Below are positions 1 to 64,000 of a stretch of DNA of 64,000 nt, one piece after another. The first letter of the stretch is position 1; every line of letters starts with the position of its first letter. The translations under genes and the position numbers were made by a program. This DNA comes from a virus: the IMG/VR virus record IMGVR_UViG_3300024520_000050, positions 62,001 through 126,000 of that record; one strand, 5' to 3'. Below the pieces are notes generated by a model. That model saw nothing but the letters and a program-made list of their open reading frames with translations. It was not told the DNA's origin and made no database searches.

Positions 1-1
1 T

Positions 2-226
2 GTAGATGATACACAAAGGTACTCATTAGATGGTAAATATGTTATTATTAAAACTACACCATCAATCATCAATATAAAAATTAATACAGGAGTTAGTAGA
101 GATACGATATTCCCGCCAGGACTTACTACTCAATTAACATATGAAGAAGCTCGTATTCTCATGACAACAGAGGATTGGCAAACAGATTTGAAAGTTTATA
201 AAAAGATAAACAATGGCAAAGAATAA
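2..226 (+). CDS. C-terminal fragment of an unknown phage protein
   Basis: An open frame enters from the left edge and ends at a TAA at 224-226, giving about 74 C-terminal residues. The fragment includes a stretch reading TPSIINIKINTGVSRDT and ends KKINNGKE. The last 14 bases overlap the start of the next gene, which suggests translational coupling inside the virion operon. No recognisable domain is visible in this tail. From its position just upstream of fibre/decoration-type proteins it is probably a virion component, but that rests on context only. Confidence 0.6.
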   Translation, partial: VDDTQRYSLDGKYVIIKTTPSIINIKINTGVSRDTIFPPGLTTQLTYEEARILMTTEDWQTDLKVYKKINNGKE

Positions 227-767
227 AATAGAAAAATCAGATGGGCATTATCTTGCAGGAACTGAAGTAACAGTAGATACTGAAATTAATTTTGTTAATA
301 CTTCAAATCCTGAAATAGATACAACTGGTGGAAGCTTTATATGGAAACTAATAACAGCCGTAGCTTCTGCATGGAAACTTAGAGATGATACAAAAGGACA
401 AGACATAATTACTATTGACAGTAGTACTGATACAGTAACAGCTAATGCTACTGATTATACTTTTGTAGGATTTGGTGCTGCAAGCGCCGCAACAGCTATT
501 GTATTTACAATTGAATCAACTAGTTATAATGCAGTCGCATTTGATTGGGTTGATATGACTACAGCTGGGACAGGTAAAACAGTTACATTCCCAGCTTCTC
601 CAGTTGCTGATGATATTATAAAAGTATCTAAAGCAGATAGCGGAGTAGGAGTAATTACCGTAGATGGTAATGGTAAAAATATAAATGGTGCTGCAAATGA
701 CACGATCAATAGTCAATACACAATTGTTTCGTATCAATATAATGGTACTGAATGGCGTAAATTTTAA
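213..767 (+). CDS. Putative virion fibre/decoration protein
   Basis: This 184-residue protein is rich in Thr, Ala, Val, Ser and Asp with almost no Cys, the composition of beta-rich phage fibre and decoration proteins. The middle alternates small and hydrophobic residues (for example TFPASPVADDIIKVSKADSG). The end, YNGTEWRKF, resembles the aromatic-NGTEW endings common in phage tail or head fibre subunits. It starts 14 bases inside the previous frame and lies 13 bases before the next gene, so it belongs to the same transcript. No enzymatic motif is visible. It could be a head fibre, tail fibre or capsid decoration protein; the sequence does not decide which. Confidence 0.5.
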   Translation: MAKNKIEKSDGHYLAGTEVTVDTEINFVNTSNPEIDTTGGSFIWKLITAVASAWKLRDDTKGQDIITIDSSTDTVTANATDYTFVGFGAASAATAIVFTIESTSYNAVAFDWVDMTTAGTGKTVTFPASPVADDIIKVSKADSGVGVITVDGNGKNINGAANDTINSQYTIVSYQYNGTEWRKF

Positions 768-780
768 AACAGTAATTTAA

Positions 781-1551
781 ATGGCATATACAGAAATATC
801 AAGAGATTTTTTAATCGAAGTAGCAAGAGGCAATGTACCAGGTCATTCTTTAGTACATAAGTTTGGACGAAACGCAAATGTACCTAATGGGACGTTTGAA
901 GGAGTAACTCAATTATCTGAATCATTTAATTTTCTAACAGCAGCAAGTACTGTAAGAATTAAAGCAGGAGGAGATGCTGCAGATACAGCTGCAGGTGCAG
1001 GTGCACAAAGTATTACAATAGAAGGTTTAGATAATACTGGAGCTTTTGCAACTGAAACAATTGCAACAGCAGGAGTTTCAGCAAGTTCAGTTACATCTAC
1101 AAGTTTTTGGAGAGTATTCAGAGCATATGTAGGAGATGGAGGATGTGGTACTTATGGTGCTGCAAATACTGCTAATATAGTAATTGAAAATGGTACAGGA
1201 GGTACTAATTTAATAATGATAGCTATCGAAGAAGGACAAAGTCAATATGGAGCATATGCTATTCCTCTCGGTAAAACAGGTTATTTATTAAGTGTGAAAG
1301 TTCAAGCAGATGGAAGTAAAGCTGCAGATTTTAAATTATGTACACGAAATAATCTAACAGATTTCACTACACCTTTTAGTCCTAATAGAATTAAATTTTA
1401 TTGGGATGGAGTTCTAGGATCTGATACTTTAAATCCAAATTCACCGTTACTATCAATGTCAGCTCTGACTGATATATGGGTAGAAGCCGCAGGTGGTGGA
1501 GCCCAAACAGAAGTTAGTATAGATTTTGAGATTTTATTAGTAGACGATTAA
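781..1551 (+). CDS. Putative virion structural protein, aquatic-phage type
   Basis: This 256-residue protein opens MAYTEISRDFLIEVARGNVPG and has a Gly/Ala/Thr-rich central part (residues about 60-135). A block follows reading FRAYVGDGGCGTYG, then GQSQYGAYAIPLGKTGYLLS. From memory this arrangement (an AYV block, GTYG, then a YxIPxGKT-like element before a beta-rich end) recurs in structural proteins of marine phages. That is family-level recall, not a search result. The C-terminal half alternates hydrophobic and polar residues as a beta-sandwich would. It sits between two other fibre-like genes, so a receptor-contacting or decorating role is likely. No catalytic residues are apparent. Confidence 0.5.
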   Translation: MAYTEISRDFLIEVARGNVPGHSLVHKFGRNANVPNGTFEGVTQLSESFNFLTAASTVRIKAGGDAADTAAGAGAQSITIEGLDNTGAFATETIATAGVSASSVTSTSFWRVFRAYVGDGGCGTYGAANTANIVIENGTGGTNLIMIAIEEGQSQYGAYAIPLGKTGYLLSVKVQADGSKAADFKLCTRNNLTDFTTPFSPNRIKFYWDGVLGSDTLNPNSPLLSMSALTDIWVEAAGGGAQTEVSIDFEILLVDD

Positions 1552-1561
1552 AATAAATAAT

Positions 1562-1843
1562 ATGTATAGGATAGATAAAACACAAGCTTTAACAATAGCA
1601 GGTACAGATACTTATACTGTTACAGCTACTACAACAATGAGTTCTTACATTACAGGTGAGGCTATATTATGTATATTTACTAATGCTAATACTGGCGCTG
1701 CAACTCTAAATGTAAACAGTTTAGGTGCTAAAGCTATTCAAAAGAATGGTGGTACTGCATTAGCAGCAAGTGATATTAACGCAGGTCAACCTTTTTGGTT
1801 AGTATATGACGGAACTGATTATCAATTAGTAGGAACTGTTTAA
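1562..1843 (+). CDS. Small tail-fibre-like protein
   Basis: This 93-residue protein contains TNANTGAATLNVNSLGAKAIQK followed by GGTALAASDINAGQPFWLVYDGTDYQLVG. The pattern N-[TS]-G-A-[AT]-T-L-N-V-[ND], then G-x-x-A-[LI]-x-K, then a D-I-x-x-G-Q-x-x-x-L-x-Y-D-G-[TS] block is well known in tail-fibre and tail-collar-like proteins of many tailed phages, where it forms a compact beta module. Here it makes up nearly the whole protein, so this may be a standalone fibre tip or knob. It is ten bases downstream of the preceding structural gene. Confidence 0.6.
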   Translation: MYRIDKTQALTIAGTDTYTVTATTTMSSYITGEAILCIFTNANTGAATLNVNSLGAKAIQKNGGTALAASDINAGQPFWLVYDGTDYQLVGTV

Positions 1844-1850
1844 ACTAATA

Positions 1851-1881
1851 TAAATAAAAATTAAATAAAAATTAAATAAAT
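1851..1881 (+). repeat. Short A/T tandem repeat before a fibre gene
   Basis: An 11-base unit, TAAATAAAAAT, is repeated two and a half times between the small fibre-like gene and the next fibre gene, ending just before its AATAATG start. It forms the A-rich leader of the start codon. It may be a slippage-prone spacer; no other function is evident. Confidence 0.6.
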
Positions 1882-1885
1882 AATA

Positions 1886-2770
1886 ATGAGTAGTTTATCA
1901 GTACAAGACGTTGACCTTATAGGAAGACTAAATGAATTTAGAGGAGCAGATATACCTTCTGCAGCTACAACAGATATAGCGATTGCTGATGGTAATCTTG
2001 TTCACGTAACAGGCACAACAACTATAGTAGGATTAGGTACAGCACCTCAAGCAGGATTATATAGAGTTGTAATATTTGACGGAGCATTAACATTGACACA
2101 TGATGTAGCTAAAATTAAATTACCAGGAGGAGTTAACATAACTACTGAGGCAGGAGATAAAGCAATCTTTGTATCAGATACCACAGCTATATGGGAATGC
2201 GTATCATACACTAGAGCAACAGGCGCTACTATAGCAGCAGATGCTATTGATACTGCAAACATTACAAACTTAGCAGTAACTACAGCCAAATTAGCCGTAG
2301 GAGCTGTAACTACAGCCAAAATCACCGCATTAAATGTCACCGCTACTGAAATAGCAAATAATGCAGTAACTACAGCTAAAATACTTGCTGCGAATGTAAC
2401 TGAAGCTGAGTTAGCTGATAATAGTGTTAGTATTAGAACTAATCGCTCTATGACAGTTGTAGCATTAGCAGATACAGTAACTACTTTGACTGCATCTCAA
2501 CTAGTCAATAGTAGTATATTTACTGCAGTACCAACAGCGGCAAGAATTCAAACTACTGATACAGCAGTCAATATAATTGCAGCTGTTCCTAGTTTTGCTG
2601 TAGGAATGCAAGTTGATTTTGCTATGATAAATACAGCAGCATTTACAGAAACTATTGCTGCGGGTGTGGGAGTAACACTAGTTGGCGATATGGTTACTAA
2701 TAATAGTTCTGCAACATTTAAAATATTAATGACAGCAGCAGCAACAGTATCTATTTTTAGAGTAACTTAG
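1886..2770 (+). CDS. Fibre protein with TTAK-type repeats
   Basis: This 294-residue protein has a repetitive centre (residues about 118-182) built of short units such as ANITNLAVTTAKLAVGAV, TTAKITALNVTATEIANNAV and TTAKILAANVTEAELADNSV. Repeats of this A-V-T-T-A-K-[IL] style are typical of trimeric phage fibre shafts. The N-terminal 110 residues form a Gly/Ala/Thr-rich beta-like domain, and the C-terminal part (about 200-294) is again rich in Ala, Thr and Val. The gene ends with TAG. It is the last of four adjacent fibre-type genes before the holin, and the repeats make it a likely variable host-recognition component. Confidence 0.6.
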   Translation: MSSLSVQDVDLIGRLNEFRGADIPSAATTDIAIADGNLVHVTGTTTIVGLGTAPQAGLYRVVIFDGALTLTHDVAKIKLPGGVNITTEAGDKAIFVSDTTAIWECVSYTRATGATIAADAIDTANITNLAVTTAKLAVGAVTTAKITALNVTATEIANNAVTTAKILAANVTEAELADNSVSIRTNRSMTVVALADTVTTLTASQLVNSSIFTAVPTAARIQTTDTAVNIIAAVPSFAVGMQVDFAMINTAAFTETIAAGVGVTLVGDMVTNNSSATFKILMTAAATVSIFRVT

Positions 2771-2799
2771 TAAGAAAATAAAACCAATTAATAATTATA

Positions 2800-2850
2800 A
2801 TGCGTCCTAATAACAATCGAATCAATATCCCTTATATTGATAATAAATAA
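2800..2850 (+). CDS. Possible 16-residue leader ORF before the holin
   Basis: A very short frame, MRPNNNRINIPYIDNK, starts at an ATG preceded by an A/T-rich tract and stops two bases before the holin ATG. It fills most of the 82-base gap between the fibre and holin genes. Its position would allow translational coupling of holin synthesis. It is too short to judge by composition, so it could be chance. Confidence 0.2.
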   Translation: MRPNNNRINIPYIDNK

Positions 2851-2852
2851 TA

Positions 2853-3455
2853 ATGAAAACACTTTTTGGAGAACACATATTTACAGCAATCTCATCTATG
2901 TTTGGGCATAAATCTTTACTCCTAATCAGCTTTGGTATAACTGGAATAATTTCAGCAATAAAATCATTTTTAAAAATAGAATTTCTTGGTTTCAGCATGG
3001 CTGTACTAGGATTCTTAATAATTTTGATAATCTTTGATTTTATTACAGGGGTTAAAGCAGCAAAATATAACGGAGAAGAACTATCTTCACGTAAAGGATT
3101 ACGTAGTGTTGATAAACTAATGTCATACTTTATGTTCATTTGTTTTACAGCATTAATGCAATCATTACTACAAGATGAAAACTATCTATGGAGTATATGG
3201 TTAATATCTAATTTTAAAATATTAGTATTCGCTTCTATTTTCTTATGGGAGTTCCATTCAATTGGAGAAAACATTAAAAAAAGATATGGAAGTAAGCCTC
3301 GTATATTTACAGTACTTGATGTAATAACTAGAATCCTTGAGAGAAAAGTTATACATAAAATAGATAAAAATGCAGTTATCCCTGCAATGAAAGATGAAAT
3401 AAAAGAACTAGAAGAAGTCATCATAGAAGATGAACTTAACAAAGAAAATATTTAG
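2853..3455 (+). CDS. Holin (phage holin family 4-like)
   Basis: This 200-residue protein has several hydrophobic segments: residues about 24-40, then a strong one (about 46-65, GFSMAVLGFLIILIIFDFIT), then about 90-105 and 116-133. The element FDFITGVKAAKYNGEELSS, followed by a basic loop and another membrane segment, is the hallmark of the toxin-secretion/phage-lysis holin family (D-x-x-T-G-x-x-x-A). Members oligomerise in the inner membrane and form lesions that time lysis. The C-terminus is charged and predicted helical (MKDEIKELEEVIIEDE). A terminator hairpin follows 26 bases downstream, so the holin closes the fibre transcription unit. Confidence 0.8.
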   Translation: MKTLFGEHIFTAISSMFGHKSLLLISFGITGIISAIKSFLKIEFLGFSMAVLGFLIILIIFDFITGVKAAKYNGEELSSRKGLRSVDKLMSYFMFICFTALMQSLLQDENYLWSIWLISNFKILVFASIFLWEFHSIGENIKKRYGSKPRIFTVLDVITRILERKVIHKIDKNAVIPAMKDEIKELEEVIIEDELNKENI

Positions 3456-3481
3456 TTAGTTAGTTACAGCCTTATTTTTAC

Positions 3482-3511
3482 AGCCTCTATTTATTCAAAT
3501 AGAGGCTTTTT
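3482..3511 (+). terminator. Rho-independent terminator after the holin
   Basis: A perfect 11-bp stem, AGCCTCTATTT with AAATAGAGGCT, closes a 4-base loop ATTC and is followed directly by TTTT. Strand and location fit termination of the fibre/holin unit. Confidence 0.85.
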
Positions 3512-3535
3512 CATTTATTGCCCCCTTTAAGTCAA

Positions 3536-3553
3536 GTAATATGTGTATATTAC
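3536..3553. promoter_or_regulatory. 18-bp palindrome, possible operator
   Basis: GTAATAT and ATATTAC form a perfect inverted repeat around GTGT. It lies between the terminator that ends the holin unit and the start of the nuclease gene 28 bases downstream. A fresh promoter for the tail module is expected here. The dyad could be a repressor or activator site, or a small hairpin in the leader. No clear TAnnTTTG Bacteroidota -7 box was found beside it. Confidence 0.35.
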
Positions 3554-3580
3554 ATCATTACTAACTAATTAACATAAATA

Positions 3581-4522
3581 ATGAAAAATTTCAATAATTC
3601 TCCTAAGATAGAAAGAATTAAAAACAAAATAAATAAAGCTTTTTCTGGTCTAGCATTTGATGAAGAATCTCATACTTATATGGTTAATGGTAAACAGTTG
3701 ATATCTGTTACAACCTATTTAAAACGCTTCTCAGACTCGTTTAATTCATACTTTGCATCAGAAGCTAAAGGTAAAAAGATGATACGTTTAAACAGTACTG
3801 ACAAGCGTACAGGTCAATACTACAGACAACGTTGGAAGTTTATCCGTGATGAAGCTGCTTTTATGGGAAGTCGAGTTCACTTATTTGCAGAAACAGCACC
3901 TCATTTTGATACTCCAATTGATTGGAGAGAACAAGCTGTTTTAGATTTCTATGAATGGTTGCCTGCAAAATATGAAGTGTTATTTTTAGAATTAAGAGTA
4001 TATGATGAAGATACAGTTCATGCTGGTACGGTTGATGGATTGGCATTAAATACTGAAACAGATAAATTAGTTATTTTTGATTGGAAGACTAATAAACGTA
4101 ATATCAATGAATTATATAAGAATAAGAACTTCAAAGGTGCATTTAAACATCTTAAAGCTACATCATTAAATAAGTTCTCAATTCAACTATCTGATTACTC
4201 ACATGTAATTACTAAAAATACAGGATATGAATTTGAAGATAGATGGGTTATATGGTTAAGAGATACTCCAGTAAATAAGAAAGACTCTGATAGAAATTCA
4301 GATTACACTGTAAAACGTGTCAAGCCGGACGTAGATCAACCTAATTTTAAAATATATAAAGTTAAAGATTACACTAAAGAAATAGCATTAAGTTATAGTA
4401 AAACTAAAAAGGAGCTTAGAGAAAAATCTAAACCTGCTGTAGTTAAAAAGAGCTTATTTGCAAAGACACAAGATACGTCTTATAAAAGTAAAAAGAAAAA
4501 AGGTTTATTTTCAAAAAAATAA
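3581..4522 (+). CDS. PD-(D/E)XK nuclease in the virion module
   Basis: This 313-residue protein shows the RecB/Cas4-type PD-(D/E)XK arrangement. An upstream helix reads FMGSRVHLFAE, an acidic segment ELRVYDED follows, then GTVDGLA with D152, and then IFDWKTNK with D167 and K169 as the D-x-K pair. A later QLSDYSHV segment provides the usual Q/Y motif on the last helix. Such enzymes cut DNA with a divalent metal. The C-terminal 60 residues are Lys-rich. Nucleases of this fold are found beside tail genes in crAss-like phages, where a packaging or DNA-processing role is suspected but not established. The next gene starts 3 bases after its stop. The fold is clear; the biological role is uncertain. 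Confidence 0.75.
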   Translation: MKNFNNSPKIERIKNKINKAFSGLAFDEESHTYMVNGKQLISVTTYLKRFSDSFNSYFASEAKGKKMIRLNSTDKRTGQYYRQRWKFIRDEAAFMGSRVHLFAETAPHFDTPIDWREQAVLDFYEWLPAKYEVLFLELRVYDEDTVHAGTVDGLALNTETDKLVIFDWKTNKRNINELYKNKNFKGAFKHLKATSLNKFSIQLSDYSHVITKNTGYEFEDRWVIWLRDTPVNKKDSDRNSDYTVKRVKPDVDQPNFKIYKVKDYTKEIALSYSKTKKELREKSKPAVVKKSLFAKTQDTSYKSKKKKGLFSKK

Positions 4523-4525
4523 TAA

Positions 4526-5218
4526 ATGGCAAATTTATCAATACAAGGTATAGTTGATTTAGTTCGTGAAGCTGTTAGAGAAATATCTGATGATAGTGTT
4601 TATCCAGATAAATACATCTTTAGATTAGTTCTAGAAGCTCGAGCAGAATTATTAGATCAAATGAAAAAGCAGAATAAAGAATTTAGTCCATGGCTATATC
4701 AACGATTCTGTTTAAAATTATGTCCATCTACATTTATTGAATGTGGGTGTGCACCATATAGTTTTGCATGTACAGTTTATAAAAGCGTGAATCCATTACC
4801 TCAACCTATTGGTAATGATTCATTAGAATTAAATATTAGTGAATTATTCGGTGACCACATTAATCGTGTTACAGAAAAACAATATAGACTATTAAAAGAT
4901 AGAAAGTATAGACGTTCATATTACTATTATATTGGTGATGTACAAGGTGCTAAACATCTATTTATATTAAGTGAAAATACTGTTATACCACCTAAATATA
5001 TTAAAGCTGAAGGAATATTTGAAGATCCAGCTGATGTATTATCATTTGCATGTTCAGATTCTGCATGTCCGAAATTATCAGGAACAGGATTTCCTTTTAC
5101 ATTGGCAAAAGAATCTGCATTAATTAAAATGGTGGTAGAATCATTATTAGCATCTAAAAAACTACCTGAAGATTTATCCAATGATGCTAAATCAACACCT
5201 GACCAACTAATTATATAA
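4526..5218 (+). CDS. Putative tail ring/adaptor protein (crAss-like)
   Basis: This 230-residue protein begins ANLSIQGIVDLVREAVREIS, a helical opening typical of head-tail adaptor proteins. It continues with helices (DKYIFRLVLEARAELLDQM), a Cys-containing beta-like middle and a helical end. In crAss-like phages an adaptor-fold ring protein precedes the IHF-like gene and the second ring protein, which is the order seen here. No enzymatic motif is visible. Its stop overlaps the next start by one base (TAATG), so translation is probably coupled. The assignment depends mainly on order and general fold, not on motif identity. Confidence 0.5.
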   Translation: MANLSIQGIVDLVREAVREISDDSVYPDKYIFRLVLEARAELLDQMKKQNKEFSPWLYQRFCLKLCPSTFIECGCAPYSFACTVYKSVNPLPQPIGNDSLELNISELFGDHINRVTEKQYRLLKDRKYRRSYYYYIGDVQGAKHLFILSENTVIPPKYIKAEGIFEDPADVLSFACSDSACPKLSGTGFPFTLAKESALIKMVVESLLASKKLPEDLSNDAKSTPDQLII

Positions 5219-5757
5219 TGATTGACAAAAGAGTATCTAGTATAGGTATGAGTTGTAAAACTTTACCTTATAAAAATGAACCTAAACATAAGAGACATTT
5301 ATCAGATAAGTTGTATAAAAACATATTAAACTTATTCTTTAAGAAGATAGTATATTATATGATACGTGATGGAAGTAAGTTTGTGATACCACAATTTCTA
5401 GGTACACTACAAATTACTAGATACAACTATGATCGTCAAGCAAAGAAATACAGAAATGGTGAAACTAAACGTGGACGCATCATGGTTGATTTTCATGCAA
5501 CTAAAAAGTTAAAGGAGCAAGGTATTAATAAGACTGTTAAACATACTTGTAGAACAACAGGAGGTTATTGGTGGAAACTACATTGGTTCAAAGCACACTA
5601 TGCTAGATTTCGTACACAAAGATTATACAGCATAAAGTTTTCTAGACCAAATGTAAGACCAAATACATATAATAAAGATAATCCAAAGTTATCAGTAGTT
5701 CCATACTTTAGAGATAAAGGATGGGAAATCTATGCAGAGATAACACCAAAAAGATAA
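5218..5757 (+). CDS. IHF/HU-like DNA-binding protein in the tail operon
   Basis: This 179-residue protein is strongly basic. Residues about 30-75 read LSDKLYKNILNLFFKKIVYY then DGSKFVIPQFLGTLQITRYN. This matches the IHF/HU pattern of an FF-containing helix, a G-x-x-[VF]-x-[LI]-P-x-[FL]-G-T turn and a strand leading to a basic arm. The C-terminal half (GYWWKLHWFKAHYARFR) is an extension absent from bacterial IHF. IHF-like proteins between tail genes are a recognised feature of crAss-like phages and may bind the DNA end in the portal or tail, or bend DNA during packaging. Start and stop overlap or abut both neighbours. Confidence 0.6.
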   Translation: MIDKRVSSIGMSCKTLPYKNEPKHKRHLSDKLYKNILNLFFKKIVYYMIRDGSKFVIPQFLGTLQITRYNYDRQAKKYRNGETKRGRIMVDFHATKKLKEQGINKTVKHTCRTTGGYWWKLHWFKAHYARFRTQRLYSIKFSRPNVRPNTYNKDNPKLSVVPYFRDKGWEIYAEITPKR

Positions 5758-5759
5758 AA

Positions 5760-6617
5760 ATGATTAAATCAAAATTAATACCAATTACAAGTGTATTAAA
5801 AGATATATATTTACTAACAAATGAGAGTTCTGTCACTGAAGATTTAGTGATGGAATTTGCTATAAGAGGAATGGAACACTTAGCAGTTAATCAAACATAC
5901 GAAAGAGCAGTATGTGTATTACCTGTAGTTAATAGCCAAGCTTCATATCCTAAAGGAATGTATGGTATTCATTCAGTTCTTGGTAATAGTGATCCTAGTG
6001 ATGATACTGTTAAATATTTAGTTACATCAACTACATCACTTGCAGTAACTGAAGATGATCTTACATTTGAAATAGTAGATGATCCTGATGGATCTACATT
6101 ATATAAATTAATAGATTTCAAGTCTATTAATTTTGCTCAGAGTGGATGGAAATACTTATCTCTATCTAATAGTCCTTGGGACAAATCTATAGTTTGTGCA
6201 GATTCTGTAAATTTATCATCATGTTGTGATGATTGGTTCTTACCAGATAATGCAAATAATAGATTCATTCTATCATTTGATTACGGTCATATTGCAGTAT
6301 CATATTTTAGATTCCCACAAGATGATAAAGGTAACTTCCTAATTCCTGATCATCCACTTGTAGCTGAAGCATTAGAGTCATATGTATTTTCTAAAATATA
6401 TCAACGTATGTGGCATAGTTCGCAACAAGGTGCTCAACAAAAATACTATCACTATTTAGAAAAGTGGCAACAACTCGCCGCAGCTGCAACAGGTGAATTA
6501 AGAATGTTAAGTTTACCAGGATATGTTAATTTAACTAAAGATAATACATTCTTCAAAGACTATGCGGCTACCAAAATGTATGGTGGTTGGGGACGTCAAC
6601 GTACTAATTTTAGATAA
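5760..6617 (+). CDS. Putative second tail ring/adaptor protein
   Basis: The frame opens at 5721, inside the previous gene, but the better start is the ATG at 5760. It lies directly after the TAA of the IHF-like gene and gives 285 residues beginning MIKSKLIPITSVLKDIYLLT. The N-terminal helices (about residues 8-40) resemble tailed-phage adaptor proteins. The middle is beta-rich, and the C-terminus contains a helical YVFSKIYQRMWH region and a QKYYHYLEKWQQLAAAATGE helix. Its place between the IHF-like gene and the very large muzzle-like protein matches the crAss-like tail order. Its stop overlaps the next start (TAATG). Confidence 0.55.
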   Translation: MIKSKLIPITSVLKDIYLLTNESSVTEDLVMEFAIRGMEHLAVNQTYERAVCVLPVVNSQASYPKGMYGIHSVLGNSDPSDDTVKYLVTSTTSLAVTEDDLTFEIVDDPDGSTLYKLIDFKSINFAQSGWKYLSLSNSPWDKSIVCADSVNLSSCCDDWFLPDNANNRFILSFDYGHIAVSYFRFPQDDKGNFLIPDHPLVAEALESYVFSKIYQRMWHSSQQGAQQKYYHYLEKWQQLAAAATGELRMLSLPGYVNLTKDNTFFKDYAATKMYGGWGRQRTNFR

Positions 6618-9600
6618 TGATGAAGGATATACAACAAATAAATAAAGGTCTTGTAAAAGATATTAATCAGGAGTTCCAACCCGAAGCTACATATCGATTT
6701 ATGTTGAATGGAATGTTAGAAACATTAATTGGTGAGAAAGGTGGTGTTGCTAATGAACGTGGTAATGTTATCATCTTGGCAACTCCATCTGGTATAACAA
6801 GTCCTAATGTAATTGGAGATTGTTTATTGCCTAATCAAGATAAAGTAATATTTATCACAGGTAATGATGGGAATCAAGAAGTTCAAATTATAGGACTACA
6901 TAAAGAGAATAACACATTTGTTGAATTAGTACGAACTGAATGTCTTGAATTCTCTCAATGTGATCAAATAGATTGTATCTTTAAAGTACATAATGGTTGC
7001 GATATAATTATATATTTTACAGATCATGCAAATAAATATAAGAGTATTAATATTACAGCTATTGAAAATACTAATCGTTATATTAATCCTACTCATGCAC
7101 CATGGACAGGAGCTCCTGTAGGAACATTACCAAATATACCAACAGTAGATCCTGGTGTAGGAATAGGAACATATGGATGGCAATGTGATGCATTCTTTTT
7201 AACTCCAGTATCTGAGCATCCAAATATTTACTTTCATAAACAAAGTAGTAATGGTAACTTACGTACAGGAGCTTATACATTTTTTGTTAGGTTATTAGAT
7301 TTAGATTTAAATCCAACAGATTGGATTGCATGGTCAAATCCAATATACGTAAAACAAGGTGATTTTAATTTTAATACACCTTCGGATAATACAGATGGTT
7401 TCTATTCAGATGTAACAGTAGAAAAGTTTACACCTCGTTCACTTAGTTTAATTATAGATAATCTTGATATTAACTTTCAGTATTATGAAATAGGAATAAT
7501 GGAAAGAAGTTTAAATACAGGACTTCCTACATTTGCATATAGAACTGGTCAACGTAGAATACCACCTGCTGTAGCTCCAGCTACCAACGGAAGTGATATT
7601 TTCGTATTCAATGATGTAAGTGATTCAAGATTCATTACAACTGATATTGCATCATTACTTACAAAGACGCGTAAGATAGATGTGGTACAAGCACACAGTC
7701 AAATTAATAATAGATTAGTTGTAGGTAACATTGCTGGTACTACAAGAGATTGGTCATCATTTCAACAAGTTAGTAATGATATTCAAGTAGAATACTTTAC
7801 ATATAATAATGTTGGAATTGATGGAGTAAGTTGTGATGATAAGCATCATTTTGTTAGTACAGGTCAAATCTCATTAGATTATGAAATAGCAAATAACGTG
7901 GCAACGCCTGCTACTGCAGTAGGAGTTAATTATAGTTCTCCTGAATTCTTATCATATGGAATGTCACTTATGCGTGATGAAGTTTATGCATTAGGTATTA
8001 TTTATGTATTTAGTGATGGATCAGAATCTCCTGTATTTCATATACCAGGAAGACCTAAATTTAGTAATGTTGCATTAGATTGGACTATTGATGGAGATAT
8101 TGCAGTAACTGCATGGGATATTGGTGGTTACGATTATGCAGCTTATGCACAATTAATACAATCTACTTCTCATGCTACATTAGATGTATTTGCAGGAGCT
8201 GTATTAGCAGCAGGGTTAGGTTTGTTTGATGGTCAAGTATTAAGTCTTGGAACTGAAGGAGTTGGTGTACCTCATACTGATACAGGAACATGGGCAAGTA
8301 ATTTCCTTACTAATTTACCGCAAGATGATGTAATTTCAAATGTAGAAGATGATGAATATAAATATTTATATGGGTTTAAAGATCATATAACTTGTTGTTA
8401 TCATGTTCCATTTACAAATAATGCATGTCAAACAACTGACTTAGAAAGATGGCAATATTATAATACAGCAATACGTCGTAAAACTACAGCTGTGTGGATT
8501 GCTACTGCAGATGATAAACCAACACTAAGTGGTTCTAATCCAACGTATACATTCGAAGGTGGTTACCGTGGAGTTCCTGGTTACTTCAATACAGGTTTAG
8601 AATATCCTGCTATATTAGATTGTAGTGGAACTCGTATTTATCCAGAAGGGCCTGTAAGACATCATAGAATGCCAGATCATCGTATAGAACAAATATTCGA
8701 TTATAATGAAGCAACATATGATTTTTCTTTGCTCGGAGCTGGAGGACCAGCAAGAATGAATAATGCGGCATGGTTAGCATTAAGTAATATCCAAGTTGGT
8801 GCTAATTATGCAGCCGGAGAACCTTGGGCGATGAGTCATGCAGAGAAATCATTAAAATTATATCCTCTTGGTCTTAATCTACATAATGTAGAACCGCCAA
8901 CAGAATATAGAGATGAAGTCGTAGGATATTATATTGTTAGATCTGATAGAACTAATAATAAGACTGTAATTGATAAAGGGTTCATGAATGTATGTGATAC
9001 AAGCATTTCTGCAAGACATTGGCCTACAACGGGTTTTGGAGAAGGATTAGAAGCTGTTGACAAATTTAGTGCATTAGAGAATAATACAATGCATACAACT
9101 GATTTCTTCTTAACTCCTACTCACCCAGATCAAGTAACTGAATCTTTTTTCATCCCTGCAGATCCAACCAAAGCAGGTAATGGACATAGAATACCAACAC
9201 ATAGTTGGTGGAACATAATGGAGATACATACTCCTAAAAGTACATTTAATGAAAGAGAAACATTACAAGCAGATTATATTAAGTTAGAATCTACTGTATT
9301 TGGTGATATGTTTTTTGATAGTGAATTAATTCCATGGCCTACTACAATTACAGGTACATCATACGTAGAAAGATATGCAGCAACAGGATGGAATACAGGC
9401 GCAAGTCTTATGTTAAATAGACATAAGTATCCACGTGTACAAAATATATCTGCAAGACATGTTTGGTCATTTATATATAATATACCTCTTTCAGGATTAG
9501 CATATACTGATTATAATGAATCAACATCTACTTCAGGATTAGGACAAAATAGTACTACCCTTTGGAATAAGTTCCAGAAACAACGTAGTCTAGTAGCTAG

Positions 9601-11998
9601 ATATCATCAATCATGTACAGCAGTAGAACCACGATTTAACAATGATCCAGCTGCAGTATTAAGTATAGTAAGTGACACCGCGGCATTACTTTCTAATAAT
9701 AAATCAACATGCGATCTTAATAGACCATTTTATTATGATCAATTAAAGATGGATGTTATTGATGATTTTGCTAAAAGTATGTATTCGGCAACATCATTGC
9801 ACTATGGTATAGATAGATTTATGAATCGTGGAGATGCTTCAGCAGCATACTATGGTACAGAATCTTGGGCTCATTTTTCTAATGTAACTTCATATCATAA
9901 ATGGTCAATACCAAATTCACCATACATGTATTATGTTGGATTAAAATCAACAGCTGTACCTTATGAAGATTTCGATGCTATTAAGTACATCAAAATGCAT
10001 TCATACTTAATTCCGTTTGACCCAGTAACTAATCCAACAGTACAAGATTTTCCTGTAACTGGAGGAGATACATTCATTCAAAGATTTCAATTTGAAAAAG
10101 GAATGTGGGAAATGGAAGATCCAGCTAAAATTGGTACACCTAAAGATAATACTTTTGCTAAATTTTGTACATCATTGACAGTTGGTTATGTGGAATCAGA
10201 AATTAATAGTCAATTTAGACATTTACAGAATGGTGATTTATTTAGAACTTATCCATTTAATGATAGGAAAGGATATTATAACTTTCTTTATTATTCAAAT
10301 GAATTACATGGAACAACACAAGATGAAGTAGATGCATACCATTTAAAACAAGAAATATTCTATAGGTATAAAATAGATTATTCAAATGTTAATGAAGATG
10401 TTCCTGTATTTCCATTACCTAGTACATTTGATTTCTGTTCAAGTTGTTCAGAATCATTTCCAAATACAATACTTTATTCAGAAATATCATTAGATAGTCA
10501 AGTACAAGATTTCTATAAACTATTTTTAACTAATTCAGAGAAAGCTATTCCTTCATACACAGGATCTATTCAAGACTTATTTGTTAAGAATTCAGATTTA
10601 TATGTGCATACAGAAAATAACTTATGGAAGTTATCAGTAGCACCACAAACTATGAAGACTAGTGCAGATACAGTTGAAGTAGGTCAAGGTGAATTCTTAG
10701 AACGTGATCCAATTAAATTATTTAATAATGAGGACGGTTTTGCAAGAGGTGGAACTATTGATAAATTTGCGTCCGTATTTGGCTCAAATGGTGAACTCAT
10801 TTGGTTAGATCGTAATGGAGGAACAGTTTATGCTTTAAGTGGAGAAGGGCCCAAAATATTATCCAATAAAGGTATGTCTAGATGGTTTAGTAATAATTCC
10901 GAAGTTGAATTAGATACTCAATTTAGAGCATTAACATCTTTACCTTATCCACACAAAGGAACTGCATGTAATATAAATGTAGGATACAAGGGCGTATTGG
11001 ATCCAGAACATAATAGATATATCTTAACAAAGAAAGATTATAAATTATTACCTTCAGTGTTAGTTGCAAATGTAACTAATGGTCAACCTATAGCTGAATT
11101 GACTATTGTAGCTGGTGTATATAATCCAGCAACAATAATAGGTCAATACTATTATGATAATGATGGATTCTATGTAGGTATTGCAGTTGGTACAGATCCA
11201 GCATTAAAGAGTACATTAGTATCAGATATTGATTATAATGATGAATTACTTGCAGAGAATAAATCATGGACTATATCATACTCATTAAAGGATCAATCAT
11301 GGGCATCATTTCATTCATATATTCCTAACTGGATGTATAATGATACACATACATTTTATTCATTTGTAGATAATACTACAAGCAACATTAACTTGTCAAT
11401 ATGGGAACATAATTATGGTGAATTCACTGATTATTATGGAACTAAATTTGATTTCATTATAGATTATATATATAAGAAGAATCCATATCAAGAGAAAACA
11501 TTTGATACAATTGAATATACATCAAATGTATGGTTAGAAGATCTAAGTACAAACAGATGGATTGAAGTACCATTTACTACATTTGACAGATTCTATGTAT
11601 ATAACAACAATCAATTAAGTAATCTTAAAACTGTAACTGTTGGTAATTTAACACCTTATGCTAATTTAGCATATACGGTTGGTGATGCTACTGCACATAA
11701 GACTAGAAATATTTGGAAGATTAATAGACTTAGAGATATGGCTGTCAGTAGACTAGCTTTAAGTGAAAGTTTATTTAGTACAGATTGGTCTGAAGCAACA
11801 TATCAAACACAATTTGATAATGGATTTGGTTATATTGATCATGTTATTAATCCAGCTGCTATTGATGTAACTAAATCTGTTTATACAATTGAAAGATTAA
11901 CTGATAAATACTTGGGTGTTAGACTCTTTTTTAATCCAGCTAGTGATTACAAAATAACATTTAATTTACTAAGTGGACAAAAGCGCATAAAAATTTAA
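6617..11998 (+). CDS. Muzzle/stabilization protein (crAss-like tail)
   Basis: This 1,793-residue protein starts MMKDIQQINKGLVKDINQEF and continues with FMLNGMLETLIGEKGGVANERGN. This opening is characteristic of the protein annotated as stabilization or structural protein in crAss-like phages, the muzzle of the tail in the PhiCrAss001 structural model. The body is beta-rich, with many W, Y, G, D and N residues and little charge clustering, as expected for a propeller-and-sandwich assembly. A CSSCSES element lies near residues 1275-1281. ATG codons at 6617 and 6620 are both possible starts. At about 200 kDa it is among the larger members of its type (inference from general knowledge). It follows the ring genes and precedes the cargo genes. 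Confidence 0.75.
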   Translation: MMKDIQQINKGLVKDINQEFQPEATYRFMLNGMLETLIGEKGGVANERGNVIILATPSGITSPNVIGDCLLPNQDKVIFITGNDGNQEVQIIGLHKENNTFVELVRTECLEFSQCDQIDCIFKVHNGCDIIIYFTDHANKYKSINITAIENTNRYINPTHAPWTGAPVGTLPNIPTVDPGVGIGTYGWQCDAFFLTPVSEHPNIYFHKQSSNGNLRTGAYTFFVRLLDLDLNPTDWIAWSNPIYVKQGDFNFNTPSDNTDGFYSDVTVEKFTPRSLSLIIDNLDINFQYYEIGIMERSLNTGLPTFAYRTGQRRIPPAVAPATNGSDIFVFNDVSDSRFITTDIASLLTKTRKIDVVQAHSQINNRLVVGNIAGTTRDWSSFQQVSNDIQVEYFTYNNVGIDGVSCDDKHHFVSTGQISLDYEIANNVATPATAVGVNYSSPEFLSYGMSLMRDEVYALGIIYVFSDGSESPVFHIPGRPKFSNVALDWTIDGDIAVTAWDIGGYDYAAYAQLIQSTSHATLDVFAGAVLAAGLGLFDGQVLSLGTEGVGVPHTDTGTWASNFLTNLPQDDVISNVEDDEYKYLYGFKDHITCCYHVPFTNNACQTTDLERWQYYNTAIRRKTTAVWIATADDKPTLSGSNPTYTFEGGYRGVPGYFNTGLEYPAILDCSGTRIYPEGPVRHHRMPDHRIEQIFDYNEATYDFSLLGAGGPARMNNAAWLALSNIQVGANYAAGEPWAMSHAEKSLKLYPLGLNLHNVEPPTEYRDEVVGYYIVRSDRTNNKTVIDKGFMNVCDTSISARHWPTTGFGEGLEAVDKFSALENNTMHTTDFFLTPTHPDQVTESFFIPADPTKAGNGHRIPTHSWWNIMEIHTPKSTFNERETLQADYIKLESTVFGDMFFDSELIPWPTTITGTSYVERYAATGWNTGASLMLNRHKYPRVQNISARHVWSFIYNIPLSGLAYTDYNESTSTSGLGQNSTTLWNKFQKQRSLVARYHQSCTAVEPRFNNDPAAVLSIVSDTAALLSNNKSTCDLNRPFYYDQLKMDVIDDFAKSMYSATSLHYGIDRFMNRGDASAAYYGTESWAHFSNVTSYHKWSIPNSPYMYYVGLKSTAVPYEDFDAIKYIKMHSYLIPFDPVTNPTVQDFPVTGGDTFIQRFQFEKGMWEMEDPAKIGTPKDNTFAKFCTSLTVGYVESEINSQFRHLQNGDLFRTYPFNDRKGYYNFLYYSNELHGTTQDEVDAYHLKQEIFYRYKIDYSNVNEDVPVFPLPSTFDFCSSCSESFPNTILYSEISLDSQVQDFYKLFLTNSEKAIPSYTGSIQDLFVKNSDLYVHTENNLWKLSVAPQTMKTSADTVEVGQGEFLERDPIKLFNNEDGFARGGTIDKFASVFGSNGELIWLDRNGGTVYALSGEGPKILSNKGMSRWFSNNSEVELDTQFRALTSLPYPHKGTACNINVGYKGVLDPEHNRYILTKKDYKLLPSVLVANVTNGQPIAELTIVAGVYNPATIIGQYYYDNDGFYVGIAVGTDPALKSTLVSDIDYNDELLAENKSWTISYSLKDQSWASFHSYIPNWMYNDTHTFYSFVDNTTSNINLSIWEHNYGEFTDYYGTKFDFIIDYIYKKNPYQEKTFDTIEYTSNVWLEDLSTNRWIEVPFTTFDRFYVYNNNQLSNLKTVTVGNLTPYANLAYTVGDATAHKTRNIWKINRLRDMAVSRLALSESLFSTDWSEATYQTQFDNGFGYIDHVINPAAIDVTKSVYTIERLTDKYLGVRLFFNPASDYKITFNLLSGQKRIKI

Positions 11999-12018
11999 TT
12001 ATAATTAAAATTAACAAA

Positions 12019-15000
12019 ATGAAAAAAATAACTTTGTATAAAAAGGGTGGTAAGCTTTACTACAAGAAAGGTGGTAAGATGTGCTTATACCAAGGTGGAG
12101 GCCCAATAAGATACAGAAAGAAAGCTAAGAACACACTTAATACTTATCAGAATTCTGGTACTATTGGATTCGACGATAATCCTTCATTCTCTAGTCAATA
12201 TGGTAATAATGATTACAATATTACTCAAAAGAATCCTTACAGTAATAATACTGTATTAGATCAAAGTGCTGGCAAAAAGAAAAATAGCTATAATAACACT
12301 ATGGGTCAAATTTCTAATTATGCTAATATTGCAGGAGCTGGATTAAGTATGATACCTAAAGAAGAAACTACATTTGGTGGTACAGATATAGGAAAGAGTG
12401 CTTTTGGTAGAAGTCATGGAACTACAGGAGATGTTCGTGGTTTTATGGATTCAACTAGTTCTGCTGTCCCTGTTTGGGGAGCGATTGCAAATGCAACTAG
12501 AGGATTAACAGACACTATAGACCAAAAGGATGAATATGGTGTGTCTAAATCAGGTGTAGGTGCATTCTTTGGTAATGCCATGTCACCAAGTAAATCAATA
12601 ACTGAATCTATTGGTATAGGTCAGGATTATGGTGCGGGAAGTGGAATAGCAAATTTCTTAACTTTTGGATTATCTGGTAAAGCACAAAAAGAAGCAACTA
12701 GAGGAAAAGTAGAAGCTGAAAATGATTGGTTAGATAATCGTAAAAGTCAATTTGATACAAGTCAAAATACAAATCAAAACTATGCTAAAGATGGTAAAGA
12801 TATTCGTATAACTCCATATAATTCAATTAATAATCCTAATATTGAGTATAATGCTGAAGTTGAAAATGGCGAAATAATTATTGGAGATGGAATAAGTTCA
12901 TTACAACATGGTGGTAATTCTACATCATCAATGGTATCTCCTTATGCAGTTAAACTTAGTGGAGATAAACATAGTCAAGATTCAGATGGCGATGGTCAAT
13001 ATGGTATTCCAGTTAAAGCTCAAGAAGGAATGTATGTTGCTTCTAATTACTTAGGATTAAATGGTAAGAAGGCTAGAAAAGGTCAAAAGACTGTTGCTAA
13101 ATCAATGGAGCCACTTGTAGAATCATTAGCTATGGCAGAGAAAGGTGGTGATGTATATAATACTAATCCAGAATTAGTTAAACATCAACTTGCTGAATTA
13201 GAAGTAATGAAGAATGAGGCTGAGAAGAATAAGGCAGCTGAAGAACTAAAGAAAATGTTAAGTAAGAAGGATCGTAATATGGCTGAGATTAGTCAGTTTA
13301 TTCAAGAGAATGCTGAATACTTAATGCCGCAACAAACACCTCAACAACAAGAAGGTCCTCTACCAGAAATGGCACAAGGTCAACAACAAATGGCTCAAAC
13401 AGGTGGTAAATTACAAGGACCCATCCGTAATGACTTAAAGCAACATGCAACAGATGAGTTAGGTGTTCCTCAATCTATGGTTGATCAAGCACAAGATGTT
13501 GATCCTGGTAAAATAGCTTTTGCAGATCCAGGAGCATATACGGGTCAATCAGGTCAAGAGTATGAAACAGAGTCAAGTATAAATGATCAAGTAATTCCTG
13601 CTAGTGAAGCAGAGGAATTTATAGTAGAAGATACTGATGAATATACTGATTCACGTGAAGGGGCTACTGCAGATGAAACAACTCTAGGAGAACGTGCAGG
13701 TAAATCAGAATATACTGGTACATCTAACTTAATTCAAGAGAAGATGCAAGAAGTATTAGGTCCTAAAATGAAATCAGGACAAGTATTCTCTGAAGATGGT
13801 GGATTACATCCAGATGTGATAGAAAAAGGTGTTAAAGAAGGTATTCCTCGTAAAGCATTAATGGACGCTACAAGAAAAAGTATTACTGATGGTCAAGTTG
13901 GATCATGGTTAGGTATTAAAATGCAAGATGCAATTGGCGTTCGTACATTAGGTGGAAAGAATAAAGTAGATCCAGCAGTTAGTGGTAGATCACAAAACTT
14001 ATATAATAATGAAGAATTAAACTGGGCTGAAAATATACGTCAGAAAATTGAAGATAATGAAGGTATAGTACCTTCAGAATATACTGATTTACCAGAAGAT
14101 CTTTTAACTCAACTTACTAATTTAGCTAGATCAGGTAAACAAGCTCATGAGGGTACATTTGGTACATCATTGTCTAATTCATTTAGAGAAGCTAATACAC
14201 GTGGTACTGAAGAAATAGATCGTCAAGAAGCTGTAACATATAAATCTGGAGAAGAAGAAGGAGATAGGATTGATAGAAATACAGATCTTTCAACTGATGA
14301 AAGAGCAGGTAATATTAAATCATTTGGCGATGCATTTAAATTTGCTAATAAGAGTGATGATTTAGCAGATGAACCTTTCTTTACTTATAAAGGTCATACA
14401 TACTCAAAGAAAACAAGAACAGAAGATCCTGAATTAGCTAAAGCATCTGATGCTGCTGCTATTGCAGGTGAACGAGAAATACAACCAGAAAGACAAACAA
14501 CAATTAAGAATCAAACAATAAACAAAGAAGTAATGAATCCGAATAGTAGATTAAGTAAAATCATGCGTAAAAAACGTGGTGGACCAATGAGATATCGTAA
14601 TGGTGGATTAACACAATATCAATCAGGAGACCCTATAGAATTATCAAAAATTCAACAATTACCACCACAATTTCATACATGGCCAAAACAAGCCCAGATT
14701 CAATTTTTGAATCAAACAGCTAAAACTAATCCAGAATTAGCTCGTCAGTGGGCAGCTGAATATCAACAAAATAATAAAGTTAAAATGGTTAATGGAGTAC
14801 CTACAAATGTTCCTAATAGTAGAACAGTAGTAACTGATAATACTCAAGCAGGATTTGATGCTAGAAATCTTGCTGCAGATAAGCAAAGACAAATTGATGC
14901 ACAAAATCTTAATAAAGCAGTAACTGATCCTACTAGTATACATACAAGTAGTAAGAGATTACCTGATGCAGGACAAACAGGAGTAAGAACTGTAGGTAAT

Positions 15001-15552
15001 ACAGAATACAACCAACCAATCAAAAAGGATTATAATAATCCTTCGATTAAAATGAATGGTGGATATACAAATGGTATGAACTATAATTATAGTGCTGCAG
15101 GAATGGTACAACCTATCTATCAAGCAGGTGGAGAAACAGGATGGACTAATGACTTAGCACATTCAACTGTCTTTCAAGAAGGTGGAATGATGCCAGGACA
15201 AGAGCAAGAAATGCAACCAGGAGCAGAGTCTAATGCACACGCGCAACAATTAATGGGAGAAGAAGGACAAGCTCCTATGGAAGGAGATCCAAATGCACAA
15301 CCTGAACAAGGTGGACAAGTACCACCTCAGATTGCACAACTTGCACCTGAAGTACAACAAGTGTTCATGCAATTACCTCCAGAAGCACAAGAACAAATCT
15401 TACAATTACCTCCTGAGCAAATGGAAGTAGCTATTATGACTATAGCACAACAAATGCAACAACAACAAGGTGGAGGACAACCACAACAAGGTGGACAACA
15501 GCAAGGACCAGGATCACAAGTCCCACAAGGAGTAGTTGATCAAATGGGTTAA
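12019..15552 (+). CDS. Cargo-type protein 1 with Q-x-GG motifs
   Basis: This 1,177-residue protein is basic and motif-dense at the N-terminus (residues 8-50: KKGGKLYYKKGGKMC, LYQGGGPIRYR, TYQNSGTIG). Further copies are RGGPMRYRNGG and QYQSGDPI near residue 855, YQAGGETG near 1035 and FQEGGMMPG near 1055. A short helical region rich in Lys and Glu lies near residues 395-420. The last 110 residues are low-complexity Gln, Pro and Gly (for example QQQQGGGQPQQGG). Its position directly after the muzzle gene matches the first ejected cargo protein of crAss-like phages. No catalytic motif is recognised. The GG motifs recur in the next two proteins and may be processing or docking sites. Confidence 0.6.
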   Translation: MKKITLYKKGGKLYYKKGGKMCLYQGGGPIRYRKKAKNTLNTYQNSGTIGFDDNPSFSSQYGNNDYNITQKNPYSNNTVLDQSAGKKKNSYNNTMGQISNYANIAGAGLSMIPKEETTFGGTDIGKSAFGRSHGTTGDVRGFMDSTSSAVPVWGAIANATRGLTDTIDQKDEYGVSKSGVGAFFGNAMSPSKSITESIGIGQDYGAGSGIANFLTFGLSGKAQKEATRGKVEAENDWLDNRKSQFDTSQNTNQNYAKDGKDIRITPYNSINNPNIEYNAEVENGEIIIGDGISSLQHGGNSTSSMVSPYAVKLSGDKHSQDSDGDGQYGIPVKAQEGMYVASNYLGLNGKKARKGQKTVAKSMEPLVESLAMAEKGGDVYNTNPELVKHQLAELEVMKNEAEKNKAAEELKKMLSKKDRNMAEISQFIQENAEYLMPQQTPQQQEGPLPEMAQGQQQMAQTGGKLQGPIRNDLKQHATDELGVPQSMVDQAQDVDPGKIAFADPGAYTGQSGQEYETESSINDQVIPASEAEEFIVEDTDEYTDSREGATADETTLGERAGKSEYTGTSNLIQEKMQEVLGPKMKSGQVFSEDGGLHPDVIEKGVKEGIPRKALMDATRKSITDGQVGSWLGIKMQDAIGVRTLGGKNKVDPAVSGRSQNLYNNEELNWAENIRQKIEDNEGIVPSEYTDLPEDLLTQLTNLARSGKQAHEGTFGTSLSNSFREANTRGTEEIDRQEAVTYKSGEEEGDRIDRNTDLSTDERAGNIKSFGDAFKFANKSDDLADEPFFTYKGHTYSKKTRTEDPELAKASDAAAIAGEREIQPERQTTIKNQTINKEVMNPNSRLSKIMRKKRGGPMRYRNGGLTQYQSGDPIELSKIQQLPPQFHTWPKQAQIQFLNQTAKTNPELARQWAAEYQQNNKVKMVNGVPTNVPNSRTVVTDNTQAGFDARNLAADKQRQIDAQNLNKAVTDPTSIHTSSKRLPDAGQTGVRTVGNTEYNQPIKKDYNNPSIKMNGGYTNGMNYNYSAAGMVQPIYQAGGETGWTNDLAHSTVFQEGGMMPGQEQEMQPGAESNAHAQQLMGEEGQAPMEGDPNAQPEQGGQVPPQIAQLAPEVQQVFMQLPPEAQEQILQLPPEQMEVAIMTIAQQMQQQQGGGQPQQGGQQQGPGSQVPQGVVDQMG
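15160..15549 (+). repeat. Gln/Pro/Gly-rich low-complexity coding tract
   Basis: The 3' end of the first cargo gene is dominated by CAA, CCA, GGA and GGT codons, encoding runs of Gln with Gly and Pro. It probably encodes a disordered tail. Imperfect CAACAA and GGTGGA runs make it prone to length change. Confidence 0.6.
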
Positions 15553-15559
15553 TACTATT

Positions 15560-15605
15560 TAGAATAAGTAGAGCGTGGGTTTATATCTATGCTTTACTTA
15601 TTCTA
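15560..15605. promoter_or_regulatory. Long hairpin between two cargo genes
   Basis: TAGAATAAGTAGAGC (15560-15574) pairs with GCTTTACTTATTCTA (15591-15605), a 15-bp stem with one G-U pair around a 16-base loop. It is followed by a T-rich stretch, but not a compact T run. It lies in the 117-base gap between the first and second cargo genes. It could be a partial terminator, an RNA-processing site or a stabiliser that sets relative amounts of the cargo proteins. Confidence 0.5.
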
Positions 15606-15669
15606 TCTATATTTTGTTTAAATTAATTCCAACCACAGCATAACAATTGTATATCCTAATTAAATAACC

Positions 15670-16941
15670 ATGGCTAAAAAGAAAAATAAAATACATATAA
15701 AGAAATCTAAACGTGGTACTTTTATTAAAGCTGCTAAGAAGAAAGGCATGTCTACTCAGGCATTTGCTAGTCTTGTATTAGCTAATAAAGATAAGTACTC
15801 ATCAGCTATGGTTAAGAAGGCTAATTTTGCTAAGAACTCAACTAAGTTCAAGCATCAAATTGGTGGGGATATTAATAAACAACAAGGAGGAAAGATTGTA
15901 CGTGCGCCCAGAGGTTATCATTGGATGAAACAAAGTAGTAATGACTACAACTTAATGAGACATGAAGATAATTTTATACCTCATACTAAAGCTTCACAAG
16001 AAGTTAAATTCCCTATACAGAAGAGACACCAATTAGGTGGCGACTTAACATTTCCTAATGCGAAGTCATATAATCAAATAGGAACTATTCCAAATAATAA
16101 AATAAATCATACTCCTTCAACTATGAAAAGAAATGAAGGTAGACCTATTATGAATTATCGCGATAAAGGTTTATTTCAATCAGGAGGTTCTATTAACATA
16201 AGCTCAATAGATCAAAATCAATTCTTACATCCAGCAGATTCAAATAGATTAAGTTATAAAACTAATCCTATAGGAACATCAATAATGATACGAAACAAAT
16301 ATCAATATCCTGCATTACATTTACCTGTATTAAAAACGAAAAATACAAATAGATTTAATATTGACTTAGGCAAAAAAGGATTTAAAGCAAAAGCTAATTA
16401 TCAGGTTAATCCTAATTTATCTATCACAGGACAATTTAAATATAAAACTAAACGAGGTCCACATGGACAAGTAGGATTAAAATATACACCAAATACTTAT
16501 CAACAAGGTGGGAATATAGCATCAACAGAACAAGAGTTCAAAAATGGATTAAATGATGGAATTAACGTATTCCAATTCCCCGGCAAAGGTCTAAAAAAAA
16601 TGACAATGAATCCAGAATCAGGAGCTATTGAATATCCAGTTGATTATAAAGGATATACAGATGGTGAACAAACTGATCAAGGTACAGCTAATCCAGGAGA
16701 AGACTTTAGTGTTAATGGAGATACTGTAGTTGAAACACCTAATCTATCAGAGATGGATTTTAATGCAGCCATTGCGTATGCAAATAAGAATAAATTACCT
16801 ATCTTTAGGTGGAGAGAAAATGACTATCCAATTAAGAAACATATGAAACGTCGTAAGAAGATGCAGGATGGTGGCATGTTTTCTAGTAAAGTAACAAATA
16901 AAGTAAAATTAGATCCAGGGTTCAGTCCTGATATACAATAA
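15670..16941 (+). CDS. Cargo-type protein 2 with Q-x-GG motifs
   Basis: This 423-residue, very basic protein has an N-terminal helical domain (residues 1-55, IHIKKSKRGTFIKAAKKKG then MSTQAFASLVLANKDKYS). I recall that type of domain from other Bacteroidota phage virion proteins, but it has no defined role. Q-x-GG motifs follow: KHQIGGDI, KQQGGKIV, RHQLGGDLT, LFQSGGSIN, TYQQGGNIA and MQDGGMFS. Residues about 200-275 alternate polar and hydrophobic residues in strand-like pairs separated by turns (FNIDLGKKGFKAKANYQV, LSITGQFKYKTKRG). This pattern is compatible with amphipathic beta hairpins. The near-C-terminal segment is Lys/Arg/Met-rich. It lies between two other motif-bearing proteins and is probably ejected with them. 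Confidence 0.55.
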   Translation: MAKKKNKIHIKKSKRGTFIKAAKKKGMSTQAFASLVLANKDKYSSAMVKKANFAKNSTKFKHQIGGDINKQQGGKIVRAPRGYHWMKQSSNDYNLMRHEDNFIPHTKASQEVKFPIQKRHQLGGDLTFPNAKSYNQIGTIPNNKINHTPSTMKRNEGRPIMNYRDKGLFQSGGSINISSIDQNQFLHPADSNRLSYKTNPIGTSIMIRNKYQYPALHLPVLKTKNTNRFNIDLGKKGFKAKANYQVNPNLSITGQFKYKTKRGPHGQVGLKYTPNTYQQGGNIASTEQEFKNGLNDGINVFQFPGKGLKKMTMNPESGAIEYPVDYKGYTDGEQTDQGTANPGEDFSVNGDTVVETPNLSEMDFNAAIAYANKNKLPIFRWRENDYPIKKHMKRRKKMQDGGMFSSKVTNKVKLDPGFSPDIQ

Positions 16942-16951
16942 ATTAATTATA

Positions 16952-19900
16952 ATGAAAAGAACTAAAAGAAATAGATTAGGATTACCTACATTTCAGAATG
17001 CTGGAACTATTGGCGACGATAAAAAATTTATGAAGCAAGTTGTGGATGAATTTGGTCTAGTTAGCTCAATATGGAAAGATGATAGTGGTGCTTACTTTAG
17101 ACGTCAAGAAGGACTAACTGTTAATGGTCGATTCCAAAGTATGGAACATACACCAGAAACTGAATTCGAATCTCTTAATAAAAAAGGAGTTGAAATATTT
17201 AATTCAGATAAATATAGAGATTTAAACTTTATACCTGAAAATGGTGCTGATGTCAGTAAGGAAGTATTATGGGCAAAAGGTACATTGCCTTCAGCTAAAC
17301 CAAAGGCAGGATTAGATGCACCAAATAGAGGAAATCTCTTTACTAGTAGTGGTAGGATTTACAATGCTAAAGTTTTACCAGATGGTAGTGTTGAATTATC
17401 TACACCTCAAGGTATTGCTTTACGTACTTACGCTAATGTTCAAGAATTTGAATCAATTATGAAAGTTAAACTTGATGATATAACTAGTACTGAACAAGCC
17501 CCACAAACTAATCAAGGTGGACCTAAAGATTATATTGATAAGATTCTTGATTATGAATTAAAACAAGGTGGTCCTGGAGGAGCTCCATTATCTTTAGCTG
17601 CTGCATTCCCAGATGTTGAAGGAATAGGAAAAGGTGCACCTGCTGAAGATAGAGTATTAGCTAGAAAATATATTGAAACTCTTGATGAGAAGTATAGTGA
17701 ACTTGGTTTATGGCCTGGATTAAAAGAAAGAGCTGTTGATTTTGCTGTTAATAGTGAAGATCCTAGAGCTGCATTATTAGAAGCTGCTGGTAAGATCACA
17801 CCTGAAGAAAAACTTCAATTATATACTAATGGAAAATTAGATGGAAAGAAAGTCGATAAGATATGGGATCAAGGATTTTTAGGACTTGGTAAAATATTTG
17901 ATGATCCAACATTTATACAAAAATTTGATCAAGCAAGAGATAGAAGTTATCAGAATACTAATGGAGCAGATGCAAATTACGAAGCTACTTGGAAACCAAG
18001 AGTACACTTATTTGATGATGTTCAACCAGAAGTAGTTACTCAACCTACTGTTGATCAAACAGGACAAAGTCCATTAAGTCAACCTGGTCCAGAACAAGGA
18101 TTTTACATGGATCCTACAACAGGACAAGTAGTAACTCCTGTTGAACAACCTAATATATTAGGTCCAATTGGTATGAATCAAGATGTACAACCTATTCAAC
18201 AAAATGTTGCTAAACCAGCAAATTGGACTAGAGATCCTCAATTAGATAATCAAATAAATCAATTTAATTTAAATCCTGAAGAATTAGATGATGATGGTAC
18301 ATTTGAAGAAGTAACTGACGAAGAGAACCCAACAGTTGTAACACCTAATGATCTTCCTGTTGTACCACAAACTCAAGAAGTACCTACTAATATTGCAACA
18401 ATATATGGTAAGAATACATATTCTCAACCTTATAATCAATCAGTACAATCTAATCAAGTACAAAAAGGTCCCAACTTCTTACAACAAGTTGGTCAATTCT
18501 TAGACCCAAGTGGTCAATTTGGTAGAGGAAATAGAAACCAAGGACAAAGAGTCAATCAATCAACTAATCAACAGAATAGATTTAATCTGAATAATGCAAT
18601 TAATAACTTAACTCAAGATAATAATCCACATAAAGGGATTTATGAAGATGATAGAGAATTACTTCAACAAAGTAGAGGTGATATTAAAGATGCAACTCAA
18701 AAGAATATTGCAGAAATAAGAGAATCGAATGCACAGCGTAAAATTGATCATAATAATAGAATATTAAATAGAAAAGCAGATAGGAATGTATTCTTAAAAG
18801 CTAAGCAACAAGAGATGGGTAAAACTCGTAAATATAAAAGATTTGCTAAAGAAGTTAGAGATGCTGATAAATTAGCTGATAAAATTGAAAGATTGCAAAA
18901 ACGTCATGATAAAAAACGTAATAGAATCGGTGCTATTGATGGTCAACCTAAATTTATGAATGATGAGATTCTACGACAACAAGCTACTAATCAAGTAGGT
19001 GGATATCAAATAGGTGGTAAAATTGAAACAAAACCTGCTGTAAAAACTGTAGTACAACCTAAATTACCTACAGTCTATCAAAAACAATTTAATAAAGTAG
19101 TTAATAGATATGCAACACCTAAAGTTGTAGTAACACCAAAACCTGTTAATACAGGTCCTAGGATTAAAGAGAATATGGATAAAATTAATCGTCATGGTGG
19201 GTATTTACCTACATTTCAAAAAGGTGCTTTAATTAATTGGGGAACACCAAATGGATTAATGACTGTAGATAAACCACAAAGTTCAAATGTTACAGATGTT
19301 CCTACTAATATACCAACATATAATTGGGATCCTAATAATGGTGATATGGTAGCTCCTGATTACGGACAATATTCAGTACCTGGTCAAACTAATAATAAAA
19401 CTAATACTATAGATTCAACTTCTAATTATAATCCATTTAAGTTACAAAATTATGGAAATAGATTACAAGAGAATGCAAATAGAGCAGTAGATACATTTAA
19501 TGTAAGTCAGCAATTACAACAAGCTCGTCCTAATCCATTAATTGTACCTGAAGATAAATCTAAGCATCAATTAGCTCAGGTTGATTATACAGCAGCAAAT
19601 GAGCAGGAAAATGTAGGTCGTCGTGCGATTGCTCAGAATAGTCGTGGGACTGCAGGATATATGGGTAATTTACAACAATTAGCTGCTAATATGGTTAAAG
19701 CTAAATCTAAGATCGCTAGGGCAGCTGCCGAAAAACAAAAGCAATATGATTCTACTTATGCAGGTCAACAGCAACAATATGCAAATGTAGTTGCTCAAGC
19801 TAAGATAAGAAAAGAAATGGAAGATAAAGCTGATTATGCTGCTGTAAAACAAGCTTTGAGTGATACTGTTACTCAACATGCTAAAGGTGAAATAGAAAGA

Positions 19901-20197
19901 GGACAGTTGTATAATGCTGAATTATTAACTAATAACCAGAAGGAATACGTTAATCAATTAAGTAATGAATATAAAGCTGTCACAGATGAGAATGGCTTAG
20001 TAAGTATTGTATTCGTACGTAATGGTAAAGTAGATCCTCAAAAGACTGCTCAAGCACAAGCATTAGGTAAGAATGGTACTAGTACGACTAGCACAACTAC
20101 TAAAACAGGTACTTTCCAATCAGGTGGAACTACAATTATGTATAAAGATGGTGGCTTAAAGAAAGGATTAAAAAAACGTAGAAATAGATTATTCTAA
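16952..20197 (+). CDS. Cargo-type protein 3 with Q-x-GG motifs
   Basis: This 1,081-residue protein opens with KRNRLGLPTFQNAGTIGDD, close to TYQNSGTIG in the first cargo protein. It carries similar elements at YQIGGKIE (about residue 690), LPTFQKGALIN (about 755) and TFQSGGTTIMYKDGG at the C-terminus, before a basic end KKGLKKRRNRLF. Residues about 350-560 are rich in Gln, Pro, Asn and Thr and probably disordered. Residues about 585-665 are basic and helical (RKADRNVFLKAKQQEMGKTR), and about 900-1000 form a long helical region. No enzyme motif is recognised. Together with its neighbours it looks like part of an ejected tail-cargo set. Confidence 0.55.
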   Translation: MKRTKRNRLGLPTFQNAGTIGDDKKFMKQVVDEFGLVSSIWKDDSGAYFRRQEGLTVNGRFQSMEHTPETEFESLNKKGVEIFNSDKYRDLNFIPENGADVSKEVLWAKGTLPSAKPKAGLDAPNRGNLFTSSGRIYNAKVLPDGSVELSTPQGIALRTYANVQEFESIMKVKLDDITSTEQAPQTNQGGPKDYIDKILDYELKQGGPGGAPLSLAAAFPDVEGIGKGAPAEDRVLARKYIETLDEKYSELGLWPGLKERAVDFAVNSEDPRAALLEAAGKITPEEKLQLYTNGKLDGKKVDKIWDQGFLGLGKIFDDPTFIQKFDQARDRSYQNTNGADANYEATWKPRVHLFDDVQPEVVTQPTVDQTGQSPLSQPGPEQGFYMDPTTGQVVTPVEQPNILGPIGMNQDVQPIQQNVAKPANWTRDPQLDNQINQFNLNPEELDDDGTFEEVTDEENPTVVTPNDLPVVPQTQEVPTNIATIYGKNTYSQPYNQSVQSNQVQKGPNFLQQVGQFLDPSGQFGRGNRNQGQRVNQSTNQQNRFNLNNAINNLTQDNNPHKGIYEDDRELLQQSRGDIKDATQKNIAEIRESNAQRKIDHNNRILNRKADRNVFLKAKQQEMGKTRKYKRFAKEVRDADKLADKIERLQKRHDKKRNRIGAIDGQPKFMNDEILRQQATNQVGGYQIGGKIETKPAVKTVVQPKLPTVYQKQFNKVVNRYATPKVVVTPKPVNTGPRIKENMDKINRHGGYLPTFQKGALINWGTPNGLMTVDKPQSSNVTDVPTNIPTYNWDPNNGDMVAPDYGQYSVPGQTNNKTNTIDSTSNYNPFKLQNYGNRLQENANRAVDTFNVSQQLQQARPNPLIVPEDKSKHQLAQVDYTAANEQENVGRRAIAQNSRGTAGYMGNLQQLAANMVKAKSKIARAAAEKQKQYDSTYAGQQQQYANVVAQAKIRKEMEDKADYAAVKQALSDTVTQHAKGEIERGQLYNAELLTNNQKEYVNQLSNEYKAVTDENGLVSIVFVRNGKVDPQKTAQAQALGKNGTSTTSTTTKTGTFQSGGTTIMYKDGGLKKGLKKRRNRLF

Positions 20198-20209
20198 TAA
20201 CTAACTAAA

Positions 20210-23200
20210 ATGAAGTGTAAGATAATATATAAGAGAGATCCAAATACTCTTAAAATTACAGATGAAATACAAGCAGTGAAGGCTCCCAATGGTAAGAGGA
20301 GCCTTCTATATGATGCTATACGTAATCAAATAAATAATGATACTAAAGCATTAACTCAATACTTTAAGGTTTATACTGATGAGTTTAAAGAGGATTTTGG
20401 TGATTGGGAGATGACTACAATAGATAGAGATGAATCAATAAATGATATTAAAAATTCTTATAAATTAGTAATTGAAAATAATGATAAAATTGAAGATTTA
20501 AATATTGATATTGAAGATGCTATTCAATTTGATAAGAATAATATTAATAGTGTCACACAAAAAAGTAAAGATATTATTGAACAGGTTAATAAAATTAGAT
20601 GGCAGGTTAGAAGAGTTAGTGATGGACTTTTGCGTGAAGAGTGGGAACAATGGTCCCAATCTGCATACGACGAAGTTAAATCTGAACTGAGTACTGATTT
20701 TTTAAGCACCATTGACGAAGGTCCCATGAAAGGGAGTATTAGTCCGGGAAGTGCGAGCAATCTTTTAATATTTAGATATTTATATCCTAAAAATAAAGGC
20801 ATCACTACAGATCAAGAACTTTTTGTAGGTGCGTTTATACAGCAAATATTAGATTGGAATGTAGATGGAAATTCGTCCTTATTGAATAAACTTAATAAAG
20901 AGAATGAAGCACTAACTGATAGTTTGAATGATAACCTAAAAAGCATTATCATTAATCCAGAAGAATTAAATAATATTTCATCACTTATTACAAGTTCTGA
21001 TGAAAGTAATCAATCTCTTGGATTAGAGATTCTTAATAACTATGTAAATGACAAACTAGATCAAAACGGTGAACCTAAATATGATGAAGTAAAGGATTTA
21101 TTTATTGATGAAGAAGTTGATGAAGGAATTACTGTGAAGGAAGGTGTTGATGATGTATTTAAAGATAATAAAGAGTTATCTAAAATAGGTACACAAGAAG
21201 AATATAGTCAATATTTGGATAGTATATTTCCTGATAGTAAGGTTAAAGATATTGTTTATCATGGAACTGATAAGGAATTTGATAAATTTGAATTACAGAT
21301 TATACCAAAAACAGCGTGGACTAAAGAACTACCCGGATTTCATTTTACAAACAATAAAGCTGTCGCCAAAAGTTATTTTAACACAAAAGAAAGAGTTAGT
21401 AATTTAATACCATTGTATTTACATTTAAATAAATTTGCTGCCGATGGTAAACTTTTAACAGAACAAGAGTTTGATGATATTAAAGCAGATAATGATTTAC
21501 ATACTGAAATAATGCAACAAGTTCATTATTATGGTGGGATGGGAATTGATAATGTTAAAACTTATAATGAGTATAAAAGACTCTTTACAGAATTCTCTAA
21601 AGATGAAGGTTTTGATGGAATGACGAGCATAAGTGATATATTTGATCTTCAACAAGATGAGTATGAAGCTGAAAGAGAAGCTGAACATTTTGGTCGTCCT
21701 TTTACAAGTACCTTTAAAAATCCTCTTGATAAATATAAGAAGTCTGAACCTAAAGTATTAAAGTCAGTTATATTAAATATAGAAAATCCTTTACTTGTAA
21801 ATGATATATCAGGTCAAAGATATGTTCAAAATGTGGAAAATATAAAAAGTAAAATTGAATCTACTAATGATGGTATTATTGCAAAAGATGTACTCGACGC
21901 ATTAGAGGATAAAGAGGGTACTTATCATGGTGATACAATAGTTGCATTTGATAATGAGCAAATTCACATATTAGGTTCTAAAAAAGACATCCAAGGATTC
22001 AAAGATTATAAATCTAATATTGATCAAGATATTAGTCCAAAAATTATTTCTCCTTCTGATAAGATCATTTATGGTCATCCAGGTATAGGTAAAACTACAG
22101 CATTGAAAGCTAATAAAGATCAATTTATTGATTGGGATGTTGAGTTTAATAAGAAGAGAGATAAATGGATTGAGAATAAAAGTAAATCTAAAAAAGGTAC
22201 TCCTAGTTATAAAAAAGCAAGAACTAAATATCTTGTTAATTATAAAGACAATCCTGATTATATGACTTTTGTAACTAAAGAATGGGGTAGAGCAAAAGCA
22301 AAAGCTAAGAAAGAAGGTAAGCAATTATTTGCTTCACCTCATATATTACTTGATTTATTTCCTAATGACTTTGATAAAGTTATTAATATGAATGATGAGC
22401 TATTTATAAAAAGAGATATAGATAGAGGTGGAATTGAGCAAAGTGCACGATTATGGAAAGAAGGTATTAATAAAACATTATCAAAAATATCTCCATCTAA
22501 GATTGTAACTACAGATAAATATTTATCTGAGATATTAGCATCCGATGAGGTATCTAAAGTAGAAGATACTGATCAATATTCACTAACTTCATCATCTATA
22601 AAACACCAAGGTCAACCTACAACAGTATCTAAAACTGATACAGTTAAAATTGATACTGATCCATTTAAATCTCAATTAAATGATGATGGTTATACGCAAG
22701 AACAAATTAAGATATTAGATACTTATAACGCAGCTACATCATCACTTACTGGTAATACAATTAAAGTTAAAGTGTCTGAATTACCTGCTAACTTACGTAA
22801 AATATTTGAATTAAAAGGTGAAGAATATGCTGAAGTATATGAAACTATTGATCACGAAACAGGTAAGAAAGGATATATAAATTATCGTGTATCTAATTTA
22901 CAAGATTTAAAGAAAGTAAAAGGACAAACTCAAAAGGTAGCTACAGCACAAGAACAAAACCCTAAATCTGTAATATCTAGACAACGTGGTACAGAAATGC
23001 ATAGTATACAAGAGAAGTTCTTAAGTCATTTTGCATTATCTGATAATGATACTTTTAATATAGATACTCTTAGAAAATCTGATGCTAATATATGGGCTCC
23101 TGAAGCACTAGCTGAATTTAAAAAAACAGCTGAATATAGAAAGATATGGGAAGAATCAATAGATATATTCTTAACTAAGTCGAAATCAAATAGAGAAGGA

Positions 23201-26200
23201 AAAACCTGGTCTACACATAATGCATCATTACAAGTTGATAAATTAGCTATGTCTATGTTACATTTGTATCATCAAATACAAATGACTCAACAAGCTATTA
23301 ATCTTGAGACAGGTAAGAATAATAAACCTATATTTATATTAGAGAAACCATTCCTAGATTTAGGTAATGATGTTGCAGGAACAATGGATATTTTTGTAAT
23401 ATTCAGTGATGGTAGTGCATCTATTTATGATCATAAATTTACTGATTTACAAGCAGAAAGAAAATACTTCAAGAATCCATCTACAGAGAAGAAAGCTGAA
23501 ATAGATCGTATTAGAAAAGCACAAGGGCTTCCAGTTAATCCAGAAACTAATTGGTACTTTCAATTACCTAATAATCTTAAATTATTTAAGAAAGAAGAAT
23601 CATGGAATGCTCAGATAGGACGTTATGCTCAAATGGCAAAACAATTGTACGGAGTTACACATATTAGACAAGCACGGATTTTACCTGTAGCTACAACTTA
23701 TACAAGAGTGGATAGTAAACGTGAGGATAAGAATGGTGATACTATTATGCATGTTGGTCCTGGATCACAAGTAGAAGTATTATTAACTGGTATTAATGAT
23801 GATTTAGGAGTAAGTCAAATAGCATTGAATATAGAACGTACAGGCGATGTAAATCTTGATAGATTTATTGATATGCTTATTAAGAATAAAGAAACTCTTA
23901 AAAGAGAGATGAAAAGTAAGAATGCATATGGAGATCCTAAATATGTTAATCGTATTAAAGGATTAGATGAATCTATTCAGGCATTATTGAAGAGTAGAGA
24001 TATTACACATATATCTGAAGCAATTGATGCATTGGCTAAACAAATTGAAAATGATTTAGATCCAAATGCAGAAGATCCTATTACATTTGAACAAATCATA
24101 CTTCATCTAGGTGACATTAATATGTTTAATACATTTATTGAATTGTCAGGTAATGAGATTGATAAACTTGAAGATAAAGCTAATAAGGAAGCTGAGGAAG
24201 CTAAAGAAAGAGGAGAAGAACCTAAAGAAAATCCTTATGTTACATTTAAAAATAGATTATCTGCTGCTAATTTTGCTTTGACTAATCAAGCTAGAAGGAT
24301 GCATGATAAGATGACACTTATGGTAGAAGAGATAAATGAAAAAGGTGGTTATATGAATGAAGGATTATTTAAATCATTTACCAAGCAGAAGGATATGAGT
24401 GGCGTGGGTGTACAATTTACTCATTTACGTGAGTCTAATCATCCCATTATATCTTTATTTAGTCAATTACTTGATAACATTGAAACTAATGTTATGTTAG
24501 AACGTAGTAAATTAGAACAAAAGTTAAAGAAAATAAATAAAGAATTAACTGAATGGGGTAGTTCAAAGGGATTAACTGGACCTGCTATATATAATGATAT
24601 AATTGATGATGAGTTTGGTAATTTAATTCGTAAGTTTACTAATTTTAAAAAAGATTTATTTGAAGATTATTCTGATCCTAAAAATCATAAGAAGAACATT
24701 GTATGGTTCAAAGAAAACTTTGAGCGTTCTGCTTCGGCTGAGAAGATATTCCAGAACAAATACAAACAAATACAAGAATATTGGAAAAGAGAAACCAAGG
24801 GTGATAAAAACGAATATAAGAAAGAAATACAAAACTGGTTGAATCAAAATGATATCACTCATGCACAAGGTGATAATAAAGCCTGGTATAATCCATTTGT
24901 GCAGCACTGGTTGACTCCAAAGAAACCAGACGACTATTATACTGATGAGTATAAGAACTTGCTTAAAGCGGAGAATAAACCGCTATTAGATTTCTATAAT
25001 ATTTACATTGAGCAAATGAATATGTTAGCTCAAAAAGCTGATTTTAGGATATATGAAAATGCTATTCCTAATATTAGAAAGGATATGATCGACACAATGG
25101 TTCAAGATGGAATGTTTTTAGGTGGCAAACAACAAATTGAAAATATAAGAAATTGGTGGTCTAAGACTGATACTGATGATGGGATGCAAACTATACTTAC
25201 TGAAGATGGATTAGAACGTAGTGTTCCTATTTTCTATCAAAATAATGTAGGTAAAGATAACAAGTCATTTGACTTAGCTAAATCATTAATGTTGTTCTCT
25301 GACTTTGTACATAAGTATGATGGTATTAAAAATATTGAACATGCATCATTAGCGATGAGAGAATTAGTTAGTAAAACAGCAGGTATTAAATCAACTATAA
25401 CAGGGGCTATATTGCGTAGTGAATCTGGAGAGATGTTAGTTAAAGATGGTGCTAGTGCAAGTAATGATAAAACACTTAGTGCATTTGACACGTGGATTGA
25501 TTACTATATTTATGGTGAGAGGAAAAAAGGAAATGTTAAATTGAATAAAGCTGTTGATGCTGTAACTGCAATATCTAGTAGAAAAGGAGTTGCACTTAAT
25601 CTTATTAGTGCAATGGGAGGACATGTAAATGCTGAAGCACAACTTCAAATGATAGCTAAAAAGACTACTTATTTTACAACTGACACTCTTAGTAAAGCTA
25701 GACGTCAAGTTAAATTAGGTATTCCTGCTTTACGTAAATCAAAAGAAGCTAACGAAATGTTACATAGTAAAGTTGTTTTTGCTAATTTATTCTTTGAACC
25801 ATCTCAAGAAGATATGAGTCATGAGAAAGCAAATAGCATGAGCTTATCTAAATTACGTAATAATTCATTAATGGGTAAAAAAGATTATGCTTACATGCTA
25901 CAACGTTATTCTGATGATATTATAGATAATACAACCATGACAGCTATGATGATGGATTATGGGATTGATCCTATTACAGGTAAGACATATCCTTTATCTA
26001 GATTGAAAAAGGTGTATGGAGAAAATGAAAGTGAATTTAAACCTGGAGTAAGATATAAAGATATTGAATTTAAATCATTATGGGATATGACTATGATGAA
26101 AGATGGAGATGTAGATCTTGGTACTGGTAAAACGGTAAGTATTAAACTTGCTGAAGATGGTACTCCGCAAATGATAAATCAATTTACAGAAAAAGCTATT

Positions 26201-27181
26201 GATAGTAAAACATTCACTGATTTTAGACGTAAGACTAAACAAATGATAGCTCGTACTAAAGGTAATATGTCAGCGGATGATATTGCTGGTTATAAAACTC
26301 ATTGGATTGGCAGGTTAGTAATGCAATTCCGTGGTTGGATTCCTGCTACATTGACGGAACGATTTAAAGGATTACAATATAATTTAACTATGGAACAAAT
26401 GGAAGTAGGTAGATTTGTTGCTGTTAGGAATATGGTTGGTAAAAACCTCAAACGTGTAACAGGACAATTTGTAAAAGAATTACTTCCTTTCATGAGAGGT
26501 AATTTTGGGGATGGAAAAGTGATGAGTGATGTCTTAGATGAACAATCTCCATTGGAGTTAAAATACAAGCAATTTATAGCCGATAATCCACACCTTAAGC
26601 CTGATCCTGAAAACCCTACATTAGATCAAGTAACATATGAGGATTTCTTTAATAGTCATGTTGGTGAAATGAGAGCATTAGCTAAAGAAGTGCAGATATA
26701 CTTAGCATTAGCTGTAGCATTAGGTTTACTAACTCTTGCATCAGGAGATGATGAATTGAAAGCTAATCCGTTACTCCGAGGTCCATCTGCTTTATTAGAA
26801 AGAGCAATGTTAGAGATTGGATTTTTTATTCCTGTTGCTGGGATACCTGAACAGATGACATTATTTACAAGAGCTCCTGCAGCATCAATAAGTTTATTCC
26901 AAGCTGCAGGTTATACTGCAAAGAATACATTCACTGAAGCATATGATTTATTTACTGGTGCTGGTTCTGGAAAAACATCAGTACCTACATTAGGAGATAA
27001 ACCTTGGACGTTAGATTATTCTAAACGTAATGATACATCTGCTCCATTTAAACATACAATTGGGTGGATACCACCACTTAAATTTATAGATAATATTATT
27101 GGATTTACTAATACTACTAAACGTGAAGACACTTGGTATGAGTATTTCCAGAATAGAAACAATGCTGATATTATGAGGTAA
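20210..27181 (+). CDS. Polyvalent virion protein: ART-like, P-loop and PD-(D/E)XK regions
   Basis: This 2,323-residue protein has several enzyme-like regions in order. Residues about 345-590 read YHGTDKEFDKF (Y350-H-G-T) and GFHFTNNKAVAKSYF (G376-F-H-F) and end AFDNEQIHILGS, the pattern of ADP-ribosyltransferase domains in polyvalent phage proteins. Residues 622-630, GHPGIGKTT, are a Walker A P-loop. Residues about 925-1150 show RGTEMH, then AGTMDIFV with D1060, then IYDHKFTD with D1074 and K1076, a PD-(D/E)XK nuclease core. Residues 1300-1700 are helical and charged. Hydrophobic segments occur near 2163-2180 and 2203-2235. It is last in the + strand operon before a strong terminator. An injected multi-function protein acting early on the host is the likeliest role (inference). 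Confidence 0.7.
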   Translation: MKCKIIYKRDPNTLKITDEIQAVKAPNGKRSLLYDAIRNQINNDTKALTQYFKVYTDEFKEDFGDWEMTTIDRDESINDIKNSYKLVIENNDKIEDLNIDIEDAIQFDKNNINSVTQKSKDIIEQVNKIRWQVRRVSDGLLREEWEQWSQSAYDEVKSELSTDFLSTIDEGPMKGSISPGSASNLLIFRYLYPKNKGITTDQELFVGAFIQQILDWNVDGNSSLLNKLNKENEALTDSLNDNLKSIIINPEELNNISSLITSSDESNQSLGLEILNNYVNDKLDQNGEPKYDEVKDLFIDEEVDEGITVKEGVDDVFKDNKELSKIGTQEEYSQYLDSIFPDSKVKDIVYHGTDKEFDKFELQIIPKTAWTKELPGFHFTNNKAVAKSYFNTKERVSNLIPLYLHLNKFAADGKLLTEQEFDDIKADNDLHTEIMQQVHYYGGMGIDNVKTYNEYKRLFTEFSKDEGFDGMTSISDIFDLQQDEYEAEREAEHFGRPFTSTFKNPLDKYKKSEPKVLKSVILNIENPLLVNDISGQRYVQNVENIKSKIESTNDGIIAKDVLDALEDKEGTYHGDTIVAFDNEQIHILGSKKDIQGFKDYKSNIDQDISPKIISPSDKIIYGHPGIGKTTALKANKDQFIDWDVEFNKKRDKWIENKSKSKKGTPSYKKARTKYLVNYKDNPDYMTFVTKEWGRAKAKAKKEGKQLFASPHILLDLFPNDFDKVINMNDELFIKRDIDRGGIEQSARLWKEGINKTLSKISPSKIVTTDKYLSEILASDEVSKVEDTDQYSLTSSSIKHQGQPTTVSKTDTVKIDTDPFKSQLNDDGYTQEQIKILDTYNAATSSLTGNTIKVKVSELPANLRKIFELKGEEYAEVYETIDHETGKKGYINYRVSNLQDLKKVKGQTQKVATAQEQNPKSVISRQRGTEMHSIQEKFLSHFALSDNDTFNIDTLRKSDANIWAPEALAEFKKTAEYRKIWEESIDIFLTKSKSNREGKTWSTHNASLQVDKLAMSMLHLYHQIQMTQQAINLETGKNNKPIFILEKPFLDLGNDVAGTMDIFVIFSDGSASIYDHKFTDLQAERKYFKNPSTEKKAEIDRIRKAQGLPVNPETNWYFQLPNNLKLFKKEESWNAQIGRYAQMAKQLYGVTHIRQARILPVATTYTRVDSKREDKNGDTIMHVGPGSQVEVLLTGINDDLGVSQIALNIERTGDVNLDRFIDMLIKNKETLKREMKSKNAYGDPKYVNRIKGLDESIQALLKSRDITHISEAIDALAKQIENDLDPNAEDPITFEQIILHLGDINMFNTFIELSGNEIDKLEDKANKEAEEAKERGEEPKENPYVTFKNRLSAANFALTNQARRMHDKMTLMVEEINEKGGYMNEGLFKSFTKQKDMSGVGVQFTHLRESNHPIISLFSQLLDNIETNVMLERSKLEQKLKKINKELTEWGSSKGLTGPAIYNDIIDDEFGNLIRKFTNFKKDLFEDYSDPKNHKKNIVWFKENFERSASAEKIFQNKYKQIQEYWKRETKGDKNEYKKEIQNWLNQNDITHAQGDNKAWYNPFVQHWLTPKKPDDYYTDEYKNLLKAENKPLLDFYNIYIEQMNMLAQKADFRIYENAIPNIRKDMIDTMVQDGMFLGGKQQIENIRNWWSKTDTDDGMQTILTEDGLERSVPIFYQNNVGKDNKSFDLAKSLMLFSDFVHKYDGIKNIEHASLAMRELVSKTAGIKSTITGAILRSESGEMLVKDGASASNDKTLSAFDTWIDYYIYGERKKGNVKLNKAVDAVTAISSRKGVALNLISAMGGHVNAEAQLQMIAKKTTYFTTDTLSKARRQVKLGIPALRKSKEANEMLHSKVVFANLFFEPSQEDMSHEKANSMSLSKLRNNSLMGKKDYAYMLQRYSDDIIDNTTMTAMMMDYGIDPITGKTYPLSRLKKVYGENESEFKPGVRYKDIEFKSLWDMTMMKDGDVDLGTGKTVSIKLAEDGTPQMINQFTEKAIDSKTFTDFRRKTKQMIARTKGNMSADDIAGYKTHWIGRLVMQFRGWIPATLTERFKGLQYNLTMEQMEVGRFVAVRNMVGKNLKRVTGQFVKELLPFMRGNFGDGKVMSDVLDEQSPLELKYKQFIADNPHLKPDPENPTLDQVTYEDFFNSHVGEMRALAKEVQIYLALAVALGLLTLASGDDELKANPLLRGPSALLERAMLEIGFFIPVAGIPEQMTLFTRAPAASISLFQAAGYTAKNTFTEAYDLFTGAGSGKTSVPTLGDKPWTLDYSKRNDTSAPFKHTIGWIPPLKFIDNIIGFTNTTKREDTWYEYFQNRNNADIMR

Positions 27182-27199
27182 TACCTGCGAAGGTCTAAA

Positions 27200-27235
27200 A
27201 AAAAGGAGTAGAACAATTAAGTTTTACTCCTTTTT
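27200..27235. terminator. Bidirectional terminator between convergent arms
   Basis: AAAAAGGAGTAGAAC (27200-27214) and GTTTTACTCCTTTTT (27221-27235) form a 15-bp stem with one G-U pair around the loop AATTAA. T tracts lie on the 3' side on both strands (an A run at 27197-27204 for the - strand). It separates the + strand virion arm, which ends at 27181, from the - strand arm, which ends at 27239. Confidence 0.9.
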
Positions 27236-27238
27236 ATA

Positions 27239-27568
27239 TTAAAGTGCTTCGTAAGCTTTAATCATCGAATCAAATATTCGATATTGGCTTCCGTTTATCT
27301 CTTTAATTATATAAGATGTTTTGTGACAATTGTAACCATCTTCCCCATACCATTCTTCCTCACCTGTCAGTTCTTCTAACCATTCTCTAGATTCCATAGT
27401 TTCGGTTTCTTCATTCCAATTATCCCAAAACTTTTCAAATAATTCAACACCTTTTTTCTCATCATTCCATTTAGCATCATTACTAACGTATTTTATAACT
27501 CCTCCATAATCTTGTGAACCATGAGGATCATAATAATATGTATATTCTGTTATCAAATAGTACTTCAT
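27239..27568 (-). CDS. Small acidic hypothetical protein
   Basis: This 109-residue protein is rich in Glu, Asp, Trp and Tyr, with patches such as YYYDPHGSQDYGG and REWLEELTGEEEWYGEDGY. It looks like a small soluble alpha/beta protein. Its start overlaps the stop of the synthetase-like gene (ATGA), so the two are probably translationally coupled. I do not recognise a family. Its acidity would fit a nucleic-acid mimic or inhibitor, but that is only a composition-based suggestion. Confidence 0.65.
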   Translation of the reverse strand: MKYYLITEYTYYYDPHGSQDYGGVIKYVSNDAKWNDEKKGVELFEKFWDNWNEETETMESREWLEELTGEEEWYGEDGYNCHKTSYIIKEINGSQYRIFDSMIKAYEAL

Positions 27569-28419
27569 ATCAATTCAGATAATTGCATTGCCCGAATCAT
27601 TCGTGTTATTCCAATTCCTCCCCCACATCTAGGAAAGAAATTATGTTTTAAGAATTCTTCTAATTCAGCTTCAACTCGTTCTTTACCAAATAAATCAAAT
27701 AGACGTTGACAATAAGCACCATCTTCAATACTATAGAATGTATCACGCATCTCTTTTGGATTACAACTTCTTTCAGCTGAACCAATAGTTTCCTGCCCAT
27801 GTAGAATAACATCTACCTTCTCAGATATTGAAGCATCTTCTTCATTGCGTTTCATATTCCAAAAAGGACTTGTATATTCTGGAAAGTCTGTAATGAATAC
27901 AACATCTTTATCTTTGCACATTTCTTCTTCATGACCATGAGTAAGCTCTTCAACTCCATACATATCAGCAAAGAATTTATAAGTTTGTTTATTTTTTGGT
28001 TGTTGTAAAAATCCTAAATAATCAAGTAATTCTTTTTCAAGTTTTACTAGCTCGTCAACTCCACCAGGTAATTCAAATTCAAACATTGGAAAAATCATAC
28101 AATGACGTCCAGCTACGGGATCCGGTTCATTTCTATATGAAGTAGATACACAAAAGTAGCCAGGTACATCAGGTTTAGTTAATAATTCATGTTCTAACCA
28201 CATTTGTCCAGTTTGCGGCAAAGGCCATACTTCTCCCAAATATTCATAGGTTGCAATTGTAGTTGGATCTTCACATGCAGCCATTATACTTAGTCTATTT
28301 TGAGTATGTACTTCTAAGAATCCTTTATCTAAAAAGAATTGTCTCATACTATTAACGCACTCTGTAAATTGCTCTGGATCTATGATTGGACATAGTTCAT
28401 TTCTTTCTTCTTTTAACAT
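27565..28419 (-). CDS. Class II aminoacyl-tRNA synthetase-like enzyme (Asx/Lys core)
   Basis: This 284-residue protein is a bare class II synthetase catalytic core. FLDKGFLEVHTQNRL stands at the motif 1 region. SYRNEPDPVAGRHCMIFPMF carries motif 2 (R96-N-E) and the GRHxxxFxxFEFE segment of the aspartyl/asparaginyl/lysyl group. CGGGIGITRMIRAM carries motif 3 with R273. The N-terminal OB-fold anticodon-binding domain of full synthetases is absent. Similar trimmed paralogues include archaeal AsnA-like asparagine synthetase and EpmA, which ligate amino acids to targets other than tRNA. Which substrate applies here cannot be read from sequence. It lies in an operon with acidic small proteins. The fold is confident; the reaction is open. 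Confidence 0.8.
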   Translation of the reverse strand: MLKEERNELCPIIDPEQFTECVNSMRQFFLDKGFLEVHTQNRLSIMAACEDPTTIATYEYLGEVWPLPQTGQMWLEHELLTKPDVPGYFCVSTSYRNEPDPVAGRHCMIFPMFEFELPGGVDELVKLEKELLDYLGFLQQPKNKQTYKFFADMYGVEELTHGHEEEMCKDKDVVFITDFPEYTSPFWNMKRNEEDASISEKVDVILHGQETIGSAERSCNPKEMRDTFYSIEDGAYCQRLFDLFGKERVEAELEEFLKHNFFPRCGGGIGITRMIRAMQLSELI

Positions 28420-28499
28420 TATAATTTGTAATTAATATTATACATTATTGATTTTGGATATAGATACGACATTTAATTTAATGTAGTGCATCTATTAAT

Positions 28500-28991
28500 T
28501 TATTCTTCATCATATTCTTCAAATGAATTCCAAGCATGACAATATCCTGACCAGTTATCAACTCCTGAATTCTCCAAACATTCTAACCAATCTAAACGTT
28601 TTTTCATGGAATCATATTCGTCTTTGGGAATAGAAATCATCTCTTTCTTTTGTTCTGGAGCAGGGTTATAATACATCTCTACATCATCCCAACCACATAC
28701 TAAATTATGTCTATCATATCCTTTATAGTATTCTTTAGTTTCTGGATTAGTTATAGTAATATAATTATCTACATTTTGACTATCGTTATCATAATAACCA
28801 TCTGTTTCAAATTCTATAATCCATTCTTCTAATCCTTTCAACATTGATATATCAAACTCCTTAAAGTCTTCATCTTCTGGATCCCATGCGTTATAATCCT
28901 CAAATAATTCTTTAATAATTATAGGTTCGCATTGGGCTAAATAATTAGATATGGTATACTGATCTAATATAAATTTATCTTTTAATTTCAT
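28500..28991 (-). CDS. Acidic hypothetical protein
   Basis: This 163-residue protein is very acidic (for example AWDPEDEDFKEFDIS and the end EEYDEE) and rich in Trp and Tyr. A helical segment near residues 118-140 (ISIPKDEYDSMKKRLDWLE) could be a short coiled coil. Its start overlaps the stop of the upstream gene (ATGA). No family is recognised. It shares composition with the neighbouring acidic proteins, which suggests related origin or role. Confidence 0.65.
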   Translation of the reverse strand: MKLKDKFILDQYTISNYLAQCEPIIIKELFEDYNAWDPEDEDFKEFDISMLKGLEEWIIEFETDGYYDNDSQNVDNYITITNPETKEYYKGYDRHNLVCGWDDVEMYYNPAPEQKKEMISIPKDEYDSMKKRLDWLECLENSGVDNWSGYCHAWNSFEEYDEE

Positions 28992-29296
28992 TCTTCCTCG
29001 TTTTCTGCTCTTATCTGCTCATTCCATTCATAACGATCAACTGGATTAACCCCACTTTCTAGATTAAGATCTTCAATAATTTTAATTGCTGCTAGATCAT
29101 CTGATACTTCCCAAAGTACTGTATCGTCCATAATGACACTAACATCACTATGCTTTCCTAGTACTTCACCAAAATGAATTTCAATCCCATTTTTTAATAA
29201 GTATTCAACTTCACTTTTATATGCAGTGAACAATCCTTCTAGATCACCACTACGGTAAGTTTCATAATGAAACTTATAAACTGCTCTCGTATTCAT
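28988..29296 (-). CDS. Small hypothetical protein
   Basis: This 102-residue protein begins MNTRAVYKFHYETYRSGDLEG and contains a helix then FTAYKSEVEYLLKNGIEIHFGE followed by two short strands. It has no recognisable catalytic motif. It overlaps the upstream gene by 23 bases and the downstream gene by 4 (ATGA), so it is embedded in a tightly coupled operon. The predicted alpha/beta make-up and acidic C-terminus (RAENEEE) are the only visible features. Confidence 0.6.
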   Translation of the reverse strand: MNTRAVYKFHYETYRSGDLEGLFTAYKSEVEYLLKNGIEIHFGEVLGKHSDVSVIMDDTVLWEVSDDLAAIKIIEDLNLESGVNPVDRYEWNEQIRAENEEE

Positions 29297-29924
29297 TAAT
29301 TATTCTTTTCATTTCCCAAATCTTCGTTTTGATACTTTCTACGTTTTCAATTGTATTTATTACTTTGTCATTGAATAGTTCTGCTTCTGTAGATGGCAAG
29401 GGGTCTGGTTCTTTTACAAAGTCTATTCCACCATAAAAATGAACTCCTGAAACAGCAGTGTAATAATTATCACCTTCTCCTGTCCCCATATAATCACCAT
29501 CTTCATTATAAAGACTGCACTTAAAGTCTGTCATAGCTCCTTTACCTCCATCATATGTACCATCATCTGTATGAGTCTCTAATGACCATCCTGTTAGATA
29601 ATCTTGTCCACGACCACGATCAACAGCTTCTAATTCACTTATCGATAAACTTATTCCATAAGGCCAATCATATGGTTCAAAATCCATACCTTCTAAGAAA
29701 GTATATTTACCTTTACTCATTTCTTCTGTTACTGGTAACTTATCTTCACTTTGCAAGTAGGGTGTATCATTTCCATCATCGTAATGTAATATAATATGCC
29801 CACGACTATCATGATCGAGCCACACAAGATACTCACCTGCTTTAGTTGTTGATTCTTCTCCTTCCCAAGATGCCCGTTGACATTCCTGTAATTCTTCTTT
29901 TGTTAAATGTATTGCCATTTGCAT
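29274..29924 (-). CDS. Acidic hypothetical protein, first gene of a small operon
   Basis: This 216-residue protein could start at 29924 (MQMAIHLTK) or 29918 (MAIHLTK). Residues 1-130 alternate Asp/Gly-rich turns with Tyr and Trp (HYDDGNDTPYL, EPYDWPYG). Residues 100-165 are Gly- and Asp-rich (HTDDGTYDGGKGAMTDFK). The last 35 residues are helical (IENVESIKTKIWEMKRIINE). It looks like a soluble beta-rich protein with a helical tail. It begins the four-gene module that lies downstream of the polymerase terminator, so a promoter is expected in 29925-30019. Function is unknown. Confidence 0.6.
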   Translation of the reverse strand: MQMAIHLTKEELQECQRASWEGEESTTKAGEYLVWLDHDSRGHIILHYDDGNDTPYLQSEDKLPVTEEMSKGKYTFLEGMDFEPYDWPYGISLSISELEAVDRGRGQDYLTGWSLETHTDDGTYDGGKGAMTDFKCSLYNEDGDYMGTGEGDNYYTAVSGVHFYGGIDFVKEPDPLPSTEAELFNDKVINTIENVESIKTKIWEMKRIINEYESSL

Positions 29925-29956
29925 ATACTTTTTGTATTCATTATATTAGTTAAATT

Positions 29957-29990
29957 AAAAAAGGTCCCACAAAATTAATTGTGAGACCTT
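29957..29990 (-). terminator. Terminator of the polymerase transcript
   Basis: On the - strand AAGGTCTCACAA and TTGTGGGACCTT pair (29990-29979 and 29972-29961, with one mismatch) around the loop TTAATT, followed by a six-base T tract. It begins 30 bases after the stop of the 6,557-residue gene and precedes the acidic-protein operon. A TAATTTTG sequence, matching the TAnnTTTG -7 form, lies across the loop and 3' arm and could be a coincidental or real promoter element. Confidence 0.85.
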
Positions 29991-30019
29991 ACTATTTTTA
30001 AACCACTTAAAAATATATA

Positions 30020-33000
30020 TTATAAATTACACGGATCTTTCTTAGCTTTTTCTTCTCTAGCTATCCGTATATCATTTGCGTTTGTAGTCATTTTCGACTT
30101 AGTACTTATTAAACTGTGTTGTTCAGTTACTGGTTTAATAGAAGATGATAAACCTGTTGATAACATTATTGTTTCATTAAAAGATTTCGCTTTTTTCAAC
30201 TTGGCTTCTATCTCTTTAGCTTTAGCATTAGAAAGTACCATCTTACTCTGTTGTTTATGTTCCATTATATTCTCTGGTTTTTCAGGAGTAAATAATGGCA
30301 GATTTTTTGGAATAAATTTACCATAACCTTCATTAATTAATGATTCTATCAGATTCCAATCTAACATTTGAGATAGATCTTGTGATTGAGTATCTAATTT
30401 GAAATATTCAGCATTACCTGTTCCCGAATGAGTATCTCTTTCAGCTCTAACTTTTTCAAGTTGTTTCTTAAGTTTAATATTCTTAGGAAGATTATCTCTA
30501 ATCTTAAGTAAATTCACAAGAACAAAATCAGGTGATGATTTTTGTACTTTATTTGTTCCAGTTGCAGAATTTCTAGCAAACGCCCACAAACTTCTAGCAT
30601 TTTTACCATGAAGTTTTAAAGCATCTATGATAGCATGTTTAATATTACTACCATTTATTTGCTTTAAATTAGATAAATCAGAAGTATTCAATGTAAGCAC
30701 TTGGGTTCCTGTAGTTGATTTATTCTTATCGGCAACTGTAATAAATACATCACTACCAATAGCTTCATTTAACACAGTTACTAATTCTTTAAATACTTTA
30801 GTATTTCCTTTAGGACCAAATAAATAACCGTCTTTACTCATATTAGTAAATCTAACATCAAATAATGACTGATCACCTCTTAATTTTCTTTCCATTACTG
30901 ATATTTTACCATACTTTTCTGTATTGAAATTAAAATGTAATCCTTCAGGTCTATTGATCATAATATAATCATTAACCTTTTTAGGGCTTACAAATCCATG
31001 GAAGTTATTACTGACAGTTAAGTCTTTTTCTAAAGCTTTTAATTTATCTTCAGTAATAGTACCTTCATCAATAACAATATTATCCTTTTCTGTAATTACT
31101 AAATCTAATTCTTTCATTTGTAAAGCTATTTCACCAGCATTATCACCATACTTTCTATGTAGTTCATTTTTCATAAAGTTCTTGTAATGATTAGATTTAT
31201 TTTGATTTAAACTTAAATCATAACCCATAAAGAATCTACCATGTCCAACAAACTCACCTACTGCAGGATACATTTTAAGATACACAGCTCTTCCTCCTCT
31301 GCTACCATCATACGGTTTATTAGAAAAACGCATGATTTCATTTCCTTTTCCATCAATTGCTGGAATACCAACAATCCCTACTTTATACATAGTTTGTGTT
31401 TTACTATCAAACTTGTTCTGAAGTAAGAAAGGAAATTTAGCTTTTGGTGAACTAGCAAGTACACTATATCCATAAGTATCATTACCAACTGTTTTAACAT
31501 TTGGTACATATTGTGTATTACGTGATAAGAATTGATACTCAAATTGATTTAATAATTTAACTTGATCATCTTTAGATAATACATCAAAGTCTTCAAATGC
31601 TCTCTTAAGTATAACGCCCATGTCTTCATTAGGTATTAAATTACTAAAGGTAATAGGTGAATTATGATGTATACCTGATTGATTAATAGCAAGTTTAATT
31701 AAATCATTGTATAAATTAGTACCATTCTTCTCGTCAAACTCTTTGATTATGATAAACTCATTTCTCAATTTATTTGCTGTAGTAACATCTATTTTACGAC
31801 TTCTACTTTGAAGAGTAGAAAATTGAGCTAATGATTTTAACTCTGTATTTTTAATAAATTCTTTGTATGATTTATGTGCTTTAAGTGAACTAACTCCTAA
31901 TAACTCTTGAATTACTGCATTGTTTTTCAATTCTTTCAATGCAAGTACACTAGAGTTTTTAGCAACTTTACTAAATTTAGTTTTACTACTTAATAATTCA
32001 AACATAATTTCAGCAAGAGGAGCAGGATCACCATCTTTATTAACATAAGTATTATCTTTATGTTGTATAAATAGTTGATTAAATACAACCTCTGGATTGA
32101 ATTCATTAATTATCTTCTTACCGTTCTCATCAATTCCACGAATATCAGCCATAACAATAGCAGTAGATAGATCGTTATCAATAGTACTTCTCAATTTAGA
32201 TTTCTGATCAGAACTTACCGTTCCAGCACCTTCAATCGTATTGAACAGTTTACGTTTAGCATATGCTATCTTTTCGTTTTGTTCAAAGTAGTATAATTCT
32301 TTATACATCATAACAGCTTTCTCTATTATTTTAGTAGGTTCTGATACGATTGATTCATTCTTAATCTTATCTAGATTAGTAAATCTACCTTTGAAGTCAA
32401 CTAATTCAGCTTCTTCTAAGAAAATCTTGTTATCATCATTATTCTTCTGTGATCCTTTTGTATCAGGACTTGTAGTACGAATCATCATTTGGAAATCTTT
32501 AGATTGTCTTTGATATTCTAAAAACATATCTAAGATATCTATCTGTAATCCTTCATATATATTTTGGTTATCATTAAGGAAACTTAAAGTTTTCATAACA
32601 ACTCCTTCACGCTTAGCAGCATCAAATAAAATATATTCACCTAATCTTTCTGTACTAAACATTTTGTTTTCTTCGAAACGTTTAATTACATTCCAACGCG
32701 ATTTAATTAATTTATCAGCATTACGATCTACAGCATCTACAGCGGCTTTAGCATTAGGTAAATCATCTAATTTAAATGTTCTAAATAATTCATCAATTTC
32801 AGTATCTGCTTTTGCATTAATAGTAGAAATTAAAGCTTTGTATTCAATTGGAACACCTTGAGTAAATTGTTCAAAGTCACTCATTGCTCTTTCAACAACA
32901 TGTTTCTTAGAAACTTCACCACCAAATATCTTATTGAACATAGATTCATTAGCTTTCTGATATCTCAAGTACGTTTTAATAATAGGTTGAGAAATAAATC

Positions 33001-36000
33001 TTGTCACCCATTGTACTTCAGCTCCACCACGAAGTAAATAGAATACCATATTGGCAGTTCTGTTCGTAGCATTAATATCAAAAATATAAGGATCTGCTGC
33101 AATATCCACATAAGCATTCAAGAATGCAGACAATGTTTCAGATATCCATTCACCTTCAGAGTCTCTTTTAGCACTAAAATGTGCTTTACCCTTAAGTTTA
33201 GTATGAGGGAATATCCAACGTGGATCGGCAACATTATATTGTAATCCGGCTGCCATCGCTAATTGATGATGTGTAATATGAACTGCTGTTTGACCTACAC
33301 CTGCTTTACCAGATAAGAAGTAAACAAATTTATCAATATTAACCGATGGATCAACAATGTCAGCTAAAGCTTTATTAGCTCTTTCATCATTGTCTTTTTT
33401 ACCCCATTCCTTTATTTTTGTAAAGTAAATAGGAGCCATCGCTAAAGCAAATTTTAAATTACCTTCATCTGTTAAATTAACTTGTTGTAAATCAACAGGT
33501 TTACCACTGTGTGTGACAGTACCATTTGCATCAACTGCAAGATCACTTCCATCAATGAATTTACCATCCTTAGTAATAATACTTTCAATCACTTCATTAC
33601 GACCTTCAATTAATACTTTAGTAAGTTCATTTCGTCTTTCTTCACTTAAGAACATTTGATCAGTACTTCCTTCTGTTCCACCATACAAATTAGTAACACC
33701 ATTCTTGCTGTTCAATCCTCTAATATCAACTGCTTGATTCTTAGTAATAGTATCATCAACAGGTGCCATTAATTGTCTATAATTGTACGGTAATGACATT
33801 ATATCATTATGTAGATTAACCATCTGATTCTGTAGTCCTTCTTTTCCATTCTGTTCGACAATTGGTAATTTAGAAAAATCATCTTCATTTAAAGCTTGAC
33901 TTTTCTCTTGCTTATAAGTTCTAATAGAACCTTTAATTGCATCTCTGTAATCTTCTCTAACTTCATCCTTCTCTTTATTGATAGCTTCAAATGTTTTACC
34001 TTTGCTTTCTTTAATTGCAGGTAACGCATCTTGCTCCCAACTCCAAGTTTCACTTACTTTCTCATCAATCCATGTAGCAAAATCTTTACCCATAGTATAT
34101 TTGATAATATCATCATAAGTTTCAATTAAAAATTCTAATTTTTCGATTGTTTTTAAAAGTGGAATTGCTACTCCAGCTTCAATCTCTCCTTTAGGATCTT
34201 CAATCAATACACGAATATCTTCAGTAGTATCTTCTGTTACTTGACCTTTGAGTTCATTTAAATATGTAACAGCTAATCCTTTGAATTGAATCGTTTTCTC
34301 AATGAAATCACCCGTATACTCACTATTGGCTTTCTTAAATGTTAATATAAGATTTGTATTTAATGTATTGAATGCTTCAAGTGATGCATCAGCAAATGGT
34401 TTCAAATCCTCTTTAGACTTAGCTTTAAATCCTTTTTCTAATCCAGCTTTATGCTCTTTAAAGTCAGCTTTAATAGTTTTAAAGTTACTTGTATTTACAG
34501 CTTTAGCTTGTTCATCATACGCATCTAAATCTTCAGCACGTTCCTTAGACATATCATCTAAGAAAGATTGAATTTCATCATCTTTAACTAAAGCGATATT
34601 ATCTAAGTATGCATCATGACGTTCACGTATTGTACTATTAGTATCATCCATAAACGTATAAGCTTCAGGAGCAGACCAGAAAGTACCTAAATATCTAGGC
34701 TTCTTATAATCCATTAGATATAGATTTAACTTATCAATATCATAATCCGAACCAGCCTTAGCAACCATTTCAGTTGGTACAACAATTGTATCACCTGCAG
34801 TTGTTGGTAAGAATCTCTGTACACGCATGAACTCATTTGAGTTTAATGCCTGATTAGGAATACGGAAACCAATAACAGTAATTAATGATTTAACTTTAGT
34901 AGCTAACTCATCTAATTCTTCATTAGAACCCTCTAATTCGATACGATCTAACAAAGGATGTAATTCCTCAGCTAAATATTTATTAAGTCCATCTAATCCA
35001 CCTTTACCATTAATTCCAAATTGCTCATCAGCCCAACCAATTAAATCAGCAGGTAATGCTAACATGCAATGTGCAGGTAATGTTATATTATTTGCACCTC
35101 TTTCATAATGACGTAAATCAGGACTAGAAAAATGCATTCCATCTTTACCTTCACGTTTAAACTCAGTACCGTCACTCTTCTCTATTTTTTCAAATAAAGT
35201 AGATGCAACTTGTGGAGAACCTTCACCTTTACGTTTCTCTTTAATAACACGAGAGTTAATAATAGCAAATAATACATTCTCAACTTTCTCTTTAGCTAAT
35301 ACGTGTTCAATATAAGTAGAATCCTCTTCCAAAGAAGCAATTGAATTCTTTACATTATCAGACATATTTCTATCCTTAGCCATTTCTAAAGCTACATTAA
35401 CTAAACTTGTTCTATTACCTATATGATATCCAACAATGTTTCCATTTTCAGTACCGTCGTGAGTAATAGGACTTAATTCAAGTTCCTTAATTAACTTATC
35501 AAAAGGACGTTTGTATAATTCAACTTGTATATCCTGATATTGTTTATATAATCCGTACATTGGAGAAGCTTCATACTGCTGTTCGGGGGTTAAATTATCC
35601 CAATTAGCTTTTACTTCTTCCCAATTATCACGAGCTGCATCTTCAATTTGTTCAATAGGTAATCCTCGATATGCATTCCCTTCTTTCAGTAATTGTATTT
35701 GATTCTCCATGTAATCAACTGGTACACCAGCTTCAATCATATTAGAAAGAATTAACTTTCTAAACTGAGTCGATGCTGTAATCTTACCTTTCATACTTGG
35801 AGATTGATCTAACTGTACACCAAAGTATTGGTATGATGTAGTTTGTGTAAGTACTTCGTCTACATTTAATGCAAATTCACCATTTTCATTATATAATGTA
35901 TTACTCTTTCCATCTTCTTTCAACTTTCTACCAAACTTATTAGCAGTAGTAAACTGAGCTAAAGTAACTCCTTTCTGTTGCATTATGTCATTTAACTTAG

Positions 36001-39000
36001 ATAAGTTAGTATCTTTAATCAACTGTGGAATTAATGGAAATACAGAGTGCTTATAACCTGTAGGTACAAATAAATTAGTGTCTTCATTTACTTCAGTTAC
36101 TTTAGAACCACTTGACTGATTAGAACTTTCGTTTAATGCCATAGGTCCTGTGTATTGAGTTTTAAGTACTCTAAATAAGAATAACTCTTTATCAGATAAT
36201 TCTTTACCTTGTATAATTTTATTATATGCTGCTTGATGCTTAGGTTTCCAATCTCCTGCTTTAAGTAGGATTTCTTTATACCCAGCCATTGTAGTATACG
36301 CTTGTGCATCTGCTTCTTCCATTTTTAAATATGGTTTCAAATAAGATGCAACCTTATCTTGTATTTTATCCTTTGATAATCCATCTTCTAAAAATGATTC
36401 AGAGAATGCTTTTCTCAATTTAGATACTTGTGGATAATTAGTAATATTACCAGCTGCATCTTTTTCAATATTGTCTTTGGATGCATCTAATGAGTTTCCA
36501 TCTTTATCTAAATAAGTAATAACACCATTTTTGATTTCAATATCAGCAACTTGATCTTTAGCTAAGTAAGACATTGTCAATACTTCTTCTAATATCATAG
36601 ATTTAAATGTACCATCATAGCGTTCTCCACTTAAAATATAATCTGGATTAAATCCAAGTAGAGGCTGTATTGTAATATCATCAATGTTCTTATCAGCTCC
36701 GATAAGAGCTTGTAATGCATCTCGTCTAGTTTTATCTAATGCTTTTGATAGAACATATTCATTGTTTATTAAAGCTTGTAATTCAGTAATATTTAAACTT
36801 TCAAAGTTAATAGTTCCATTTTCATCTTTAAGCACTACACCATTAGTTTCATTCAATACTTCATCAACTACTTTATCCATAACAGAAATCTTCTTAGTAG
36901 AATTCATCATTGACATTCTCTTAAAGAATGCATCTGAATTCTTATACATAGCAGGATCTCCTACAAATAATTTAGATTGTTCAATGTATGCACCAGTTTG
37001 AATCATATTGAAATCATATAACATTTCAGTTAATGCTGCTTCATTAAGTGCATCAATATCAACGTTTCCATCTTTATCTGTGAAATATTGAGTTGACTGT
37101 TTATCAATATATTCACCTAATAAATTAGATGGAATACCTGTAAATACCATATGAGAAGCGTTATCTTTAAATACTTCAGAAGGTTTATTTGTAACTTTAT
37201 TCCATTGCTTTTTAGTTTTAAAACTATCAGGAATAAGTCCTAATAAACCTTCTTCTCTAATTGTCTCTTTTACCTTTTTAGCTTTAGCATAAAAGAATTT
37301 ATCAAGACCATCATTAAAGTCATTTATATGTAAATCAAGATGTGCTTTAATATCAGCTAATGATTTACCAGCTTTAACCTTAGCTTTGATAGAACGTTTC
37401 ATATCTTCAGAAATCTTACTATCTGAAAAGAATCTAAAGTCACTACCTTTTTCACTGTTTCTAGAATCCTTACCATAAAATTGTAAATCTTGACCAACAC
37501 CAAGTTCATATTGAACCATGGCATTAATTTCATCTAATAGATAACCATAGTATGCTTTCTTAGCATTATCTCTGGTTCCCGGTCCTGCTTCAGTATAAAG
37601 CTTTTTAACTGCTTTAGTTTTACTATCTCTAAATACAAATGAATTCTCTGTACCACGATCTGCAGCTCTAAAGAATGTATAGTATCCTTGCATAGTTGAA
37701 CTAATCATCATTGACCACTTATCAGGAGAATCTAATTCTTTGTTTACAATACCATCTCTGATACCTTGAGCTATAAGTCCATTAAACATTCCTACTTCAA
37801 TAGTAGTATTACCTTCTTCTAGCCAATTTCTTACTACTGAATTCTTAGTAAATACATTGAATAAATGAGGTACTTCTGTACGAAGATCTTGATTAGGATC
37901 AGCAACAGCACTATTAATTCTATTAGTAGCTATTGATAAGAAATGATTTAAAGTAGCAGCATAAATTGTTTTCCCATCAACACTCATATGTTGATTATCC
38001 ACAACTTGATTAGTTACATCAGCAGTATATTCAGCTAATGATTTCATAGTAGCATCAATAGTTCTATCAGTAAATAAAGAATAGAATGGATCATCTGCAT
38101 TTTTCTCTAATGCTTGAGCTATACTATCTTTATCAAGTAATAATTTAAAGATGCTACTTTGTCCATTCTTTGCCATGATTAAATTATTAATATCAGATAT
38201 ACTATTAACTTTCTTAATCTCAATACCCACCGTAGCTAATGCTGTACGTAAGCGTTTAAATGCTTTTTCCTTAGCTTTATTTTCATTAGGTGCATTATGT
38301 GCTCCAGTATAAATATTTTCTGCATCACTTACAAGTCCAATAAATGCTTTTGCAACAACGGGATCCAAAGCTTTAACATCAATTGTTTTATCTTCTTCAG
38401 TAACAACTGACTTATCAACTAATGCATCATTGAAAGATTCTTCCCATCCACTTAATATTTTATCAGATGTTTTATATCTATTAGCATCAATATATTTAAT
38501 TTTACCTTCTCTATCCATTCTCGCAAGTAAAAACTTAGGAGAGAATTTAGAAAATGTTTGAATAAATTGATTTAATATATTTAATTCATCTAATGTAATG
38601 TCAGTATTTGCACTACCGTCAGCATTCATTATCTTACGTAAGATGCTATCTTTACCAACTAATGAACGTAAAGTAGAACCTGTAGTATATTGACCTTCAG
38701 CTTGCATTACTTCTGTTAAAGCAGACATGATTTTATCTCTATCACCTGGTGTATTAGATAATTTCTTAACTAATAAGTTATAGATATCATTGAATTCATT
38801 AGGTGAGGGTAATCCTAAATAACTAGTTACATTTTCATATACTTCTTTGTTATTTTTAGATTTCTGTTGATTTTTGATTTGATTACTTAAACTAGCAATC
38901 AATAATTTAATTGCAGGCGGAACAGAATCCTTTTGATTACGTTCTGTTGAATTATCAAAGAATGCTTTATCTTTAACTGCATGAATTTCATCATCCATCA

Positions 39001-42000
39001 TTGCATCATCAATAGCATCTTCAGAGAATTTAAATCCTAAATTATTTATTTGATTAGTATGCATACGAACAAGTTCATTGAATCTCTGAGCTGTATCTTT
39101 ATCTAAATTACCTTTTGTATTAGTAAGAAAGAAATTATTATACAAATTATTAATAGCTTCTATTTGTGCATCAATATCTGCTTTCTTAGTTTTAGTTCCC
39201 CTTAAATAACGACGGATCATATCTTGTACAACTAAATTCCCTCCAGTTCTATTAGCATATTGCCAGCGTCCTTTTGCAGGTCTACCTTTGCGTTCCCATG
39301 AACCAATTAAATCATGCATTCCTTTTACATACTTATGCATCTTTGTTCTTATACTATTATATATCTCATCGGTCACGAGTTTATTTGCAAAGAATGCATC
39401 TGCATCTTCACTGTTACGGAATAAATCGAATAAAAAATGTGTCATACCTCCCATGATAGATGATAACTCAACTTGTGAGATATCAATACCATTAAAGTGG
39501 TAAGTTGACGTTAACTGCTTATTAACTTTTGACATTTGTTGTTGTTTAGACGGTTTAAAATTATTTTCAATCGTATCAACTAGCATGATCAATGTATCTT
39601 TGTAGCCATCTAATGATGAGTCTATATCGGATTCACTTTGATCAAGTAAATTTTTAATAAATGTATTCTGTCCTTGTTTTAATTCTGTAGGTGTAAGTTG
39701 ACTTACTTCTTTGCCATTGAACATTACATCTATGTGAGTTTCAAAAAGAGGTTCATTTTGTAACTCATCCATAAATTTCATATACTCTGTAGGTGCAAGT
39801 ATTCCAGCTAATAACTGAGAATACTCCTCTTTATTCATATGTGCTTGAGCATCATCTTTACTAATATTTAATTTATCAGTAATAACATAAGTACCCATTA
39901 AACTGTATTGATCATCTTCATCAAATCCTTCTTCAAATTTAGCTTTCAAATCATCAGAACTCATAGATAACATTTCTTTGTATTCAGCATCACTTATTTC
40001 ACCAGATAATTGATCACTAATACTATCAGTGAATTCATTTGGCTCTGGCCACCAACTTAGAGATTCTAATTTATCCCATAGTTGATCAGTTAATGGTTGA
40101 TTAGGATCGATTTTAACAGCTTTCTTTTCTACTTTGATAGTAGGAGCTACCTCTCCTGGTTTAACTTCATCAGAAGGCGTTATTATAGGTTTAGTAACTA
40201 CTGTAGTAGGTTTACTTGAATATATAACATCTCCTTTAATATCTTGAAGTATACCAACTTTATTCTCACGGAAATGAGCAGCTCCAACCTCAAGTACTTC
40301 TTCAAGTACATTACCTTTAATCAAATCAATATTTAAACTCTTAAGTATATTACTTACGATATCAATAAATTCTTGGAATATATTTTTAATACCACGTTTA
40401 GTTTTCATACCTAATTCTTTAACAGAAACACTGTTTAAGAATGTTTGCCAATCAGTACTATTCATAGTATTAGCAAAGAATTCATTCATTGAGTTCTTTT
40501 CTGTTAAACCTAATGTTGTCATTAACTTATCTACATCTCCACCCGAAGTTTGCAATGCATCTGTAAATTGTCCTTGTGTAGTTGAAGTTGAATTAAACAT
40601 CCAATACGCTAATGAACTAATTGGTTTACCATTAATTTCAGATGTATGATTTAATATAGCATTATCTTTACCTGTTGTAGCTAACCATGTAACTAGTTTA
40701 TTTCTAATATCAGTTAAACGTGCTTTATGACCTTGGAGATCTTTATTACCATCTACATCAATTCTATGAATTAATTCATGTGCAATAATAGGGGCTAATT
40801 TATCAGCAGTTACATTACTACGAATTAAAGCACCTAAAGCAAGTTCAATAGCAGTATCTGCATCATCTCCTGTCTTAGAATTAGCAAGTTTAGCATTACG
40901 CCATAAATGCGGAGTATATTTAATTTTTAATCCAATATCTGATAGTTTTAATACAGACATAATTAACTTTACATGGGTTGGATCTGTAATACTAGCATTT
41001 GGATTTACAGCTTCTCCTGGAATTTGAATTAAACTAGCTATATTAGTATTCTCCGCTGGAGTAAAAGTAAGATTCACATTCGGAGAACCACCTACACTAT
41101 CAGATATTAATGAGAATACATTAGCGTCTTTACTATTTGAGTTTCTTCCAACACTTAAAGTTGTTCCAAACTCTTTAGCATTTCCACTTGTTAAATATGG
41201 TAAATACTTAGTTAAAAACTCAGTATTCATTTTTAAAGTATTGATTGTTTTTTCAATACTTTCTCTATTATCGTCAGTTATTTGAGACTGCATATGAGGA
41301 AATACTATAGTCATATAATCTTGTATACTCTTAATAGTACCACCAAACGTAGCACCTCTACTTTCATTATGTAATGTACTTCCTGAAATAATTTCTGTTT
41401 CGGTACTAATATCAGGGAAGTATTTTTTAGCACTATCTATTTGATCTTCTTCTATTAATGTAAGTTCTCCTTTTTTATTAACTAAGTAAAAGTCAGTATA
41501 TAATATGTCTGCTATTGTCATTTCTTGCATGACTATCATACCTTCTTTTGCTGCGACAGCAGTTATTTGAGTATGCCACTGTAATGGTTTTTTACTTACT
41601 TCTCCTCCTGAAACTGCAGTATCTTCACGATAGTTATTTGCAAATACTATTTTATCACCTGGTTTTAATACAGGAATTTCAGTATTAACTATTTTAGCTA
41701 ATGTAGTTGGTTTTTTTGACGCAACAATAACAGGTTTGACAACATCAAATTTTAAATCACTAATATTATTAGATGTAAGAAGTTCTCCATTAAATGCTAA
41801 GTCACCATCTATTGCAGTAAGTTCACCTTTAATATTACCTCTCATTACTTTCTGTCCAAGTTGAAGAGTTTTACCATTTACCTTTAATACATCAGCTGTA
41901 ATAACTCCACCATTTTCATCTTGTAATGAAGGTTTAAGTGACATGTATTTACCAACTACAGAAGTTTTAACACCTATCTTACTTAATTCATCTGGATTAA

Positions 42001-45000
42001 GTACATTAGATTTTAAGATCTGTTTCATGTATTCATTGTAACTATCGTATTTTCTAACTACAATTTCTTTAGTTGTAGCATCAATTTCTGGATGATAATA
42101 TTCATTCTTAGCAACATCTTCTTTAACTAATTGAAAATGAACGTGTTTACGTTTTTCTTTTAACATTTCAATCAATCTAGGTACTCCCCAATTACCATGT
42201 GTATCTGAGATTTTTTGCCCAGCAAGATATTCTACTAATGAACTTATTGGGAAAAAAGGTGCATTTGGAACTCTTCCGTCAGCTTTATCTTTTATATATT
42301 GTTTATCAGCAAAATGGATCTTACCACTTTTGATCCATATCATAAATGGTGTAACTGGATTGTCTTTACTTGGTCCACCCCAATTTAATACTTTATTCAA
42401 CAGACCAATATTTGATAGATCTTTACCATGAGTAACTAAATTCATAGATATTTTCTCAGTAGTCCCAACTACATTGAACTCACCTGTTTTATTAAACTCA
42501 CCTTTTCCTTTTGGAACTATATGTGTGATTAAACGCAATACAGTTTCAATATCACTTGATTTTTTTACACTGCTTTTAGGATCAACATAAGTCAATTTAC
42601 CAGATTGAGTAGGTGTTAAACTACCATCTTTACTCTTAATATAAGGTACACCAGATACAACTGTACGATCAGAACCATTTACTTGAATTATAGCAGTACC
42701 TTTAGAAGTTTCACTTCTTACTACTCCATCAAATGTATCTTCACTAAATAGATGTTCTACTGATCTAAATTCTTTACCATCATCAGGTTTACGTTTAAGC
42801 ATATCACCTTCCGATACATTACCAATTTCAGTAAATGCCTTCTTGCCAGAATTTATATGATCAACTATTAGTTTGCGATAATCTTGCATATCCTGCATGA
42901 TTTGCTCTCTAACAGCCTTTATTAAATCAACAACAGGTTCAGCTGCTTTATCTGTACTATTCGTTGTATGATATACTTTATCACCAAATATAACAGTGTC
43001 TCCGAATTGACCTAATTTAGTATAACCTTCGTAATTACTTTCTTGTAATTTATTTACAATCATATTCTCACCCATTACTAAACTGAATCCAGATTTAGTA
43101 GAATCATCTTTTCTGATATTAGGTATTGTACTAAATACTAAATTATAATCAACTGCTTTATCTCCTTCAAGCCCATACTTTAAGTCACCGTCTTTATTCA
43201 TATAAACACGCTCGCCTTTATTATTAACAACTACAGCATAAATACCAGGATTATCAATATCAGCTTGTAGTGCTTCTTTATCACCTACATAACTCTTATT
43301 ATGTAATTCTTTCTCTCCTGTTTTTGGATCAATTTGAACTATTGGTAACTTATTCATAGAATCATTCTCATCACGAACTATTCTAGGATCATTTTCTGTA
43401 ACACCAGGTTTACTTAATTGAACATATTCAACTTTGAAATTATTCTTAAGATCTTTCTTATTATCAATATATTTATTCATGAATTCCATATGATGTAAGT
43501 CATGCGGATTCTGTGTCATCAATGGCAAACCATCTGCGGTATATTTTCTAACATTGTTAGTTTTATCATAAGTAATATGGCGAGGTACTGTAGAATAAGG
43601 TGTTATTTTACCTCTAGTCCAACTAGATAATTCTTCAACTTTCTTACCAACATCTCCTTCAATCATGTTGCCATCTAGACCCATTTCTTCATCTAACTTC
43701 TTATATGCAGTTTGTTCTTTGGTATCAGTAGTTTTTTCAGCTTCATCCAATGTAGTACTTAATTCTGGATTATCAAAATTAAATATAGCAGTCACAATCT
43801 CTTTAGAATTCTCTAAACTTTTTTGCGCATCTTCTAGTCTACGTAAATCATTTTCTTGTGCTTCACGAATATCTAAAAGTACACCTAATCGTGAATCTTC
43901 TAATTCTATTATATCAACTTCAGTTAAAGTATCTAAGTCATTTAGATCACTTTCCCACATCTTAGCAACTAAATCTGAATATTGTTCATAACCAGTAAAT
44001 TGCTCAATTATTTTTTTACGTTTTTCAAAAGTTTCAGGAGACATTCCTGGATCTTCAGTTTTTAATGCAGCTATTAATTCCTTCTGTAATTTAATAGACT
44101 TATCTAATTTAGCTAACTCTAATACATTGGTTTCATAATGATTAGTGAATTTTGCTATTTCAGCTTCTATATCTTTAAGTAATTTATTATTACTATTATT
44201 ATCAATACTATCACTAATATAACTGATCATATCATTCATAGTACTTAACTCTGATTCTTGCTGGAACTCATTAGAATTTTCAGCTAGTGCATGTTTATAC
44301 TCATTCAACTCATGTCTTTCAGTTTCTAATTTAGTTATCTCTTCAGCTAAATCATTTAACTTGGTAAATAAGTTATGATGAGTATTCTGGTGATCTGACA
44401 TAATTTTATCAGCATTATCAGATAAAGTAGTTAAATTATTATAATGATCTACTTGATTACCTTTAAGCTTCTTATCTATTCTACTAAGTAAACGAATAGT
44501 ACCATTATGTGTATCTTTTAATTCTTTAACTTTGAATTTAACACTTTGCATTTTTTGCTCAGCATCGCCTAGGAATGCTTTAATTACTTCCTTATCAGCT
44601 TTATCTTTTATAATAGAATCCTTAGTAAATTGAATTGCACTATTGATTTGTTCAAGAGTCATATCACTAGCATAATCCATCTTAGTTAAGACCTTATCAT
44701 TTTGGTCATGTAACTTATTGAATGCGGCCAACTCATCAATCATTATAGATAAATTAATACCCATATCTTGTGATATTGCACCACTTTCGGCCATGTTCTC
44801 GATTATATCAAGTATTGCATCGGCATCAATTTTACCGTCTACATACAGGATGTCAGCTATTTTATCGAGGTATTCTTGAAGTGCGTCGTTATCATTCTTG
44901 AATTTATATTTTCCTATTTGTTCAAGTTTATCCATAATGGCATCACGCAGTTCAGACATATTACTTATATTCCTCTGATATTGCTTACTATTTAATAATC

Positions 45001-48000
45001 CAAGAAGTTGTTTCTGTAACTTCTTATTCTCCTTAATATTAGTGTCAACTCTATTTAAATTCTCTTGTTGGGTAGCAATAACATCTTCCCACTTTTCTAT
45101 ATCATTATATAACTGTTGAATAGGTAATCTAAGTTCATTCAACTTAGTATCTACAAAACCAATATCTTCAGTTACATTATCAAGTAATTGTGCATAAGCT
45201 TCATACTTTACTATTTGATTCTCCCAACTATTAATACTTCTATTAATACTACTTCTTAATTTTCTGGCTTTGTTATACTCTTTATTAAGTTTAGTTATTT
45301 GACCTTTGTGATAACCTAATGATCTTTTACTACCTTCACCTTTATTAACTATAGCTTCATGCTTAATTATCTCATCTTTAATCTCTTCAAGTCTTACATC
45401 TAATTTATGACTTTTCCAAGCTTGTTCTTCTACTTGATCACCTAATTTATAAAGTTTATCTTGTAATGCTTTAGTTTCACTATCAACAATTTCTTTTTGA
45501 TCAGATGAAAATTGAGCTATAATAGATTCCATTTGTACAACTAATGGATCTGCAAAATCTGTAGATGCATTAGTCAACTCTTCACCATTTTTAAGTGCTT
45601 CAGCTTGTGCCTGTAAATATGTACGTAATTCTACTAAATCATTAAATGTATCAATGATATCTTTATTACCTTCAATTGCAGCATTACGTTCTTCTATACT
45701 ACCATTAAGTAGTTTAGTTTTCTCTTTATTTAGACTCTTAAGTCTAATCATTTTAGCAATATATGCTTTCATGTAAGTATCTCTAGCTTTAGATACTTCA
45801 TTATCTTGTGGTGTACTAGTCTTAATATTCTTCTGTAAATTATCATAACTTAATACAACAGAAGGTTGAATAGGTGTTTTAGTTGGTTCAATTTGATTAC
45901 CTGTATCAATTGATATTTTCCAACTAGCTTCTCTAAAATTAGCTAATTTTGCATTATCTTTACCTTCAATTTTAGCTACAAATTTACCTTTATATTTAGC
46001 TGCTTTACCTACAAGAACATAACCTTTACCTTTTTCTTTCCTAGTATATATATTTGTACCTTTTTGTAATTCCCATTTATGAGTAATAGGTACCATTCTA
46101 CCTCCTGGTATCTTCTGATAATAAGAACCAATTGCCATTCGTTCAATTATACCATCATCGCCCTTATCAATTTCATATGTGAGATTACGTTTGACTATAA
46201 TACTATTATCTTTCTTGTTAGTTGTAATATTATACAAGCTCATATCTTGAGGTGGTACAATATTTTTAAGTGAATTAGTTAATACAGTTAATTCACGTTG
46301 TTTTAATTCTTTCTTTTTAGTTAATTTCTCACGTTCTTTCTTGAGTGAATTTAATTTCTTAATTAAATCACGTCTACGTGTTGCTTGTTTACTAAGTAAT
46401 TTAATAGGTGTTTTAATAGAATTATCAATAGGAAGACCTAATATAGTATTAACTTTATTTAATTCTTCTATAGCCTTATTAAATGCTTTTACATCTAAAC
46501 CTTTATCAAATGAATCTTCATCTTCATACTGTTTAAGAGCAGTTGCTCTATCTTCTTTCTTTATAGTACCTAACGCATTAGTATATTTAGTTTCATCTTT
46601 ATCTAACTCATCTAATTGTTTATCAACATTTTTTATAACTTCATTGATAGGATTCATTAAAGTTTCTTGTGAAGCAGTAAAATTCTTTTTATACTGCTTG
46701 AATGCTTCTTGGCTACCCGGCTTTAATTGAGACTTGTAATAATATGAATGAATAGCCATTGATGTAAATTCTTCTTCATGTAAAGCTTCAAATTTATATT
46801 CTCCATTTACTTCATCATATACTATACGACCAGGAACATTATGGAGTCCCCAATGTATTCCACCACCTTCTTCTTGTTTTTCAAGTAAATTATTTATTTG
46901 AAACTGGAACCATCTTCGTTTAAATATTTCAAGTGCTTTATTATATTCAATTTGTCTTAACTTATCTTCACCTTCTTGACTTGCTAATTCATCAAATATA
47001 CGATCTAATTCTTTAGATTTTTCTACTGCTTTAAGCTTCTTATTATATATTTCAGTTTGCTCCTTAGATTTAAGAGGTTTAATTCCTAATGCTTCAATGC
47101 GTTTATCATATGGTACAGCAAGAGCAGCTTCACGATGTTTAACTTCCTTAGCTGCCTTATCAATTTCTTTAATCTTACTTTCTACTTCATCATGGTGTTT
47201 TTTTGCTCCTTCAGTAGTAGCCGTATTTGCTTTACTAGATTTAGTAAGTTCCAGCATTTCTGCTTGTAAACGAGCATGATCTTCTTTTAATGCCTTAAGT
47301 CTTCGATCATAAAGAAGTATTTTATTCTTTTCTTTTTCAATCTTAAATGCTTCATCATACTTAGCTTTAGTAGATACTCCATCTTCATCTATTTCAGTTA
47401 AATCTATATCTTCTGATTGAGCTTGTGTAGCTATTTCTGCATCATGTACTTTCTTAGATTTTTCTTCTAAGTTTTTAATATCTTCAGTCAAAATATCATA
47501 ACTCATTCTATTTTTAAATAAAGCACGAGCAACATTACCAGAACGTTTACTATTGTATTCCATCCAACGATCGTAGTATTCATCTACTTTAGTCATGGCT
47601 TCATCAGCACGTTCTTTATAATTTTCATCATATCCTGCTTCCATAGCTTGTTCAGGAGTAAGATTTTTCATTTCATTTAATTGAGCCATTAAATGATCTT
47701 TAGTATTACTTTCGAATGATTCCATTGCAGTACGAGCTAATGAGAATTCTAATAATTCATCCTGCTTTTTACGAAGTTCTTGTTCGTTCATATTATCGAA
47801 CTGCTCAGAAAGTTCTTTCTTTTTTGTATCTAAAGCTTTTTTACCTGCTTCAGTATCAAGATCAATTCCTCCTGAATTAACCACTTCTAATGCAGCCCAG
47901 CCTGCAACAATACTTTCTTTTTGTTCTTTATTAAGAGTTTCTTTACCATTGTCAATAACATCATTAATATCAGATATAGTTCTACCTATTTGGGCTTGAT

Positions 48001-49693
48001 ATTTTGCTGTACCTAATACACGTGCATTCTTTTCTATATTAGACTTGAATGCTTTTAATCTATCGTCTACTTCTTTAAATTCATTTGCTTCAATTTCCTT
48101 TTTAGAATAAACACTTTTTGTCATTACAGGAACAGGATTTCCTTTACTATCAAGTTTAACTTTCTGACGTGCTTCTGCAGGTTGTTTTACTTTTTCTCCT
48201 TTCTCATCTAAAGTTGTAATATTAGATTCAATCATATCTTGAACCATTTCACCATCTTCATTCTCAACCATTACATCTTCTAATTCATATACACCATCTC
48301 CTGCATAATGTTTAACAGTTCCATCAGGATAATACTCCGTACTTTTTTGTTTCTCTTGTACAGCCTTTCCAAAACGTTTAGTTTTACCACCAAATGATTT
48401 TTCCGAACCCAATCTATGAAATAGATCAGTTGCTCCAGTTTGAGCCATACCACCTGCTAATCCTAGTACAGATGCTTCTCTTATATCTTTCCATGTTGCA
48501 TCACCATATACATTACCTGTTAATAAAGGTAATCCACCTTCTATTATTCCTCTAGATTTTCTACCGCTTTCTAATGCTAATGCAGCTTCTCCTTCAGCTT
48601 GCTTTTGTGCAATTAATTCTACATTTTCTTCAGCAACTTCTTGTAATCCTTCTTTTAATCCTGAACCAAGTGTCTTATCTTTTAATGATGGTAAGAATTT
48701 TTCAGGTTTAAATCCTTTTAAATTCTTAGTGCCAGCAAGAAATCTATTAGCAGATGTCATATTCAATATAATATTAGCTCTACTTGCATTTACAGTTGTT
48801 GATGCTGCTTGTGCAGCCACTTGCTTAGCATATTCTTCTCCATAACCCATTCCTTTAGCTTTATCATAAGTACTACCATATACTTCGGTGGCACTCATAA
48901 TTGCAGCAGATTGAGTTAATGCTGTTGATGATACTAAATTACGGCCAAAGTCAGCTGCTTTCATTTCCATTCCAACTTGTGTACCTGTTCGACCCATACC
49001 ACTCTTAGTTAATCCAGTTGCAGTTTCAACACCTCTACGTGTTAAATCGTCAAGTTTATCAATTTTACGTAAACTCTTCAGCCATTTAATACCTTGCATT
49101 CCTTTTCCAATTGTACTTGCAACTCCACCTCCTTGTGCAACAAAAGATAATGCACTAGATATTAATGATGAACCATTTTCCATCCACCATGAAGCCATTC
49201 CAGGACCTAACATGCCTGCTCCTGCTTTCTGATGTATCTTATATTGATCATTAGTTTCTGCTTTCTTCTCAGCTGCCCACTTAACTACATCAGTTAATAC
49301 TCCACTATTAGGATCATAATAACCTGGTAAATCAACAATAGCAGCTGCACCACCAATAGTGTCAAAAATAGTATTCCAAAAAATTCTATTTCCTGCATTT
49401 TTAGTTTGTTCCCATCCACCTTGTTTCTCCCACAAGTTGTCTTCATTATATATTCCACCTGGAGTATATACAGCCCCTAGTCGATCAGCTTCTTCTTTAG
49501 CATCCCAATCATAAGTTGTTTGTGCAGATTGATCATATAGATTCTTATCTTGATCATATTGGTCACGATAGTAATCAAAATCATTTGTTGCTTTTTGTCT
49601 TTTTTTAACATCCTTTACTAAGGTGTTTTGATATTGTTGTTGAGCACTAGAATTATATAAATTTTCTAAATATGCTTCTTCTTCTGGATTCAT
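30020..49693 (-). CDS. Giant polyprotein with virion RNA polymerase and zincin motifs
   Basis: This 6,557-residue protein is a single uninterrupted frame. The N-terminal 450 residues hold Gly/Ala-rich hydrophobic stretches (about 105-120 and 165-190) that could be membrane-active. About 550-1,960 is charged and largely coiled coil. A zincin-like motif AHELIHRID gives H2972, E2973 and H2976, with a possible third ligand E3071 in NEFFAN. The RNA polymerase core lies about 4,500-5,100: KHSVFPLIPQL with TTANKFG upstream, then FRIPNQALN (about 4,942-4,950), then KAGSDYDIDKLN with D4983, D4985 and D4987. A DPYIFDIN element near 5,534 also occurs with crAss-like polymerases. DxDxD polymerases of this family use a single-chain two-barrel core and transcribe early genes after ejection. 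The length far exceeds the 2,180-residue phi14:2 polymerase, so this looks like fused cargo proteins. Confidence 0.85.
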   Translation of the reverse strand: MNPEEEAYLENLYNSSAQQQYQNTLVKDVKKRQKATNDFDYYRDQYDQDKNLYDQSAQTTYDWDAKEEADRLGAVYTPGGIYNEDNLWEKQGGWEQTKNAGNRIFWNTIFDTIGGAAAIVDLPGYYDPNSGVLTDVVKWAAEKKAETNDQYKIHQKAGAGMLGPGMASWWMENGSSLISSALSFVAQGGGVASTIGKGMQGIKWLKSLRKIDKLDDLTRRGVETATGLTKSGMGRTGTQVGMEMKAADFGRNLVSSTALTQSAAIMSATEVYGSTYDKAKGMGYGEEYAKQVAAQAASTTVNASRANIILNMTSANRFLAGTKNLKGFKPEKFLPSLKDKTLGSGLKEGLQEVAEENVELIAQKQAEGEAALALESGRKSRGIIEGGLPLLTGNVYGDATWKDIREASVLGLAGGMAQTGATDLFHRLGSEKSFGGKTKRFGKAVQEKQKSTEYYPDGTVKHYAGDGVYELEDVMVENEDGEMVQDMIESNITTLDEKGEKVKQPAEARQKVKLDSKGNPVPVMTKSVYSKKEIEANEFKEVDDRLKAFKSNIEKNARVLGTAKYQAQIGRTISDINDVIDNGKETLNKEQKESIVAGWAALEVVNSGGIDLDTEAGKKALDTKKKELSEQFDNMNEQELRKKQDELLEFSLARTAMESFESNTKDHLMAQLNEMKNLTPEQAMEAGYDENYKERADEAMTKVDEYYDRWMEYNSKRSGNVARALFKNRMSYDILTEDIKNLEEKSKKVHDAEIATQAQSEDIDLTEIDEDGVSTKAKYDEAFKIEKEKNKILLYDRRLKALKEDHARLQAEMLELTKSSKANTATTEGAKKHHDEVESKIKEIDKAAKEVKHREAALAVPYDKRIEALGIKPLKSKEQTEIYNKKLKAVEKSKELDRIFDELASQEGEDKLRQIEYNKALEIFKRRWFQFQINNLLEKQEEGGGIHWGLHNVPGRIVYDEVNGEYKFEALHEEEFTSMAIHSYYYKSQLKPGSQEAFKQYKKNFTASQETLMNPINEVIKNVDKQLDELDKDETKYTNALGTIKKEDRATALKQYEDEDSFDKGLDVKAFNKAIEELNKVNTILGLPIDNSIKTPIKLLSKQATRRRDLIKKLNSLKKEREKLTKKKELKQRELTVLTNSLKNIVPPQDMSLYNITTNKKDNSIIVKRNLTYEIDKGDDGIIERMAIGSYYQKIPGGRMVPITHKWELQKGTNIYTRKEKGKGYVLVGKAAKYKGKFVAKIEGKDNAKLANFREASWKISIDTGNQIEPTKTPIQPSVVLSYDNLQKNIKTSTPQDNEVSKARDTYMKAYIAKMIRLKSLNKEKTKLLNGSIEERNAAIEGNKDIIDTFNDLVELRTYLQAQAEALKNGEELTNASTDFADPLVVQMESIIAQFSSDQKEIVDSETKALQDKLYKLGDQVEEQAWKSHKLDVRLEEIKDEIIKHEAIVNKGEGSKRSLGYHKGQITKLNKEYNKARKLRSSINRSINSWENQIVKYEAYAQLLDNVTEDIGFVDTKLNELRLPIQQLYNDIEKWEDVIATQQENLNRVDTNIKENKKLQKQLLGLLNSKQYQRNISNMSELRDAIMDKLEQIGKYKFKNDNDALQEYLDKIADILYVDGKIDADAILDIIENMAESGAISQDMGINLSIMIDELAAFNKLHDQNDKVLTKMDYASDMTLEQINSAIQFTKDSIIKDKADKEVIKAFLGDAEQKMQSVKFKVKELKDTHNGTIRLLSRIDKKLKGNQVDHYNNLTTLSDNADKIMSDHQNTHHNLFTKLNDLAEEITKLETERHELNEYKHALAENSNEFQQESELSTMNDMISYISDSIDNNSNNKLLKDIEAEIAKFTNHYETNVLELAKLDKSIKLQKELIAALKTEDPGMSPETFEKRKKIIEQFTGYEQYSDLVAKMWESDLNDLDTLTEVDIIELEDSRLGVLLDIREAQENDLRRLEDAQKSLENSKEIVTAIFNFDNPELSTTLDEAEKTTDTKEQTAYKKLDEEMGLDGNMIEGDVGKKVEELSSWTRGKITPYSTVPRHITYDKTNNVRKYTADGLPLMTQNPHDLHHMEFMNKYIDNKKDLKNNFKVEYVQLSKPGVTENDPRIVRDENDSMNKLPIVQIDPKTGEKELHNKSYVGDKEALQADIDNPGIYAVVVNNKGERVYMNKDGDLKYGLEGDKAVDYNLVFSTIPNIRKDDSTKSGFSLVMGENMIVNKLQESNYEGYTKLGQFGDTVIFGDKVYHTTNSTDKAAEPVVDLIKAVREQIMQDMQDYRKLIVDHINSGKKAFTEIGNVSEGDMLKRKPDDGKEFRSVEHLFSEDTFDGVVRSETSKGTAIIQVNGSDRTVVSGVPYIKSKDGSLTPTQSGKLTYVDPKSSVKKSSDIETVLRLITHIVPKGKGEFNKTGEFNVVGTTEKISMNLVTHGKDLSNIGLLNKVLNWGGPSKDNPVTPFMIWIKSGKIHFADKQYIKDKADGRVPNAPFFPISSLVEYLAGQKISDTHGNWGVPRLIEMLKEKRKHVHFQLVKEDVAKNEYYHPEIDATTKEIVVRKYDSYNEYMKQILKSNVLNPDELSKIGVKTSVVGKYMSLKPSLQDENGGVITADVLKVNGKTLQLGQKVMRGNIKGELTAIDGDLAFNGELLTSNNISDLKFDVVKPVIVASKKPTTLAKIVNTEIPVLKPGDKIVFANNYREDTAVSGGEVSKKPLQWHTQITAVAAKEGMIVMQEMTIADILYTDFYLVNKKGELTLIEEDQIDSAKKYFPDISTETEIISGSTLHNESRGATFGGTIKSIQDYMTIVFPHMQSQITDDNRESIEKTINTLKMNTEFLTKYLPYLTSGNAKEFGTTLSVGRNSNSKDANVFSLISDSVGGSPNVNLTFTPAENTNIASLIQIPGEAVNPNASITDPTHVKLIMSVLKLSDIGLKIKYTPHLWRNAKLANSKTGDDADTAIELALGALIRSNVTADKLAPIIAHELIHRIDVDGNKDLQGHKARLTDIRNKLVTWLATTGKDNAILNHTSEINGKPISSLAYWMFNSTSTTQGQFTDALQTSGGDVDKLMTTLGLTEKNSMNEFFANTMNSTDWQTFLNSVSVKELGMKTKRGIKNIFQEFIDIVSNILKSLNIDLIKGNVLEEVLEVGAAHFRENKVGILQDIKGDVIYSSKPTTVVTKPIITPSDEVKPGEVAPTIKVEKKAVKIDPNQPLTDQLWDKLESLSWWPEPNEFTDSISDQLSGEISDAEYKEMLSMSSDDLKAKFEEGFDEDDQYSLMGTYVITDKLNISKDDAQAHMNKEEYSQLLAGILAPTEYMKFMDELQNEPLFETHIDVMFNGKEVSQLTPTELKQGQNTFIKNLLDQSESDIDSSLDGYKDTLIMLVDTIENNFKPSKQQQMSKVNKQLTSTYHFNGIDISQVELSSIMGGMTHFLFDLFRNSEDADAFFANKLVTDEIYNSIRTKMHKYVKGMHDLIGSWERKGRPAKGRWQYANRTGGNLVVQDMIRRYLRGTKTKKADIDAQIEAINNLYNNFFLTNTKGNLDKDTAQRFNELVRMHTNQINNLGFKFSEDAIDDAMMDDEIHAVKDKAFFDNSTERNQKDSVPPAIKLLIASLSNQIKNQQKSKNNKEVYENVTSYLGLPSPNEFNDIYNLLVKKLSNTPGDRDKIMSALTEVMQAEGQYTTGSTLRSLVGKDSILRKIMNADGSANTDITLDELNILNQFIQTFSKFSPKFLLARMDREGKIKYIDANRYKTSDKILSGWEESFNDALVDKSVVTEEDKTIDVKALDPVVAKAFIGLVSDAENIYTGAHNAPNENKAKEKAFKRLRTALATVGIEIKKVNSISDINNLIMAKNGQSSIFKLLLDKDSIAQALEKNADDPFYSLFTDRTIDATMKSLAEYTADVTNQVVDNQHMSVDGKTIYAATLNHFLSIATNRINSAVADPNQDLRTEVPHLFNVFTKNSVVRNWLEEGNTTIEVGMFNGLIAQGIRDGIVNKELDSPDKWSMMISSTMQGYYTFFRAADRGTENSFVFRDSKTKAVKKLYTEAGPGTRDNAKKAYYGYLLDEINAMVQYELGVGQDLQFYGKDSRNSEKGSDFRFFSDSKISEDMKRSIKAKVKAGKSLADIKAHLDLHINDFNDGLDKFFYAKAKKVKETIREEGLLGLIPDSFKTKKQWNKVTNKPSEVFKDNASHMVFTGIPSNLLGEYIDKQSTQYFTDKDGNVDIDALNEAALTEMLYDFNMIQTGAYIEQSKLFVGDPAMYKNSDAFFKRMSMMNSTKKISVMDKVVDEVLNETNGVVLKDENGTINFESLNITELQALINNEYVLSKALDKTRRDALQALIGADKNIDDITIQPLLGFNPDYILSGERYDGTFKSMILEEVLTMSYLAKDQVADIEIKNGVITYLDKDGNSLDASKDNIEKDAAGNITNYPQVSKLRKAFSESFLEDGLSKDKIQDKVASYLKPYLKMEEADAQAYTTMAGYKEILLKAGDWKPKHQAAYNKIIQGKELSDKELFLFRVLKTQYTGPMALNESSNQSSGSKVTEVNEDTNLFVPTGYKHSVFPLIPQLIKDTNLSKLNDIMQQKGVTLAQFTTANKFGRKLKEDGKSNTLYNENGEFALNVDEVLTQTTSYQYFGVQLDQSPSMKGKITASTQFRKLILSNMIEAGVPVDYMENQIQLLKEGNAYRGLPIEQIEDAARDNWEEVKANWDNLTPEQQYEASPMYGLYKQYQDIQVELYKRPFDKLIKELELSPITHDGTENGNIVGYHIGNRTSLVNVALEMAKDRNMSDNVKNSIASLEEDSTYIEHVLAKEKVENVLFAIINSRVIKEKRKGEGSPQVASTLFEKIEKSDGTEFKREGKDGMHFSSPDLRHYERGANNITLPAHCMLALPADLIGWADEQFGINGKGGLDGLNKYLAEELHPLLDRIELEGSNEELDELATKVKSLITVIGFRIPNQALNSNEFMRVQRFLPTTAGDTIVVPTEMVAKAGSDYDIDKLNLYLMDYKKPRYLGTFWSAPEAYTFMDDTNSTIRERHDAYLDNIALVKDDEIQSFLDDMSKERAEDLDAYDEQAKAVNTSNFKTIKADFKEHKAGLEKGFKAKSKEDLKPFADASLEAFNTLNTNLILTFKKANSEYTGDFIEKTIQFKGLAVTYLNELKGQVTEDTTEDIRVLIEDPKGEIEAGVAIPLLKTIEKLEFLIETYDDIIKYTMGKDFATWIDEKVSETWSWEQDALPAIKESKGKTFEAINKEKDEVREDYRDAIKGSIRTYKQEKSQALNEDDFSKLPIVEQNGKEGLQNQMVNLHNDIMSLPYNYRQLMAPVDDTITKNQAVDIRGLNSKNGVTNLYGGTEGSTDQMFLSEERRNELTKVLIEGRNEVIESIITKDGKFIDGSDLAVDANGTVTHSGKPVDLQQVNLTDEGNLKFALAMAPIYFTKIKEWGKKDNDERANKALADIVDPSVNIDKFVYFLSGKAGVGQTAVHITHHQLAMAAGLQYNVADPRWIFPHTKLKGKAHFSAKRDSEGEWISETLSAFLNAYVDIAADPYIFDINATNRTANMVFYLLRGGAEVQWVTRFISQPIIKTYLRYQKANESMFNKIFGGEVSKKHVVERAMSDFEQFTQGVPIEYKALISTINAKADTEIDELFRTFKLDDLPNAKAAVDAVDRNADKLIKSRWNVIKRFEENKMFSTERLGEYILFDAAKREGVVMKTLSFLNDNQNIYEGLQIDILDMFLEYQRQSKDFQMMIRTTSPDTKGSQKNNDDNKIFLEEAELVDFKGRFTNLDKIKNESIVSEPTKIIEKAVMMYKELYYFEQNEKIAYAKRKLFNTIEGAGTVSSDQKSKLRSTIDNDLSTAIVMADIRGIDENGKKIINEFNPEVVFNQLFIQHKDNTYVNKDGDPAPLAEIMFELLSSKTKFSKVAKNSSVLALKELKNNAVIQELLGVSSLKAHKSYKEFIKNTELKSLAQFSTLQSRSRKIDVTTANKLRNEFIIIKEFDEKNGTNLYNDLIKLAINQSGIHHNSPITFSNLIPNEDMGVILKRAFEDFDVLSKDDQVKLLNQFEYQFLSRNTQYVPNVKTVGNDTYGYSVLASSPKAKFPFLLQNKFDSKTQTMYKVGIVGIPAIDGKGNEIMRFSNKPYDGSRGGRAVYLKMYPAVGEFVGHGRFFMGYDLSLNQNKSNHYKNFMKNELHRKYGDNAGEIALQMKELDLVITEKDNIVIDEGTITEDKLKALEKDLTVSNNFHGFVSPKKVNDYIMINRPEGLHFNFNTEKYGKISVMERKLRGDQSLFDVRFTNMSKDGYLFGPKGNTKVFKELVTVLNEAIGSDVFITVADKNKSTTGTQVLTLNTSDLSNLKQINGSNIKHAIIDALKLHGKNARSLWAFARNSATGTNKVQKSSPDFVLVNLLKIRDNLPKNIKLKKQLEKVRAERDTHSGTGNAEYFKLDTQSQDLSQMLDWNLIESLINEGYGKFIPKNLPLFTPEKPENIMEHKQQSKMVLSNAKAKEIEAKLKKAKSFNETIMLSTGLSSSIKPVTEQHSLISTKSKMTTNANDIRIAREEKAKKDPCNL

Positions 49694-49720
49694 TAATTAA
49701 TAAATTATATTTTAATTAAA

Positions 49721-52700
49721 TTACGATTTGTCTTTTTGTGAATGATCTATTGTTTCTCCTGCAGGTCTTGACTCAGTTGCCACAGATACATCTATATGCA
49801 ATCCTGTTCCCGCATCGTGATATAATGCATTCATTCCATTTTCTTTTAAAAACATATTCCCCGAATACGTATTAAAAAATCCCCATAATGCTTTCCCTAC
49901 TCTACCTGCTTCACCACTGGTTTTTATATCAACTGAATTACCTCTCATATGAGGACTTCTAGTTAATTCATCTAGTCTATTTCTATAAGCTCTTGTATTA
50001 TCTTGTAATGATCTTAATACACTTGTTAATATCATCTTATCATTAGATGATAAACCTTGGAACATTTTAAAATCAGTAGGTTTCATATTTTGTGGAATAT
50101 TGCCATTAATAATACTACTTAATAAATCATCAGTGTTTTTAATAAAAGTTTGAATTGCAGGTGTAGCTTTCATTTTACTTTGTGATCGGATATTATTTAA
50201 GTTTGTTATATCTACTAAATTCTTTGGATCTGTTAAATATTTATGACCATCAGTATCAGTATACCAAGTTTCATTAACTAACTCCTCATTAAATTTTAAT
50301 CCTAAATTTGCTTGATCTTCAATATTCATATTATCAAATGTCGTCGCATCTATTTGATAAAAACCTGTTTCATTATTTTTTGAAACCACGCCAGTAGTAG
50401 TTAAATCTTCAATTGTAGAACTGGCATTAATCTTTCCCCCAGTTACTGTAGTTCCACCTGTTAATGTTTTTTCTAACATTGAATTTAATGCATTCCTAAC
50501 AGATTGTGGAGTAGGATATTTAGTTTTATCTCGGAATATACTTCCTTTTGGAAATACATATTCTACATCTGCACCATTATCTAATTGAGTTATTTGATTA
50601 ACTAAAGATTCTGATACTTGTCTTTCTCTAGGGTATTTCTTATCTTGATATGCAAAGAAATCATCAACAGTTTCAAAAGCATGTCTACTAATTCCTTCTT
50701 CATTAATACCATAATCTACAGATCCTGCATTAGGATCTTCACCCAATGAATTACCTTTATATAATACATAATATTGTCCATTTTTAACTTGACTTTCACC
50801 TTTGCCTATGTTTGCATTAGCTTTATGTACTCTAGTTTGAGGATGATTTCCATAATTATCTATATCAGCATACAATCGTCTATTCTTTTTCAAACCATCT
50901 TTTAATTGTTTACCTGTTGTATAATATTGCATTGGTACTCCAAAGAATTTAACAGCACTATATTTATCTAATGGAGCATCATGTTCAAAGAACCATTTCT
51001 TATTGTTCTCATCAATATATTCATAATGAGCAACCATTAAGCCACCTAATTCATCTGCTTCATATCTAATTCCTTTATACGCTTTATCTAATTCTGTCTT
51101 TTCGTAATCTTGATACGACATGGTTTTACCGTCTTCTTTTAACGTTTCCCATTGTTTCTCTATCTGATTTTTTAAATGTTGCTCTTGGAAGTTTTCATCT
51201 TTACTATTTCTAAAATTTGCTGCACGTCTAGTTGTACGCTCATCACCCAACATTCCTCGAGAGCCCATTATTTGCTTTTCTTCTTTAGTTTTCTCTGCAT
51301 ATTCTGCATCTTTAGTATTCGCTGTCGAAGTTCTATATAGCGTAACTGAAGTATTTTCAATTATATCATTCATTGATTCTACTGCATCCACAAAACCTTC
51401 AATATCTCCAACTTGAGTATTAAATCTATTACTTAATTCAGTTTTATAAGTTGTTTTATAATTTTTAATAACATCTTCATTCAATATAGCATATCCATTT
51501 TTTATTGAATAACTATGAGGTGTTGCATCTCCGGCGGTACCTCGCTCATAAGGAGGATCGAAAGCTTTTGATTCAACTAAAATACTATGATATAATTTAG
51601 CATGATTTTTAGAATTAAATAAAGGGTTATTGCCTGTATATGTTTGTAAGAATTTAGTTAACTCCGGATCTTTATCAATTTCATCTTTTAATGGTGCGCT
51701 TAAACCATATCTCAATCCTTGATGTTTTCGATCTACCCCAACCTCATGAGGACCTAAATCTGAACTTTTATATTCGCCTTTTACTATTTTTTCTCGATGA
51801 TTAGCCCATATAGTTTTTAATTTAAGTATGTGATTTTTACTTTCCTCTTCAGTAAATAATAAATCACCATTACCATCTTTTGTTAAATTAGCATCATTTT
51901 CGGCAATCATATTATCAATAAGAGAAGTTAAACCGATTACTTCAGATGCTTTTTTAGTAGATTCAATTACGTTAGTTTTAAATTTACTTGATTCTTCCCC
52001 TTCTGTTCCTTCAATTATTTCTTCAACAGTTTCAATACCAAATCCAAATTGTTGACCTATCGCTACAAAATTCTCTTTTAATATTTTAGCATGTTCATTA
52101 TTAAGAAGTACTTTTTTAGTAATACCATCAAATTTGGCTGCTTTGCGTGCTTGTAATTTTTTAGCATTTTCTATTTTAGATTGAATCTTTAATAGCTTAG
52201 CTTCATATAATATTTTAGTTGCTCCACCTGGATTGACGTCAGCTAATTTTTTAGTATACAATTCTTCTAAATTGTATAATAATGGATTAATAGTAATCTC
52301 ACCATCATATCTATTTACACTAAATGTAGATAAACTCTTATCGCCCTTACTTCCATCTCCAGCCACAGTAGCTGACCACGCTAAATCATTTTTCATTACA
52401 TCTTCTAATCCTTCTGATGCTGTTACAAGTTCACTTCTTAAAAATAAATCATCTCCTAATTGCTCTACTAAAGTTTCAGCACTTTTCGTTTCAAATGTAG
52501 GATTGCCATTTTCATCAGGCTCACCAGGAAGTTTAATCATACCATCTTTAGCATCAAAATTTTCATAATTAGCCGTTGTTGTATTCTCCCAACCTTTAGT
52601 TTTATCATTTTTCTTAAAGAATATAACAGCTGAATTAGATTTATAATCTTCTCCTACTGCACCTAAACTTTGTAATTCACCTTCACCTTCAGGAATGTCA

Positions 52701-53926
52701 GCTGTACCACCCCCTTCGCCACGATTAGTAGTACTCATAACAGAATTTACCAATGCATGATTATTATCTATAGTTGTATAAGAAAATCCATCAGTTTGTA
52801 AGTCTGCAGTAACTCCCACTAAATCAGCTTCTGCATGAATATTTCTATATTTATCTATCATATCACTTTCTTGTGATTTTGTACCATCAACTCCATGACT
52901 AGAAATAGAACTAGTATATGTCCTAACAACAGGTGGTCTTGATTCTGTGTCTGTTCCTGCTCCGTTATTTCCACTTTTAGCAGGTCTTTCTGCTTGATCA
53001 GAATTTTGAGCCATTTTTTGTCTAGTAACATCTGTAGTGTGTAAATCAGTTTTTTCAGATTGACCATATGTAAATATAAGATCTTGAGTTTTCTGACGAG
53101 CATAATCTATTGCTTCTTGTTCACTTTTACCTAATTTATACAATGCATGATCTTTTTGAAGTCTATAATATTGACTTCCTTCACTATCTTTAATAAATCC
53201 ATCTAATGCACCTTTAATAATATGATCTACTTGAGTCCAATTATCTGAATCTTTTTTAGAATGTTTTTGCCAATATGCAACCCAATCAGGGACAGAAGTT
53301 CCATCTGCTAATTTCTTATCAGGTAGTTTTGTAAAGTTAGGATCTTTTGCATACCATGACTTACCACTTATTGTTTTACCTATTTCATCGAATAATCTTT
53401 TAGCTGCTTGGGAATGATCCAAAGTTTTTTCCATTCCCCAATTACCAGTAAATTTACGAGCAGAACCATCATCTAAACGTAATGAACCACTTAAAGGATT
53501 ATAAGTTGGATCGCCAAAATAAGATACTGTACCATTTGCTGATTCTATTTTTTGTTTAATCATAATAGCTTCATCTGCATTTCTTTTAGCTTCAGATAAT
53601 ATTCTAAAATCTGTTTTTCCTGCCCATTCAGTTGCTAATGTTTGAAATTGATCTCTATTTATGCTAGAATAATCTCTATCAGCTGCATCAACCATTGATG
53701 ATACATCTGTACTAAAACCTTTTTCTAATTGTTGTGCTAACTCAAAATCATCATTATGATCACGAGTTTGTTTTAACATGGCTGCTTTACTTTTAGCTAT
53801 CATGTCTCTTAGTTCATTAGCGCGAGTATCCCTCGCGACAATGCCCTCTTTCATACTTGTTATGTCTTCGACATATGGAGTTACTTCACTTACTTTAGCT
53901 GATGTTACACCTTTAATTATTGCCAT
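49721..53926 (-). CDS. Cargo protein with C-terminal M15-type peptidase domain
   Basis: This 1,401-residue protein is mostly helical and charged. Residues about 1,320-1,382 carry SPHMRGNSVDI (H1326, D1333) and TGLHIDVSV (H1377, D1379). This matches the zinc-binding SxHxxGxAxD plus HxD pattern of the M15 D-Ala-D-Ala carboxypeptidase/endopeptidase family. The preceding helix (LRSLQDNTRAYRNRLDEL) and the following YHDAGTG turn also fit. Such domains cleave peptidoglycan stem peptides. Placed at the end of a large protein whose transcript continues into the polymerase gene 27 bases on, it probably opens the cell wall during ejection. The rest of the protein has no recognised domain. The promoter region lies just upstream at 53,927-54,054. 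Confidence 0.7.
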   Translation of the reverse strand: MAIIKGVTSAKVSEVTPYVEDITSMKEGIVARDTRANELRDMIAKSKAAMLKQTRDHNDDFELAQQLEKGFSTDVSSMVDAADRDYSSINRDQFQTLATEWAGKTDFRILSEAKRNADEAIMIKQKIESANGTVSYFGDPTYNPLSGSLRLDDGSARKFTGNWGMEKTLDHSQAAKRLFDEIGKTISGKSWYAKDPNFTKLPDKKLADGTSVPDWVAYWQKHSKKDSDNWTQVDHIIKGALDGFIKDSEGSQYYRLQKDHALYKLGKSEQEAIDYARQKTQDLIFTYGQSEKTDLHTTDVTRQKMAQNSDQAERPAKSGNNGAGTDTESRPPVVRTYTSSISSHGVDGTKSQESDMIDKYRNIHAEADLVGVTADLQTDGFSYTTIDNNHALVNSVMSTTNRGEGGGTADIPEGEGELQSLGAVGEDYKSNSAVIFFKKNDKTKGWENTTTANYENFDAKDGMIKLPGEPDENGNPTFETKSAETLVEQLGDDLFLRSELVTASEGLEDVMKNDLAWSATVAGDGSKGDKSLSTFSVNRYDGEITINPLLYNLEELYTKKLADVNPGGATKILYEAKLLKIQSKIENAKKLQARKAAKFDGITKKVLLNNEHAKILKENFVAIGQQFGFGIETVEEIIEGTEGEESSKFKTNVIESTKKASEVIGLTSLIDNMIAENDANLTKDGNGDLLFTEEESKNHILKLKTIWANHREKIVKGEYKSSDLGPHEVGVDRKHQGLRYGLSAPLKDEIDKDPELTKFLQTYTGNNPLFNSKNHAKLYHSILVESKAFDPPYERGTAGDATPHSYSIKNGYAILNEDVIKNYKTTYKTELSNRFNTQVGDIEGFVDAVESMNDIIENTSVTLYRTSTANTKDAEYAEKTKEEKQIMGSRGMLGDERTTRRAANFRNSKDENFQEQHLKNQIEKQWETLKEDGKTMSYQDYEKTELDKAYKGIRYEADELGGLMVAHYEYIDENNKKWFFEHDAPLDKYSAVKFFGVPMQYYTTGKQLKDGLKKNRRLYADIDNYGNHPQTRVHKANANIGKGESQVKNGQYYVLYKGNSLGEDPNAGSVDYGINEEGISRHAFETVDDFFAYQDKKYPRERQVSESLVNQITQLDNGADVEYVFPKGSIFRDKTKYPTPQSVRNALNSMLEKTLTGGTTVTGGKINASSTIEDLTTTGVVSKNNETGFYQIDATTFDNMNIEDQANLGLKFNEELVNETWYTDTDGHKYLTDPKNLVDITNLNNIRSQSKMKATPAIQTFIKNTDDLLSSIINGNIPQNMKPTDFKMFQGLSSNDKMILTSVLRSLQDNTRAYRNRLDELTRSPHMRGNSVDIKTSGEAGRVGKALWGFFNTYSGNMFLKENGMNALYHDAGTGLHIDVSVATESRPAGETIDHSQKDKS

Positions 53927-53947
53927 TATTGTATATTATATAAAAAA

Positions 53948-54002
53948 TAAAGTATTATTTTTGCTTAGTTACTATTTGTAACTTTACAAATATAATACTT
54001 TA
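53948..54002 (-). promoter_or_regulatory. Promoter region with nested inverted repeats
   Basis: The gap upstream of the M15/polymerase operon contains TATATTTG on the - strand (53994-53987), an exact match to the Bacteroidota -7 form TAnnTTTG. A well-spaced -33 TTG was not found. An 11-bp inverted repeat, TAAAGTATTAT (53948-53958) and ATAATACTTTA (53992-54002), brackets it. Inside, ATTTGTA/TACAAAT (53974-53980, 53985-53991) and AGTTAC/GTAACT (53967-53972, 53978-53983) form mutually exclusive hairpins. A start of transcription with a leader of about 50-60 bases is plausible; the repeats may control it or end the HNH-gene transcript. Confidence 0.5.
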
Positions 54003-54054
54003 CCTTATAATTATCGAAACAATAGCTTAAAAACGTACGAATCCTTTACTTAGC

Positions 54055-54630
54055 CTAAGTTGACTTAATAATAGGTGTGTTTCGCCTTGTATATTCGCTA
54101 AGAAAGTTTTGTGCAATCTCCACCATTGATGAAGTATGCCTATCTCCTTTAAATTTATTTACTTGATCACATACAACTTGTACGTTGTCCATTGTGTATC
54201 CACCACTTGGAGCTATTTGATCCAATGATGGACTATGTGGATGTACTCGTTTATATTCTGATCTCCGTGAATAAGGTTTAATAAAGAAAGATGTTGTTGT
54301 GATTTCACACATTCCATTCTTTAATTTATTAATTACCCATTCTTCTGTTAAGTCAAAATCATTTCCTCGTGCTTTAGCTCGTGCTTTAGCTCCTGCAATT
54401 AATGTTCTAGCTCTATACTTAATTGGATTTGCTAGAGCCCATATTTCCATCTTCTTACGTCGTTTTTCTCTCTTTTGATCTTGTACTATTAAATCATCTA
54501 CATAACGCTTAATACTAGCTTTAGATCGTCTCCTAAGACCTGCAAAGTTAATAATTTGCTGTATCTCTACGATTGTTGCTGATATGTATGCACTCTTTAT
54601 GATTTCTTTTGTCTTTTTACAATATCTCAT
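54055..54630 (-). CDS. HNH endonuclease-like protein
   Basis: This 191-residue protein has a basic N-terminal half with a helix-turn-helix-like region (IVEIQQIINFAGLRRRSKAS). The C-terminal domain reads FDLTEEWVINKLKNGMCEIT, then HPHSPSLDQIAPSGGYTMDN, then VQVVCDQVNKFKGD. The C-x-x-T, HxxSPSLD-x-I, GYT-x-x-N-V and N-x-x-K order is that of phage HNH endonucleases of homing or packaging type. Some zinc-ligand cysteines of other members are missing, so activity is uncertain. It lies between dUTPase and the late cargo promoter, a typical site for a mobile homing endonuclease. It ends with TAG. Confidence 0.65.
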   Translation of the reverse strand: MRYCKKTKEIIKSAYISATIVEIQQIINFAGLRRRSKASIKRYVDDLIVQDQKREKRRKKMEIWALANPIKYRARTLIAGAKARAKARGNDFDLTEEWVINKLKNGMCEITTTSFFIKPYSRRSEYKRVHPHSPSLDQIAPSGGYTMDNVQVVCDQVNKFKGDRHTSSMVEIAQNFLSEYTRRNTPIIKST

Positions 54631-54663
54631 ATTATATTTATGAGTTAGACAATATTCGTTATT

Positions 54664-55140
54664 TTATTTTCCTGTACTTCCGAATCCACCTTCACGATCT
54701 GAATTATATTTTAATTCTTCTACTTCTATCCAATCAGTTTGTTCAACTTTAGTTGCAAACACTTGACCTACTCTATCTCCTATTTCATAAGGGAAATCAT
54801 GATATGTCAATTTGTATTCGTCATTTCTTTTTTCATGGAAAGCTTTAATAATTCCACTAGGAATACATGTAAATCTCATTTGATATTCACCAGGATAATC
54901 TGCATCACCTTGGCCTGGACTATTGTTCATAACCCAATTAGTTTTAGTTAAACTACTTCTTGGTACTAATTCTAGTTTATAATCATCAGGTAACTTAGCT
55001 GCAAAACCTAATTTGCAATATACTTTACTTGGTGATTTATATTCTATTTCAGTCACAACCACATCAAAACCACAAGCTAACTTAGTTGCTTTTGTTGGTA
55101 TTTTAAATAGAGGGTGTAATCTTTTAAATTCAATTTTCAT
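54664..55140 (-). CDS. dut: dUTP diphosphatase (dUTPase)
   Basis: This 158-residue protein carries all five trimeric dUTPase motifs in order: ACGFDV (motif 1), PRSSL (motif 2), NNSPGQGDADYPGEY (motif 3, with the Asp that activates water and the Tyr that excludes ribose), GDRVGQVF (motif 4) and REGGFGSTGK (motif 5, the flexible lid). It hydrolyses dUTP to dUMP and pyrophosphate, keeping uracil out of phage DNA and feeding dTMP synthesis. Length matches the family. Its start overlaps the stop of the upstream gene (TAATG). An HNH gene follows 33 bases downstream. Confidence 0.93.
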   Translation of the reverse strand: MKIEFKRLHPLFKIPTKATKLACGFDVVVTEIEYKSPSKVYCKLGFAAKLPDDYKLELVPRSSLTKTNWVMNNSPGQGDADYPGEYQMRFTCIPSGIIKAFHEKRNDEYKLTYHDFPYEIGDRVGQVFATKVEQTDWIEVEELKYNSDREGGFGSTGK

Positions 55141-55763
55141 TATTTTGTATTATTATAAAATTCAACTAAAAATTCATCCATATAAGTACTTGGTATTTTC
55201 AATCTATATTTTAGATCGTTACAAGCAACTCTAAAATTATATTTAGTATTACTAACATGCCAATTACCAGGACCTATGTTATTATTAGATAATAGTAGTC
55301 TTGTACCATTATTTTTATTGATTAACAACCATGGAATCCATTTATCTTCTAACATTGCATCGCCAATTAATGTAATAGCTAACTTAACTTTTACTTTATC
55401 CATAGTCTTCAATAAGTCTATAATTTGACGTGAGTATTCACTCATATCTCTACTATTTACATTCTTAAGTAATAAAGCAAATTCATTTGGATTATATATA
55501 TTAGATTGACCTATTTTACGATATTGATTATCTTCTACTGATGTATAAGATTTAGGATAATTAAATATCCCACCCCTCCATGTCTTTGTAATGATTCTAG
55601 TTACATCAGGACTATATTTAATAGTCCATTTCATTTTCAAATCATCTAACATCTTTTTAACAGTAGTCTTATTATATGCTCCTGTAAAAGCACCATGTAA
55701 CCAAATTAATTGATCATCTTCAAACCAATCTTCAGTTAACTTTTGTTTCTGTTTATTTATCAT
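55140..55763 (-). CDS. Hypothetical protein, possibly BRCT-like N-terminus
   Basis: This 207-residue protein contains LIWLHGAFTGAYNKTTVKKM then LDDLKMKWTIKYSPDVTRII near residues 20-58. The order is strand, F-x-G turn, helix, strand, then a T-R-I-I strand, which recalls a BRCT fold. The match is not strong enough for a family call. The rest holds short helices and a C-terminal YKLKIPSTYM-like segment. It overlaps HAD phosphatase upstream (ATGA) and dUTPase downstream (TAATG), so it is part of the nucleotide-metabolism run. Function is unknown. Confidence 0.6.
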   Translation of the reverse strand: MINKQKQKLTEDWFEDDQLIWLHGAFTGAYNKTTVKKMLDDLKMKWTIKYSPDVTRIITKTWRGGIFNYPKSYTSVEDNQYRKIGQSNIYNPNEFALLLKNVNSRDMSEYSRQIIDLLKTMDKVKVKLAITLIGDAMLEDKWIPWLLINKNNGTRLLLSNNNIGPGNWHVSNTKYNFRVACNDLKYRLKIPSTYMDEFLVEFYNNTK

Positions 55764-56149
55764 AGTACATTTTGCTCAACTAATAATTCTCGTATTTTTA
55801 TCCAATCAACATAAGGTCTATGATCATCATCTCCTTGTAATAATGGACATCCTAATGCCGCATCATCAATATAAAGACTACCATAACATTTTGGACTCTC
55901 TGTCCACTTCCATTGCATTGGGTTTCGTTGTACTCCACTTAATTTAATATCATTATCTTTAAACCATTGTACTGCATCTTGTAAATACATAATACCATCC
56001 TTATTAGATCGCATTGTAAACAAAAGTAAATGATGTCCTGCTTCTACTAATTCTTGGAGTACTTCAACAGAATTAGGAATAGTTATACTTACTGATAATG
56101 GCTTGGTATGCTTTACACACGTTCCATCCATATCTACACATATATACAT
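55760..56149 (-). CDS. HAD-superfamily hydrolase
   Basis: This 129-residue protein has HAD motif I at the N-terminus, VDMDGTCV, with the nucleophile and acid/base Asp pair. Motif II follows as LLFTMRSN, and motif IV as LYIDDAALG, with the metal-binding Asp pair. No cap domain is present, so it belongs to the small capless type typical of phage polynucleotide or nucleotide phosphatases. The family removes phosphate from small metabolites or nucleic-acid ends. Placed beside dUTPase and the dATP/dGTP diphosphohydrolase-like gene, a nucleotide phosphatase role is likely. It overlaps the downstream gene (ATGA). Confidence 0.8.
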   Translation of the reverse strand: MYICVDMDGTCVKHTKPLSVSITIPNSVEVLQELVEAGHHLLLFTMRSNKDGIMYLQDAVQWFKDNDIKLSGVQRNPMQWKWTESPKCYGSLYIDDAALGCPLLQGDDDHRPYVDWIKIRELLVEQNVL

Positions 56150-56153
56150 ATAT

Positions 56154-56339
56154 TTATTTTAATTTAACTACATATTCGGTTGGTCTAGCTAATATTGTAC
56201 GATTAGCCGTATGTTCTATTCTAAATCCACGAGGTGTGAATGCCTTGACTATTCCTTTTTGTAAACTTCTAATTCTTGGGGCAATAAAAGTAACAGTATC
56301 ACCTATTACTACTTCTTGTCCTATTGCATCTTTATTCAT
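56154..56339 (-). CDS. Small SH3-like hypothetical protein
   Basis: This 61-residue protein reads NKDAIGQEVVIGDTVTFIAP then a basic turn and VKAFTPRGFRIEH. That is a run of short strands with a G-D-x-V turn, consistent with an SH3-like or KOW-like barrel. It overlaps the tail of the 45-residue gene upstream by eight bases and precedes the HAD gene by four. It resembles the N-terminal strand-rich part of the nearby dNTP diphosphohydrolase-like protein in general style only. Confidence 0.6.
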   Translation of the reverse strand: MNKDAIGQEVVIGDTVTFIAPRIRSLQKGIVKAFTPRGFRIEHTANRTILARPTEYVVKLK

Positions 56340-56469
56340 TTTCTTTTGTTATTTTTACTATTCCAATACTATCAAAAAATATGTGTGTTGCTTCATCTTT
56401 ATTATCCGCTTCTATTTCAATCCAATATCTATCCTCTCCTACGTAATAATGTACTATAAATGTTTTCAT
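56332..56469 (-). CDS. 45-residue hypothetical protein
   Basis: A short frame, starting MKTFIVHYYVGEDRYWIEIE and ending IGIVKITKENE, fills the gap between two genes. Its ATG shares one base with the stop of the upstream gene (TAATG), and its end overlaps the next start by eight bases. The amphipathic strand-helix-strand pattern (EADNKDEATHIFFDS helix) looks like a real small alpha/beta protein. It is easily missed because of its length. Confidence 0.6.
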   Translation of the reverse strand: MKTFIVHYYVGEDRYWIEIEADNKDEATHIFFDSIGIVKITKENE

Positions 56470-57038
56470 TATCCATAATGTTTATTCCTATCATCAATAC
56501 TACATCCAATAATGTCATTATCTAATAACATCAGTAAACACGATATAGCATGTGCTAGGTGATTTAAATTTGATTCTACATCAATGTCTTCATTCAATAA
56601 ATATCGATTGATATGACGTTGTGCAGCATCGGTATACGTTGTTTTATTTGCTCCTTTTGAGAAGTTATATGCATTGTATTTCTTAGCTCCGTAACTAAAT
56701 ACGTTTGCTACTTCTACAATTGCATTCTGTGGAATTAGAGAAAGACGAGGTTTTTCAACCCCATCTTTACTATATTCTTTCATTGCTTTTTCTTCAGGAG
56801 GATTCTCATCTAGGAATTTACTTAAAGAGTCAGTTGTAATAGTAGTTGTAAAATCATGCGTATTCGCACCAACCTTAAGTATTTGCTCTACGGTTACTTT
56901 TACTTCATCTCCCAAACGATCGAAAGTTAAAGTTCCATACACTTCATCAGTATTTATTACTTCTCCATTCCCGTAAACGGTTTGTACCCATTCTCCTTTT
57001 TTAATAGTGAATTCCTCACCATCTAATCTTATTTTCAT
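56469..57038 (-). CDS. dATP/dGTP diphosphohydrolase-like (MazZ/DUF5664 type)
   Basis: This 189-residue protein has a strand-rich N-terminal region (1-60) followed by a helical domain. The second part reads KPRLSLIPQNAIVEVANVF, YGAKKYNAYNFSKG, then AAQRHINRYLLNEDIDVESN and LNHLAHAISCLLMLLD. This is the pattern of the dATP/dGTP diphosphohydrolase N-terminal family (MazG-like fold, called MazZ in diaminopurine phages). Family members hydrolyse purine dNTPs with Mg ions held by Glu and Asp residues. No PurZ-like adenylosuccinate synthetase lies in this window, so a link to modified bases is open. It overlaps genes on both sides (ATGA and TAATG). Confidence 0.75.
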   Translation of the reverse strand: MKIRLDGEEFTIKKGEWVQTVYGNGEVINTDEVYGTLTFDRLGDEVKVTVEQILKVGANTHDFTTTITTDSLSKFLDENPPEEKAMKEYSKDGVEKPRLSLIPQNAIVEVANVFSYGAKKYNAYNFSKGANKTTYTDAAQRHINRYLLNEDIDVESNLNHLAHAISCLLMLLDNDIIGCSIDDRNKHYG

Positions 57039-57715
57039 GCTGATATTAATTCATCAGTAAATCTTAATGTTTCTTGTTCGACGTAATACTTACTATCAAA
57101 TTCTTGTCTTGCCATGACATCAATAGTACTACTGTCTGTTATATTAAATTTATCTATAAGTCTATTCAACATCTCATCACTTCTGAGAAGAATATGAATA
57201 GAATCATCAAACTCATCTAATTTTGTTTCAGGATTCCACGCAGTATAAATAGCTTGAACTGTAGAGTTATTAACAATTGACTTACGTTCTTGCTCTTGAT
57301 ACATTTCACTATAATTAGATTCAATCATTTTTATAACCCGTTGTTTAATGGTTACTTTAAATCTAATTACTGCTATATTTGAATTAATATCTTGGTATTG
57401 ATAACAATCGATAAATCGTTTATGATCTCTCAATACGTCTAATTGATATTTAAATCGTGGATTTCTTGTATCACAAGTGATAAAGAATATAAAATTAGGT
57501 TCTTCTTGTTCAACTTCTGCATTGATACTATAATCTTTAATGTTTTCATCATCAACATAAACATTCAACGGTTTAAAAGTTTCAGCCAAATTAGGCTCTA
57601 ACTTCTGAACTGCTTCCTGAATAGCTAATGGAAAATATAAAGACTGTTCAATAAAGAAAATGTACTTTGCAAACTTAGTTAAGTCTACATTTTTAATATC
57701 TGTATTTATTGTCAT
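57035..57715 (-). CDS. Hypothetical protein of the replication operon
   Basis: This 226-residue protein has a helical start (LTKFAKYIFFIEQSLYFPLA), a strand-rich middle (NFIFFITCDTRNPRFKYQLD, INSNIAVIRFKVTIKQR) and a helical end. No catalytic signature is evident. It overlaps the diphosphohydrolase-like gene (ATGA) and follows the FEN exonuclease by six bases, so it belongs to the replication block. I do not recognise the family; conservation in related phages would be the next clue. Confidence 0.6.
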   Translation of the reverse strand: MTINTDIKNVDLTKFAKYIFFIEQSLYFPLAIQEAVQKLEPNLAETFKPLNVYVDDENIKDYSINAEVEQEEPNFIFFITCDTRNPRFKYQLDVLRDHKRFIDCYQYQDINSNIAVIRFKVTIKQRVIKMIESNYSEMYQEQERKSIVNNSTVQAIYTAWNPETKLDEFDDSIHILLRSDEMLNRLIDKFNITDSSTIDVMARQEFDSKYYVEQETLRFTDELISA

Positions 57716-57721
57716 TAATTC

Positions 57722-58492
57722 TTAGAAATTTAATTCTGAAAACTTTATTGGTTTCGGTGTTACCAAGCTCTCATTATGTGTCAGAATCCAACTCAATCTG
57801 AATCCTTCTTCGAGCTTTTTAATACCTTCTTCAATACCATAACGATCAACAAATAATTGAGTACAGACTTGTTTCATTTCCTCTTCTGTTGTCAAGTTTT
57901 TAAGTACATCATAAGTACTCACATCTCCCATTCCTTCCACTCCTTTGTAGTTCTCTTTCGGACTACCTTTTAACAATTGTGCATACGTTTGGAAATATCC
58001 AGTTGCATGTATTTTATTCTTACTAGTTAATGATATTTTTCCAGGATATCTAATAACTGTTGTTTTATTCGTCTTTATGTTATAATATATTCCTGGTGTA
58101 GCAAGATAGTCTCTATCATTTGCACACATTATAACATTATTTAATCTTGTAGCTAATATAGAAATAACGTCATCATTTTCCACACCCAAATAAGTTGTTG
58201 CTTTAAATGTAGAATTTATCTCACGAAAGCAATCGCTTAGGTAAGGTAAATAACTAGCTATTAATGCTTTCTTTTCAGGTGTACGACGTTGCCCTTTATA
58301 CTCATGACTTACCGCTATATCATTTCTAAAGTTACTATTACTATCCTCTGAGATGAAATTAAATTCATCTGTTTGAAACTGCTTGCATAGACTACCAAGA
58401 TGTTCATAAATAGTCTCTCGGCAATTCTTCTTGTTTCCATGTATAAAAGCCATTGAACTACTATCTATAGCTAATCTTGTTGTCTCTAACAT
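57722..58492 (-). CDS. 5'-3' exonuclease / flap endonuclease (FEN-like)
   Basis: This 256-residue protein shows FEN-family acidic motifs in order: LAIDSSSMAF near residue 7, HEYKGQRRTPEKK near 63, LGVENDDVISILA with clustered Asp/Glu near 102, CANDRDYLA near 121, and PKENYKGVEGMGDVSTYDVL near 178, the helix-hairpin-helix region with GVEGMG. Such enzymes bind two metals and remove RNA primers or flaps during lagging-strand synthesis, as do T5 exonuclease and T4 RNase H. It overlaps the next upstream gene slightly and lies in the block with ligase and primase, its partners. Confidence 0.85.
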   Translation of the reverse strand: MLETTRLAIDSSSMAFIHGNKKNCRETIYEHLGSLCKQFQTDEFNFISEDSNSNFRNDIAVSHEYKGQRRTPEKKALIASYLPYLSDCFREINSTFKATTYLGVENDDVISILATRLNNVIMCANDRDYLATPGIYYNIKTNKTTVIRYPGKISLTSKNKIHATGYFQTYAQLLKGSPKENYKGVEGMGDVSTYDVLKNLTTEEEMKQVCTQLFVDRYGIEEGIKKLEEGFRLSWILTHNESLVTPKPIKFSELNF

Positions 58493-59121
58493 AAAAATTG
58501 TTTTACTGTTGTTACTTTATATTTTAATTTAGAATCACCTTTGGTCCACTTAACCTTTCCGGTTTTGCGGTCCAATGTTGTCTTCTTGTACACACTTTCC
58601 ACGATCATAGACCTTGGTGTGAATGTCTTCAAAAACAGTGTCTCTTTCTTCGGTTTAGTTGCATAAGGTATAACCTTTTGCACATAAATATTGAATCGTT
58701 GACACATTAATGACTGACGATCAGGGAATGTAGCTGAACTAGTAAGTCCGCGCCCAAACGCTCCCTTGACATCAATGTATATAACACCTCTATTGTTATT
58801 ACAATAAAAGAAAGGGCGACCTTCATAGCCGCCCTTCTTATCATGATAGAGTTTCTTATATGCTTTCTTGTTAAACTTAAATATAAAGTCTGGTGTATAA
58901 TTTCGTTTCTTGGTAAGTATAAATCTTTCTTTCTTTTGTTTGGTTTTCAATTGTGCTACACGCGCGGAGCGCACTTCATTAGTAATCAAATATGTTTTCT
59001 TTTCAGACCATATCCAATCTATATAACCTTGGTCATATAATTCAACCAACCAATCATAGAAGTATCTTTCTTCATCAGAATCGAAATTAAAGTTTATTTT
59101 ACTCTGTAATTTATTATTCAT
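58486..59121 (-). CDS. PD-(D/E)XK endonuclease (DUF1064-like)
   Basis: This 211-residue protein has SDEERYFYDWL near the N-terminus (a conserved Glu on the first helix), then RNYTPDFIFKF with an Asp, and later GVIYIDVKGAF with the D-x-K pair. This order is that of small phage PD-(D/E)XK nucleases such as the DUF1064 type, proposed to act on branched or recombining DNA. The C-terminus is Lys-rich and basic. It overlaps the FEN gene downstream by seven bases and the ligase gene upstream by eight, so the three form a tightly coupled DNA-processing set. Confidence 0.75.
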   Translation of the reverse strand: MNNKLQSKINFNFDSDEERYFYDWLVELYDQGYIDWIWSEKKTYLITNEVRSARVAQLKTKQKKERFILTKKRNYTPDFIFKFNKKAYKKLYHDKKGGYEGRPFFYCNNNRGVIYIDVKGAFGRGLTSSATFPDRQSLMCQRFNIYVQKVIPYATKPKKETLFLKTFTPRSMIVESVYKKTTLDRKTGKVKWTKGDSKLKYKVTTVKQFLC

Positions 59122-60235
59122 AATCTCTTACCGCGATACCAACAGCTTCAAGTGGTACTTTCTTATTTGAAAGTTTACGATACTCAACCGTAATCATTTG
59201 TCCTTTGACTTTGTCATCGAACTCGGCTGCCCATTTTTCACGTTGAGCACTTGTACCTTTCAATTTTACATGGAATTTTTCGCCGTCTTTAGTCTCACAA
59301 ATTAATGTAGACTGTAGAGCCATCTTACCTTTATTCCAGTAATGATCAATACACTTGAATTCATCAGTTACACGTGGTTTTATTTTCTTTTTACCAGATG
59401 TTCTGAAGCCAAAATCATACATAGAATTAGGGTCACAAAAGATAGTCCCTTCAAAACCTAACTCAAGTGATTCTTTATGGAATGCTATCAACTCTGCATG
59501 AGTATTAATAGGTGTTCCAACATCAACTTTAATGTTAGGTAAATTACTTACATCTAATGCAAGTAATAAACTACGACGTTGAGTGAATGTTAATCCGGGG
59601 ATTGCTATATCATAAATATGATACTCCAATTTTTCATTTGGATCATTACTCTTAACCATACTACCAATGTCTTGTAATGCTACTCCATGCAAATACAATT
59701 CACCATCGAATGTTTCATCCAATTGTTTATCATGCATTTCTGTAACAGAATCAAGAATATGTTGTAGATTAAATATTTTACCTTCACGAGATTTGTTTCT
59801 CACGAGGCCATTATAACGTTCAGCAAAGTTTCTACAACCATCATACTTTCTCTGTGCAAATCCAGGTTTAAATGGACCACTAGCTTCTTTATAAGGATTC
59901 AATAACATCGGCATGTCACTCAAATCCTTAAATGTATTGTACGTAGTAGATTTAACATAAGCTAAATTCAACTTATATCCTTTAGCAAACAATTTGGTAT
60001 GACGACTAACAAGCTCTTTCTCAGCTTGTTGCTTTGCTGTTGTAGCATTCTTCCTACCTAAATTCTTTCCTTCTCTAACTACGACTTTACTAGTCTTAGA
60101 ATTAACTTCATTGCCCACTGTTCCTGTTTCAGTGAACATAGTGTATTCATTTATACCCTTTGTCTTACGAGTATACATTTGCACATAGACTTCCTTTCCA
60201 GGTTTAGCCTTTCTATATAATTTTTTTAACTTCAT
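59114..60235 (-). CDS. ATP-dependent DNA ligase with N-terminal WGR-like region
   Basis: This 373-residue protein contains the ligase nucleotidyltransferase core: FAQRKYDGCRNF with the adenylated lysine K130 (K-x-D-G), FDGELYLHG (motif III), GFEGTIFCDP (motif IV), KKKIKPRVTDEFKCID (motif V region), then an OB-fold-like end. Residues 1-95 (VYVQMYTRKTKGINEYTMFT then TGTVGNEV) resemble a WGR domain, which binds nucleic acid in PARPs and some ligase-like proteins. The enzyme seals nicks left after flap removal. It begins just downstream of a terminator hairpin, so it may open a transcription unit. Confidence 0.85.
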   Translation of the reverse strand: MKLKKLYRKAKPGKEVYVQMYTRKTKGINEYTMFTETGTVGNEVNSKTSKVVVREGKNLGRKNATTAKQQAEKELVSRHTKLFAKGYKLNLAYVKSTTYNTFKDLSDMPMLLNPYKEASGPFKPGFAQRKYDGCRNFAERYNGLVRNKSREGKIFNLQHILDSVTEMHDKQLDETFDGELYLHGVALQDIGSMVKSNDPNEKLEYHIYDIAIPGLTFTQRRSLLLALDVSNLPNIKVDVGTPINTHAELIAFHKESLELGFEGTIFCDPNSMYDFGFRTSGKKKIKPRVTDEFKCIDHYWNKGKMALQSTLICETKDGEKFHVKLKGTSAQREKWAAEFDDKVKGQMITVEYRKLSNKKVPLEAVGIAVRDYE

Positions 60236-60255
60236 ATTATATTGTTTTTAATAAT

Positions 60256-60286
60256 AAAAAAGCCGATACAAATTAATGTATCGGCT
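60256..60286 (-). terminator. Terminator in the replication arm
   Basis: On the - strand AGCCGATACA and TGTATCGGCT form a perfect 10-bp stem around TTAATT, followed by a six-base T run. It lies between the small gene that ends at 60306 and the ligase gene starting at 60235, and ends the primase-side transcript. Confidence 0.88.
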
Positions 60287-60305
60287 ATGTTTCAATTGAG
60301 TTATA

Positions 60306-60590
60306 TTATTCACCCGGTGGATGATTTTCACTCTCTTTAATCTTTACGATTTTCCCAGTACTTACGTCCTTAATAGGATAAACTCTTTCGAATTCTGTAT
60401 CTCCTTCAATTACATATTTATACTCGGATTTTTGTAGAACAATACCTTGAAAGTATTCTCCACTTTGATCTTCTATAACTATTAACCAACGTGAATCACC
60501 TAAATCTTCTTGATATGCTAATTTAAGCACATCTGATTCTCCAGTAATTATTTTATTAATATAGTTATCATTAAGTTCTATCTTATTCAT
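60306..60590 (-). CDS. Small hypothetical protein
   Basis: This 94-residue protein reads strand-rich in the middle (GDSRWLIVIEDQSGEYFQGI, VLQKSEYKYVIEGDTEFERV) with an N-terminal helix (NDNYINKIITGES). It looks like a small beta-barrel or PilZ-like domain, without diagnostic residues. It overlaps the upstream gene by one base and is followed by a terminator. Function is unknown. Confidence 0.6.
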   Translation of the reverse strand: MNKIELNDNYINKIITGESDVLKLAYQEDLGDSRWLIVIEDQSGEYFQGIVLQKSEYKYVIEGDTEFERVYPIKDVSTGKIVKIKESENHPPGE

Positions 60591-60892
60591 TACGTTACGA
60601 TTGCTAAAATAGATTCCGCAAGGCTAATAAGTTCAACACGCATTTCTTCTTTCTTTTCATCAGTTAAATTAATCTCTGATTTTAGAATATCGGTAAGAAT
60701 GTCTAATTTTTCTTTCTTCAATCCTATGGCTGCAGCACGAACACGAATTAAACTAAATTCATGATTCATTCTTTCAGCTAATTCTTGCATTGTTGGAAGC
60801 TGTTCTTTTGTTTCCCCTTGTACAGGTCCTTCTACTTCAGGTTGAGGTTGTGCTGTAGTTAACGGCATCTCTTTGATTTTGTCGTCTGACAT
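60590..60892 (-). CDS. Small helical hypothetical protein
   Basis: The ATG start at 60892 gives 100 residues (MSDDKIKEM); a TTG two codons earlier would also read through. The first 35 residues are Pro, Gln and Glu-rich and likely disordered. Residues 38-98 are helical (MQELAERMNHEFSLIRVRAA, LTDEKKEEMRVELISLAESI), probably two or three helices packing as a bundle. It overlaps the 3' end of primase by 56 bases and the next gene by one. No enzymatic motif is visible. Confidence 0.6.
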   Translation of the reverse strand: MSDDKIKEMPLTTAQPQPEVEGPVQGETKEQLPTMQELAERMNHEFSLIRVRAAAIGLKKEKLDILTDILKSEINLTDEKKEEMRVELISLAESILAIVT

Positions 60893-61853
60893 TTTCAATT
60901 ATTGTTTTGGTATTAATTAGTCCCATTCCTTGACAGAATTCAGCTACATCTTTATAGATCCAGATGTTTTCTGTAGGAAGTATTATATTGTTTATTTGGT
61001 CTTCTTCAGCAAATTTAGTTGACATTTCAATTCCTGTTGGATCATTATCATATAAATAATAGATGTTTCTAAATCTTGATTTTAAATCCTTCATTATATG
61101 CGATGGAATACGAATACTTTCACTCTGAGGAGCTACTGCATTATAACCCATTTCCCACATACATAGCATATCTTTACCACCACTAACTATATACAAATCA
61201 TCACCAAAATGAGGAAGTTGCTTATAACCAAAGATGTTATTAATGCAAGTATTAGATTTCCATTTATTATAATCAGAATATGGTTGATATAATTTAACCT
61301 TATTAGATTTATTAAACGAATACATATAACATGGATCTGTAGATTTATATCTATATTTCAATTTAAAACTAACTGATCCAGCATTAGACATATATGAATT
61401 TACTGGTCTAGCTACTTTACTTACATTTTCAATTGTAATATGATATTGTTTCCAATAGTCAATATCATCTTGATTCCAATTCCTTAGTTTAATTTTAAAA
61501 TTAACACTTGGCTTCTTGTATTTCTTTTTTACTGAAACATCTCTTTGAGGTTTCAATACTTTCGAAACAGCATTTAATACCATATCATTATTAATTCTAA
61601 TCATTGCTTCATAGAAATTACAATCATGAATCCACATGACATATTTGAAACAATCAAAGTTGGCGTCTATTCCTCGGGCTCTATCTACAAAGATGTATTT
61701 TTGTCCATACCATTTAAAGAAACATGTTCCATTTCCATCTTGGCGCATAGGATTTTTATACATTGCTTTATTATCAGTTAGATGTTCACCCCAATAGTGT
61801 TCCATTATCTGCTTTTCTGTCGTTACTGACAGAATATCTTGTTTTAAAATCAT
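60837..61853 (-). CDS. DnaG-type primase with TOPRIM domain
   Basis: This 338-residue protein lacks a clear zinc-finger but has the primase catalytic domain. An N-terminal region reads KNPMRQDGNGTCFFKWYGQK. A TOPRIM domain follows with VSGGKDMLCMWEMG, where K227-D228 replaces the usual Glu-based motif, then YNAVAPQSES, and YLYDNDPTGIEMS with D269 and D271. In crAss-like and other phage primases a K-D version of this motif is common. It makes RNA primers for replication. It overlaps the next gene downstream and is preceded by a 160-base gap with two hairpins. Confidence 0.85.
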   Translation of the reverse strand: MILKQDILSVTTEKQIMEHYWGEHLTDNKAMYKNPMRQDGNGTCFFKWYGQKYIFVDRARGIDANFDCFKYVMWIHDCNFYEAMIRINNDMVLNAVSKVLKPQRDVSVKKKYKKPSVNFKIKLRNWNQDDIDYWKQYHITIENVSKVARPVNSYMSNAGSVSFKLKYRYKSTDPCYMYSFNKSNKVKLYQPYSDYNKWKSNTCINNIFGYKQLPHFGDDLYIVSGGKDMLCMWEMGYNAVAPQSESIRIPSHIMKDLKSRFRNIYYLYDNDPTGIEMSTKFAEEDQINNIILPTENIWIYKDVAEFCQGMGLINTKTIIENVRRQNQRDAVNYSTTST

Positions 61854-61922
61854 TCATTCCGTTCTATTATGTCCACACTTTTGATTATCTTAATTCTCTA
61901 CTGAATAGTTTCTCAAGATACA

Positions 61923-61957
61923 AAAGAAATTATACTACAGTGTAATATAATTTCTTT
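61923..61957. promoter_or_regulatory. Perfect inverted repeat upstream of primase
   Basis: AAAGAAATTATA (61923-61934) and TATAATTTCTTT (61946-61957) form a 12-bp inverted repeat around an 11-base loop. It lies about 70 bases upstream of the primase start and just downstream of the SSB-side hairpin. It could be an operator, a second terminator or part of a replication origin. Confidence 0.45.
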
Positions 61958-61970
61958 GCGTCTTTATACA

Positions 61971-62005
61971 AAACAATGGGATTCCTTTACGTAGTCCCAT
62001 TGTTT
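61971..62005 (-). terminator. Hairpin after the SSB gene
   Basis: On the - strand, 9 bases after the SSB stop, AAACAATGGGA and TCCCATTGTTT form an 11-bp stem around a 13-base loop, followed by only a short T run (TTTTG). It is a probable but weak terminator; the second inverted repeat just downstream may add to it. Confidence 0.6.
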
Positions 62006-62013
62006 CTTATCAT

Positions 62014-63081
62014 CTAAAATGGTACGTCATCATTTGTTGGCTCCTCAACTTTAGTTTCACCTTCACTTGGAAGATCATCTATTGTTACTTCTTGGAAACT
62101 TAATGAATTACCCCAGAAAGATTTCCATGGATACTCTTCATGAGTCAAGTGCTCTACAGCTTTCTTGCTCAATTTAGATTCTCCCAATTTACTTCCTGCT
62201 ACTATAACATCATCATAGTTATTAGTACGATCAGTTATACGGAATGTTGCTTCAAATCCAACAGGAAATACTGTAAATGGAGCTAAAACATCGTGATAGA
62301 TTTTATCACCATCTTGGTTAGGACGTACTCCTAAGAATAATCCTAATGGGTTGTTGGCTCCATCTTTAGTAAAATACTCTTTACCTTCAAAGTCTTGACC
62401 GCTATCAGCCATTAACATGTTTAATGCAGTATACTCACCGTTGAAAATATTATCGATTACTTCAGTTGGATCTTCGCCCAATACAAAATCATCAAGACGA
62501 GTTGATTTAGCATCATCTTCATCAATGCGGTGTCTGTCCAAAGTAGACATTCTAAATACCAAATCATATAAAGCTACTTCTCCTTGACGAGCAACACGTG
62601 CTGTAGCAGCATTAATACGACGTAGAGGATCTTTTTCTGAATAAGCAGAATCTTCAGCCTGAGCCTTCAATACTTGCTTCTCCATTGATGCTTTACCTGA
62701 TAAAAGGATCCATCCATTTTGATTATGCGCATCGATAATTTGTGTTTTACCAGATGTCTTTCCAACCACTGGACGGTTAGAAATGTAGATTTTATAATCT
62801 ACGAATACTTCATCACTATAAACTGGTTGTTTAAGTTTCAATGTAGTATTTGGGTTAAATTTACAAAGCAATGAAACAACGCGATAGTCATTCTCTTTAA
62901 TTACACGAAGGTAATTAGGTTCTTTAACATCGTATTGTGCAGGGATCTCTTTAATTCTACGCAAGTCATCTGCGTTAGGATTAAACATGATTGGAGTTGC
63001 ATATACTCCACCTGTAAATGTTGCTTTATAATTGATTTGTGCTCTTTCTGAACTTTCTTTAGTTCTGTTAGTTGATCTCAT
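62014..63081 (-). CDS. Single-stranded DNA-binding protein (SSB)
   Basis: This 355-residue protein has a large beta-rich N-terminal body, including RVVSLLCKFNPNTTLKL and YKIYISNRPVVGKTSG, and ends with a Glu/Asp-rich tail closing in NDDVPF. The acidic tail with a terminal DDxPF tip is the interaction peptide of bacterial SSB proteins and of phage SSBs such as T7 gp2.5. The body is far longer than bacterial SSB and resembles crAss-like phage SSBs in size. It should coat single-stranded DNA and recruit primase and recombination partners. It sits between primase and two genes at the recombination end of the block. Confidence 0.75.
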   Translation of the reverse strand: MRSTNRTKESSERAQINYKATFTGGVYATPIMFNPNADDLRRIKEIPAQYDVKEPNYLRVIKENDYRVVSLLCKFNPNTTLKLKQPVYSDEVFVDYKIYISNRPVVGKTSGKTQIIDAHNQNGWILLSGKASMEKQVLKAQAEDSAYSEKDPLRRINAATARVARQGEVALYDLVFRMSTLDRHRIDEDDAKSTRLDDFVLGEDPTEVIDNIFNGEYTALNMLMADSGQDFEGKEYFTKDGANNPLGLFLGVRPNQDGDKIYHDVLAPFTVFPVGFEATFRITDRTNNYDDVIVAGSKLGESKLSKKAVEHLTHEEYPWKSFWGNSLSFQEVTIDDLPSEGETKVEEPTNDDVPF

Positions 63082-63130
63082 TAATATAATTATTATATAT
63101 CAATAATCTTCGTTATTTTTAATTTTATCT

Positions 63131-63646
63131 CTACTGTTGTACAATGTCAACAGTCTCTCCTTTGTTGAATTCTACTTCAACGTCAATTGTATCATCAGTT
63201 GATACGTTAGGCATATGATTCAATACATATGCTCCAGTTAATCCATCAATACCTGTGATATTAAATTCATTTGATTCTGTATTTGATACTTCAAATAAGT
63301 TACAAATTGTATTATGAATATCAGTACTTTTCACACAACGTGTTGCTGTGTGGATTTGATAACTTTTGTGTTGTTTTTTAGGTCCTTTTACTGTAATATC
63401 TTTTACAATACCAATAACTGAATCATATTCAACATCTTCAGTTTGTGAAATGTTGTATTCAGGAAACATAATTAAACGATTAGCAGCATCGCTTACACCT
63501 AAAACTTCCATAGCTTTACGATTAAGTTTAATTGTTGGACGTTTGCCGTCTACAACTGGAAGTGTAGTTAATACAGGTTCGTTCGGATACTTGTCTTGTT
63601 GAACGATAGTTATTGTTTCTGATTTTACTCTAGTTAAATCTAACAT
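63131..63646 (-). CDS. Hypothetical protein beside SSB and RecT-like genes
   Basis: This 171-residue protein is beta-rich (ETITIVQQDKYPNEPVLTTL, VIGIVKDITVKGPKKQHKSY) with a small helix near residue 40. It has no catalytic motif. Its acidic C-terminus resembles a linker. Position between SSB and the RecT-like protein suggests a role in single-strand handling or recombination, but that is context only. Confidence 0.6.
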   Translation of the reverse strand: MLDLTRVKSETITIVQQDKYPNEPVLTTLPVVDGKRPTIKLNRKAMEVLGVSDAANRLIMFPEYNISQTEDVEYDSVIGIVKDITVKGPKKQHKSYQIHTATRCVKSTDIHNTICNLFEVSNTESNEFNITGIDGLTGAYVLNHMPNVSTDDTIDVEVEFNKGETVDIVQQ

Positions 63647-63687
63647 TAATGTTTTATTTAAATAATTTATAGTTGTTTGTTATTTTT

Positions 63688-64000
63688 TTAATTAATTGGA
63701 ATAGCATCGTTATTTGCGTCAATATCATACTCAGCTCTAGTAAACTCTACTACTTCATGGGTATCATATAATCCACCAATTACATCTGATGCAACTCCTC
63801 TCGCTCCACGTACTACACATCGTGCATACATCATGAAACGAGGTAATTTCTTCCAATTATCCTTACCTGTCCATTTTGCTTTAACAGCATCTGACCAATA
63901 GAAAGAATAATCTGAAGATATAGTCTTCTGCATATCTTTAAAGTATCTAGAAAATCTTATAGTTGTTACAAATTCAGGATGATCGTTAACTTTAACTTGT
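63688..64000 (-). CDS. RecT/Bet-like single-strand annealing protein, C-terminal part
   Basis: The frame runs off the right edge; about 104 C-terminal residues are visible. The stretch KWTGKDNWKKLPRFMMYARC then VVRGARGVASDVIGGLYDTH matches the RecT/Bet family signature: W-x-K-x-P-x-x-M near a helix with R-x-x-x-R/GAR, then D-x-x-x-G-[LI]-Y and an E-containing turn. These proteins anneal complementary single strands in phage recombination, usually with SSB and an exonuclease. SSB is two genes away, which fits. The N-terminal part is missing from the window, so the call rests on the C-terminal signature. Confidence 0.7.
   Translation of the reverse strand, partial: QVKVNDHPEFVTTIRFSRYFKDMQKTISSDYSFYWSDAVKAKWTGKDNWKKLPRFMMYARCVVRGARGVASDVIGGLYDTHEVVEFTRAEYDIDANNDAIPIN

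Follow-up and report, generated by a model that had tools for sequence, protein, structure and literature searches.

We identified, in a crAss-like phage genome of 178 kb, a single gene that most probably (we put the chance at about 85%) encodes a virion cargo polymerase in which a gp47-type cargo protein, a zincin and a two-barrel RNA polymerase (RNAP) are carried by one chain. The gene lies on the minus strand at 30020..49693 of the window, a stretch of 64,000 nucleotides within a virus record of 178,400 bases, and it runs uninterrupted from ATG to stop over 6,557 codons, with a product of ~740 kDa. An unbroken frame of nearly 20 kb had been reported in the first-pass annotation, which left the strand unstated, and that frame is confirmed here.

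The reading frame and its genome

Codon-position GC was uniform over the giant frame (GC3 0.10-0.24; GC1 0.38-0.54 except in the last 57 codons), and there is therefore no hint of joined frames. A sequencing error of that kind, a concern of the first-pass annotation, left no sign. An assembly or sequencing error that fused separate genes would fit the split state of a close relative (G001, described below) and the fact that no second assembly spans the whole gene. It is nevertheless extremely unlikely, given that the codon-position bias is even throughout, that 29 other frames were scored as full fusions, and that IMG/VR contig 3300024518_001949, which is 100% identical to the window across 15,455 bases and covers only the first 407 residues of the giant protein, repeats those codons identically.

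The source is probably a Crassvirales phage, since TerL, portal, MCP and muzzle proteins in the same record match PHROG 6681, 6547, 11589 and 15100, which we assume to be restricted to crAss-like phages. In the window, the plus strand encodes a 1,793-aa muzzle (gp44-like) protein (6617..11998; PHROG 15100, E = 5e-85) and a 423-aa protein in which the conserved segment of C1 (cargo protein gp45) recurs (15670..16941, E = 7e-23), and both genes match crAss-like loci. On either side of the C1-like gene are proteins of 1,177 and 1,081 aa (12019-15552 and 16952-20197), for which nothing significant was found in PHROGs, Pfam or the relatives. A homologue of gp49 (the RNAP-associated protein of the virion), 2,323 aa long, is encoded at 20210..27181 on the plus strand, convergent with the polymerase gene. 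Here it belongs to the muzzle-C1 cluster; the relatives seen mostly have the gene behind that for the RNAP, both being on one strand.

Just upstream of the giant gene, also on the minus strand, a 1,401-aa protein (49721..53926) carries the motif SPHMRGNSVDI...GLHIDV near its C-terminus. The last ~80 aa resemble an M15-type zinc peptidase site, and the protein is possibly a virion cell-wall enzyme; its Pfam match to DUF5715 (E = 0.0016) fell below the cut-off, and tblastn against INPHARED gave no match. Elsewhere in the record, a GroEL-like chaperonin (PHROG 5725, E = 2e-104) is encoded at record positions 49063-50622, between the portal and the major head genes, and might help giant virion proteins to fold. 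At the record's end (146001-178400) there is a cluster of 19 tRNA genes.

The polymerase and the probable zincin

Homology to crAss-like RNAPs extends over about residues 3532-6071 (31481..39100, minus strand), as judged by phmmer matches to the RNAP of G001 (residues 390-2239 of that protein), to 6vr4 and to all crAss RNAPs. Among PDB sequences, phmmer gave one relevant match, the phi14:2 gp66 virion RNAP (6vr4, 4e-30), and a profile made from the alignment with 32 IMG/VR relatives matched the same structure at 1e-125. The catalytic motif DYDID occurs once in the giant protein, at residues 4983-4987 (34733..34747), opposite DFDID of the phi14:2 enzyme. DxDxD occurs on average 2.6 times per shuffled copy of the giant protein and HExxH is present in 11% of such copies, so that the bare motifs are weak evidence. 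The context GFRIPNQ...AGSDYDIDK is not chance, and the alignment of AGSDYDIDK with GSDFDIDK of the relatives bears out the crAss-like polymerase context that had been proposed for this motif.

Searches with the polymerase by tblastn reached 98 crAss-like records. No significant match to the giant protein was found in Pfam or PHROGs, and an IMG/VR scan with the giant protein as a single query returned no relatives, whereas a scan with a profile recovered them. Marginal scores against the crAss polymerase were also obtained for GSDYDID-like frames in four large phage contigs (L124, L143, L158 and L162), which possibly belong to another RNAP group.

An AlphaFold (AF2) model of residues 4430-5610 had a mean pLDDT of 70, mostly 80-90 over 4430-5000 and from 5455 to the end at 5610. 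Between them, residues 5037-5240 (33974..34585) form an insertion modelled as long helices at low confidence. The only PDB match of the model below 1e-3 was 6vr4 (E = 4.5e-21, probability 1.0, TM by query 0.44), and the matches that came next, none with an E below 0.007, were multisubunit RNAP subunits (AR9, plastid and E. coli). The polymerase fold that had been predicted around DYDID is thus present in the model, the two-barrel fold being judged by the match of the whole model to 6vr4 and not barrel by barrel. Alignment and model together indicate that the chain contains an embedded crAss-like RNAP of the virion type with the phi14:2 fold.

A probable zincin metallopeptidase domain precedes the polymerase at residues 2851-3120 (40334..41143, minus strand), as seen by alignment with 30 crAss zincins. 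Its HELIH motif occurs once in the giant protein (residues 2972-2976, 40766..40780), 2,011 residues ahead of the catalytic motif, in agreement with the distance of about 2,000 residues given earlier. Residues H2972, E2973, H2976, E3071 and A3074 are the five invariant columns across the 31 aligned sequences, and KNIFQEFIDIVSNIL comes next, as in the crAss zincin family. In the relatives, the zincin reads YHEA[FW]H...EExLAExFR and stands about 1,310-1,775 residues ahead of the catalytic motif. The best PDB matches of the family profile were the Zmp1 Pro-Pro endopeptidases (E = 0.03).

We asked whether HELIH could be a chance motif in a chain that lacks a zincin. The frequency of HExxH in shuffled copies speaks for chance, as do the weak profile scores and the AF2 model of this part, which was of such low confidence (pLDDT 48) as to be unusable. 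On the other hand, HELIH is in the right order, N-terminal to the RNAP, the glutamate ligand E3071 of the EExxAE third-ligand motif and A3074 fit the invariant columns of the family, and the same helix follows. A chance origin is therefore unlikely, and HELIH very probably marks, as far as the alignment tells, the crAss zincin at its customary position. For the protease-like part suggested in the first-pass annotation, the ligand residues align and the position is before the RNAP, whereas the zincin profile alone barely scores and the confidence of the model is low.

The N-terminal cargo domain and the middle of the chain

Residues 23-355 (48629..49627, minus strand) appear to form a gp47-type N-terminal domain, the match being significant but weak. 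A profile of 45 gp47-family N-termini found this segment with a domain E of 8e-5, compared with 0.09 for the best of 200 shuffles; the profile was built without the giant protein, its members having been picked by an earlier iterative search that included it. Comparison of the same N-termini with the giant protein by hhalign gave P = 8e-5, and the N-terminus of G008, a fused frame of 4,726 residues, gave a match in the corresponding place (148-377 to 153-380, E = 3e-5). Fusions with gp45/gp46 or with gp49 were considered and rejected, because the N-terminus matches gp47 and the C1 homologue is encoded elsewhere, and because the gp49 homologue is a separate gene.

The domain is Gly/Ala-rich with no clear transmembrane helix. 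A hydrophobic N-terminal part had been described, and the character is there in mild form, with no 19-residue stretch of mean hydropathy above 1.4; no transmembrane segment could be found in the giant chain, which leaves the proposed membrane-active cargo unproven. The long coiled-coil parts reported at the same time are present as coiled-coil-like heptads at 526-567, 813-854, 1401-1519 and 1681-1876, all within a charged, helix- and coiled-coil-prone spacer (residues 500-2000, 43694..48196). A compositionally globular region follows (2001-2850, 41144..43693). About 2,500 residues (400-2850) gave no match, INPHARED tblastn with residues 1-2800 and 2401-4399 gave none, and the middle region did not match gp47 of G001.

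As compared with the relatives, the extra length lies mainly ahead of the zincin, in the coiled-coil part (2,971 residues before the zincin, as against 1,358 in G008), and also between zincin and polymerase (2,011 residues to the catalytic motif, as against 1,312-1,775 in most relatives).

Fused and split chains in relatives

The sequence comparisons indicate that the giant chain is a gp47-zincin-RNAP fusion with its parts in the usual order of the relatives. The fusion is not unusual, contrary to what had been thought from the sequence alone. The comparison took in 77 related frames for which the start is known. Of these, 30 (the giant frame included) were full, meaning that they had either a gp47 N-terminal match or more than 2,800 residues ahead of the motif; in 28 the start fell past the gp47 part but ahead of the zincin, and in 19 it fell beyond the zincin. 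About half of the full frames lack HExxH in the expected interval, so the zincin is not established in all of them. On the polymerase tree, the three fusion states take 11 changes, and at least 7 changes of the full state are forced by the starred branches. RefSeq holds single chains of 4,946 (cr118_1), 5,443 (cr7_1), 5,794 (cr273_1) and 6,386 aa (cr272_1), of which cr118_1, cr7_1 and cr272_1 are Suoliviridae with the full fusion; existing annotation speaks of an RNAP-associated protein "fused to zincin protease", and a review lists giant RNAPs of "up to ~6000 aa" as a hallmark (PMC10136315). Frame lengths in 40 chosen relatives were 2,333 to 4,910. Its length places the giant chain among the longest in the family, only slightly past precedent; the measurements cover only about 115 frames and there may be longer ones, so that we do not call it the longest known.

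The chain of cr272_1 (YP_010113476.1; Suoliviridae, Buhlduvirus) is near-identical in layout and length when TAG is read as Gln, with HEAFH of the zincin at 2782 (profile E = 3e-11) and the catalytic DFDID at 4401. It differs in having 37 in-frame TAG codons, a canonical zincin, no match to the gp47 N-terminal profile, and a next gene (27403-34248 in the cr272_1 locus L221) on the same strand, in the position of the RNAP-associated gene. The phi14:2 RNAP (2,180 aa) is homologous, with the same DxDxD site and fold, but it is a separate gene; gp47 corresponds there to gp67 (1,797 aa), and HExxH is found in neither chain. G001 (IMGVR_UViG_3300033144_008156), the nearest relative on the tree (36% identity, inside a 7-row clade at 98 support), shares the DYDID variant and a zincin adjoining the RNAP, but is split ahead of the zincin into chains of 2,604 and 2,331 aa and has a gp49-like gene directly downstream.

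The chain had been called a polyprotein. In a true polyprotein, the internal zincin would cut the whole chain into gp47 and RNAP pieces, at assembly or after ejection, and its position between two parts that relatives encode separately is consistent with this. Yet crAss001 (HEAFH at 2157 of 2341) and cr110_1 keep the zincin at the C-terminus of gp47, and G001 keeps it in the N-terminal part of its RNAP chain (155 of 2331), though in all three the genes are separate. Given this retention on either side of the break, parting gp47 from RNAP cannot be the sole function of the zincin. In addition, N4 is reported to package and eject a giant vRNAP of ~3,500 residues (PMC12633501), and P23-45 is reported to have a virion RNAP of 5,002 aa fused to the tape-measure protein (PMC10770324). 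Both are giant single-chain virion polymerases, as the present one would be, but of other phage groups and with other fusion partners. Obligatory cutting is thus not supported and a true polyprotein is quite unlikely; self-cutting of the chain by the zincin is possible but unsupported.

We favour a fused cargo polymerase for which cutting is not required. The chain would join the gp47 cargo protein (N-terminal domain, helical spacer and zincin) to a catalytic two-barrel RNAP that is a separate gene in other crAss-like phages, and the fusion would fix the order and ratio of the parts. In crAss001, gp47, gp49 and gp50 are virion proteins for which partial unfolding on ejection has been modelled (PMC10172136). 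By analogy with phi14:2 and crAss001, we infer that the giant chain is packed in the capsid and passes through portal and tail in a state that is at least partly unfolded, with the N-terminus probably leading, and that it refolds in the cell, where it would transcribe early phage genes with the gp49-type partner. In a variant that we hold to be very unlikely, the zincin cuts its own chain and frees the polymerase only once the N-terminal cargo part is across the envelope. If that were true, the fusion would couple ejection and the start of transcription into one ordered event, in a chain almost as large as a portal can let through.

The giant chain, roughly the largest polymerase polypeptide observed in its family, is a useful extreme for studying the ejection of such large proteins from virions. 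The comparison across relatives is of more use than this one gene. Three parts are joined or separated at two boundaries that recur, with no fewer than 11 changes on the tree, so that fused and split phages can serve as a natural experiment on the importance of cutting.
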